From Desulfurococcaceae archaeon (GTDB taxonomy: Archaea; Thermoproteota; Thermoprotei_A; Sulfolobales; NBVN01): DNA of 39,298 nucleotides. The stretch spans positions 1 through 39,298 of the forward strand of contig JAJHQJ010000009.1 of NCBI GenBank assembly GCA_020833415.1, read 5' to 3'. This document shows positions 1-39,298 of this stretch, one piece after another. Below the pieces are notes generated by a model. It saw only the letters and a list, made by a program, of their open reading frames with translations. It had not been told where the DNA came from and searched no databases. The position numbers and the translations under genes are program-made. The stretch's first letter is position 1. Each line of letters begins with the position of its first letter.

Positions 1-1463
1 TATTTAGGAGTGAGACCGATACCGAGGTAGTCCCCCACCTCCTCGAGGAGCTACTGAGCAGGGGGTACACGACCCTCGACGCCCTGAGGGAGCTGGCCAG
101 GACCCTGAGGGGGGCCTACGCCCTAGCTATAGTAGTCTCGGGTGAGCCCGATAGGATATACTTCATTAGGAACGTATCGCCCCTAGTCATAGGCTTACTG
201 GAGGGCGCCGTCTTCCTAGCGAGCGACATACCGGCCTTCCTCAGGTACACGAAGAGGGTCGTGGTCCTGGAGGACGGGGACTTCGGCTACGTATCGCCGA
301 GCGGGGTGTACGTAGAGAACATCGTGAAGGGGGTCGTGGACTGGAGGGGGAGGCTGAGGGTGGTCGACTGGACCCCGGATATGGTTGCTAAGGGTGGGTA
401 CCCCCACTTCATGCTTAAGGAGATCCACGAGCAGCCCACAGCCCTGGGGAACACCCTGGCGAGCATACCACCGGAGGTAGGTGAGGCGGTTAAGACTGTA
501 GCTAGGGCCAGCCGGGTGTTCCTAGCGGCCTGCGGTACCTCCTACCACGCAGCCCTGGTGGGCGAGTACCTCCTAAACACCCTCTGCGGGCTGAGCGCTA
601 CGGCGTTCGTAGCGTCTGAGTACCTGAGGTACAGGAAGGTGTTTAGGGAGGGGGACGTCCTTATAGCCATAAGCCAGTCCGGGGAGACCATCGATACTCT
701 GATGGCGGTTAGGGAGGCTAGGAAGCGCGGGGCTAGGGTGATCGCGGTAGCCAACGTACTCTACAGCGCCATCCCTAGGGAGTCCGACGTGGCTATCTAC
801 ACCAGGGCCGGGCCGGAGATAGCCGTCGCGGCCACCAAGACCTTCACAGCCCAGCTGGTAGCCCTACTCTACCTAGCTACCGAGGTCGCGAGGGTACTGG
901 GGTCCGAGGACCCCGGCTACCTAGACCTACTACGTAGGGAGATGACCTCGCTACCGGAGCTAGCTGGGGAGGTGATACACGTACACGAGGCGCGTATCAG
1001 GAGGCTGGCGGATAGGATGAGGGGTAAGGTCAGCGCGTACTACCTGGGGAGGGGTATAGGGGTCCCGGTATCCATGGAGGGGGCCCTGAAGCTTAAGGAG
1101 GTTGCGTACATCCACGCGGAGGCCTACCCGGCGGGTGAGAGTAAGCACGGACCCATAGCCCTGGTTGAGGAGGACTTCCCGGTACTCTTCGCAGTATTCG
1201 ACGACGAGTTCAGGGACCTCCTCCTGGGTAACGTGGAGGAGATGAGGGCTAGGAGGGCCTTTGCCGTAGGTCTCGTACCTAGGGGCTACCAGGACGTAGC
1301 TAGGAGGTTCGACTTCGCCTTGGAGATGCCTAGGCTAACACCGTACACAGCCGCGGTGCTCTACTCGATACCGTACCAGCTCCTAGCCTACTACACCTCC
1401 GTAGCTAAGGGCCTAGACCCGGACAGACCTAGGAACCTAGCTAAGACGGTAACCGTGGAGTAG
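1..1463 (+). CDS. glmS: Glutamine--fructose-6-phosphate aminotransferase (isomerizing), 5'-truncated by the window edge
   Basis: Makes glucosamine-6-phosphate from fructose-6-phosphate and glutamine, the entry to UDP-GlcNAc. The frame is open from base 3 of the window, well before the ATG the ORF track uses. The upstream part carries the glutaminase-domain motif SETDTEVVPHLLEE, so the gene begins outside the window and its catalytic N-terminal Cys is not visible. Two SIS (sugar isomerase) domains follow, with CGTSYHAAL, SQSGETIDTL and, near the end, EGALKLKEVAYIHAEAYPAGESKHGP, the usual hexose-phosphate site. The C-terminus DPDRPRNLAKTVTVE is the standard GlmS ending, so the 3' end is complete. 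The next gene begins 6 bases after the stop and acts in the same pathway, so the two are almost certainly co-transcribed. Confidence 0.95.
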   Translation, partial: FRSETDTEVVPHLLEELLSRGYTTLDALRELARTLRGAYALAIVVSGEPDRIYFIRNVSPLVIGLLEGAVFLASDIPAFLRYTKRVVVLEDGDFGYVSPSGVYVENIVKGVVDWRGRLRVVDWTPDMVAKGGYPHFMLKEIHEQPTALGNTLASIPPEVGEAVKTVARASRVFLAACGTSYHAALVGEYLLNTLCGLSATAFVASEYLRYRKVFREGDVLIAISQSGETIDTLMAVREARKRGARVIAVANVLYSAIPRESDVAIYTRAGPEIAVAATKTFTAQLVALLYLATEVARVLGSEDPGYLDLLRREMTSLPELAGEVIHVHEARIRRLADRMRGKVSAYYLGRGIGVPVSMEGALKLKEVAYIHAEAYPAGESKHGPIALVEEDFPVLFAVFDDEFRDLLLGNVEEMRARRAFAVGLVPRGYQDVARRFDFALEMPRLTPYTAAVLYSIPYQLLAYYTSVAKGLDPDRPRNLAKTVTVE

Positions 1464-1468
1464 GTGGG

Positions 1469-2626
1469 GTGGGTATGCGCAGGATCCCCGTGGTGGTGCT
1501 AGCTGGAGGGGTTGGTGAGAGGATTAGGGTGCTCACGGGGGGTAGGCCGAAGGCCCTCCTCGGTCTAGCCGGTAGGTACCTAGTGGAGTACGTACTGGAT
1601 AACGTAGCTGAGCTAGGCCTTACCGAGGTCTACGTAGTAGTCAGTAACCCGAGGGACTTCGAGGACGTAGCCGTTAAGTACGGTAGGAGGCTGAGGCTGG
1701 AGCTGGTCCAGCAGGGTAAGCCGGGGGTTGAGGGTGCTGTGGAGTCCGCTAGGGGTGTAGTGGGAGGGGACTTCCTACTAGTCTACGGCGACGTGGTAGC
1801 ACCGGTGGACATGTACAGGGAGCTCCTAGACCTAGCGGCCGCCGGTGAGTACGGTGTGGTCCTAGTCCCCGAGGAGGAGCTGGAGCAGTACACCGTAGCT
1901 AGACTGAGGGACCCGACTACCGTAGAGGAGTTCTCCGCAACCGTCGAACCCGGTGCGGTAGGCTACTACGCCGTCGGTGGGGCCTACCTACTACCGGGGG
2001 AGTTCCTAGAGTACATCGGGGCGTACGGGAGCCTTACCGATGCATTGAACGCTGTTAACAGGAGGTTCAGGCTGAGGCCATGTATATGGGGTGGTTGGTG
2101 GGTAGATGTAGAGTACCCGTGGGACCTACTCAGGGCTACCCTCTACGTCCTAGATAGGCTGGATAGGGCTGTGATAAGCAGTAGCGCTAGGGTAGCCCAC
2201 ACAGCTACCGTAGAGGGGGTTGTTATCATAGATGAGGACGCTGAGGTAGACCACTACGCGGTGATTAAGGGGCCTGCGTACATAGGTAGGAACTGCTACA
2301 TCGGGAGCTACACACTTGTGAGGAACTACGTATCGCTTGAGGGGGACAACGTCGTAGGGTCCTACGCGGAGGTCGTGTGGAGCTCCATCCAGAGGGGTGC
2401 GACCATCGGTAGCAGGTCCTACATAGGCTTCTCAGTAGTAGGTGAGGGTAGTACCGTGGAGCCCGGCGTCGTAACCCTAAACGTAGTACCCGAGAGGGTG
2501 AAGGTCTCCAGACCCGTGAGGGTAGAGAGAAGGGGTAGGGAGTACGTAAAGCTCGGCGCTGTAGTCGGTAGGGGGGCTAGGGTGAGGGCCTACACGGTAC
2601 TTAAACCGTGTGAGGTTGTTGAGTGA
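1469..2626 (+). CDS. GlmU-like sugar-1-phosphate nucleotidyltransferase with left-handed beta-helix domain
   Basis: A two-domain protein of 385 residues. The N-terminal nucleotidyltransferase fold opens with VVVLAGGVGERI and GRPKALL (the G-G-x-G-x-R...P-K nucleotide-binding signature). From about residue 240 imperfect hexapeptide repeats form a left-handed beta-helix (AYIGRNCYIGSYTLV, then YAEVVWSSIQRGATIGS). Archaeal proteins of this architecture are glucosamine-1-phosphate acetyltransferase/UTP transferases or glucose-1-phosphate thymidylyltransferases. The glmS neighbour favours the GlcNAc-1-P uridylyltransferase role. The GTG start overlaps a G-rich stretch just after glmS; the ATG two codons later is equally possible. 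The N-terminal loop has LTGGRPK where P-L-T-x-x-x-P-K is usual, a small deviation. Substrate assignment is by context. Confidence 0.85.
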   Translation: MGMRRIPVVVLAGGVGERIRVLTGGRPKALLGLAGRYLVEYVLDNVAELGLTEVYVVVSNPRDFEDVAVKYGRRLRLELVQQGKPGVEGAVESARGVVGGDFLLVYGDVVAPVDMYRELLDLAAAGEYGVVLVPEEELEQYTVARLRDPTTVEEFSATVEPGAVGYYAVGGAYLLPGEFLEYIGAYGSLTDALNAVNRRFRLRPCIWGGWWVDVEYPWDLLRATLYVLDRLDRAVISSSARVAHTATVEGVVIIDEDAEVDHYAVIKGPAYIGRNCYIGSYTLVRNYVSLEGDNVVGSYAEVVWSSIQRGATIGSRSYIGFSVVGEGSTVEPGVVTLNVVPERVKVSRPVRVERRGREYVKLGAVVGRGARVRAYTVLKPCEVVE

Positions 2627-2655
2627 AAGAGTTAAGACATGGGGTTACCAGAGGC

Positions 2656-4029
2656 TTACTTCTTCGTGATCTCTGCTAGGAAGCTCTCCAGCGTGGTCCT
2701 GAATAGCCTGACCTCCTCCTCGCTGTGTACTAGGGACGGTAGTAGGTGTACGAGTCTCTCACTTACGTACAGCACTCCGCGGAGCCTTGCGTAGAGGTTG
2801 AGTACGTGCTCGATGCCCCTACTCCACCTAAGCTCGTGTACCTCCCTAGCGTTCCTAGGCCTAACCCTGGTGAAGTGTACGCCGCTCATAGTACCCGCAC
2901 CCGTGGTCCAGCACGGTAGACCCACCTCCTGGCACAGCCTATCCACGTCCCTCCTGAAGGCCTCCCACAGGGAGTTGGCCTTCTCGTAGAGCTCCCTGTG
3001 CTTAGCTAGGTACTCGACCACGGCCCTACCGGCCACCATGTTGACCGGGTTGCCCACGAAGGTCCCCCCGTGGAAGGACCTGGCCCTCGGGTCCGGGTAC
3101 TTCAGGTGGTCCAGCAGCTCCATAACCTCAGCCCTACCTCCGAACGCCCCGGCCCCCGCGAAGCCCCCTCCAACTACCTTACCCAGTACTACGAGGTCTG
3201 CCCTAACCCCGAAGTACTCCTGACCACCACCGGGGGCTAGTCTGAAGCCTGTTATAACCTCGTCGAAGACTAGTAGAGAGCCGTAGGCGTAGGTGAGGTC
3301 CCTGAGATCCTTCAGGTAGTTACCTACGGGGCCTATGCAGCCCCCGGCACCCAGTACCGGCTCTACGAAGATAGCCGCCACCGGGTACCTCTTCAGAACT
3401 CTCTCAGCAGCCTCCACGTCGTTGAAGGGTACGGTTAGGGTGTACACCAGGTACTCCTCTGGGAGCCCAGCTGACTCAGGACCTGTAAACGGTGGTGAGA
3501 CAGCTACGTGTAGGGCGTCGTAGCCCCCGTGCCACCCTCCCTCAACCTTAACTACGTACTTCCTCCTAGTGTAGGCCCTCGCGAGCCTTAGGGCGTACAT
3601 GTTCGCCTCGGTACCGCTGTTGGTGAACCTAACCATCTCGAGACCGGGTACTACCTTTGATAGTAGCTCAGCGTACTCAACTGCGTAGGGGTTCTCGTAG
3701 CCTAGGTGCGTACCCCTACCGACTACCTCAGCTACGGCCTCGAGGACGAACCTCGGGGAGTGTCCGAGTACGTGGGTTCCGTGGCCCATCCAGTAGTCTA
3801 CGTACTCGTTCCCATCTACGTCCCAGACCCTAGTAACGCTGGCCCTCTCTATGAAGACTGGGTAGGGTCTGAAGTACCTTATAGCGTAGGTAACCCCAGC
3901 CGGCATTACCTTAGACGCTCTCTCGTAGAGCTCCCTACTCCTCCTAGTCCTCTCTAGGTAGCCCCTCTCGAGCTGCTTGTAGAGCTCCTCGAGTTTCCTC
4001 TCCACGTCTGCGTAGGACATGGGGGTCAC
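2656..4029 (-). CDS. Class-III PLP aminotransferase, glutamate-1-semialdehyde-aminomutase-like
   Basis: A 457-residue fold-type I PLP enzyme. The PLP motifs are clear: FTNSGTEANMYALRLARAYT (phosphate loop), VFDEVITGFR, and the Schiff-base lysine in VVLGKVVGGGFAGAGAFGG, the pattern of glutamate-1-semialdehyde aminomutase (HemL) and related aspartate-aminotransferase-family proteins. HemL is normally near 430 residues; this one is slightly longer, with a charged N-terminal helix. No other haem gene is present. Instead the start overlaps the stop of a 2,4-diaminopentanoate-dehydrogenase-like gene by 4 bases, so the two are translationally coupled. I therefore read it as a transaminase or aminomutase acting on an amino acid handled with that dehydrogenase rather than as tetrapyrrole biosynthesis. 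The family is secure, the substrate unknown. Confidence 0.85.
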   Translation of the reverse strand: MTPMSYADVERKLEELYKQLERGYLERTRRSRELYERASKVMPAGVTYAIRYFRPYPVFIERASVTRVWDVDGNEYVDYWMGHGTHVLGHSPRFVLEAVAEVVGRGTHLGYENPYAVEYAELLSKVVPGLEMVRFTNSGTEANMYALRLARAYTRRKYVVKVEGGWHGGYDALHVAVSPPFTGPESAGLPEEYLVYTLTVPFNDVEAAERVLKRYPVAAIFVEPVLGAGGCIGPVGNYLKDLRDLTYAYGSLLVFDEVITGFRLAPGGGQEYFGVRADLVVLGKVVGGGFAGAGAFGGRAEVMELLDHLKYPDPRARSFHGGTFVGNPVNMVAGRAVVEYLAKHRELYEKANSLWEAFRRDVDRLCQEVGLPCWTTGAGTMSGVHFTRVRPRNAREVHELRWSRGIEHVLNLYARLRGVLYVSERLVHLLPSLVHSEEEVRLFRTTLESFLAEITKK

Positions 4030-5015
4030 ACGGAGAACTTTACCTTAAACGGGAGTAGGTCTGTCATTAGGTGTAGTCCTGGTGTCAGGTACGGTACCCT
4101 CTCGGCTACGTTTAGAACTACGGTAACCGTACCGAGGTCTCCGGGGGTACCGGTACTCCTCCACCTAACGCTGTACTCCCTACCCTCAACCTCCACCTCC
4201 TCGTACTCCGGGGCGCCTACGTAGGCGTGGAACTCGACCCTAATGACCTCCCTATCCCCTACGTACCCAGCTCCGTAGCCCGAGATACCCCTGTTCCTAC
4301 CCCTCTCAACCCTAATCCCGGCCGACTCCACGGTCTCCTCAGCCGGTACAACGCCCTGCCACTCAACTACCTTAGTTAGGTTGAGGTCCCCGGCTAGGGC
4401 TACCAGGTAGACGGACTCTGCGTAGCCTACGTGACCGGTTATCTCACCCCTAGTCAGCCTCTCCTCAACGAGCTTCGGGTCCTCGCCAACCCCTATCTTC
4501 TTCCTAAACGGCTCCCTCCTCCTAGCTGCGTCGAGGCTCCTCACAGCCCTCACCCTGGTGACCCTAGGTACTGAGGCTGCTATTACAGCTACGAGGGTAT
4601 CTAGGAGGTAGCCGGGGTTGATACCCGTACCTATCACCACCGAGCCGTAGGCCCTAGCCAGCTCGTCGAGTCTCTTAGCTAGTACCGGGTACCTGTAGTA
4701 CGGGTAGGACAGGGTCTCGCAGGTAGATACCACGTGGACACCCATCCTAACAACCGAGGCTATCTGGTCGAACACCCTATCCAGGTAGGACCCCGTAGCG
4801 TGTACAACTACATCAGCATCACCGAGCTCGTAGACGTCGTTGGAGACCTGGACACCTATAGGTCCAACACCCAGAAGCTCACCTACGTCCTTACCCAGGA
4901 TCCTCTCATCTATATCGACGGCCGCGACGATTTCGTAGCCGCGGTCGAGGGCTAGCTTAGTCGCGAGCCTACCTATAGCCCCGAAGCCGTATATACCTAT
5001 CCTCAAGTACGTCAC
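4026..5015 (-). CDS. 2,4-diaminopentanoate dehydrogenase-like NAD(P) oxidoreductase
   Basis: A 329-residue protein with an N-terminal Rossmann fold (RIGIYGFGAIGRLATKLAL) of the dihydrodipicolinate reductase/homoserine dehydrogenase superfamily. The motif GTGINPGYLLDTL near residue 150 and the overall length match the 2,4-diaminopentanoate dehydrogenase (Ord) family, which deaminates or reduces diamino acids in ornithine fermentation. Ornithine aminomutase partners are not in the window, so the literal pathway is not supported. The gene is the first of a two-gene operon with the class-III aminotransferase. A TATA box (GGTATAAATACC) is centred 26 bases upstream of the start codon, so the mRNA is probably leaderless. 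Family call is moderate; substrate unknown. Confidence 0.72.
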   Translation of the reverse strand: MTYLRIGIYGFGAIGRLATKLALDRGYEIVAAVDIDERILGKDVGELLGVGPIGVQVSNDVYELGDADVVVHATGSYLDRVFDQIASVVRMGVHVVSTCETLSYPYYRYPVLAKRLDELARAYGSVVIGTGINPGYLLDTLVAVIAASVPRVTRVRAVRSLDAARRREPFRKKIGVGEDPKLVEERLTRGEITGHVGYAESVYLVALAGDLNLTKVVEWQGVVPAEETVESAGIRVERGRNRGISGYGAGYVGDREVIRVEFHAYVGAPEYEEVEVEGREYSVRWRSTGTPGDLGTVTVVLNVAERVPYLTPGLHLMTDLLPFKVKFSV

Positions 5016-5035
5016 CGAGAAGCTGTAGCCGGTAA

Positions 5036-5047
5036 GGTATAAATACC
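5036..5047 (-). promoter_or_regulatory. TATA box for the dehydrogenase/aminotransferase operon
   Basis: GGTATAAATACC is centred about 26 bases upstream of the start at 5015, the spacing expected for a leaderless archaeal transcript. The element is palindromic, so it could also fire on the plus strand towards the small ORF at 5097. Confidence 0.7.
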
Positions 5048-5096
5048 TAAGGTAAGTACCTACCGCAACCCCTTAGTATGAAGGGACCTAGCTAGA

Positions 5097-5210
5097 ATGG
5101 CTGAGGGCGGGGGTACGGTGCTCGTAGCCACACACTACATGTACAGGGAGCTGAGGGATGTAGTAAACTACGTGGTTAAGATAATTTCAGGGGGTGAGGC
5201 CGGTCGCTAA
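5097..5210 (+). CDS. Possible small protein of 37 residues, unknown function
   Basis: An ATG-started frame (MAEGGGTVLVATHYMYRE...) lies alone between the divergent operon promoter and the 3' end of the asparaginase. It is too short for the ORF track. It starts about 56 bases downstream of the palindromic TATA box and has only a weak GGGA upstream. The phrase VVNYVVKII resembles the NYVLA segment of Alba-family chromatin proteins, but the glycine- and lysine-rich remainder of Alba is missing, so I do not assign the family. It could be a remnant or non-coding. The rest of 5016-5272 shows nothing else I can support. Confidence 0.25.
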   Translation: MAEGGGTVLVATHYMYRELRDVVNYVVKIISGGEAGR

Positions 5211-5272
5211 ACTAGGTAGGGTCCCGTGAGGGTCGAACTCCCCGTGGCCCTGGAAAACCTCGGACATGTTTG

Positions 5273-6289
5273 TTAGCTGGTTTTTATCTCATCTTCGTAG
5301 TTCCTCAGCATCTCATCTTTAACTCTGTGTACTAGTTCCTCCCCAGCTAGCCCCGGCAGCTTGCCGAGGACCCACATGAGCTTAACTGTAGCTGCTTCCT
5401 TACTCATGTCGTAGGCTGGTATGACCCCGCTATCTAGGAGTCTCCTACCGACTTCGTAGACCTCGAGGTTCACCCCTCCGTATGTTGATTGCGAGGTCAC
5501 TACTACCGGTACCCTACTAGATATTTTTGAGAGCTTCGCTATCAGCTCCTCGGGGAGCCCTCCCAGCCCGAATGACTCGACTACTATGCCCCTCACCCCG
5601 GCTGATAGGAGGGCTTCTATGAGGTCTGCTCTAATCCCTGGGAATGCCTTTAGGACAGCTATGGACCTATCGAATGATGCCTCCAGCTTCAGCTCCCCCT
5701 CCACACGCCTCGATGGTCTGTGCTCTACAGCCACTTCCTCACCGCTTACGCGGGCTATGTAGGGATAGTTAACCGATGTGAAGGCATCTACGCTTGCGGT
5801 ACTCACCTTACTAGCTCTAACTCCCAGGATAACCTTACCGTAGAACACTATGTAGACCCCTGAGAGCCCGAGCTTCGGTGCTTCCCTAGAGAAGACTAGG
5901 GAGTCCCACAGGTTCTTAGGTACGTCCGTACCGCTCTCCTCTAGGGTCTTCATGGACCCGGTGAGGGTTACAGGTTTTCTAAGCCCCCTAAGTGAGAAGG
6001 CTAGTGCCGCTGCCGTATACGCCATTGTGTCAGTACCGTGTAGTACTAGGAAGGAGTCGTAGTCCCGGTACTTCTCGTAGATTGTGGTAGCTATCTTAAC
6101 CCAGTCCTCTGGGCGCATTAGGGAGCTGTCGACCATCATCAGGTTGAGGATGTCTACCTCGATACCTGCCGGGAGCTTACCCCTCAAAGCCTTCTCAAGT
6201 ATCTCAGCAGCACCCATCCCCGGTGCCACACCCCTACTAGTTGCGACGCTAGCTATGGTGCCCCCAACACCTACTATGAGGACCCTCAC
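5273..6289 (-). CDS. L-asparaginase, type I
   Basis: Hydrolyses asparagine to aspartate and ammonia. The 338-residue protein has both catalytic threonine motifs: GVGGTIASV at the N-terminus and LHGTDTMAYTAAALAF near residue 85. It starts directly with the asparaginase fold and lacks the extra N-terminal domain of GatD, so it is a free asparaginase rather than the Glu-tRNA(Gln) amidotransferase subunit, and no gatE is adjacent. It follows the upstream gene by one base and is the last gene of a three-gene unit with a transporter and an uncharacterised protein, which points to amide amino-acid uptake and use. Confidence 0.9.
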   Translation of the reverse strand: MRVLIVGVGGTIASVATSRGVAPGMGAAEILEKALRGKLPAGIEVDILNLMMVDSSLMRPEDWVKIATTIYEKYRDYDSFLVLHGTDTMAYTAAALAFSLRGLRKPVTLTGSMKTLEESGTDVPKNLWDSLVFSREAPKLGLSGVYIVFYGKVILGVRASKVSTASVDAFTSVNYPYIARVSGEEVAVEHRPSRRVEGELKLEASFDRSIAVLKAFPGIRADLIEALLSAGVRGIVVESFGLGGLPEELIAKLSKISSRVPVVVTSQSTYGGVNLEVYEVGRRLLDSGVIPAYDMSKEAATVKLMWVLGKLPGLAGEELVHRVKDEMLRNYEDEIKTS

Positions 6290-6290
6290 C

Positions 6291-7466
6291 CTATCCGTAC
6301 CTCACCACCGTAGCGGGGTCTACGTACCTACTCCTAAGTACCTCTAAAGCCTCCTCATAGCTAGCTAGCACCTCCTCCGCGGATGCTAGGGCTACCTTAG
6401 CCATAGTGTCAGCATCATCCCTAGTGGCGTAGGGTATGCCGGCTTGGGCCATGTAGTCCTCCCCTACAGCCATGGACACCACCACCCCCGTCCCCGGTAC
6501 CAGACCTGCTGAGCCAACCACCTCAGCCAGCTCCTCACTCATGAAGAACACCCCTCCGAGGTCCTCGCAGACGACTCTAGCTAGCTCCGCGGTAGCTACC
6601 ACCTTATCCCGGGACTTAGTTGATCTCCCCAATGCTTCAGCCAGCCCAGCTATTCTAGTAGCTAGCTCCACCCTAACCTTCTCGAGGGATCTGGAGAACC
6701 TCGGGAAGGCTGTGTCTACCTCTAAGTAGCCTATGCCGAGTCTTGTGAGGGCCCTTGAGACAGCTCTAGCAACTGCTGTGTTATCGTAGTCCTTACTGTA
6801 CCTTAGGAGGATCGTCGAGCCCCTCACCCTACTAGCTAGGGACGGTATGAATGCCTTGCTCTCGAGGACTACTGTAGGTACCGCTACAGCCCCGAGCGAC
6901 TCCATAACGCTTCGCTTAGGCCCTAGCGGTACGTTGCCCTCTAGGTCCTCAACAGGCCCCACACCGCTACCTGAGCCGTTGACTGTTATAAGTACCGAGA
7001 GTGCCCCGCCGGGGAGGTCCGTGCTGAGCCCCCCAATAACGTCGGCCTCTCCCTCCAGCCGGCTGACTACGAAGCCCTTAACCCTCCTAGACACAGTATC
7101 TAGAGCCGCTACAGATAGCGCGTACTCCACTGCTGCGGGTACCTCATCGCACCCACCCCCACGTACCCTACCGAACAGCTTGAGGACTGCGAGGTGAGGT
7201 AGTGAGGAGTCCAAGCCTTCGAGGCCCCTCAAAATCTCGGACTCGAACTTGTTGAGTCCTCTACTAGGGGTCGCGCAGCCTATCCCCCCATCAGCTGTCT
7301 CGACGCAGAGGCGCCTCGGGTGGCTTACCCAGACCTTCCTAACAGATGTGTCGAAGTCGTAGAATCTGCGTACTAGTGCTAGTGCTGATGAGAACCCTAG
7401 GGAGTCGTCCTGTACGAAGCCGCTGTGACTGTGTGTATGTCCTACACCTACGTGGCCAGCTACCAG
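6291..7466 (-). CDS. Conserved archaeal protein of unknown function (GHVGVGHTHSHSG motif)
   Basis: The ORF track begins at a TTG (7232), but the frame stays open upstream and encodes what looks like a conserved core: AGHVGVGHTHSHSGFVQDDS followed by about 60 more residues. The His-rich motif HTHSH could bind metal. The upstream region contains no ATG, GTG or TTG in frame; a CTG at 7466 would give MVAGHVGVGH, and an ATA lies at 7484. I cannot name the family. The body is alpha/beta with a Gly/Ser-rich loop (TVNGSGSGVGPVEDLEGN). It sits between a GltPh-fold transporter and L-asparaginase with tight spacing, so a role in asparagine or aspartate handling is inferred only from context. Confidence 0.7.
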   Translation of the reverse strand: MVAGHVGVGHTHSHSGFVQDDSLGFSSALALVRRFYDFDTSVRKVWVSHPRRLCVETADGGIGCATPSRGLNKFESEILRGLEGLDSSLPHLAVLKLFGRVRGGGCDEVPAAVEYALSVAALDTVSRRVKGFVVSRLEGEADVIGGLSTDLPGGALSVLITVNGSGSGVGPVEDLEGNVPLGPKRSVMESLGAVAVPTVVLESKAFIPSLASRVRGSTILLRYSKDYDNTAVARAVSRALTRLGIGYLEVDTAFPRFSRSLEKVRVELATRIAGLAEALGRSTKSRDKVVATAELARVVCEDLGGVFFMSEELAEVVGSAGLVPGTGVVVSMAVGEDYMAQAGIPYATRDDADTMAKVALASAEEVLASYEEALEVLRSRYVDPATVVRYG

Positions 7467-7503
7467 AACACTACGCGAGGCTATTCCCCAGCTCTGTTTA
7501 GGG

Positions 7504-7517
7504 CTTAAGTAAAAAGG
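7504..7517 (-). promoter_or_regulatory. TATA-like element upstream of the unknown gene
   Basis: On the minus strand CCTTTTTACTTAAG lies 40-50 bases upstream of the proposed CTG start and 27 bases from an in-frame ATA. It lies between the transporter stop and the unknown gene and could provide a second transcript start within the operon. Confidence 0.4.
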
Positions 7518-7534
7518 TTTGGGGGTTGAGGCCC

Positions 7535-8821
7535 CTACCTAGACTTGAACTTCTGCTCATCGAAGTCCTTGAGGACTAGCTTGCTTATTACTAGGCAGCC
7601 CAGCGGGTCGCCCGTCACGTTCAGCATGGTGTTCGGCATGTCTATTAGTGTGTAGACACCGGCTATCCAGCCAACCGGCTCCATAGGTAGCCCCAGGGTC
7701 GACATAGTCATCGCAGCTATCACTATCCCACCACCAGGTACGCCAGCACATGCGGCTGAGCCTAGGAGACCCATGATCAGGGCCATGAACGTCCCCACAC
7801 CCCCGAGTGGCACATTGTACATCTGGGATACCCACACAGCGTATATGGGCATCTCAGCAGCTACTGCCTGCATGTTGATTGTTGCCGCTATAGGCAGTAC
7901 TATGCTGGCTACGTCTGCCGGTACTCCCAGCTCCCTAGTTACCCTCATAGTGACCGGTAGGGTCGCGCTGCTACTGCAGGTAGTGAAGGCTGTTAACATA
8001 GCTGGATATATCTTCCTCCAGAACCGGATCGGGCTGAGCCTCAGGATCGCTGCCAGCACTATCGGGTGGTAGATGAAGAGTACTATGGCGTAGCTGATCC
8101 ACTGTGTGACTATCATGGCCCCAACAGCTGTTAGCCCCATAGCCCCGACGGTAGCTGTTAGGTTAGCCATTAAGGCGAACACACCTATCGGCGCGTACCA
8201 GAGTATTAAGTCAATTATCTTGTAGATTACCGCTAGGATCGCTGCCAGCAGCTTCGAGAGGAACTCCTTGGTATCTGGTGAGAAGGTGCCTATCATAGCT
8301 ATCGCGAAGCCTGTTAGGAGGGCCATCACGATTATCTGGAGGGCGTTAAGCTCTAGGAACGGCTGGACGGGGTTCCTAGGTATGAGCCCTAGTAGGACGT
8401 CTACAGCTGAGGCAGGCTCCGGAGCTGTCCAGCCCTCAGGTGGCTTTAGCTGTAGGCCCACACCTGGGCGGAGTACCGTGGCCATCGTGTAGCCTGTAGC
8501 TGCTGATAGTATACCCATAATCGCCCAGTAGGTGAAGAACCCACTGAATATCTTACCGAGCCTAGTGTAGGTCCTGACAGTAGTCACAGCCCACGCTATC
8601 GATACGAATATTAGGGGACCTACAACGAACTTCAGTAGGTAGATGAATATATCGCCAAGGAACTTGATGCCGGTAACTGGCTGGCCAATACCTAACCCAG
8701 CGACAATACCGATCAGGGTAGCTAAGAGCATTAGCAGTGGTCTCCTCCCAGGCCTTAGAGCTAACTCGAAGGCCTCAGCTCCCCCAGAACCTCCGCTAGA
8801 GGAGCTCACGTAACTCACCAC
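7535..8821 (-). CDS. Dicarboxylate/amino acid:cation symporter, GltPh fold, with altered binding site
   Basis: A 428-residue membrane carrier of the glutamate transporter family. HP1 reads TCSSSATLPVTMRV, TM7 ATINMQAVA, HP2 AGVPGGG and TM8 DMPNTMLNVTGD. Relative to the aspartate transporter GltPh, D394, N401 and D405 are kept. Arg397, which pairs with the substrate side-chain carboxylate, is Asn. Thr314 of NMDGT is Val, the Na3-site Asp312 is Gln, and Asp390 is Tyr. It is therefore unlikely to carry aspartate like GltPh, and a neutral or amide amino acid is a reasonable guess given the downstream asparaginase. A TATA box is centred 25 bases upstream of the GTG start. Fold certain, substrate inferred. 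Confidence 0.9.
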   Translation of the reverse strand: MVSYVSSSSGGSGGAEAFELALRPGRRPLLMLLATLIGIVAGLGIGQPVTGIKFLGDIFIYLLKFVVGPLIFVSIAWAVTTVRTYTRLGKIFSGFFTYWAIMGILSAATGYTMATVLRPGVGLQLKPPEGWTAPEPASAVDVLLGLIPRNPVQPFLELNALQIIVMALLTGFAIAMIGTFSPDTKEFLSKLLAAILAVIYKIIDLILWYAPIGVFALMANLTATVGAMGLTAVGAMIVTQWISYAIVLFIYHPIVLAAILRLSPIRFWRKIYPAMLTAFTTCSSSATLPVTMRVTRELGVPADVASIVLPIAATINMQAVAAEMPIYAVWVSQMYNVPLGGVGTFMALIMGLLGSAACAGVPGGGIVIAAMTMSTLGLPMEPVGWIAGVYTLIDMPNTMLNVTGDPLGCLVISKLVLKDFDEQKFKSR

Positions 8822-8840
8822 ATAATAACCGCAGAGGTAA

Positions 8841-8851
8841 CCTTAAAAAAG
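8841..8851 (-). promoter_or_regulatory. TATA box for the transporter/asparaginase operon
   Basis: CTTTTTTAAGG on the minus strand is centred about 25 bases upstream of the GTG start at 8821, again consistent with a leaderless mRNA. Confidence 0.65.
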
Positions 8852-8883
8852 CACATGGTCCGCATGTTTATGGGTTTAGGAAG

Positions 8884-9328
8884 TCGCTTCTATCTGGGCC
8901 CGCGCCGCCCTACGAGCCGGTTACCTCCCCCGAGGTGATTCGGGTCGTTGAGGGCCTAGTACTCCCCGAGGTGGTTACTGGCGATCTTGTCTCTAGGTTT
9001 GTTCGGGGGGCTGTCCGCCTAGGTACCTGGATATTCCACACCCTAGTAGAGACGACCCTGGGGATGGTGTACGCCATAGTTAGGAGGGTGGATGCCCAGC
9101 TAAGACTACGCGGTAGGAGCCTGGGAGGAGGGGCGAGGCCCTACTCTCAGTAGCAATACTAGCGGTATCCATAGTTACAGCTCAAGCGGGTCTCGTGGCC
9201 CTAGTAGCAGCTGGGTACGGGACGATGGCGTGGGTGTTCTTCGTAGTCTACTTCGTACCCTAATCACGGTCGGACTCATCAGGTTGGCCAGGCCTAACTG
9301 GATGAGGGAGTTCTGGGCTAGAGCCTAG
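8884..9328 (+). pseudogene. Remnant of an antiporter-like (NuoL/Mrp/Hyd-4 type) membrane subunit, two frameshifts
   Basis: Three consecutive segments in different frames read as one protein C-terminus. Segment one contains GLVLPEVVTGDLVSRFVRGA and VRRVDAQLRLRGRSLGGG. Segment two continues EALLSVAILAVSIVTAQAGL and AWVFFVVYFV. Segment three is LITVGLIRLARPNWMREFWARA and a stop. The first shift falls at a G run near 9130, the second at a CCC near 9258. An amphipathic stretch followed by a final membrane helix is how NuoL-type antiporter subunits of complex I or membrane hydrogenases end, but this family guess is weak. There is no convincing start. It may be a decayed fragment or carry assembly indels. 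The rest of 8822-9420 holds only promoters. Confidence 0.45.
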
Positions 9329-9420
9329 ACCCCCCTTTCCCTCACGGTTCCCCGCTCTCTAACGAACTCACTACCGGGCTTATTTAGGCTTAGGCCTACG
9401 TAGTACCCAGGGGTGAGGGC

Positions 9421-10605
9421 TTGGGCTCGTCGCGTAGGGCTGTCCTAGTGTTCCTCCTCCTAGGTCTGGTCTCGCTGTTCGCCGACATGGTCTACGAGGG
9501 CGGTAGGTCCATTAGTGGGGCCTACCTAGCTGAGGTCGGGGCCCCGGCTGTAGCAGCAGCCATGATAGGTGTTGGTGAGTTCCTGGGCCTCGTCTTCAGG
9601 CTCGTATCGGGCTACGTTGCGACGGTATTTCACTCCTCAACGGTACTCTGGGGCTCGACGCTACTGGGCTACCTACTGACCTCGGTCAGTATCCCGGCTA
9701 TAGCTATCGCACCTACCTGGCACACCGTCGTAGCTCTCTACATAGCCGATAGGCTTGGTAAGGGGTTGAGGGCCCCCGCGAGGGATGTTATACTGGCCGA
9801 GGTCTCCGAGGGTATAGGTGTTGGTAAGGGGTTCGGGGTCCACGAGCTCCTAGACCAGCTGGGGGCCTTCGCCGGGCCGGTATTGGTTAGCGTACTCCTA
9901 GCCCTCTACGGGTATAGGGTGGCCTACCTCACCCTCCTAATCCCGGGTGCCGTAGCCGTACTGTTGGTAGCCACAGCGTGGCGGCTCTACCCAATCCTCA
10001 GGTCGACCTCCAGGGGTGGTGCTAGTTCTAGGACCCTCGTCTTCAGGGGGTACGGCCGCTCCTTCTGGCTCTACGTCGCGGCTACCAGTGCCCTAGCCCT
10101 AGGGTTCATGCACTGGTCCATAGCATCCTACTACCTCAAGGTCCGGGGTGCTGTAGGTGATGTAGAGATAGGCCTGATCTACGCGGTAGCTATGCTCGTC
10201 GACGCGCTCGTAGCTATACCCCTGGGGGCCCTCTTCGATAGGGTGGGCCTGAGGGCACTACTCCCAGTCCCAGCCCTAGTACCCGCGTTCGTAGTACTGG
10301 TGGCCTACGCACCGCGCGAGCTGCTGTACCTCTCGGCGGTACCCTGGGGTATCGTCATGTGCTCGGAGGAGAGCATCATGAGGGCCTCAATAGCTGTACT
10401 CGTAGAGCCCCCCAGGAGGCCCCTAGCGTACGGAGTCTTCGGACTGGTCTTCGGGTTAGCCTGGGCTATCGGGGGCTACGTATACACATCACTACTGGCG
10501 GAACCCCTCTACATGCTACTCTACGCGGTAGCCGCATCGGCGACCTCCCTCTACCTCTACGCACACCTAGCTAGGCACAGCCAGGGGGGACCGCGGGCTA
10601 GCTAG
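9421..10605 (+). CDS. Major facilitator superfamily transporter
   Basis: A 394-residue protein with about twelve hydrophobic segments and the MFS N-terminal pattern LVSLFADMVYEGGRSISGAY. The loop RLGKGLRAPARDVILAEV between helices 4 and 5 is shared with other prokaryotic MFS efflux permeases. The charged loop GALFDRVGLRALL in the second half mirrors the TM2-3 signature. It starts at TTG, preceded by an A/T-rich element (GCTTATTTAGG) about 35 bases upstream. It is not obviously in an operon: the next gene is convergent. Substrate cannot be told from sequence. Confidence 0.85.
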   Translation: MGSSRRAVLVFLLLGLVSLFADMVYEGGRSISGAYLAEVGAPAVAAAMIGVGEFLGLVFRLVSGYVATVFHSSTVLWGSTLLGYLLTSVSIPAIAIAPTWHTVVALYIADRLGKGLRAPARDVILAEVSEGIGVGKGFGVHELLDQLGAFAGPVLVSVLLALYGYRVAYLTLLIPGAVAVLLVATAWRLYPILRSTSRGGASSRTLVFRGYGRSFWLYVAATSALALGFMHWSIASYYLKVRGAVGDVEIGLIYAVAMLVDALVAIPLGALFDRVGLRALLPVPALVPAFVVLVAYAPRELLYLSAVPWGIVMCSEESIMRASIAVLVEPPRRPLAYGVFGLVFGLAWAIGGYVYTSLLAEPLYMLLYAVAASATSLYLYAHLARHSQGGPRAS

Positions 10606-10740
10606 GGGTCTACGTAGTCCCGGGGCTTGCTAGACTACTGAAAGGATTCAGGAGGACGCGGGGGTAGGGTCCCACTTCTAGGCTAGTTAGTCGTAGCCGA
10701 AGGCCCTGCCCTTCAGGATGAGGAGGTCGAGCAGGTGGTT

Positions 10741-11688
10741 CTACCCCATGCTTCTGAGGTGGCTTACCTCTATTACAGCCCTGAAGACCTCTAGTGGGGA
10801 GCCGAAGGCCTCGTAGAACGCGTCCGAGTAGTACCTCGAGAAGGTATCTAGGAGCCTTGTGAGGGCCTCGGCAACGGCCCCGGAGATCGGGGTGTCCAGG
10901 GGTGCTGGCTCGTAGTAGTCGACCCCCTTCAGTAGGGCTGTTGCGAAGTACCAAACGGTCTTAGCTATCTTCCTCCCCTTAACGGGGGATAGGGATGCCC
11001 CGGTGGAGGAGAAGGATGTGTGCAGTAGGTAGATACCCACGATCCTCTGGGGGAGCTTGGGGGTGTTCAGTAGGTCCAGGTCAACAACCCCGTAGCCGTG
11101 CCTGGTCACCTCGGATGAACCGACCCTAGCACCGTAGAGCTCCCCCACCCTGGGATCGAAGACGAGGACCCTGGTACCACCGTAGACCTCGAGGCCCCGG
11201 TCCCCGGGTCTTACGACGGTGTTCTCGGTGGACAGTACGTAGTAGCCGTGGGCTAGTGCTATAGCAGCTACACTACTCTTACCCGTATGGGGGTACCCGA
11301 GGAGTAGTACAGCCCTCTCTCCATCGCTAATAGCTACGGAGTCCGTGAGTAGTACGAGGCCCCTCCTAGCAAGGCCCCTAGCGGTAACCTGGAGTAGGAA
11401 GAAGACGGGGGACTCGTTTACGTAGGCCTCCGGTAGCCCCCCTCTTACCCTGTAGTAGTCCGGCTCGGCGGGGCTATCAGTAAACACCGCCGACTCGACT
11501 GCGAAGCCCTCACCTGGAAGCCACTCCACAACAGCTTGAGGGGTTTCAGAACAGCCTACCGGTCTAGCCGGGGGGAGGTACCTCCTGGAGAAGGTCGATG
11601 AGAGGGCTAGGAGGAGGCTATCCGGATCTCCGTACACGACTTTAACGAGGGCTCCGCAGAGGTCTAAGCATAGCTCTGAGCTAGGCAT
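10741..11688 (-). CDS. HPr kinase-like P-loop protein, function unknown
   Basis: A 315-residue protein with a Walker A motif GYPHTGKSS at residues 131-139 and the following ENTVV...GGTRVLVFDP segment seen in the C-terminal catalytic fold of HPr serine kinase/phosphorylase and its archaeal relatives. HPr itself is generally absent from such archaea, so the partner is unknown. The N-terminal 120 residues are unlike bacterial HprK and form a separate region. The stop is a TAG. The same frame then stays open for 17 more codons to a TAA (NHLLDLLILKGRAFGYD) with normal codon use, so the C-terminus may once have been, or may still be, longer. A TATA-like CTTTTATCC lies about 36 bases upstream of the ATG. 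Confidence 0.7.
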   Translation of the reverse strand: MPSSELCLDLCGALVKVVYGDPDSLLLALSSTFSRRYLPPARPVGCSETPQAVVEWLPGEGFAVESAVFTDSPAEPDYYRVRGGLPEAYVNESPVFFLLQVTARGLARRGLVLLTDSVAISDGERAVLLLGYPHTGKSSVAAIALAHGYYVLSTENTVVRPGDRGLEVYGGTRVLVFDPRVGELYGARVGSSEVTRHGYGVVDLDLLNTPKLPQRIVGIYLLHTSFSSTGASLSPVKGRKIAKTVWYFATALLKGVDYYEPAPLDTPISGAVAEALTRLLDTFSRYYSDAFYEAFGSPLEVFRAVIEVSHLRSMG

Positions 11689-11789
11689 GTGCGTAGCCCC
11701 CCACTAGAGCTCCGGGGGGATAAAAGTACCTGCGGCCCTCGGGGGTGTGTTACGCTAGTATGGTACTCCCCTAGAGTTATTAACCTACG

Positions 11790-11799
11790 CTTTAAGGAT
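11790..11799 (+). promoter_or_regulatory. TATA-like element for sucCD
   Basis: CTTTAAGGAT lies about 20 bases upstream of the sucC ATG. A TTATTAA lies a few bases further upstream. Either could serve; spacing favours a leaderless or very short-leader transcript. Confidence 0.5.
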
Positions 11800-11813
11800 A
11801 CTCGGGTAGCTGT

Positions 11814-12956
11814 ATGAAGCTCTATGAGTACGAGAGTAAGGAGATAGCACTACGCTACGGTATCCCAGTCCCCCGTGGACGTGTTGCATCTAGCCCCGAC
11901 GAGGCTCAGCAGGTTGCTGGGGAGTTAGGTGCTGTAGTACTGAAGGCTCAGGTACTCGTTGGTGGTAGGGGGCTTGCTGGTGGTGTGAGGATTGCCGAGA
12001 GTCCGGAGGAGGCCTACGCTATCGCTAGGGATCTCCTATCTAGCAGTATTCGGGGTGAGAGGGTGGAGAGACTCCTCGTTGAGGAGAGGGTGTGTATAGG
12101 TAGGGAGCTCTACCTCTCCCTAACATTGGATAGGGCTGCCCGCAGGCTGGTCTACCTCATCTCTGAGATGGGTGGTGTTGAGATAGAGGAGCTGGCTAGG
12201 AGGTACCCGGAGAAGATCCACAGGGTATACGTTGACCCGGTAGTTGGGTATACGGACTACATGGCTAGGGAGGCTCTTAGAGTACTTAACCTCCCGTGGA
12301 GCCTCCTACCGGAGGTTGCCAAGATCATGGGAGCTATGTTCAGGATCGCGATGGACTACGACGCCGAGCTTGTAGAGTTCAACCCACTAGCACTAACGTG
12401 TGATGGAAGGCTCGTCGCTTTAGATGCGAAGGTCATTGTCGACGATAACGCGCTGTTTAGGCGTCCAGAGCTTCAGAGACTCTACGGGAGGGATATGAGT
12501 GATTATGAGAGGAGGGCTAGGGAGCTTGGCTTTAGCTACGTTGAGCTTGACGGGGATATAGGGGTTATATGCAATGGTGCCGGCCTTACGATGGCTACAA
12601 TGGACTCCATACTCTACTTCGGTGGTAGACCAGCTAACTTCCTCGACCTCGGGGGTGGGGCGTCTAGTGAGAGGGTTAGGGAGGCTGCTAAGCTCATGCT
12701 TACCCACCCTAGGGTTAGGGTACTACTAGTCAACATATTCGGAGGTATAACGAGGTGTGATGAGGTTGCTAGGGGGATTGTAGAGGCTACCAAGGAGGTG
12801 GGGGTCTCGAAACCTATCGTTGTTAGAATGCTCGGTACTAATGAGGAGGAGGGTAGGAGGATACTCACTGAGTACGGGATGCAGGCGTTTAGTGAGATGG
12901 ATGAGGCTGTAAGGAGAGCTATTGAGATAGCTAGGCAGATCTCCTCAGCTGGGTAG
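11814..12956 (+). CDS. sucC: Succinyl-CoA synthetase (ADP-forming) beta subunit
   Basis: With SucD interconverts succinate, CoA and nucleoside triphosphate with succinyl-CoA. The 380-residue protein begins MKLYEYESKEIALRYGIPVP, the standard SucC start, with the ATP-grasp stretch AVVLKAQVLVGGRGLAGGV, and later VNIFGGITRCDEVARGI in the C-terminal CoA-ligase domain. Its length is normal. The ATG follows a TATA-like TTTAAGG by about 20 bases, so the message is nearly leaderless. sucD follows after 12 bases. The pair converges on the fumarate reductase operon, completing the succinate branch in this region. Confidence 0.96.
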   Translation: MKLYEYESKEIALRYGIPVPRGRVASSPDEAQQVAGELGAVVLKAQVLVGGRGLAGGVRIAESPEEAYAIARDLLSSSIRGERVERLLVEERVCIGRELYLSLTLDRAARRLVYLISEMGGVEIEELARRYPEKIHRVYVDPVVGYTDYMAREALRVLNLPWSLLPEVAKIMGAMFRIAMDYDAELVEFNPLALTCDGRLVALDAKVIVDDNALFRRPELQRLYGRDMSDYERRARELGFSYVELDGDIGVICNGAGLTMATMDSILYFGGRPANFLDLGGGASSERVREAAKLMLTHPRVRVLLVNIFGGITRCDEVARGIVEATKEVGVSKPIVVRMLGTNEEEGRRILTEYGMQAFSEMDEAVRRAIEIARQISSAG

Positions 12957-12968
12957 GGGTGGTGCTCT

Positions 12969-13847
12969 GTGGGTATACTCGTAAACTCCTTAACGAGGGT
13001 CGTAGTCCAGGGGATAACAGGTAGGGAGGGTAGCTTCCACACTAAGCTAATGCTCGAGTACGGGACGAGGATAGTTGCCGGTACATCACCCGGTAAGGGA
13101 GGTACCTACGTACACGGAGTACCGGTGTATAACAGTATCTACGAGGCTGTAGGGGAGCAGGGACCTGTAGATGCCTCGGTGGTGTTCGTCCCGGCGAGGT
13201 TCGCCCCGGATGCTATATACGAGGCTATCGACCACGGGTTGAGGGTTATCGTAGTGATAACTGAGGGTATACCGCTACACGATGAGGTTAGGTTCGTTAA
13301 CTACGCAAGGAGTAGGGGGGTGGCCCTAGTAGGCCCTAACTGCCCTGGAGTTATAACTGTTGGTGAGGCTAAGCTAGGTATTATGCCTAGCCACGTATTC
13401 AGGAGAGGCTACGTAGGGGTCGTATCTAGGAGCGGGACGCTAACCTATGAGATCGTTAGGGAGCTTACTAAGAGAGGCTACGGAGTGTCAACAGCTGTTG
13501 GTATAGGGGGAGACCCGGTAACGGGGCTAGACTTCGTAGACGTGTACAGCATGTTCCTTCAGGACCCGGAGACGAGGGCTGTTGTACTGATAGGTGAGAT
13601 AGGTGGGGATGCTGAGGAGAGGTTCGCAAGCTACTACAGTAAGCTAGCCCAGAGGAAGCCCGTAGTCGCCTACGTAGCTGGGAGGACGGCCCCGCCGGGG
13701 AAGAGGATGGGTCACGCGGGAGCAATAATATCGATGGGTCTAGGAGATTACTCATCGAAGAGGAAGGCCCTGGAGGGTGCGGGTATTCCAGTAGCTGAGA
13801 CACCATCTCAGGTACCTCTACTACTAGAGAAGGTCCTCGAAAGGTAA
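12969..13847 (+). CDS. sucD: Succinyl-CoA synthetase (ADP-forming) alpha subunit
   Basis: The alpha subunit binds CoA and carries the phosphohistidine. The CoA-binding Rossmann motif VVQGITGREGSFHTKLMLEYG is at the N-terminus, and the active-site histidine is in MGHAGAIISMG near residue 255. LVGPNCPGVITVGEAKLGIMP is the conserved middle segment. At 292 residues the length is normal. It follows sucC with a 12-base gap and a G-rich stretch before the GTG start. In a reductive C4 pathway it would activate succinate to succinyl-CoA. Confidence 0.96.
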   Translation: MGILVNSLTRVVVQGITGREGSFHTKLMLEYGTRIVAGTSPGKGGTYVHGVPVYNSIYEAVGEQGPVDASVVFVPARFAPDAIYEAIDHGLRVIVVITEGIPLHDEVRFVNYARSRGVALVGPNCPGVITVGEAKLGIMPSHVFRRGYVGVVSRSGTLTYEIVRELTKRGYGVSTAVGIGGDPVTGLDFVDVYSMFLQDPETRAVVLIGEIGGDAEERFASYYSKLAQRKPVVAYVAGRTAPPGKRMGHAGAIISMGLGDYSSKRKALEGAGIPVAETPSQVPLLLEKVLER

Positions 13848-13918
13848 CCTCCAAGTACTTGAGGAGGCCGGGTGAGACCCTTAAAAGGGGGAGGTAGGAT
13901 ATTACGAGGTTGTCGGTA

Positions 13919-13930
13919 GGTTTAAATAGG
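13919..13930 (+). promoter_or_regulatory. TATA box of a possible small transcription unit
   Basis: GGTTTAAATAGG is among the best archaeal TATA matches in the window. It lies downstream of sucD with no long ORF after it, which implies a short transcript starting near 13948. Confidence 0.5.
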
Positions 13931-13960
13931 TGTAGATAGCTGTGACCACCTGGTAAACCC

Positions 13961-13976
13961 ATTTTCTTATTTCTTA
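13961..13976 (+). terminator. Pyrimidine-rich tract, possible terminator after sucCD
   Basis: ATTTTCTTATTTCTTA is a T-rich run in an otherwise GC-rich intergenic region, the kind of sequence at which archaeal RNA polymerase terminates. Confidence 0.35.
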
Positions 13977-13992
13977 GATGATCTGCTCTGCA

Positions 13993-14085
13993 ATGACTCG
14001 GAAGCCCGGGTGGAAGCCCCGTGGCGTTGGGCTCTACCGGGGCCCGGGGGTGTGGGTGAGGCTGGGAACCAACACCAAGACCTAA
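13993..14085 (+). CDS. Possible 30-residue basic peptide or structured small RNA
   Basis: ATG to TAA encodes MTRKPGWKPRGVGLYRGPG and a basic C-terminus, glycine-, arginine- and lysine-rich. It lies about 45 bases downstream of the expected transcription start from the TATA box at 13919, and about 25 bases after a second T-rich element. The DNA is also strongly self-complementary, so the product could be an RNA. I recognise no family. Confidence 0.3.
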   Translation: MTRKPGWKPRGVGLYRGPGVWVRLGTNTKT

Positions 14086-14145
14086 CTCCACTAACGGAAG
14101 CGCATGTACGCACGGATACTGTCGAGTACTGTTAGTGGGAAAGCA

Positions 14146-15801
14146 CTACAGCTTAATAACCCTCCTTAGTACCGCCTCACCCCTGTAGTCGGGTAGTAGT
14201 ATAGGTGCTCTCCTGGACTCAGGTACTCCTAGAAGCTTCAGCTCCTCGGTAAAGCTCTCGAGGTGTTTAAGCGATACCCTGGGTTTAGGTAATCTCTTCA
14301 CCAGTCTAGATACTTCGATACCAGCCCTCCTACCGAATACGAAGATATCCGCAGTAGAATTTCCTACAAGTCTGTTCTTCCCGTGAATACCTCCGGTAAC
14401 CTCACCGGCTGCTAGGAGGCCGCCGAGGGGCTCGCCTGAGGGTCTTAGTACGTGGGTCCACTCATCGATTAGTACCCCACCGTTCTGGTAGTGTAGGGTT
14501 GGGTACGTAAGTATAGGCTCTACAGTTATGTCTATACCGTGCCTTAGGAACATCCTGTAGAGTGCTGGGAGTTCCCTCCTAATCGTACCAGAACCCTTCA
14601 ACATATCTATTACCGGGGTATCCAGCCACACACCACAGGTACCCGTTGGGGTTATAATGCCCCTACCCTCGGTACACTCCCTTATAATGGCCGAGGCCAC
14701 TACGTCTCTGGGTTCGAGCTCGTATACGAACCTCTGCCCCTTAGTGTTTACGAGCTGACCACCAATACTCCTAGTCTTCTCAGGTATGAGCTCGCCGAGT
14801 ATTGCCTCAGGCCAGGCAACTCCCGTTGGGTGGTACTGGAGCGTGTCTAGGTCTACTAAGCCTGCACCGACCCTGTAGGCTAGTACTAGGCCATCACCTG
14901 TAGCACCGTAGTGGTTAGTTGTGGGGAAGCCGGCTATGTGTAGCCTACCGATACCACCCGTAGCTAGTACGGTAACCTTACTACGTACAACTCTGTACTC
15001 CCCGGTATCGAGGTTTAGGAGTACTGCACCACTTACGGCACCGGTCTCGGGGTCGGTAAGTAGTTCTATAGCTGAGTGGAACTCCAGTACCGGGATCCCG
15101 AGGGCTCTTACCTCATCCTTCAGTACCCTCATAACCTCGAGACCTGTGTAGTCACCGCAGCAGTGTAGTCTAGGTCTCGACGCGCCACCACCTGAGAGTC
15201 TCTCCAGGTCTTCACCAACACGGCTCCACCTAACGCCGAGCCCCTCAAGCCACTTTATCACTAGGGGAGCCTCCTCGGCGAGGACCCTCACGAGCCTGGG
15301 GTTATTCGTGAAGTGAGCCCCTGCGAGGGTGTCTAGGTAGTGTATTACGGGGCTATCGTCAGGTCCTGTAGCTGCCTGGGTACCGCTCTGGTACTTTACG
15401 GTATTGCTATCCCCGAGTCTGAGCTTCGTTGCTATTAGAATACCTGTAGGGTCTACACCCTCCTCAACAGCCCACCAGGCAGCAGCTAGTCCAGCACCGC
15501 CCGAGCCCACGATCAGTACATCTACATCGTAGTCTACGTGGTCTAGGTCTACCTCACCGGGTCTAACAAGGGGCCAGGACTCCAGTAGGTCAGCTATCGT
15601 AGAGTACATCACCATTCCCTTACACGGCCCGACCCCGAGGGCCCTCTTTAGCTCAGGCTTGTAGTCCGGGTGCCAGGCCCTTACTATACTCTCCCTCTCG
15701 TCGAGGGTCAGGCGCCGAGGTGGGGGTGCTCTAAGCCTCTCCCTACGGGTCTCCTCAACTACCTCAATAGCCTTCCTAAGCTCCGGTGGGTACCCGCTCA
15801 C
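14146..15801 (-). CDS. Fumarate reductase/succinate dehydrogenase flavoprotein subunit, TfrA-like
   Basis: Catalyses fumarate to succinate (or the reverse) at FAD. About 90 residues precede the FAD-binding motif VLIVGSGGAGLAAAWWAVEEG. Conserved active-site segments are present: TGDGLVLAYRVGAGLVDLD with LQYHPTG, the substrate-region HYQNGGVLID, and NRLVGNSTADIFVFGRRAG near the C-terminus. The 551-residue length fits soluble archaeal and Aquificales fumarate reductases. It follows the iron-sulfur subunit directly (stop to start contact at 15801/15802). No cytochrome b or other membrane anchor gene is present, so electrons probably arrive from the soluble HdrB/iron-sulfur partners upstream. Direction of catalysis cannot be read from sequence, but coupling to hydrogenase favours fumarate reduction. 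Confidence 0.92.
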   Translation of the reverse strand: MSGYPPELRKAIEVVEETRRERLRAPPPRRLTLDERESIVRAWHPDYKPELKRALGVGPCKGMVMYSTIADLLESWPLVRPGEVDLDHVDYDVDVLIVGSGGAGLAAAWWAVEEGVDPTGILIATKLRLGDSNTVKYQSGTQAATGPDDSPVIHYLDTLAGAHFTNNPRLVRVLAEEAPLVIKWLEGLGVRWSRVGEDLERLSGGGASRPRLHCCGDYTGLEVMRVLKDEVRALGIPVLEFHSAIELLTDPETGAVSGAVLLNLDTGEYRVVRSKVTVLATGGIGRLHIAGFPTTNHYGATGDGLVLAYRVGAGLVDLDTLQYHPTGVAWPEAILGELIPEKTRSIGGQLVNTKGQRFVYELEPRDVVASAIIRECTEGRGIITPTGTCGVWLDTPVIDMLKGSGTIRRELPALYRMFLRHGIDITVEPILTYPTLHYQNGGVLIDEWTHVLRPSGEPLGGLLAAGEVTGGIHGKNRLVGNSTADIFVFGRRAGIEVSRLVKRLPKPRVSLKHLESFTEELKLLGVPESRRAPILLPDYRGEAVLRRVIKL

Positions 15802-16542
15802 CTACCCCACCTCTAGGGACTGAGGTAAACGACCTGTCTTCAGGAACTCCTCGTAGACTCTCCTAACCTCGCTAGTGGGCGTTGAGAGTAGCTTCTCAAA
15901 GACCTTGCCGTACTTACCACTCTCGATCTCCCTAACCCTCTCCTCCAAGGACTTCGACCTCGGTGTGTAGTAGAGACCTACGACCCTCCCTACAAGCCTG
16001 AACACCGGTGGGTGCCTTATCTCAGCTGGACACCTCAGACTACAGAGTCCGCAGGAGATGCAGTCGAAGGTTAGCTCCGCAGCCTTCTTAAGGTCCCCCC
16101 GTAGGATTGCCTGGATGGCGTCCATGGGGCTAAGCCCCTGTGGACAGGCCTTAGAGCACGCATTGCAGCTTACACACCTCGAGATCTCGGGGTACAGCTT
16201 GAGTACGTAACCTGGGTCTGGTCTAAGCTCACCCCTCTTAGGTACGTACTCCACGAGGGGGACGTAGGGTACTAAACTAATGTACATACCGTCCACTACG
16301 GCCGTCTGGCATGCTAGACCTACCCTAATCTTGTAGTCCCCGGGGAGTCTGTAGACTACCGGACACGCGCCGCAGAAGCCACCCCTACAGCCAGCACCAC
16401 GTGTAAACCTAAACCCAGCATACTCCAGGGCCTTCATTATCGTTAGGCCCTTGGGGACCCTGTAGGCCTCCCCGTTAAAGTATATGGTGAGGTATTCCCT
16501 TACTTGGTGAGCTCCCTCAATACCCGAGGTCAAGTCCCCCAC
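15802..16542 (-). CDS. Fumarate reductase iron-sulfur subunit, short TfrB-like form
   Basis: Carries electrons to the flavoprotein. An N-terminal plant-type ferredoxin domain has GCRGGFCGACPVVYR (2Fe-2S). A C-terminal alpha-helical domain has CVSCNACSKACP and CISCGLCSLRCP for two 4Fe-4S clusters. The 246-residue length equals an ordinary SdhB. Methanogen TfrB is longer because it carries HdrB-like CCG domains at its C-terminus; here that part is missing, and a separate HdrB lies immediately upstream. A good ribosome-binding site (AGGAGGT) precedes the GTG start, unlike most genes here, which fits an internal operon gene with a 24-base gap. Confidence 0.92.
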   Translation of the reverse strand: MGDLTSGIEGAHQVREYLTIYFNGEAYRVPKGLTIMKALEYAGFRFTRGAGCRGGFCGACPVVYRLPGDYKIRVGLACQTAVVDGMYISLVPYVPLVEYVPKRGELRPDPGYVLKLYPEISRCVSCNACSKACPQGLSPMDAIQAILRGDLKKAAELTFDCISCGLCSLRCPAEIRHPPVFRLVGRVVGLYYTPRSKSLEERVREIESGKYGKVFEKLLSTPTSEVRRVYEEFLKTGRLPQSLEVG

Positions 16543-16566
16543 CTAGAGTACCTCCTGGTAAACAAT

Positions 16567-17373
16567 TTAAGTCTCACCCCTCAGGGAGGCGACGACCTTC
16601 AGAGTTTCCGGACTTACCGCCTCACGTAGATTAGCTGCGTAGGCTACGAGCTCGGATAGGTGGACTACCTTTAGGTTTGTGTACCTTCTTAGGTTGTAGA
16701 GGCATAGTGGGCAAGGCGTTACAACTATGTCCGCACCGCTACTAGCAATACTCCGGGCTATCCTCTCAGTATTCCCTCTAACGATAGCGGGCTCTGCGAG
16801 TACGTGGAAGGAGCCGCAGCAGTACGTCCTATACGGGTACCTCACGGGTACCGCACCTAGGGCCTCCACAATTCTCTCGATTACCTGCGGATTGTCGGGG
16901 TTATCTACAGCTACGGCCCTCGGTCTTAGTAGCATACAGCCGTAGTAGGCCGCTACCCTAACCCCCCTCAACCTACCCTCCGCTAGCTTAGCTACATCGC
17001 TAAGCCTAGCTGAGATTACCTCGACTAGGTGAAGTACCCTAAGCCCCCCGCGGTACGGTTCGAGCTCGTCTCTCAGGTAGTCGGCTACCCTTACGTACTC
17101 ACCCGGTCTACTCACAGGTAGTTGCTCAGCCTGCCTCAGGGTATTGTAGCAGAAGGGGCAGGAGGTGACTACGGAGTCCGCTCCTAGTTCACGCGACTGT
17201 CTGTAGGCTACTGAAAGAGTTCTGAGGGAGGATACGTACTTTACGTGCTCCAGGGCTGTAGCACCGGGGAAGCCTCCGCAGCAGTACCAACTCGAGATCT
17301 CGACGACCCTATAGCCGAGAGCTGCGAGTAGTGCTAGGGAGGACCTCTCAACCTCGCTGAAGTCCCTCTTCAC
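16567..17373 (-). CDS. hdrB: Heterodisulfide reductase subunit B-like, CCG-domain protein
   Basis: HdrB binds two non-cubane iron-sulfur clusters through CCG domains. The first domain shows YCCGGFPG and SCPFCYNTL, the second YYGCMLLRP, TYCCGSFH and TPCPLCLYNL. The only in-frame start the ORF track finds (GTG, 17373) omits the family's N-terminal Y-Y-P-G-C, whose cysteine is a ligand of the first cluster. Those residues (LLYYPGCS) are encoded in the same frame just upstream, but no ATG/GTG/TTG precedes them before the hdrC stop. An ATG overlapping that stop lies one frame away. It follows hdrC as in hdrCB of methanogens, and next to the fumarate reductase it is the obvious electron exit of the Hdr complex. 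Confidence 0.88.
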   Translation of the reverse strand: MKRDFSEVERSSLALLAALGYRVVEISSWYCCGGFPGATALEHVKYVSSLRTLSVAYRQSRELGADSVVTSCPFCYNTLRQAEQLPVSRPGEYVRVADYLRDELEPYRGGLRVLHLVEVISARLSDVAKLAEGRLRGVRVAAYYGCMLLRPRAVAVDNPDNPQVIERIVEALGAVPVRYPYRTYCCGSFHVLAEPAIVRGNTERIARSIASSGADIVVTPCPLCLYNLRRYTNLKVVHLSELVAYAANLREAVSPETLKVVASLRGET

Positions 17374-17413
17374 GGAGCAGCCGGGGTAGTAGAGTAGGGT
17401 CTGCGTAGGCCAT
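17374..17413 (-). other. Out-of-frame or start-less 5' extension of hdrB
   Basis: Directly after the hdrC TGA the hdrB frame reads W-P-T-Q-T-L-L-Y-Y-P-G-C-S and then the GTG used by the ORF track. The ATG in the stop overlap (TGATG) reads MAYADPTLLP and needs a one-base skip, for example losing one C of a CCC, to give MAYADLLYYPGCS. Confidence 0.6.
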
Positions 17414-17802
17414 CACCCCGTCGACTTACGGGAGTAGGTAACGAGTAGTATTGAGGGGGTAGTCTCATCGATAGGTAGCTGACTATATGCCCTAGGCTCA
17501 ACACCGTTCTTAAGGGCTAACTGCCTTAGGGTCTCGACTACGAGGCCTGGAGCCACATCACGTGGACACTTATCTACACAGGTCATACAGGACACGCATA
17601 TCCATATGGACCTCAGCTTAGGTAGCTCAACACCACCTAGCTGTACGGCTCTAACTAGAGCTGCTGGGTGTAGGTCCATGAAGCTGGCAACAGGGCATAC
17701 AGCTGTACATAGACCGCACTGCATACAGGCGGTTACCTCCCTCCCGGTGTACTCCCTGATGAGTTCCCTAAGCTCTCTCGGGGTAAGCCTCAACCCTGCC
17801 AC
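17413..17802 (-). CDS. hdrC: Heterodisulfide reductase subunit C-like, two 4Fe-4S clusters
   Basis: A 129-residue ferredoxin-like protein with CMQCGLCTAVCP and CVSCMTCVDKCP, the two cubane motifs of HdrC, which relays electrons from HdrA to HdrB. Length and spacing are normal. Its start lies 13 bases inside the 3' end of the hydrogenase large subunit gene, so the two are translationally coupled. Its TGA lies in the same frame as hdrB, which leaves only a stop codon between the two; in methanogen HdrD the two proteins are one fused chain. Confidence 0.9.
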   Translation of the reverse strand: MAGLRLTPRELRELIREYTGREVTACMQCGLCTAVCPVASFMDLHPAALVRAVQLGGVELPKLRSIWICVSCMTCVDKCPRDVAPGLVVETLRQLALKNGVEPRAYSQLPIDETTPSILLVTYSRKSTG

Positions 17803-19253
17803 AGGACCTCACCCCTCTCATTGAGGACGACTATCCTAAACGAGACCGAGAGCTCCCTACTACCTACCCTTACGCAGTGCGTTGCACAACTGTTGCAGGG
17901 GTCGTAGGACCTGATTATACTCTCAAACGTAGCTACGGTCTCAGGACTCGGCCTACCCTCAGACCTCACCTCCTCCACTAGCCGTGCTGAAGCCTTACCT
18001 AGGCTAATGTTTATAGCTGTGTTATTTATCGTTGTCGGTGTGATTACCCTAGCTCTGGTAGCGACCATCCTATCGTCCATGCTGTAGTCGTGTATAAGGG
18101 TCCCCCTGGGGGCCTCGACGATACCTACACCCCTACTCCTAGGGCTACCCGCGAGGTCCACCAACTCCCCCTCGAGTAACTCCCTGGATTCGGTGAGTCT
18201 TTCGATCATCTCTAGGCAGTGCAGAACCTCAACCAGCCTAGCCCAGTGGTAGAGCACTACATTGGAGAGGGGCTTCCCCCCAGCTGCATCAATAAGCTTC
18301 CCGTACTCCTCGCTAGCCCTCTCACCGGGAACCTCCTTAGCTACGTTCAGCCTAGCGAGAGGACCTACCATCAGTGTCGACTCCTCACTAAAGAACTTCG
18401 GTCCGGCCGGCTTATAGTACGGGAGGGTCGCGTTATTCCAGCTAACTAGGGCCTCACCTACTACATTAGTGTACGCTGCCGGGTCCTCGACCTCCTCTAC
18501 GACCCTACCCTTCGAGTCTACCACCCGCAGGGTCCCGTCGTAGAGCTCTAGAGAGTCGCCTCTAACGAGCCCCATACTGTAGCACCTCATGCTGAAGTCC
18601 TCCCTCGCTAGGAGCCTCCTGAACTGCCCGCTCCTGGCAATCCTCTCCTCGAAGAACCTGCGGAGCTCCTCAACGGCCTTACCCACCTCCGCTAGAGTAC
18701 TCCTAAGCTCCGCTAGATCCTCCTCGGTAAGCCCCCTACATACACCACCCGGTAGGACTAGGGATCCGTGCTGGATCTTACCCACAAACCTCTTCTCCGC
18801 CTTCTTGAGTAGGCTACGTGTTCTTAGAGCTATTGATGCGACCCCGGGGTTCTTAGACATTAGCTTAACTATGTCCCTACGGTCCTCACCCCAGAGGACC
18901 AGGTCGGGGAGCCCTATGAAGGTGAGGTGCAGTAGGTGGCTATCTAGGACCTGGATGTAGTTTAGCAGGGTTCTAGTAAGCCTAGCCCTTACAGGTGGTC
19001 TACGCCCTAAGAGGGAGTCGACAGCCTTACCTGAGACTAGGTGGTGGGACCAGCTACAGAATCCGCATATAGCAGACATCACCTTCGGAAGATCCTCCAC
19101 GTGACGGCCTACAGCTAACTTCTCGAACCCTCTGAACTCCATTATCTGGTAGAGTGCTCTAACGTCCCTACCGTCGGTGACTACCACTACCCTAGCTACA
19201 CCCTCAACTAGGGTGACCGGGTCTAGGGCTATTATGGGTCTGTACCCAGCCAT
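17790..19253 (-). CDS. mvhA: NiFe hydrogenase large subunit, MvhA-like (group 3)
   Basis: Bears the NiFe site that oxidises H2. Both cysteine pairs are intact: ICGFCSWSHH at residues 62-70 and DPCNSCATH near the C-terminus. After the terminal His there are about 28 more residues (CVRVGSRELSV...), which fits a C-terminal peptide removed by a maturation protease during nickel insertion. At 487 residues the length is normal for Mvh-type enzymes. It lies between the small subunit and hdrC, a methanogen-like arrangement. No hyp maturation genes occur in the window. Confidence 0.93.
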   Translation of the reverse strand: MAGYRPIIALDPVTLVEGVARVVVVTDGRDVRALYQIMEFRGFEKLAVGRHVEDLPKVMSAICGFCSWSHHLVSGKAVDSLLGRRPPVRARLTRTLLNYIQVLDSHLLHLTFIGLPDLVLWGEDRRDIVKLMSKNPGVASIALRTRSLLKKAEKRFVGKIQHGSLVLPGGVCRGLTEEDLAELRSTLAEVGKAVEELRRFFEERIARSGQFRRLLAREDFSMRCYSMGLVRGDSLELYDGTLRVVDSKGRVVEEVEDPAAYTNVVGEALVSWNNATLPYYKPAGPKFFSEESTLMVGPLARLNVAKEVPGERASEEYGKLIDAAGGKPLSNVVLYHWARLVEVLHCLEMIERLTESRELLEGELVDLAGSPRSRGVGIVEAPRGTLIHDYSMDDRMVATRARVITPTTINNTAINISLGKASARLVEEVRSEGRPSPETVATFESIIRSYDPCNSCATHCVRVGSRELSVSFRIVVLNERGEVLWQG

Positions 19254-19256
19254 ACC

Positions 19257-20213
19257 CTACCCCCCTCTACGTAGTACCCTCAACCTGTAGGCCGACGACT
19301 TCCTCAAAGTGTACCTGTAGAACGACCCCACTACATCCCTAATCTTATCCAGCTCCCTAGCTAGACCCCTCTCCAGGGCCACCTTCTCGGAGTCGACCAA
19401 GAGTACCGAGGCTAGGGTGGAGATCATCGAGAGACCGCTATCGGAGCCGTACTCTACAGGACCCCCGCACCCTGTACAGGGGTAGTTCACCTTAATACAG
19501 CTGTGGTCGCAGATAGCCCTCGTAGCTGGCCCCATGCAGAGGATCCCCTGCTCTAGGAAGCACCTACCCTCCTCAGGTCTGACCTCGTAGAGCCTCCTAA
19601 TACCTGGCATCACTATCTTAGTCGTCTTAGGGTTCCTAGGGCACCTACTGCACAGAGACTCGGGGTCCCCTAGCAGGACGGGTCTAGCCTCGAGCTTCCC
19701 GGTTTCCGCATAGCGTATCAGTAGTTCGAGGAGCTGGTCTAGTACCTTATCGTCCGGGGGGCAACCGGGGGCTAGTATGTCAGGTTCGACCAGGTCTGTG
19801 TATGCTGCGTAGTTCACGGGCTGTGGGAGGCTTAAGGCGTCCCCCTCAACCCTTACATCCACCTGCGAGGCTATAGACTCACGGATCTCTGCGGGGCTGT
19901 AGATAGAGTTTAGACCGGGTATATCACCGTAGACGCTGCAGGTCCCGAAGGACACCTTAACGCGAGCCTTAGCAGAGACCTCCCTCGCTAGCCTAGCGTC
20001 CTCCTCTGTGGATATACCACCCATGTGTATCAGTACGTCGACGCTATCGAGCTTCAGGAACTCGGAGAGCTTCCTATCTACAGCTGTAGGCCAGTAGACC
20101 ACCTCGTAGTACTCTAGAAGCTTAGCGAGCTTCTCACCTAGACTCGCTAGAGCTACGTCGCAACCCCCGCAGACAGCCCCGGGAACTACGGCCAGTCTAA
20201 GCACGTCTACCAC
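19257..20213 (-). CDS. mvhG: NiFe hydrogenase small subunit, MvhG-like
   Basis: Relays electrons from the NiFe site through iron-sulfur clusters. The proximal cluster motif is CGGCDVALASLGEK at the N-terminus, with FGTCSVYGD and LAPGCPPDDKVLDQL following, and a cysteine-rich C-terminal half (LCSRCPRNPKTT, YPCTGCGGPVEYG) for further clusters. The start lies 17 bases inside the mvhD gene. The three-base gap to mvhA makes this a tightly coupled trio. Confidence 0.92.
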   Translation of the reverse strand: MVDVLRLAVVPGAVCGGCDVALASLGEKLAKLLEYYEVVYWPTAVDRKLSEFLKLDSVDVLIHMGGISTEEDARLAREVSAKARVKVSFGTCSVYGDIPGLNSIYSPAEIRESIASQVDVRVEGDALSLPQPVNYAAYTDLVEPDILAPGCPPDDKVLDQLLELLIRYAETGKLEARPVLLGDPESLCSRCPRNPKTTKIVMPGIRRLYEVRPEEGRCFLEQGILCMGPATRAICDHSCIKVNYPCTGCGGPVEYGSDSGLSMISTLASVLLVDSEKVALERGLARELDKIRDVVGSFYRYTLRKSSAYRLRVLRRGG

Positions 20214-20610
20214 CTAGAGGACCGAGCTTCCTAACCTCCTCAACAAAATCGTTAACTACCCTAGCCAGCTTAGGAGCCTCAGTAGCACTAATCCACTCCA
20301 ACCTAAGTCTCTCAGGTTCTATACCGACCTGCTCCAGCAGTTTCCTAACGAGGTGCACCCTCTTAAACGCCTTAAAGTTCCCGGATACGTAGTGACAGTC
20401 ATTGGGTGTGTGACAACCGCCTACGAGAACGCCGTCAGCACCGTTTAGGAAGGCGTCGACTATCATCGCGGGGGAGATCCTGCCGGTACACGGAACTATC
20501 ACCGGGATAACGCCCGGATCGTAGCGTAACCTCATAACACCCGCGGTTTCAGCTGCTGCACCAGCACACCACCTACAGAAGAACGCGACCACCCTAGGTC
20601 TCCAGGACAC
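20197..20610 (-). CDS. mvhD: Methyl-viologen-reducing hydrogenase delta subunit, MvhD-like
   Basis: The 2Fe-2S adaptor between the Mvh hydrogenase and HdrA. The 137-residue protein shows the family pattern VVAFFCRWCAGAAAE, VPCTGRISPAMIVDAFLNGADGVLVGGCHTPNDCHY and GNFKAFKRVHLVRKLL. It follows hdrA with a one-base gap. Its presence argues that the hydrogenase docks on HdrA rather than acting alone. Confidence 0.93.
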   Translation of the reverse strand: MSWRPRVVAFFCRWCAGAAAETAGVMRLRYDPGVIPVIVPCTGRISPAMIVDAFLNGADGVLVGGCHTPNDCHYVSGNFKAFKRVHLVRKLLEQVGIEPERLRLEWISATEAPKLARVVNDFVEEVRKLGPLGGRRA

Positions 20611-20611
20611 C

Positions 20612-22540
20612 CTACACCACCCCCAGTACAGCTCTAACTACTGCTAGGGCCTGCTCATCGCGGTAGTTCCTTAGCTGTATAGCTCCAACAGGACACGAAG
20701 CCGTGCACGCACCACAGCCCTCGCAGAGTACCTCGTTAACGCGGGCCCTACCCTCGACGATCTCGACAGCACCGTACGGGCATACGGTTACGCAGACTCT
20801 ACACCCATTACACTTATCCCTATCTACCTCAGCAACGATAGGCTCCTTCTCGATGTAGCCCTTCAGGAGTAGCTCGGCAGCCTTAGCAGCGGCACTCGCA
20901 GCCTGAGCTATGGACTCGGGTATGTCCTTAGGTCCCTGCGCGGTACCGGCTACCAGCACACCCGCAGTAGGGGTCTCAACAGGTCTTAACTTAGGGTGTA
21001 CCTCGCTAACGAACATGAACTGGTCTACGGGTATCTTCAGCATCTCAGCGAGTCTCCTATCGAGAGCTGATACCATACCTGGTGCTAGGACGACTAGGTC
21101 GGCCCTAACAGTGAACTCGCGGTTGTCTAGGAGGTCGAACCCCTCAACTACTACGTCACCCGTCGCTGCATCTCTATACACTCTCGATACCCTACCCTTA
21201 ATGTACACAGCCCCATGTTCCTGGGCTCTCTTGACGAACTCCTCAAAGCCCTTACCACCGGCTCTCACATCGATGTAGATTACGTAGGCCTCACCCTCAG
21301 GTACCCTCTCGAGGAATAGTAGGGCGTGCTTAGCCGTGTACATACAGCATATCTTTGAGCAGTACGGTAGGTGGTTAACATCGCGTGAGCCAACGCACTG
21401 TACGAAGACAACCCTCCTCACGGGTCTACCGTCGCTCGGTCTTCTAATCTCCCCACGTGTAGGTCCCTGGACGTCCAGTATCCTCTCGAACTGTAGGGAG
21501 TCTATAACGTCATTCGCAGCTCCGTAGCTGTACTCGGGTATCTTCTCAGCTGGGTAGAGCTCGTACCCTGTAGCTACTACTATAGCCCCTACAACCTCCT
21601 CTACAACCTCACTCCGCTGCTCTAGGTCTACAGCCTTAGCCGGACATACCTTAACGCAGCGACCGCACTTAGTGCAGTGCTCGAAGTCTACTACGTAGGC
21701 TGAGGGTACTGCCTGGGCGAAGGGTATGTAGATAGCCTTCCTCCTGCTGAGTCCCCTGTTAAACTCGCTGGGGACCTCAACCGGGCATACCCTCTCACAG
21801 AAACCGCAGAGAGTGCACGTACCCACCTTAACACCCCTAGGTCCAACCCTTATCCTCACCTTGAAGTTTCCTACGTAGCCCTCAACGCTCTCAACCTCAG
21901 CTAGGGTGTATATCCTAACTAGTGGATGTCTCGCTACCTCAGCCATAAGCGGGGTTAGTATACACTGCGCACAATCCAGTGTAGGGAAGGTCTCGTGTAG
22001 CATCGCCATCTTACCCCCTATAGTTGGTGACTTCTCGACCAGTACTACCGGTATACCCATCTTAGCTAACGTGAGGGCTGCCGTTATCCCAGCTATACCC
22101 CCACCTACAACAAGAGCCTTCTTCACTGCACTAACCTTAACCGGCTCGTAGGGCTTGTTACCGAGTAGCTTAGCAACAGCTCCCGCAATAATCCTCACAG
22201 CCTTCTCCGTAGCTATGTCCTTGTCTAGGTGGACCCAGCTATCGAGTTCCCTGATGGAGGCCATCTCAAGCCTATACCTGTTCAGACCCGCCCTCTCAAC
22301 TACCCTCGCGAAGGTCTCGAGGTGTAGCGATGGTGTGCAGGCGGCTACGACTACACCGTCTAACCCGTACTCCCTAATAGCCCTAGCTATGAGCTCCTGC
22401 CCAGGCTCGGAGCACATGAAGACGTAGTCCTCCGCGTAGACTACCCCGGGGAGCTTTCTAACCGCCTCAACAACCTTCTTAACATTGACTACTCCGGCTA
22501 TGTTAACACCGCAGTGGCATATGAAAACCCCTATACGCAT
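20612..22540 (-). CDS. hdrA: Heterodisulfide reductase subunit A-like, bifurcating FAD iron-sulfur protein
   Basis: A 642-residue HdrA of full length. The N-terminal region carries MRIGVFICHCGVNIAGVV; FAD binds at VVGGGIAGITAAL (residues 145-157). Internal ferredoxin motifs are CTLCGFCERVCP and CTKCGRCVKVCP, and the C-terminal pair is CNGCRVCVTVCP and CEGCGACTASCP. DCAQCILTPLM contributes further cluster ligands. In methanogens HdrA splits electron pairs from H2 between ferredoxin and the HdrBC branch. Here a TATA box lies about 39 bases upstream within the 66-base gap after fumarase beta, so the Hdr-Mvh-fumarate reductase genes can be transcribed independently of malic enzyme and fumarase. 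Confidence 0.95.
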   Translation of the reverse strand: MRIGVFICHCGVNIAGVVNVKKVVEAVRKLPGVVYAEDYVFMCSEPGQELIARAIREYGLDGVVVAACTPSLHLETFARVVERAGLNRYRLEMASIRELDSWVHLDKDIATEKAVRIIAGAVAKLLGNKPYEPVKVSAVKKALVVGGGIAGITAALTLAKMGIPVVLVEKSPTIGGKMAMLHETFPTLDCAQCILTPLMAEVARHPLVRIYTLAEVESVEGYVGNFKVRIRVGPRGVKVGTCTLCGFCERVCPVEVPSEFNRGLSRRKAIYIPFAQAVPSAYVVDFEHCTKCGRCVKVCPAKAVDLEQRSEVVEEVVGAIVVATGYELYPAEKIPEYSYGAANDVIDSLQFERILDVQGPTRGEIRRPSDGRPVRRVVFVQCVGSRDVNHLPYCSKICCMYTAKHALLFLERVPEGEAYVIYIDVRAGGKGFEEFVKRAQEHGAVYIKGRVSRVYRDAATGDVVVEGFDLLDNREFTVRADLVVLAPGMVSALDRRLAEMLKIPVDQFMFVSEVHPKLRPVETPTAGVLVAGTAQGPKDIPESIAQAASAAAKAAELLLKGYIEKEPIVAEVDRDKCNGCRVCVTVCPYGAVEIVEGRARVNEVLCEGCGACTASCPVGAIQLRNYRDEQALAVVRAVLGVV

Positions 22541-22573
22541 CTTAGCCGACCCACAGGTGTTGTACGAGGATAG

Positions 22574-22583
22574 AGTTAAAAAG
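22574..22583 (-). promoter_or_regulatory. Internal TATA box in front of hdrA
   Basis: CTTTTTAACT on the minus strand is centred about 39 bases upstream of the hdrA ATG, in the only sizeable gap (66 bases) of the 11-gene block. It allows separate transcription of the electron-transfer module. Confidence 0.55.
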
Positions 22584-22606
22584 ACATAGGGTTTGACCTC
22601 GGGTAG

Positions 22607-23203
22607 CTAGAGGGGTCTCTTCAGGAGCTCTTCCTTCTTCTTAACGCTCCTCTCGAGGACCTCCTCTATTAGGTTCCTACCGGTACTGTCTATAGCTACG
22701 ACCAGGGGTCCGAAGTCCTCTACCTCGAGGACCCAGACAGCCTCAGGTATGCCGAGGTCTAGCCAGTGTACATCTACAACACGCTTAATGGACTGTGCAG
22801 CTAGAACAGCAGCACCTCCTGTGTATGTAGCGTAGACAGCACCGTACTTAGCACAGGCCTCAGCAGTCCTCCTACCCATACCACCCTTACCGATAACTAT
22901 CCTAACACCGAGTTTCTCTATAACCTCATACTCGTAGAGCTCCATCCTAGCACTAGTCGTAGGCCCTCCCGCGATTACAACCCACTGACCGTCCCTCTTA
23001 GCTACTACCGGTCCACAGTGGTATACCACACCACCCCTAAGGTCGAAGGGTAGGGGTTTACCCTCCTTTAGGTAGTCGATGATACGTCTATGGGCAGCAT
23101 CCCGCGCGGTGTAGATTACCCCGGTTACGTACAGTATATCCCCTACACGTAGCTTCCTCACATCCTCCTCAGATATGGGGGTCCTAAGCCTGTACTCCAC
23201 CAT
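22607..23203 (-). CDS. Fumarate hydratase class I, beta subunit
   Basis: C-terminal half of the two-subunit archaeal iron-sulfur fumarase, interconverting malate and fumarate. Family features in the 198-residue protein are VGDILYVTGVIYTARDAAHRR, VYHCGPVV, AGPTTSARM-like AGGPTTSARM, and IGKGGMG followed by AVYATYTGGAAVLAA. The ATG is preceded by GGAGGGTGG, an internal-gene ribosome-binding site. It follows the alpha subunit after 12 bases. Confidence 0.93.
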   Translation of the reverse strand: MVEYRLRTPISEEDVRKLRVGDILYVTGVIYTARDAAHRRIIDYLKEGKPLPFDLRGGVVYHCGPVVAKRDGQWVVIAGGPTTSARMELYEYEVIEKLGVRIVIGKGGMGRRTAEACAKYGAVYATYTGGAAVLAAQSIKRVVDVHWLDLGIPEAVWVLEVEDFGPLVVAIDSTGRNLIEEVLERSVKKKEELLKRPL

Positions 23204-23215
23204 AGGTCCACCCTC

Positions 23216-24103
23216 CTACTGCGTTATGGAGTACTCACCCGTAGGCTTAATAGTGACGGTAGCTCTCCTAGCAGCCCAGCACTGGAACACAACAGCTACT
23301 GCGTAGGTTGCTGGGTGTCTGTAGGCGTAGTCGATGTGAACCGCCAGCGCAGTAGTCCTACCGCCCATACCCATAGTACCTATACCTAGCTCGTTAACCA
23401 TCTCCAGGAGCTTCCTCTCTAGTTCAGCTACCGCTGGCTCTGGGTGCCTCGACCCCACCTTCCTTATAACAGCACACTTCTTAGCTAGGTGTACAGCCAT
23501 ATCTACCGTACCAGCAATACCGACACCGATTATCGTTGGTGGGCAGGGCATAGCGCCGGCCTTAACGACGGCGTCGAGTACCACCTCCTTAACACCCTCA
23601 AGTCCCCTACCCGGGGGTACCATGGTGAAAACAGCTACGTACTCCGAACCCCCACCTTTAGGGACTATAGTTACCTCTAGGTAGTCCCCCTTGGGGTCGA
23701 TGGAGTCCCAGACCACTACTGGGGTGTACCTACCGGTGTTATCGCCGGGGTTACGCCCTGTTATCGGGTCTACACTGTTGGGTCTAAGGGGGATCTCCTT
23801 AGTAGCTATGCGCGTAGCCTCTACCAGGGCCTCCTCTACGACATCTAGTGCGGGGAACCTAGCCCCAGCCCTAACGTAGTAGGTTATGAGGCCGGTATCC
23901 TGACATATCGGGGCTCTAAGCCTCTCCGCTAGCTCTACGTTCCTGAGTACAGCCTCGAGCTGAGCCTTCGCAGCAGGGCTTACCTCCTCCTCGTAGACCC
24001 TCCGTAGAGCCTCCTTAACGTCCGGTGGTAGGAGTATTGAGGCTACTCTAAGCCCCTCAACAACGGCCTTAACTATAACCTCCCTGAGGTTCACCATTAC
24101 CAC
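23216..24103 (-). CDS. Fumarate hydratase class I, alpha subunit
   Basis: Supplies the 4Fe-4S catalytic cluster of the two-subunit fumarase. Conserved segments are RAPICQDTGLITYYVRAG (first cluster cysteine), VPKGGGSEYVAVFTMVPPG and CPPTIIGVGIAGTVDMAVHLAKK (second), with GIGTMGMGGRTTALAVHI near the end. At 295 residues it is full length. The GTG start overlaps the malic enzyme TAG by one base. Together with malic enzyme it would form fumarate from pyruvate and CO2 via malate, or the reverse. Confidence 0.94.
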   Translation of the reverse strand: MVMVNLREVIVKAVVEGLRVASILLPPDVKEALRRVYEEEVSPAAKAQLEAVLRNVELAERLRAPICQDTGLITYYVRAGARFPALDVVEEALVEATRIATKEIPLRPNSVDPITGRNPGDNTGRYTPVVVWDSIDPKGDYLEVTIVPKGGGSEYVAVFTMVPPGRGLEGVKEVVLDAVVKAGAMPCPPTIIGVGIAGTVDMAVHLAKKCAVIRKVGSRHPEPAVAELERKLLEMVNELGIGTMGMGGRTTALAVHIDYAYRHPATYAVAVVFQCWAARRATVTIKPTGEYSITQ

Positions 24104-25446
24104 TACACCGGTGGCATCGGCGCGATCAGGCCACTACCTAGTAGAGCCCTCATCTGCTTCTTAGGTCTCTCTATAAGCTCCCTAATCTCGTACTCCAGTT
24201 CACTTCTAGATAGCCTCCTCCTTGCTAGACCGAGCTCCATGGCCTTCTCAGCTACGGCCATAGCCTCCCTAACGTAGAGCTCCGTCTCCTCCATAGTCCC
24301 TATGATCCTCTCCTCATGCATACCCGTCTCCTCAGTGTACTTAGCTATAGCTACCGCGGCTGCGTAGAACATCTCGTCAACCATCTTCCTAGCTCTAACG
24401 GTTAGGACCCCGCGGAATACAGCTGGGAACCCTAAGCTGTTGTTAATCTGGTTGGGGAAGTCACTCCTACCTGTTGCTACAATCCTAGCACCAGCCTCCT
24501 TAGCCTCCCACGGCCATATCTCCGGGATCGGGTTCGCTTCAGCGAATACTATCGGGTCCTTATTCATCTCCGCAACCCACTCCTTCTTAATAACTCCGGG
24601 ACCCGGCGTCGAGGCAGCTATAACTACATCAGCACCCTTAAGAGCCTCTCTAATACCTCCCTTCACGCACTCAGGGTTACTCTCTACTGCTATCTGGTAC
24701 TTCCACGGGTTGCTCTTCCTCATCTCCTCAATATCCTCCCTCTCCCTATGTAGTATACCTTTGGAGTCTACGACGACCATGTTCTCTGGCCTAGCGTTGA
24801 ACACCTTGAGGTACCTGTAGGTGCAGACGTTTGCTGCCCCGGCACCTATTAGGGCTATTCTCGTATGCTCGATCTTCCTACCGGTGAGCTTAAGTGCGTT
24901 TACTAGTGCTGCTATGGTTACGAGGGCTGTCCCCTGCTGGTCGTCATGCCATACCGGTATATCTAGTATCTCCTGGAGCTTCTCGAGTATGTAGAAGCAC
25001 TTAGGGGACTCTATATCCTCGAGGTTTATAGCTCCGTAGGTAGGTTCAACAGCCTTAACTATGTATATGAACTTATCCGGATCCGTCTCCCTCACTACAA
25101 GTGGAACCGCGTCGACCCCACCGAGGTACTTGAACAGGAGGGCCTTACCCTCCATTACCGGTAGACCGGCAGCAGGACCTATCTTACCTAGACCGAGTAC
25201 TCTCGTACCGTCGCTAATTACTGCCGCGGAGTTCCACCTCCAGGTGTAGTCGAATGACAGGTCCTCACCACCAGCCTTAATCCTCCTACAAGGCTCGGCA
25301 ACACCGGGGGTATACCATATGGAGAAGTCGTCCAGACTAGTGATAGGACACTTCGGTGCGACCTCTATCTTACCACCGTAGTACTTATGAAGTTTTTCAG
25401 CAATAGCGAACCAGTCCTTCTTTACCTGACCCATACCGAGTAACAC
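24103..25446 (-). CDS. Malic enzyme (malate dehydrogenase, oxaloacetate-decarboxylating)
   Basis: Interconverts malate and pyruvate plus CO2 with NAD(P). The 447-residue protein is the short prokaryotic form without a phosphotransacetylase domain. Conserved parts are SIWYTPGVAEPCRRI, GKIGPAAGLPVMEGKALLFKYLGGVDAVP, INLEDIESPKCF, VWHDDQQGTALVTIAALVNALK and the Rossmann motif IALIGAGAANV. The C-terminal ANPIPEIWP and NQINNSLGFPAVFRG are also standard. The start is 27 bases from a TATA box (leaderless). Leading the block suggests either pyruvate carboxylation to malate or C4 oxidation; coupling to hydrogenase and fumarate reductase favours the first. Confidence 0.94.
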   Translation of the reverse strand: MLLGMGQVKKDWFAIAEKLHKYYGGKIEVAPKCPITSLDDFSIWYTPGVAEPCRRIKAGGEDLSFDYTWRWNSAAVISDGTRVLGLGKIGPAAGLPVMEGKALLFKYLGGVDAVPLVVRETDPDKFIYIVKAVEPTYGAINLEDIESPKCFYILEKLQEILDIPVWHDDQQGTALVTIAALVNALKLTGRKIEHTRIALIGAGAANVCTYRYLKVFNARPENMVVVDSKGILHREREDIEEMRKSNPWKYQIAVESNPECVKGGIREALKGADVVIAASTPGPGVIKKEWVAEMNKDPIVFAEANPIPEIWPWEAKEAGARIVATGRSDFPNQINNSLGFPAVFRGVLTVRARKMVDEMFYAAAVAIAKYTEETGMHEERIIGTMEETELYVREAMAVAEKAMELGLARRRLSRSELEYEIRELIERPKKQMRALLGSGLIAPMPPV

Positions 25447-25466
25447 CCGAGTCCAAAGGCTCTCTG

Positions 25467-25478
25467 CTAATTTAAAGC
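25467..25478 (-). promoter_or_regulatory. TATA box for the malic enzyme/fumarase/Hdr block
   Basis: GCTTTAAATTAG on the minus strand is centred about 27 bases upstream of the ATG at 25446, giving a leaderless transcript. The surrounding 25447-25636 region is unusually A/T-rich for this window and holds promoters in both directions. Confidence 0.7.
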
Positions 25479-25610
25479 TTTTCTACTTACAATTACTTAC
25501 GGAATATTCAATGACTTTAATGATATAAGTAACGAGGATTTCCTAAGATCTCTTCCCTAACGCGAGAATTAGCGGAGGAGCTGTGAGGAATCGGGTTGGG
25601 GTTTTACGTA

Positions 25611-25620
25611 ACTTTTAAGG
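25611..25620 (+). promoter_or_regulatory. TATA box for the small ORF/nucleotidyltransferase pair
   Basis: ACTTTTAAGG is centred about 22 bases upstream of the TTG at 25637, supporting that small gene as real. Confidence 0.5.
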
Positions 25621-25636
25621 TGCTCCTGCGGAGAGC

Positions 25637-25834
25637 TTGTGGTGGGGGTCGGGGTCTACGTACAGCTTTAGGGAGCTATTCAGGTATACCTACCTAACTA
25701 GGGGTAGGTATAGGGTAGTGCGGAGGAGCTTAGAGGACTCACTCAAGCTAGCCTCCCTAGCTAGGGAGCTCGCCCAGGTCTACCTAGAGGTGGTTGAGTG
25801 GGGGGAGAGAAGGGTTCTGAGGTTGAGGTCCTAG
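25637..25834 (+). CDS. Small protein of 65 residues, possible antitoxin partner
   Basis: Begins at TTG directly downstream of a TATA box and overlaps the next gene by 37 bases in another frame. The sequence is rich in Arg, Leu and aromatic residues (TYSFRELFRYTYLTRGRYRVV) and then helical (LEDSLKLASLARELAQVYLEVV). I recognise no domain. Because the next gene is a stand-alone nucleotidyltransferase of the type found in toxin-antitoxin modules, this may be its partner; that is inference from layout only. Confidence 0.5.
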   Translation: MWWGSGSTYSFRELFRYTYLTRGRYRVVRRSLEDSLKLASLARELAQVYLEVVEWGERRVLRLRS

Positions 25835-26445
25835 TCGAGGAGGCTTTTAGGGAGTTCTCAGAGCGTGTCCTACCCAGACTCCAGCTGGTAGCTGAGGAGA
25901 CTAGGAGGTTCCTCTACTTCATAGCCTGGCTCAGCTCGTTCGTAGAGAGCCGCGGGTTGGGTAGGGTTGTCGTAACGGGTGGGTTCGCCGTCGAGGTCTA
26001 CACGGCTAGGGTCTACAGGACTATGGACGTAGACGTAGTTGCTGAGGGGAGGGCCGCTGAGTTCCTAGAGAGGTTCCTGGGGAGGTTCTCGGAGAGGATC
26101 GGTAGGGGCTTCCTACCCAGCTACGAGGTCCTATCGCTGAAGTCTGTGGACGTAGTCTCCTCGGTCTACACGAGGAGGAGGGAGCCCACAGTACTGGAGG
26201 TCGATGGGCTTAGGGTCTACCTAGACCCCGTTGAGGACCTCGTAGCGACCTACCTAGCTGGCTGGAAGTTCTGGGGGTCGACTGAGGATAGGGACAAGGC
26301 CCTGTGGCTCCTAGCTACGTGGCTGGATAGGCTCGACCGCGGGTACCTGGAGGAGCTGTGCCGCGAGTACCGGGTCGAGGATAAGCTGGGGGAGCTCCTA
26401 GCGGTCCTCACGAACCTCTTTAAACCCCAGCCCGGGTTGGCGTAG
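25798..26445 (+). CDS. Stand-alone nucleotidyltransferase, AbiEii/DUF6036-like
   Basis: A 215-residue protein with the minimal nucleotidyltransferase signature VVVTGGFAVEVYTARVYRTMDVDVV: a GG(F/S) loop and the D-x-D metal pair. A plausible third acidic site is LRVYLDPVEDLVATYLAGWKFW. This resembles AbiEii toxins and DUF6036 proteins, which modify RNA or tRNA ends or act in defence modules. It overlaps the 65-residue ORF upstream and is followed by a hairpin. Exact subfamily not certain. Confidence 0.65.
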   Translation: MGGEKGSEVEVLVEEAFREFSERVLPRLQLVAEETRRFLYFIAWLSSFVESRGLGRVVVTGGFAVEVYTARVYRTMDVDVVAEGRAAEFLERFLGRFSERIGRGFLPSYEVLSLKSVDVVSSVYTRRREPTVLEVDGLRVYLDPVEDLVATYLAGWKFWGSTEDRDKALWLLATWLDRLDRGYLEELCREYRVEDKLGELLAVLTNLFKPQPGLA

Positions 26446-26469
26446 CTACCGCGGACTACGGGCCGTCGG

Positions 26470-26485
26470 GAGACCGCGGGGTCTC
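26470..26485 (+). other. Short hairpin after the nucleotidyltransferase gene
   Basis: GAGACC-GCGG-GGTCTC forms a perfect 6-base stem with a 4-base loop, 24 bases after the stop. It could protect the 3' end or simply reflect base composition. Confidence 0.4.
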
Positions 26486-26493
26486 TGCGGCTC

Positions 26494-26505
26494 AGCTTTA
26501 TAGCC
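26494..26505 (+). promoter_or_regulatory. TATA box for the B3/B4-domain gene
   Basis: AGCTTTATAGCC is centred about 38 bases upstream of the GTG start at 26537. Confidence 0.5.
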
Positions 26506-26536
26506 CACCGCCGGATAGCCCGCTGGTCGTTGGGCT

Positions 26537-27241
26537 GTGTGCGAGGAGTACTGCAGGAGGCTGGGTACGCTACTCGAGGTCGACAGGTCCGTAGCCCCCC
26601 TGGGGGTCTACGTAGCCTACACCGTCACCTGGTCCGCAGGTGGTGGGGGCCCGGGTCTGGACCTCGATGCTGAGGTGGAGAGGTTGGTCAGGTACGTTAG
26701 GTCCACCTATACCCTGGAGGGTCTCAAGGACGTACCGGTCTTCAGGGCCTACAGGGACTTCTTCTGGAGGGTAGGGATCGACCCGACTAAGGTTAGACCC
26801 TCGAGCGAGGCACTAGTTAGGAGATGCCTGAGGGGGTCCTTCCCTAGGATAGGGCTGGTCGTTGACGTAGGTAACATAGCCTCAGCCTACACCGGCGTCC
26901 CGATAGGGCTCTACGACCTCGACAGGTCGTCACCACCCTACGTCCTAACCCTGACATCGGGGGGCGAGGTCTTCAGACCCATAGGTGGTGGTGAGGAGGT
27001 ATTACCGGCTGGGGTACCGGTACTGAAGGACTCCAGCGGTAGGGTACTCCACATCTACCCACATAGGGATAGCGTTGAGACAGCGATAACCGAGAGGACC
27101 ACGAAGGTGTTCGTACTCGGGGCCGGGGTCCCGGGGGTTGAGAGGAGTAGAGTCTCGGAGGCCGTTAGGATGGTTGCCGAACTCCTCTCGAAGGCTGGGT
27201 GGAGGTGGTGCGAGGACGTATTCGTTAAGGAGTCTACCTAG
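26537..27241 (+). CDS. B3/B4 (PheRS tRNA-editing-like) domain protein
   Basis: A 234-residue protein whose core matches the B3/B4 domain of phenylalanyl-tRNA synthetase beta: FRAYRDFFWRVGIDPTKVRPSSEALVRR, then LVVDVGNIASAYTGVPIGLYDLD and a C-terminal TERTTKVFVLGAGV. Stand-alone B3/B4 proteins are widespread in archaea and are proposed to edit mischarged tRNAs or act on related substrates; the function is not fixed. The gene overlaps the convergent MFS gene by 8 bases at its 3' end. Confidence 0.8.
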   Translation: MCEEYCRRLGTLLEVDRSVAPLGVYVAYTVTWSAGGGGPGLDLDAEVERLVRYVRSTYTLEGLKDVPVFRAYRDFFWRVGIDPTKVRPSSEALVRRCLRGSFPRIGLVVDVGNIASAYTGVPIGLYDLDRSSPPYVLTLTSGGEVFRPIGGGEEVLPAGVPVLKDSSGRVLHIYPHRDSVETAITERTTKVFVLGAGVPGVERSRVSEAVRMVAELLSKAGWRWCEDVFVKEST

Positions 27242-28439
27242 GGGCCGCGGTCTCTCTGGTGAGGACCTTCACTACTACGGCCCCGGCTGAGGTAATAGCT
27301 AGGCTTACTAGGACTGCCTGCGGTGGGCTTAGTAGGGGTAGTACGGTGTTCAGTAGGGCCGTACCTAGGAACAGCACGGTGTTCATGAAGGCTACAGACG
27401 TCGCGGCGGCCTCCGGCCCCCGCACCTCCCTCACCATCGGGGAGACCACTATGTGCGGACCTAGCGAGGCCCCGAGTACTGCTAGAGATAGTACTGCTGC
27501 GGTAGGGCTTCTGAGTACGTAGGAGGTGTATAGCAGGGCCCAGGAGACGGCCATGGATGTAGCCGATAGCAGTAGGAGGGGCTTCCTCCTCCTGATCACC
27601 CTATCGCTTACGTAGCCAACTATAGGTGAGGTAGCCACGAAGACTGCTACGAGTACCATTAGGTAGTAGCTTACAGTAACCCTATCCAGGTTAAAGCACC
27701 TGGACAGCAGTAGCTGACCCCAGGAGGACTGGAGGGATAGGGCTGTCCCGTAGGTAGCTAGAGCACCTACGCTAACACCCCAGCTGTGGGGGTCCTTAAG
27801 GACGTCCCCCAGGTTCCTGACCGTCCTCGATAGGTAGCCCCCACCGGAGCCCCGGTCTACGAGTACGCGGAGCCCTACGTAGGCTGCGGCCAGGGCTGTA
27901 GCTAGGGTTACAGCTGAGAGTAGTGCGGAGGTGTAGGCCAGGCCCAGGCTGTCTAGTGCCAGCCTGAGGGGGTAGGTAGCCAGCATGGCGCTGACGTTAC
28001 CGACGACGAGGGCTAGGGACGTGGCCCAGACCTGCTCATCCCTCCTGAAGTAGAGCGAGAGGGACCTCTGGTACGAGAGGAAGGCGACCGTCGCGGAGAA
28101 CCCCACGAGGGCCCTACTCAGTATGAGTAGGGGTGGTGAGGGGACGGCGATGAGTACCGTTGCAAAACCCATTAGGGCTAGTAGCGGTGCTACGACCCTG
28201 CCGATCCCGAGGTAGTCGAGTAGCGACCCGACGGCGAACTGGGATAGTGCGTAGGTGTAGAAGTAGAGGGACGATAGTACTGACAGTAGCACCTGGGGGT
28301 CCCAGCCGGACCCCCTAGCTAGCTCGCTGATCTCCCTCTCCATAACCCCCGTCATAGCTCTGTGGAAGTAGGCTAGGCTGTAGGCGGCTAGTAGTACCGC
28401 CATTAGGGCGTAGCGCCTCCGCGGGGCCACGGCTCCCAC
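27234..28439 (-). CDS. Major facilitator superfamily transporter
   Basis: A 401-residue twelve-helix permease. ALMAVLLAAYSLAYFHRAMTG starts the first helix in the style of oxalate/formate- and hexuronate-type MFS members; SRALVGFSATVAFLSYQRSLSLYF and GYVSDRVIRRRKPLLL are the loop signatures. Its GTG directly follows the stop of the JAMM-like gene, and both follow an SDR, so three genes form one unit. Substrate unknown. Confidence 0.85.
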   Translation of the reverse strand: MGAVAPRRRYALMAVLLAAYSLAYFHRAMTGVMEREISELARGSGWDPQVLLSVLSSLYFYTYALSQFAVGSLLDYLGIGRVVAPLLALMGFATVLIAVPSPPLLILSRALVGFSATVAFLSYQRSLSLYFRRDEQVWATSLALVVGNVSAMLATYPLRLALDSLGLAYTSALLSAVTLATALAAAYVGLRVLVDRGSGGGYLSRTVRNLGDVLKDPHSWGVSVGALATYGTALSLQSSWGQLLLSRCFNLDRVTVSYYLMVLVAVFVATSPIVGYVSDRVIRRRKPLLLLSATSMAVSWALLYTSYVLRSPTAAVLSLAVLGASLGPHIVVSPMVREVRGPEAAATSVAFMNTVLFLGTALLNTVLPLLSPPQAVLVSLAITSAGAVVVKVLTRETAAPR

Positions 28440-29144
28440 CTACTCTATGAACACGGCCCTAACCGAGCGGGTTAGGGCCCCACCTCCCCTAGCCGGGTCC
28501 AGTGATGACAGCCCGCGCTTAAGCTCCTCGAGCTCCTCCTCAGCTACTGGGGCCACCCTGTAGGTGATTAGAGTGCAGCTGGGGCTCACTATGGATGATG
28601 AGTAGAGGCCCTCCATATACCTAGCCAGGGCCGTATCCACGTCCCTACCCGACGGGAGGCAGCTAGCTGGGTGGGTATGGGCCTCCACTATAACGCCAGC
28701 TACGTAGGGCAGTACCACCCTACCTAGACCCCCCTCAGCTACGTAGACCTCCCCGTCTCTGAGTAAGTAGAGGGCGTACTCAACACCCGTGGAGAGGGTT
28801 ACGTAGGCTAGGGGCTTGAGCTCCCCTAGTACGTCGACTAGGTACTGGAAGGCCCCCTCTAGGATCCTCCCGGGAGGTTCGCCCCCCAGGCCCTCCACGT
28901 ACCTCACCCTAACCCCAAGCTCCTCGAGCTCCCCGAGCTCGAACCTCTCGGGGCCCAGGGCACAGCCCGAGTAGTAGACGAGGGCATCCCCACCCGCAGC
29001 CAGCCCACCGACTCTACACCCGTACTCGGCCTCCAGGGAGGTCAGCCCATCGGCTAGGAGGACCCTCCTAGCTAGCTCGACGGAGCTCGAGGTCCTGAAC
29101 AGCCTCTCGTACCTCCTCCGGGGGCCCGTAGCCGAGCACCTCAG
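28440..29144 (-). CDS. JAMM/MPN-like metalloprotease-fold protein, start unusual
   Basis: The ORF track starts at 28907, but the frame is open upstream to the SDR gene and reads as protein (VELARRVLLADGLTSLEAEY, ALVYYSGCALGPERF). The C-terminal half has VEAHTHPASCLPSGRD, an H-x-H-P...P-S-x-x-D motif of JAB1/MPN zinc isopeptidases, with one residue fewer between the second His and the Ser than usual. There is no ATG/GTG/TTG in frame upstream; a CTG at 29144 overlaps the SDR TGA as CTGA, and a GTG at 29139 would need a one-base shift (a C5 run lies near). Role unknown; archaeal JAMM proteins can process ubiquitin-like modifiers. Confidence 0.65.
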   Translation of the reverse strand: MRCSATGPRRRYERLFRTSSSVELARRVLLADGLTSLEAEYGCRVGGLAAGGDALVYYSGCALGPERFELGELEELGVRVRYVEGLGGEPPGRILEGAFQYLVDVLGELKPLAYVTLSTGVEYALYLLRDGEVYVAEGGLGRVVLPYVAGVIVEAHTHPASCLPSGRDVDTALARYMEGLYSSSIVSPSCTLITYRVAPVAEEELEELKRGLSSLDPARGGGALTRSVRAVFIE

Positions 29145-29935
29145 TAGGACCTTAGAAGGCCCCCGTCTACTGGGACTACGGCCCCACTCACATAGGAGGC
29201 TAGGGGGCTTAGGAGGAAGGCCACCACGTACCCGACCTCCCTCGGGGTCCCGAGCCTCCCTAGGGGTACCTCGGCTACGTACTCCCTGAGTACCTCCTCG
29301 AAGCTCCTACCGGACCTGGAGGCCGCGTCCTTAACGACCTGGATGGTCCTCTCCGTAGCTATCCTACCGGGTACTACGACGTTCACCCTAACCCCCCTGG
29401 GTGCCAGCTCCCTGGATAGGGTCTTAGCTAGCCCGTGGATGGCCGGCCTGAGTACGTTCGAGAGGGCTATGTTTGGTATGGGCTCCCTAACTGACGTACT
29501 GGTGAGGTAGACTACCGAGCCCCTACCGGAGCTCTCCAGGTAGGGTAGGGCCCTCCTAGTTAGCCACACGGCACTAAGCACTAGGAGTCTAACCCCGTAG
29601 TCCCAGTCGTCGGGACCCAGCTCGAGGAACCTCCCGGTCCTCGGGGGGCCGGTGACGTAGACCAGGCCGTCCAGCCCCCCTAGAGCCCTGGCGGCGCTGT
29701 CGACGAGCCTCTCGCAGTCCTCCCTAGATGTTAGGTCGGCGGCGAACCCGTAGACCTCGCCCAGCTTGGATAGCTCCTCAACAGCCCTCTCAACGGACTC
29801 CCGGGACCTACCACTTACGGCGACCCGGGCCCCCTCCTCCAGTAGTACCTCCGCGATACCCCTACCGATACCCCTCGTGGAGGCTGTCACCAGTACCCTA
29901 AACCCCCCGAGCCCGAACCTACCCACGCTCCCCAC
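29141..29935 (-). CDS. Short-chain dehydrogenase/reductase family protein lacking the Tyr-Lys pair
   Basis: A 264-residue SDR with the cofactor motif VLVTASTRGIGRGIAEVL and C-terminal PLGRLGTPREVGYVVAFLLSPLASYVSGAVVPVDGG. The catalytic segment is STSVREPIPNIALSNVLRPAIHGLAKTL: where Y-x-x-x-K is expected it has S-N-V-L-R. I recall a subgroup of SDRs with the same L-S-N...R pattern, so this is probably not a decayed gene, but ordinary carbonyl reduction is not assured. First gene of the SDR/JAMM/MFS unit. Confidence 0.85.
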   Translation of the reverse strand: MGSVGRFGLGGFRVLVTASTRGIGRGIAEVLLEEGARVAVSGRSRESVERAVEELSKLGEVYGFAADLTSREDCERLVDSAARALGGLDGLVYVTGPPRTGRFLELGPDDWDYGVRLLVLSAVWLTRRALPYLESSGRGSVVYLTSTSVREPIPNIALSNVLRPAIHGLAKTLSRELAPRGVRVNVVVPGRIATERTIQVVKDAASRSGRSFEEVLREYVAEVPLGRLGTPREVGYVVAFLLSPLASYVSGAVVPVDGGLLRSY

Positions 29936-29989
29936 CGACTAGACTGCGGGCCTAGCGTTAAGAGCTCGGGCGGGGCCGGAGGCGGAGGA

Positions 29990-29998
29990 GATATATAG
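29990..29998 (+). promoter_or_regulatory. TATA box for the RCK/MscS/MFS operon
   Basis: GATATATAG is centred 26 bases upstream of a CTG codon (30021) that opens the RCK reading frame, the canonical leaderless spacing. The GTG start given by the ORF track lies 48 bases further on. Confidence 0.6.
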
Positions 29999-30020
29999 CT
30001 AGCTACCTAAATCCTGGGGC

Positions 30021-30740
30021 CTGGAGCTGAGGTACCTGACGGTAGTCTGCGGTAGGTACGTCCGGCTGGTGGTGGAGTCCGTTAGGAGGTACGACGCGGG
30101 CTCATCGATAACCCTGGTAGCCCTCGACGAGGTAGCCGCCGAGGAGGGGAGGTCCCTGGGGCTCAGCAACCTGCTCATCGGGCGCGACTCCCTGGGTACA
30201 GCCGACCTCGGGGAGGTCGACGTAGCCCTAGTCTGGGCCTGCTCGGATGCGGAGACCTGTGAGCTGGGTAGGCAGCTACGCTCAGCCGGCGTCCCGATGG
30301 TGGTGGGGCTCTCGGCTTCGACTGGTGAAGCCCTTAGTAGAGGGGGCTGCGGCTTCGACGCCGTGGTAGCGGCCGGCCTCTACGTCGAGAGTGCTCTGGG
30401 GAGCTTGGTGGGTTTCGATACTTGGGTCGACATACCGATCGGGGGGTTCGCCAACGCCTACGCTAGGGTGTACAGGGTATTCAGGAGGGCTAGGCTCGGT
30501 ATAACCCTCCAGGAGCTCGTGGATGCTACGAGGGGTTGCGGGGGAGCTCTGTTCGTGTACGATAGGTGCGGCGCGTACGTAACCTCCCCAACCCGTAGGC
30601 TGGAGGAGGGGGACCTACTGGTGGTGGTAGCACCTACGGAAAGGTCTGCGGTAGCCTGCGTAGAGAGGGTCAATAGGCTTTTTACCCTTGCCGAGAGGGT
30701 GTACACAGCGCTGGAGTCGAGGAGGCCTCCGGGTGGGTGA
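30021..30740 (+). CDS. RCK (TrkA N and C) domain protein
   Basis: Regulator-of-conductance fold. Counting from CTG at 30021 the protein opens LRYLTVVCGRYVRLVVESV, the first Rossmann strand and helix; the ORF-track start (GTG, 30069) would delete them. The usual G-x-G-x-x-G loop is reduced to C-G-R-Y-V-R, so nucleotide binding is doubtful. The C-terminal TrkA_C domain is clear: RLGITLQELVDATRGC and RLEEGDLLVVVAP. No channel pore is present in the same chain. The next gene, 3 bases downstream, is an MscS channel, which suggests the RCK protein gates or senses for it. Confidence 0.75.
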   Translation: MELRYLTVVCGRYVRLVVESVRRYDAGSSITLVALDEVAAEEGRSLGLSNLLIGRDSLGTADLGEVDVALVWACSDAETCELGRQLRSAGVPMVVGLSASTGEALSRGGCGFDAVVAAGLYVESALGSLVGFDTWVDIPIGGFANAYARVYRVFRRARLGITLQELVDATRGCGGALFVYDRCGAYVTSPTRRLEEGDLLVVVAPTERSAVACVERVNRLFTLAERVYTALESRRPPGG

Positions 30741-30743
30741 TGG

Positions 30744-31496
30744 ATGCCGGAGTGGTTAGAGCCTATACTGAACTACCTGGTGAGGGTGGTCCAGGCAGCT
30801 ATAGCTATCGCAGTAGCCTACCTAGTCGTTAAGTACCTCGACAGACTCGTAGCCTACTTCGTTAAGATAGAGGAGCACGAGTACCTGGAGAGGTTCCTGA
30901 TGTTCCTCAAGGCCGTTGTGTACGCTATAGCGGCCCTAACGGCTATCAGCTTCCTCTCCACAGAGCCCGTGGTGTTCGCCGTCATGCTACTAGCCGTCGG
31001 TATAGCCGTGGTCGTCATGTTCTCCGACGTACTGAGGAACCTCGGGTCCGAGCTCTTCGTTAGGAGCTCCAAGGCCTTCAGGATCGGGGACTGGATAGAG
31101 GTCGACGGGGTCCAGGGTAGGGTCTCCTCCATGACCTCCCTAGGGGTTGTAGTCGAGACCCTGAGGAGGGAGAGGGTCTTCATACCCTACACGAGGCTAG
31201 CCCACACTAAGGTAGTTAACAGGTCGGGGGTCTACGGGGTATCCCTCAGACTCGAGGTTAGGGTACCTAAGACCTACGACGTCAGTAGAGCTAGGGAGCT
31301 GATAGCCTCCACCCTCCAGACCGTTAGGGAGGACCTGATAGCCGAGCCCTCGGTAACCCTGAGGGGGTCTACCGAGTCCTTCTACGTATTCGACGTAGTG
31401 CTGGACGTAATGAACGTTAGCAAGGTCGGGGACGTCTTCGAGAGGGTCTTCCTAGAGCTTAAGTCCCGCGAGCCGGGTCTAGACGTAGTGTTCTAG
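30744..31496 (+). CDS. MscS-family mechanosensitive channel
   Basis: A 250-residue small-conductance mechanosensitive channel. Three hydrophobic helices precede the beta-domain, whose signature is FRIGDWIEVDGVQGRVSSMTSLGVVVETLRRERVFIPYTRL, with KVVNRSG next, as in MscS. The C-terminal cytoplasmic domain follows. Releases solutes under osmotic downshock. The start is separated from the RCK gene by three bases. Confidence 0.88.
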   Translation: MPEWLEPILNYLVRVVQAAIAIAVAYLVVKYLDRLVAYFVKIEEHEYLERFLMFLKAVVYAIAALTAISFLSTEPVVFAVMLLAVGIAVVVMFSDVLRNLGSELFVRSSKAFRIGDWIEVDGVQGRVSSMTSLGVVVETLRRERVFIPYTRLAHTKVVNRSGVYGVSLRLEVRVPKTYDVSRARELIASTLQTVREDLIAEPSVTLRGSTESFYVFDVVLDVMNVSKVGDVFERVFLELKSREPGLDVVF

Positions 31497-31506
31497 CTAG
31501 CCTAAG

Positions 31507-32736
31507 GTGCCGGCGTTGCCCGAGGACCGCCTAGCCAGGGTACTCAAGCTCTGGAGGGCTGAGGCAGCGACGTACCAGTTCTCCACGAGTATATCGACTA
31601 CCCTAGTCCAGGCCTACGCTATAAGGGTCCTACACTTCGACGTAGACCTCCTAGGGCTCCTCGTGTTCCTGCAGATAGGTTCGGTAAGCCTGGGCTACCT
31701 AGTCGGCTCCGTACTCGTAGCTACCCTTAGGAAGAGGCGCATTCTCCTCTGGAAGGTCCCCGGGGCGTTGAACAGGGTACTCTGGGCTACGGTAGGGTTC
31801 AGCCACCTACTACCGGAGAGGGTTAGGGTGGGCTACCTACTGGCCTCAGTAGCTACAGCCCAGTTCGCCGGGTCCGTAGCCGGGATAGCAGCGGGGGATG
31901 TCGGGGCCGACCTGGTCAGTAGGGAGAGGGCGGTTAGGTTCTACAGCTCCCTAAACTCCATAGCCCTCCTAGCTAACTGTCTAGGGCTAGCTACAGCTAC
32001 AGCCCTCTTCTACATAGTACCGGTACACTCAGCTACGGAGGCCTACACCGTAGCCTACGGTACCGCGCTCGCCTCCTCGATAACCTCAACAGCCCTACTA
32101 GCCACGCTCGAGGACCTGAACCCGCCCAGCTCCTCGACCGGGGTTACCGAGACTCTGAGGGAGTTCGCCAGGGTCTCGAGGGACTCGGACTGCTCCAGCT
32201 ACGTAGGGCTGGTAGCGCTATTTGCAGCCGTCGTCAACCTACCGGGGGCCCTCTGGAACTACTACCTACTAACGGTCTTCAGGGGTAGCGAGAGCTGGAT
32301 AACCCTTAAGGCTGTAACCGCTAACCTAAGCCAGGCCGTTGGGTACAGACTGTGGGGTGAGATCCTCAGGAGGGTGGGTACCAGGAGGGGTCTCTACGTA
32401 GGTATAGCCCTCACATCCCCCATCCCCGTAGCGTTCATCCTAGCCCCCACACTGTGGTCCCAGCTAGCGGTCGAGGTGTACTCGGGCTTCGTATGGGCTG
32501 CCTACAACCTAGCTAACAACATCTACACCCTCTACCTACCTAGGAGGGAGTCCAGAGTGTACTTCATAGCCCTACTGAACCTAGCTTCTAACGCCGTAGC
32601 ATCGGTAACCTCGCGGCTAGGGGCGTCGATAGCCTCCCTAGGTCTTCAGCCTATGAACGCGGTATTCATAGCCTCGACAGTCGGTAGGGTGGTCTCCAGT
32701 GTAGTGGCTAGGGCTAGAGCCCCCAGACTAGTGTAG
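31507..32736 (+). CDS. MFS-like multi-spanning membrane protein
   Basis: A 409-residue protein with about twelve hydrophobic segments; glycine-rich helices (GLLVFLQIGSVSLGYLVGS) and a mid-protein hydrophilic linker around residue 205 suggest a 6+6 MFS layout. Classical MFS loop motifs are weak. It is the third gene of the RCK/MscS unit, 10 bases downstream. Substrate unknown. Confidence 0.6.
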   Translation: MPALPEDRLARVLKLWRAEAATYQFSTSISTTLVQAYAIRVLHFDVDLLGLLVFLQIGSVSLGYLVGSVLVATLRKRRILLWKVPGALNRVLWATVGFSHLLPERVRVGYLLASVATAQFAGSVAGIAAGDVGADLVSRERAVRFYSSLNSIALLANCLGLATATALFYIVPVHSATEAYTVAYGTALASSITSTALLATLEDLNPPSSSTGVTETLREFARVSRDSDCSSYVGLVALFAAVVNLPGALWNYYLLTVFRGSESWITLKAVTANLSQAVGYRLWGEILRRVGTRRGLYVGIALTSPIPVAFILAPTLWSQLAVEVYSGFVWAAYNLANNIYTLYLPRRESRVYFIALLNLASNAVASVTSRLGASIASLGLQPMNAVFIASTVGRVVSSVVARARAPRLV

Positions 32737-32759
32737 GGGCTTGAGTAAAAGAACCTGGT

Positions 32760-33266
32760 CTAGGTTTTGGGGTACTCGGCGGGTTGGGGCTTAAACCTGC
32801 AGAGCTCTACTAGGTGGTTAGGCCACGGTGCTAGGGTATACCTCTTCAACCACTCCTCATCGATCTCCAGCTTCCTAATCTCCTCGACGATCCTATCCAC
32901 CAGCTCCCTAGGTATGCGGCCCTCAGCAACAGCTGGGCAGTCTAGGTCTAGGTGCACAACCCTCTCACCGGTTCTGAAGTCGTAATAGACCATGACGGGC
33001 CACAGCCTACAGTCTAGGGGTCTATCGCGGTATATCCTACACCTACCTGCCTCGTCTAGGTATGGGCAGGGCCTCCCATTCCTAGCTCCTATAGCTCTAA
33101 CACACCCAAGCTCTGTGGGGACCTCGAAGCTACTTGAGGAGAACTCCCCCTCCTCCTCAGGTAGTAGGACTGCGTAGAACCTTCTACAGCAGTTCTCGGT
33201 GCAGTTACTGCATATCGAGCCGAAGTCTACGAAGTCGAACCTAAGCCTAACCCTACCCCCACCCAT
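32760..33266 (-). CDS. YkgJ-family CxxC cluster protein (zinc/iron-chelating)
   Basis: A 168-residue protein with the characteristic CSNCTENCCRRF near the N-terminus, then RPCPYLDEAGRCRIYRDRPLDCRLWP and a further LDCP, the spaced cysteines of the UPF0153/YkgJ family, thought to hold a metal or iron-sulfur cluster. Function in archaea is unknown. A TATA box (CTTTTATAAAC) lies about 47 bases upstream of the ATG, leaving a short leader with G-rich sequence. Confidence 0.82.
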   Translation of the reverse strand: MGGGRVRLRFDFVDFGSICSNCTENCCRRFYAVLLPEEEGEFSSSSFEVPTELGCVRAIGARNGRPCPYLDEAGRCRIYRDRPLDCRLWPVMVYYDFRTGERVVHLDLDCPAVAEGRIPRELVDRIVEEIRKLEIDEEWLKRYTLAPWPNHLVELCRFKPQPAEYPKT

Positions 33267-33307
33267 ACCCTACCTAACCTAGCTCCGTGGTAAGCTCTAG
33301 ACCAGCG

Positions 33308-33318
33308 GTTTATAAAAG
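33308..33318 (-). promoter_or_regulatory. TATA box for the YkgJ-family gene
   Basis: CTTTTATAAAC on the minus strand, centred 47 bases upstream of the ATG at 33266, between this gene and the end of the TctA-like gene. Confidence 0.5.
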
Positions 33319-33349
33319 ATCGGTAGCGGGAGAGTGAAAAAGTACTCAG

Positions 33350-34723
33350 CTACAGGGGTAGTGCTGTTAGTAGGGCTACTAAGGTAGGTGCTGCTACTAG
33401 GGTCATGAAGAGGACCCCGAGTGAGACTCCGAGTCTCCAGAGTGCTCCGGATACTAGGCTAACTACTAGGGTTCCGAAGACCCCGGCTACCTTAGCGTCG
33501 TAGTAGGCCAGCATGATGACTATAGCTATGAAGAGTCCGTACAGGGCCTCCGCGGGGACCCTCCTGAACACCGCCAAAGTTATACTCCTGGAGTACCTCA
33601 CGAGTAGTGGATAGGCTATTAGGAAGGCTATGGCCGAGGCTAGGAGGAGGGATATAACTATAGTTACATAGTCGTACCTGGAGACTATGTAGTCCCTAGG
33701 TGTCATACCCAGGCTATCCAGCTTGGTGAAGAACGGCATGGCAGGCCCCGCAGCCATGGGCCCGGTGGGCTGGCCTATCACTAGTAGCGGTATTAGGGTA
33801 CCGCCTACGTAGGTAGCGTTCTTTATGGCGTCCCTAACGGTGTATGCTAGGACGGCCCCCTTAACCCTATCCCTACTACCCTCCCTCAGTAGGTCGCCTA
33901 TCAGTATGGTGAGCCCTACGGGGGACATCACCGTAGCTAGGACTGAGGTAATAGCCGACCACAGTGTACTGTGGGCTAGCTCCTCCTTAGTCAGTATCCT
34001 AAGTGGGTTCAGGCTTATCCTACCCACCCTAACCAGCCTAACCTCCTTAAACCCCCTCCTGGTGTAGGACCTCCTGAGCTCTCTGTGGAGCATTGAGAGG
34101 AGGTCGAACATTAGGGGACCTATGGTTATCCCCAGGAAGAAGCTTATGTATATAGGCCTCCCGTAGACTGACCTAAGCCCCTGGATCAGCAGGGCGAAGG
34201 AGGGTACCGATAGTAGTGCTACCCACCTACTCCTAGAGGTTAGGGCTAGTACGACCACCCCGGCTAGTACTAGCCAGAACCAGCGGGCTACCTTAACACC
34301 GAGGACCGTGTCCGCAGTCCTCAGCCACTCACCCGCAGGCATCAGCTGGTAGGAGAGGGCTAGGGCTACGACCAGGGCTACGAACTGGCCGACCGCGCTC
34401 GAGGCTATACCCTTCCTTAGTACCGTATCGGCTAGCCCGTGCTCCTTAGCTACCAGGGCATCAGGAACCTGCGGTACGGCCATAACGCCCCCGGGGATCC
34501 CGGCGAGAGCTACCGGTATGCTGTCGGCCATCTTGAAGGCCGCTATACTGGCCACGAACCACACTAGGACCAGTAGGGGGTCTACCCCGGCTAGTAGTAG
34601 GGTGAGGGCTATCGGAGCCATGGTCGCGGTCTCGTCGGTACCGGGTAGTATCCCGATGAATATGTAGAGTAGGCAGGAGAGGGCTGAGAGGAGTACCGCT
34701 AGGGCTACGGTAACCGGGTCCAA
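33350..34723 (-). CDS. TctA-like permease (archaeal COG1784-type membrane protein)
   Basis: A 457-residue membrane protein with about twelve helices. It has the paired re-entrant motifs of tripartite tricarboxylate transporters: FIGILPGTDETATMAPIALTLLLAGVDP in the first half with IPVALAGIPGGVMAVPQ, and IGQPTGPMAAGPAMPFF in the second. Bacterial TctA works with TctB and a periplasmic TctC binding protein. Here a short TctB-like gene precedes it by 3 bases and no binding protein is in the window. It may carry C4/C6 carboxylates, which would fit the C4 metabolism of this region, but that is only inference. Confidence 0.75.
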   Translation of the reverse strand: MDPVTVALAVLLSALSCLLYIFIGILPGTDETATMAPIALTLLLAGVDPLLVLVWFVASIAAFKMADSIPVALAGIPGGVMAVPQVPDALVAKEHGLADTVLRKGIASSAVGQFVALVVALALSYQLMPAGEWLRTADTVLGVKVARWFWLVLAGVVVLALTSRSRWVALLSVPSFALLIQGLRSVYGRPIYISFFLGITIGPLMFDLLSMLHRELRRSYTRRGFKEVRLVRVGRISLNPLRILTKEELAHSTLWSAITSVLATVMSPVGLTILIGDLLREGSRDRVKGAVLAYTVRDAIKNATYVGGTLIPLLVIGQPTGPMAAGPAMPFFTKLDSLGMTPRDYIVSRYDYVTIVISLLLASAIAFLIAYPLLVRYSRSITLAVFRRVPAEALYGLFIAIVIMLAYYDAKVAGVFGTLVVSLVSGALWRLGVSLGVLFMTLVAAPTLVALLTALPL

Positions 34724-34726
34724 GAC

Positions 34727-34972
34727 CTACACCTCCCTAACCTCCCTCTTAACCCTAGCTAGAAATAGGGAGATCGCGAAGCCTACTGTAGCACCTACGG
34801 CACCTAGGGTGATCGACAGCCCGCTGGCAGCTACGTTAAGTAGCCCAGCGACGCTCGGGGCTATGTAGAAGAACAGCATGGCTAGGGCTGTCGAAACGGC
34901 TGTGCATATACCGAGCTCCCTCAGGGATACGTACTCCCCGTAGAGCTCGTAGAGCTCCTCATCAGACTCCAC
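34727..34972 (-). CDS. Small membrane protein, TctB-like position
   Basis: An 81-residue protein with a charged start (MESDEELYELYGEYVSL) and two hydrophobic helices (ALAMLFFYIAPSVAGLL, LGAVGATVGFAISLFLA). It precedes the TctA-like gene by three bases, the position of tctB. The sequence is too short to prove homology. A TATA-like CTTATTAAC lies 35 bases upstream of the GTG. Confidence 0.6.
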   Translation of the reverse strand: MESDEELYELYGEYVSLRELGICTAVSTALAMLFFYIAPSVAGLLNVAASGLSITLGAVGATVGFAISLFLARVKREVREV

Positions 34973-35110
34973 TGAGGGTCCCTCCAGATATGCCGTGGGC
35001 TGGGGTTAATAAGTTACGTCATACGCCTACAGCTACTCTAGACAGCCGTCTGACTTTATTCGGTAGCTGAGGTTTTTAGCTACTTCCAGCTCCGGTAGTG
35101 GGTGTAGTCC

Positions 35111-37702
35111 GTGCACCCTAGGTCTAGGTACGCGGTTTCGATAGTCATACTAGCTATAGCCCTGGTGGTACTCCCCCACAGTACCTGGCTAGTACTCGCC
35201 GGCCCCGTCGGTGAGTACCTGGCAGACTACTCCGGAGACCCGGGTGTAGTAGCCTACCTAAGGTCCTACGGTTGCACCGTAGTTAGGGACTTCCCTCTAT
35301 TCGGGGTAGCCCTAGTTGAGTGTCCGGAAGCTATTGCCAGGGCCTACAGGCTGACCCCCAACTTCGAGGTATCCGTAGCTCTAGGTGAGCTGAGGGTCCT
35401 AGGCCCCCTCAGGTCCTTGGCCCAGCCCGGCTACAGCTACACAACGGCGTGGTCGTGGGCTGTATCCAGGGTCGGTGCCGACCTCGTCTGGGGCTACCTG
35501 AACAGGTCGGGTGAGGGGGTTGTCGTAGCTATACTCGATACGGGTGTAGACCCTACCCACCCCCTACTAGACGGTAAGCTACTCACGGTGGACCCGAAGG
35601 ACCCGAGGTACCCCGGGGGCTGGATAGAGTTCGATAGGAGGGGCCGCCCGGTCTGTACTACCCCTAGGGATACCCACGGCCACGGTACCTGGGTAAGTAG
35701 TATACTGGTAGGTGGGGACACCTCGAACTACTTATTCGGTGTAGCACCCCAGGCTAGGCTTATGGTCGCGGCAGTACTCCAGGGAGGTTACGGTACGGCT
35801 GCGCAGGTACTGGCAGGGCTGGAGTGGGTTGCAGCACCCTACGACTGCCTAAGGAGGTACCTGAACATCCCGAGACCTGCGGTGGTCTCGATGAGCCTGG
35901 GGGCCCTGGGTAACTACAGCAACGTCTTCCTACCAGCTATTAGGAGGCTCATTGAGCTGGGGGTAGTCCCGGTAGCTGCTATAGGTAACGGAGGGCCCTA
36001 CGTCACGGCGAACCCCGGTAACATCTGGGGTGTTATAGGTGTTGGAGCTACCGATGTAAACGATAGGGTGGCCCGCTTCAGTAGCTTCGAGGAGGTGGAG
36101 TGGCCTACACCACCCGATAGCTGGCCCTTCAAGGGTACCTACCCCAGGAGGTACTCCAAGCCGGATGTAGTAGCCCCGGGGGTTGAGGTAGCGGGGGCCT
36201 ACCCAGGTAACCTACTAGCTATAGGTAGCGGTACCAGTGCTGCAACACCCTTAGTTGCCGGTATCGCGGCACTGGTCTCCGCGGAGCTATCTAGGAGGGG
36301 TCTTAGAGGTCCCCAACTGGTCGAGGCTGTCTACGATACAGTAACATCTACAGCTAGGAGGTTAGAGGACGCTGGGTCCGGCTACGGGAGGGTGGTAGCC
36401 TACGGAGCCGTGGCTAAGGCCGTGGATCTCGACGTGAAGGTGTTACCTGTAAGCATCAGCCCCTCTACAGCTAAGCCCGGTGATAGCGTTAGGGTGGTAG
36501 CCGGTGTCTACCCAGGTCAGCTTGTTGAGGTGCTCCTCTCTGGGGTTAGGGTGTTCTCCGGTGAGTACTCAGCCGGTGGGGTAGTCGTTAGGGTACCCGA
36601 TACGCACATGGACGGTAACACCGTAGTTGTGCTAGCCGACGGTGGTAGGGCCTTCGGTGAGGCTCTACTCTACGTAAGGCCCGTACTGAGGGTGGATAGG
36701 AACACCACCTCGGGTACCCTACTGACGCTACAGGTATCCGGGCTGGGCTTCGGGGACACCCTAGCTGTGTACCTAGCCGACACCCTTCTACTCCTAGATA
36801 ACACCAACCTCAGGGGCTCCCTGACGGCCAGGCTGGTAGTACCCTACGTAGCTAGGCAGACCTACCTAGAGCTCAGGGTTGAGGACCTATCGGTACCCGG
36901 GCTAACCCTCACAGCGGGTATCGCAGTAGCCCCGCCGCCGACCGCCCCGGTCACAGTGGAGGTCGTGAGGCAGCTCGGTGTAGCTGTGGAGAGGTACTAC
37001 GTAGTGGGTAGGGTTGGGACGGTCGGCGTCTACATGCCTGAGGAGGGGCTTAGCGTTAGGGTTAGGCAGCTCCACCCCGGCGACCCGGTGGTCTCACTCG
37101 TTAAGGTCGAGCGTACCGGTAGGCTGGCCATGCTCTACGTAAACGTAACGGCCTACCCACCCGGGGGGTACGCCTACCTCGAGGTGAGCGCCTGCTCCGA
37201 GACCTACTGCGTAAGCTCCGTAGCACCTCTCTACGTAGTCCCCGAGGACCCAGCCGAGAGAGCGCTGGGGGAGGTATCTAAGCTGGAGAGGGCTCTGCGG
37301 AGAGTTGAGGATGAGCTGAGGGAGGCCCTAGCGCGGCTGGCGTACCTGAACGCGTCCGTAGCTGAGGCATCAGGTAGAGCTGGGGAGGCCCTCACCCAGG
37401 TCTCGGAGCTACTAAGACGGGTGGAGAACCTCGAGTCACTACTAGGGGGCGTGAGGCTCGAGCTAGTCGTTAGTTTAGCTAGGGTTAACGCTACGGTAGG
37501 TGCCGAACTTAGGGAGCTTAGGAGTAGGGTTAGCTCACTGGAGGGCTCACTCGCGGGTCTTAGAAGCTTCGAGGCTAGGCTCGAGTCCTACGTAGACCGA
37601 GCTCAGCAGCTGGCCCTACTAGCTCTAGCTATCTCAGCTACGGGCCTAGCCATAGTCGTAGCCGTACTCCTAGCTCCTAGGAGGGCTCGGTCAGGTCCTT
37701 AG
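35111..37702 (+). CDS. Membrane-anchored subtilisin-like serine protease with coiled-coil stalk
   Basis: An 863-residue surface protease. A signal sequence (residues 8-30) leads to a propeptide-like region, then the S8 catalytic domain: Asp143 in VAILDTGVDPTHP, His191 in THGHGTWVSS, Asn293 in AAIGNGGP and Ser376 in GSGTSAATP. Two or three beta-rich domains follow (residues 435-715). About 100 residues of heptad-rich coiled coil then start at SKLERALRRVEDELREAL, and a C-terminal membrane helix ends in RRARSG. All catalytic residues are intact. The arrangement (protease head, stalk, anchor) suggests a pseudo-periplasmic enzyme associated with the S-layer. Its 3' end overlaps the convergent gene by 26 bases. 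Confidence 0.9.
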   Translation: MHPRSRYAVSIVILAIALVVLPHSTWLVLAGPVGEYLADYSGDPGVVAYLRSYGCTVVRDFPLFGVALVECPEAIARAYRLTPNFEVSVALGELRVLGPLRSLAQPGYSYTTAWSWAVSRVGADLVWGYLNRSGEGVVVAILDTGVDPTHPLLDGKLLTVDPKDPRYPGGWIEFDRRGRPVCTTPRDTHGHGTWVSSILVGGDTSNYLFGVAPQARLMVAAVLQGGYGTAAQVLAGLEWVAAPYDCLRRYLNIPRPAVVSMSLGALGNYSNVFLPAIRRLIELGVVPVAAIGNGGPYVTANPGNIWGVIGVGATDVNDRVARFSSFEEVEWPTPPDSWPFKGTYPRRYSKPDVVAPGVEVAGAYPGNLLAIGSGTSAATPLVAGIAALVSAELSRRGLRGPQLVEAVYDTVTSTARRLEDAGSGYGRVVAYGAVAKAVDLDVKVLPVSISPSTAKPGDSVRVVAGVYPGQLVEVLLSGVRVFSGEYSAGGVVVRVPDTHMDGNTVVVLADGGRAFGEALLYVRPVLRVDRNTTSGTLLTLQVSGLGFGDTLAVYLADTLLLLDNTNLRGSLTARLVVPYVARQTYLELRVEDLSVPGLTLTAGIAVAPPPTAPVTVEVVRQLGVAVERYYVVGRVGTVGVYMPEEGLSVRVRQLHPGDPVVSLVKVERTGRLAMLYVNVTAYPPGGYAYLEVSACSETYCVSSVAPLYVVPEDPAERALGEVSKLERALRRVEDELREALARLAYLNASVAEASGRAGEALTQVSELLRRVENLESLLGGVRLELVVSLARVNATVGAELRELRSRVSSLEGSLAGLRSFEARLESYVDRAQQLALLALAISATGLAIVVAVLLAPRRARSGP

Positions 37703-38723
37703 GTACTACGTAGCTCCAAGCCTCCCTAGTACCTACTACGAGTACCAGGGTGTCCGAGGTCCTATCAAGGGCTAGGACGCCCCTAGCCCTAACGGTACCT
37801 CCCCTGAAGAGTACGTAGGAGTAAAGGGACTCGTAGTTGAGCACCAGCCCGACGCCGCCCGGAGGCGGTGCTACCTGAGCTAGGGACCTCTCAACCCTCA
37901 GGTCGATCGTTTTCGAGACGCGCGCCTCACCCGGGTAGTAGAGGGACCTGCAGTCACCCCCCTCCACCTCGATCAGCGCCTCGGCTACGGCTAGGGGTAC
38001 TAGAACCCTCTCACCGTATCTCCCCGGGGTGTCCGCGGAGAACATTATGTTAACCTCCCTCCTCCCAGCTAGGTAGAGCCTCTTGTACGGTGGGGATATG
38101 GTCGCCATCACCTCGGGGGGTAGTCCGTAGACCTCGGACATGGCCCTCAGCCTCCTCACCTCGACCTCCGCCGGTAGCCTACCGAAGGCCTGGTGGGCCG
38201 TGGTGGCTACCTCAACAGAGTCCCTACAGCCGTATACGACCAGGTCTACGTCGGATACCTCCGGGTTGTGTATACCGACCAGCACCGACCCGTCCACCCC
38301 GACGCTACCCGGTGAGACCCCGCTACAGCTCCTCAGGACCGCGTAGGCCTCGGCTACGTCGAGCTCGACCGGGTCCCTGGGCCTCCTGAGTACCTCGGCT
38401 AACCTCTCCCTAGGTCTGTATACGGTCCTAACCCTGCTGAACCTAACGATCGGTACCGTAACCCCCAGGCTCGGGTCGTAGACCTCCTCCTGGAGCCCCC
38501 TAACGGCACCTAGGACGTAGCTCGCCCCGTACCTCCTAACCACCCTCTCGAAGCAGGTACCACCCCTACACCACAGGGTCCTCCTAGCGGTGGGTACGTA
38601 CTTGAGGTAGGCTACGGCTGCGTTAGGTAGGTGGCGGTTCCCGACGGCTACGTAGATCGCCCCGTCTACGTCCTCCAGGTGGTCGTGGTCTAGAATAGCC
38701 TCAGCCGGTTTGCTACTAATCAC
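37677..38723 (-). CDS. Archaeal predicted nucleotidyltransferase (COG2413-like)
   Basis: A 348-residue protein. An N-terminal region (HDHLEDVDGAIYVAVGNRHLPNA) precedes a nucleotidyltransferase-like segment with VGIHNPEVSDVDLVVYG, where S-D-V-D is the metal-binding D-x-D. Archaeal proteins of this architecture are annotated only as predicted nucleotidyltransferases. A TATA box (GGTATATAAGG) about 34 bases upstream is shared with the divergent secreted-protein gene. An 8-codon upstream frame (MKHERDEV, stop TGA) overlaps the GTG start, perhaps by chance. Confidence 0.65.
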   Translation of the reverse strand: MISSKPAEAILDHDHLEDVDGAIYVAVGNRHLPNAAVAYLKYVPTARRTLWCRGGTCFERVVRRYGASYVLGAVRGLQEEVYDPSLGVTVPIVRFSRVRTVYRPRERLAEVLRRPRDPVELDVAEAYAVLRSCSGVSPGSVGVDGSVLVGIHNPEVSDVDLVVYGCRDSVEVATTAHQAFGRLPAEVEVRRLRAMSEVYGLPPEVMATISPPYKRLYLAGRREVNIMFSADTPGRYGERVLVPLAVAEALIEVEGGDCRSLYYPGEARVSKTIDLRVERSLAQVAPPPGGVGLVLNYESLYSYVLFRGGTVRARGVLALDRTSDTLVLVVGTREAWSYVVPKDLTEPS

Positions 38724-38752
38724 ACCTCATCCCGCTCGTGCTTCATCACCTA

Positions 38753-38764
38753 CCTTATATACCC
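38753..38764. promoter_or_regulatory. Divergent TATA element
   Basis: CCTTATATACCC is a near-symmetric TATA element lying between the nucleotidyltransferase start (38723, minus) and the secreted-protein start (38793, plus), about 34-36 bases from each. Confidence 0.55.
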
Positions 38765-38792
38765 AGGCTAGCGGGGTGTCGGGGTAAATAAG

Positions 38793-39298
38793 TTGAGGTG
38801 CGCGGCCGCGGTACTGGTTGCCCTCGCATTACTCACCGCAGCCGCCCCCGTAGCTAGCGCCTGGGCGGCGCTGAGGAGCTTTGGGGGGGATAGGGCCTAC
38901 CTACTCTACGAGGTAAGCTACGTAGTTAGGGTAGTTGGTCGGGCGGCTAGTGGGGAGGCTAGGGCATCCTACCTCCTCCACATACTCATCGAGAGGCTCA
39001 ACACCACCCACTACGCGGTGAGCGCCCTGGCGGATAACGTTACGTACTCCTTCACGTCGGACGACCCCGTCTTCCTACACGTACTCGCCAACCTATTCCT
39101 AGTCAACATGAGTAGGCAGTTCGTAGAGCTCCTCTACATACCGCCGGTGGAGGGGGTTACTCTCAGGGTCGCCGTCGAGGGTAGTAGGGTGGCCCAGCTC
39201 CTCAACGCCCTAACCAGGTGGTACAACATCGTCGAGGACACCACCGGGGAGAGGTGCTCCGAGGTGTCCGTAGGTAACGTAACCGTCGCTAGCGGTAT
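38793..39298 (+). CDS. Secreted or surface protein, 3'-truncated by the window edge
   Basis: Absent from the ORF track because it has no stop in the window. TTG begins a typical signal peptide (RCAAAVLVALALLTAAAPVASA), and cleavage after ASA is likely. The following 145 or so residues are mixed helical with several N-x-T/S sequons (LNTTHY, DNVTYS, VNMSRQ, GNVTVA), in keeping with an exported glycoprotein. No domain is recognised. Function unknown. Confidence 0.65.
   Translation, partial: MRCAAAVLVALALLTAAAPVASAWAALRSFGGDRAYLLYEVSYVVRVVGRAASGEARASYLLHILIERLNTTHYAVSALADNVTYSFTSDDPVFLHVLANLFLVNMSRQFVELLYIPPVEGVTLRVAVEGSRVAQLLNALTRWYNIVEDTTGERCSEVSVGNVTVASG

Follow-up and report, generated by a model that had tools for sequence, protein, structure and literature searches.

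An SLC1-family transporter with altered substrate and sodium sites is linked to an unannotated protein family in archaeal and bacterial gene cassettes

Introduction

The SLC1 family includes the human neurotransmitter transporters as well as the archaeal symporters GltPh and GltTk, which carry aspartate together with three Na+. In GltPh, the third sodium ion (Na3) is bound by T92, S93, N310 and D312 together with the backbone of Y89, and the D312A mutation kills the activity of the protein (PMC3302783). Y317 makes a cation-pi contact, or stacks, with R397 (PMC12668577). Position 397 sets the acidic or neutral specificity of these carriers. The R397C mutation changes GltPh from an aspartate to a serine and alanine carrier and also weakens its Na+ coupling, and asparagine is also carried by ASCT2 (PMC5750217). 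Uncoupled carriers of the AncInt and Ext-Int type adjoin genes for amino-acid enzymes, and metabolic pull was proposed for them (Reddy et al. 2025, PMC12668577).

Herein, a stretch of 39,298 nucleotides from a thermophilic Desulfurococcaceae archaeon (contig JAJHQJ010000009.1), called the window, was analyzed around a transporter gene of this family. GltPh numbering is used for the transporter residues throughout. The main novelty of the locus is a fixed cassette that contains an unannotated protein family.

The transporter gene and its fold

The SLC1/SDF-family transporter gene lies at 7535..8821 on the minus strand, starts with GTG and encodes 428 amino acids. The protein matches the Pfam SDF profile PF00375 over positions 4-386 of 387 with 307.8 bits (cut-off 27.9; E 1.5e-91). 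Its AlphaFold model, with a pLDDT of 79.1, superposes on the inward-facing GltPh structure 6x15 with a TM score of 0.82 and an rmsd of 2.7. According to the model, the transporter is an elevator-type SLC1 protein with HP1 and HP2 hairpins. None of the NCBIfam equivalogs scored above its cut-off. The DctA, GltP and SstT models remained far under theirs, and the SstT equivalog NF010151 reached 97 bits against a cut-off of 308. A scan for consensus promoters and terminators yielded no more than shuffled sequence did.

Substrate and sodium sites

The window transporter shares its family, its fold and the residues D394, N401, N310, M311 and D405 with GltPh and GltTk. It differs from them by R397N, D390Y, T314V, Y317E, R276C, T92M, S93G and D312Q and belongs to a different clade. 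An earlier note on this DNA had named D312Q, T314V, D390Y and R397N, with D394, N401 and D405 as kept, and the alignment to GltPh agrees at all seven positions. The alignment adds Y89W, T92M, S93G, R276C, G306A, G313A, Y317E, T352C and G396P.

Most of these changes fall into four aligned segments, all on the minus strand. The TM3 part of the Na3 site (8513..8527) carries Y89W, T92M and S93G. In TM7, NMQAV replaces the NMDGT motif (7862..7876), with N310 and M311 kept and D312Q, G313A and T314V exchanged. Y317E follows at 7853..7855. The TM8 segment (7607..7654) holds the substrate and Na1 residues in the pattern Y390...D394..N397...N401...D405. The Na3 side chains T92, S93, N310 and D312 of GltPh are thus represented by M92, G93, N310 and Q312, and the only one left, N310, is shared with Na1. 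The Na1 residues N310, N401 and D405 are all present. The arginine of GltPh-type carriers is N397 in 7/7 archaeal copies. R397, Y317 and D390 are all replaced, which indicates a joint exchange of the entire arginine network. To our knowledge, N397 has no characterised equivalent.

The loss of the arginine is shared with ASCT1, ASCT2 and GltPh-R397C, which carry neutral substrates. The ASCTs retain the NMDGT motif, whereas the window transporter combines N397 with Q312 and lacks the Na3 site. Similarly, E. coli SstT, a Na+/serine-threonine carrier, has no R397, D312 or T92/S93 and keeps N310, M311, D394 and D405. It is very distant in sequence, however, with E397, a gap at 390 and another gene context.

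Conservation and phylogeny

The altered sites are highly conserved. The orthologues in six other Thermoproteota assemblies (L034-L039; 76-87% identity) are identical to the window transporter at these ion and substrate positions, with V/I at 355 as the one exception. The copy of Thermovorax subterraneus (Bacillota, 59%) differs at F92, Q276, A349 and F396 only. The Bacillota relatives L074, L083 and L084, at about 41-43% identity, have W89, P295, A306, H312, A313, C314, E317, M318 and Q327, followed in TM8 by Y390, D394, P396, N397, N401 and D405. No complete member of the cassette clade has lost N310, M311, N401 or D405. The same site pattern in the orthologues, largely common to the Bacillota relatives, indicates selection rather than drift. 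The family of the transporter is ordinary, and its sites are unusual, real and conserved.

One clade of the maximum-likelihood tree (100/99) unites the archaeal proteins, seven in number, with those of Thermovorax, L074/L083/L084 and the more distant L041 and L044. This clade stands apart from GltPh, GltP/DctA and AncInt, and so it remains when SstT and TcyP are added (support 96-100). It is therefore not placed next to AncInt as an Ext-Int protein would be, while the deep branching order among the SDF clades is weakly supported (52). The archaeal transporters are sister to the Thermovorax copy (100/100), and this grouping suggests a transfer between domains.

In the Thermovorax locus (L040), the transporter is frameshifted (6531/6417) and the partner gene is truncated, with in-frame TAGs beyond, by decay or assembly error. 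This copy is the one point in favor of regarding the window transporter as a decaying, non-functional gene. All seven archaeal copies of the transporter are intact and do not vary at the site residues, and decay is very improbable.

The cassette and its partner protein

The gene that follows the transporter, called the partner gene, lies at 6291..7484 on the minus strand and encodes about 398 amino acids. Its frame is open from 7538 down to 6291, and full-length homologues support the long form. The likely start is an in-frame ATA at 7484, about 50 bases past the transporter stop. No ATG, GTG or TTG is found near the conserved N terminus, either in the window at 7484 or in L034 at about 1597. 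The default call starts at TTG 7232 and is too short, and the apparent 300-base gap after the transporter results from this call. A type I L-asparaginase gene (5273..6289, minus strand) begins two bases past the partner stop. It matches TIGR00519 with 294.5 bits against a cut-off of 260.5, and its catalytic motifs GGTI, HGTDT and the Lys motif are intact. The same-strand order is thus transporter (ending at 7535), partner gene and asparaginase (6289-5273). The earlier note had placed the asparaginase in the same operon as the transporter. Strand and closeness agree with a putative operon, but the partner gene stands between the two.

The most constant neighbor of the transporter is the partner gene, not the asparaginase. 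The partner gene adjoins the transporter in 7/7 archaea and in six bacteria (Thermovorax, L074, L083, L084, L085 and L086), the pairs of L085 and L086 sitting at contig ends. The asparaginase adjoins the partner gene in 4/7 archaeal loci (the window, L034, L035 and L036) and in eight bacterial loci. The contigs of L037 and L039 end just after the partner gene; L038 has room beside it and no asparaginase there. A genome search for an asparaginase elsewhere in these three incomplete archaeal assemblies returned GatD-like matches only in G438 and G439 and none in G436. The gene order is transporter-partner-asparaginase in the archaea and L074, and partner-asparaginase-transporter in Thermovorax. 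The differing orders make linkage by function likelier than linkage by descent alone. The DAP-dehydrogenase-like and class III aminotransferase genes downstream (2656-5015) were rejected as cassette members, being absent near the orthologues.

In L087, L088 and L089, the partner gene occurs with a different, CitMHS-like carrier. This is a membrane-protein family of 420-430 amino acids in the place of the SDF gene (L087:10298-11575, L088:7881-9170, L089:3533-4795). It resembles CitMHS only weakly and matches nothing in NCBIfam. A type II-like asparaginase is also present in both L087 and L088, together with an aspartase in L088 and with the carriers Dcu and DcuC in L087.

The partner family has no significant match in Pfam and NCBIfam, searched with loose limits, or in a PDB sequence search. 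The model of the partner protein has a pLDDT of 83.7 and a pTM of 0.85. Foldseek against PDB and viral models gave nothing significant. No PDB structure reached E 0.001, and the best of the weak fold matches were M42/M28 aminopeptidases (best E 0.009, TM up to about 0.3). An hhalign comparison of the family with M42 peptidases did not support this similarity (probability 4.5%). H14, H19, D29, D30, E117, E182, E185, E211, R231, D237 and D311 are invariant across 17 family members. This set of H, D, E and R residues suggests that the partner protein may be a metal-dependent enzyme. The gene is scarce: it occurs in 2/398 sampled Thermoproteota genomes and in 11/399 from the Bacillota group, where one copy is a remnant. 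A protein family without Pfam or NCBIfam annotation is fixed in asparagine/aspartate cassettes across two domains of life.

The partner gene was also found once on a Fusobacteria plasmid (L072, CP102408.1). There it lies with a Crp-like regulator and a divergent sulfopropanediol dehydratase cluster with a sulfite exporter, and neither an SDF gene nor an asparaginase gene is beside it.

Substrate of the transporter

The earlier note expected a neutral rather than an acidic substrate. The replacement of R397, Y317 and D390 in the window and its relatives argues for the same. D394 and N401 are kept while R397 is lost, and by analogy with GltPh-R397C the substrate would therefore be a neutral alpha-amino acid. 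D394 would hold the amino group and N401 the carboxylate, as in GltPh, while the side chain of the substrate would meet N397, V314, Y390 and E317 in place of the arginine network. The imported product would then feed the cassette, namely the enzyme-like partner protein and, usually, the asparaginase (Asn to Asp + NH3).

Asparagine, also proposed in the earlier note, is plausible given the asparaginase in the cassette, but the constant companion is the partner gene. The presence of the asparaginase, of the aspartase in L088 and of C4-acid genes in the vicinity still makes it the first choice among single substrates. The related cassettes with aspartase (L088) or Dcu/DcuC (L087), and the fumarase, fumarate-reductase-like, Hdr and hydrogenase cluster of the window, point to Asn/Asp/C4 metabolism. 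The probable cargo of the carrier is thus asparagine or a comparable neutral amino acid, imported with a reduced number of Na+ or with none. In its full form, a neutral alpha-amino acid carrier, most likely for asparagine, that lacks the Na3 ion and feeds the cassette, this reading is one that we hold with about half of full confidence. Among the papers searched, none described an SLC1 carrier that is characterised for asparagine and accompanied by an asparaginase.

The substrate could instead be another compound handled by the partner protein, such as D-asparagine or a modified aspartate, with the asparaginase downstream or a sideline. The partner gene is the steadiest neighbor, and the transporter-partner pair also occurs where no cassette asparaginase was found. 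The partner gene with a CitMHS-like carrier in L087 and L088 likewise suggests that the true substrate may be what the partner protein acts on. The invariant residues H14 to D237 of the family are those expected of a metal enzyme. However, the asparaginase is adjacent in most of the loci counted above, and the partner protein has no known activity. This alternative is less likely than asparagine.

Ion coupling

The earlier note also expected altered ion coupling from the loss of D312. For Na3 this expectation is supported: the side-chain ligands are replaced, the neutral Q312 occupies the place of the former contact between Na+ and D312, and the ion would no longer be bound. A loss of Na+ coupling as such is not supported, because E. 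coli SstT is altered likewise (L92, G93 and A312) and is annotated as a serine/threonine:Na(+) symporter. With Na1 (N310, N401, D405) kept, the carrier would use at most two Na+, or work by uncoupled exchange or facilitation pulled by metabolism.

The form of the asparagine-carrier reading that we prefer, with confidence that is evenly divided, is an SstT-like Na+-coupled neutral amino-acid symporter in which Na3 alone is lost and Na1 and Na2 drive concentrative uptake with one or two Na+. SstT has N310, M311 and D405 without the same Na3 side chains, so that one or two Na+ may suffice. The Na+-site residues [M/S]311 and [D/E]405 of Reddy et al. (PMC12668577) are both kept in the window transporter, and the L311/N405 pair that marks H+ coupling is missing. 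That all complete clade members retain N310, M311, N401 and D405 mildly favors remaining Na+ use. However, the window transporter is placed apart from SstT in the tree (long branch), the environments of Na2 and Na1 are changed by T352C and G306A, and P295 and Q327 are the states of the uncoupled AncInt. These two residues bear on the alternative of an AncInt-like exchanger or facilitator with ion-free binding, in which uptake would be pulled by intracellular hydrolysis through the asparaginase and the partner enzyme. Like most Ext-Int proteins, the window transporter has an incomplete Na+ signature and does not carry the one for H+. It also carries C276, P295 and Q327 and lies next to amino-acid enzyme genes, as is the case for AncInt and Ext-Int. 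Reversal of P295/Q327 restored Na+ coupling in AncInt, but forward substitutions of this type failed to uncouple AncNa, which stayed coupled (PMC12668577). Moreover, the pair is not diagnostic: the same-genome paralogue L001 has both residues with intact Na+ sites. P295/Q327 was rejected as proof of uncoupling, both being present also in L001, L015 and GltP. Closeness to AncInt by bit score was rejected as well, since AncInt gives the highest score with L001 as well (279 vs 219 bits for GltPh). AncInt itself keeps all Na+ sites and R397, binds aspartate and belongs to another clade, and the fully conserved Na1 residues of the transporter clade need a reason. Uncoupled transport is a minority possibility, below the SstT-like symporter.

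A proton-coupled carrier, with Q/H312 or E317 as the protonated group, is quite unlikely. T92M is one of the three H+ signature residues and the bacterial members have H312, but Q312 cannot be protonated. Against the H+-coupled GltP/GltT pattern of [A/L/I/V/M/F]92, L311 and N405, the window transporter has M92, M311 and D405, one of three, and it lies outside the GltP/DctA clade.

D312 is held essential in GltPh and the EAATs, yet a conserved natural clade exists without D312, T92 and S93. This clade offers a thermophilic test case for the role of the third Na+ and for whether residues can replace an ion in evolution. More speculatively, and we consider this proposal doubtful as a whole, in this SLC1 clade of Thermoproteota and Bacillota Q312 or H312 (neutral or protonatable) would replace the third Na+, and the carrier would form an obligate pair with the partner enzyme family, both serving a cassette dedicated to taking up and degrading asparagine-type substrates.

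The wider window and other SDF genes

A further cluster of the window (14146-25446, minus strand) encodes a fumarate-reductase-like flavoprotein, HdrA/B/C-like proteins, Vhu-type hydrogenase subunits, a two-subunit fumarase and malic enzyme. From its gene content, it looks like a cluster for H2-dependent fumarate reduction. The L087 cassette is paired with HdrA and C4-dicarboxylate carriers. An attractive though putative route would convert Asn through Asp and fumarate into succinate, H2 serving as donor; no aspartase gene lies beside the window cassette.

Other SDF genes also carry unusual sites. A third paralogue in the same genome (L003, G000:C18:4257-5420) is rewritten as well, with N310H, T314S, Y317L, D390M, R397S, F89, L92 and A93. 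An archaeal SDF clade with L001, L015, L016, L020 and similar copies has intact Na+ sites and R397, yet P295 and Q327. This clade is a natural test of the P295/Q327-uncoupling proposal from AncInt. L041, from Clostridium sp. Cult2, has Y390, A397, E317 and N312 near aminotransferase and 2-oxoacid oxidoreductase-like genes, and is another putative neutral amino-acid carrier. Tandem SDF pairs in L048, L049, L050, L057 and L052 have S311, with H312, D312 or N312, and G394 (A394 in one L052 copy). G394 or A394 indicates that the amino-group site is altered too in these pairs.
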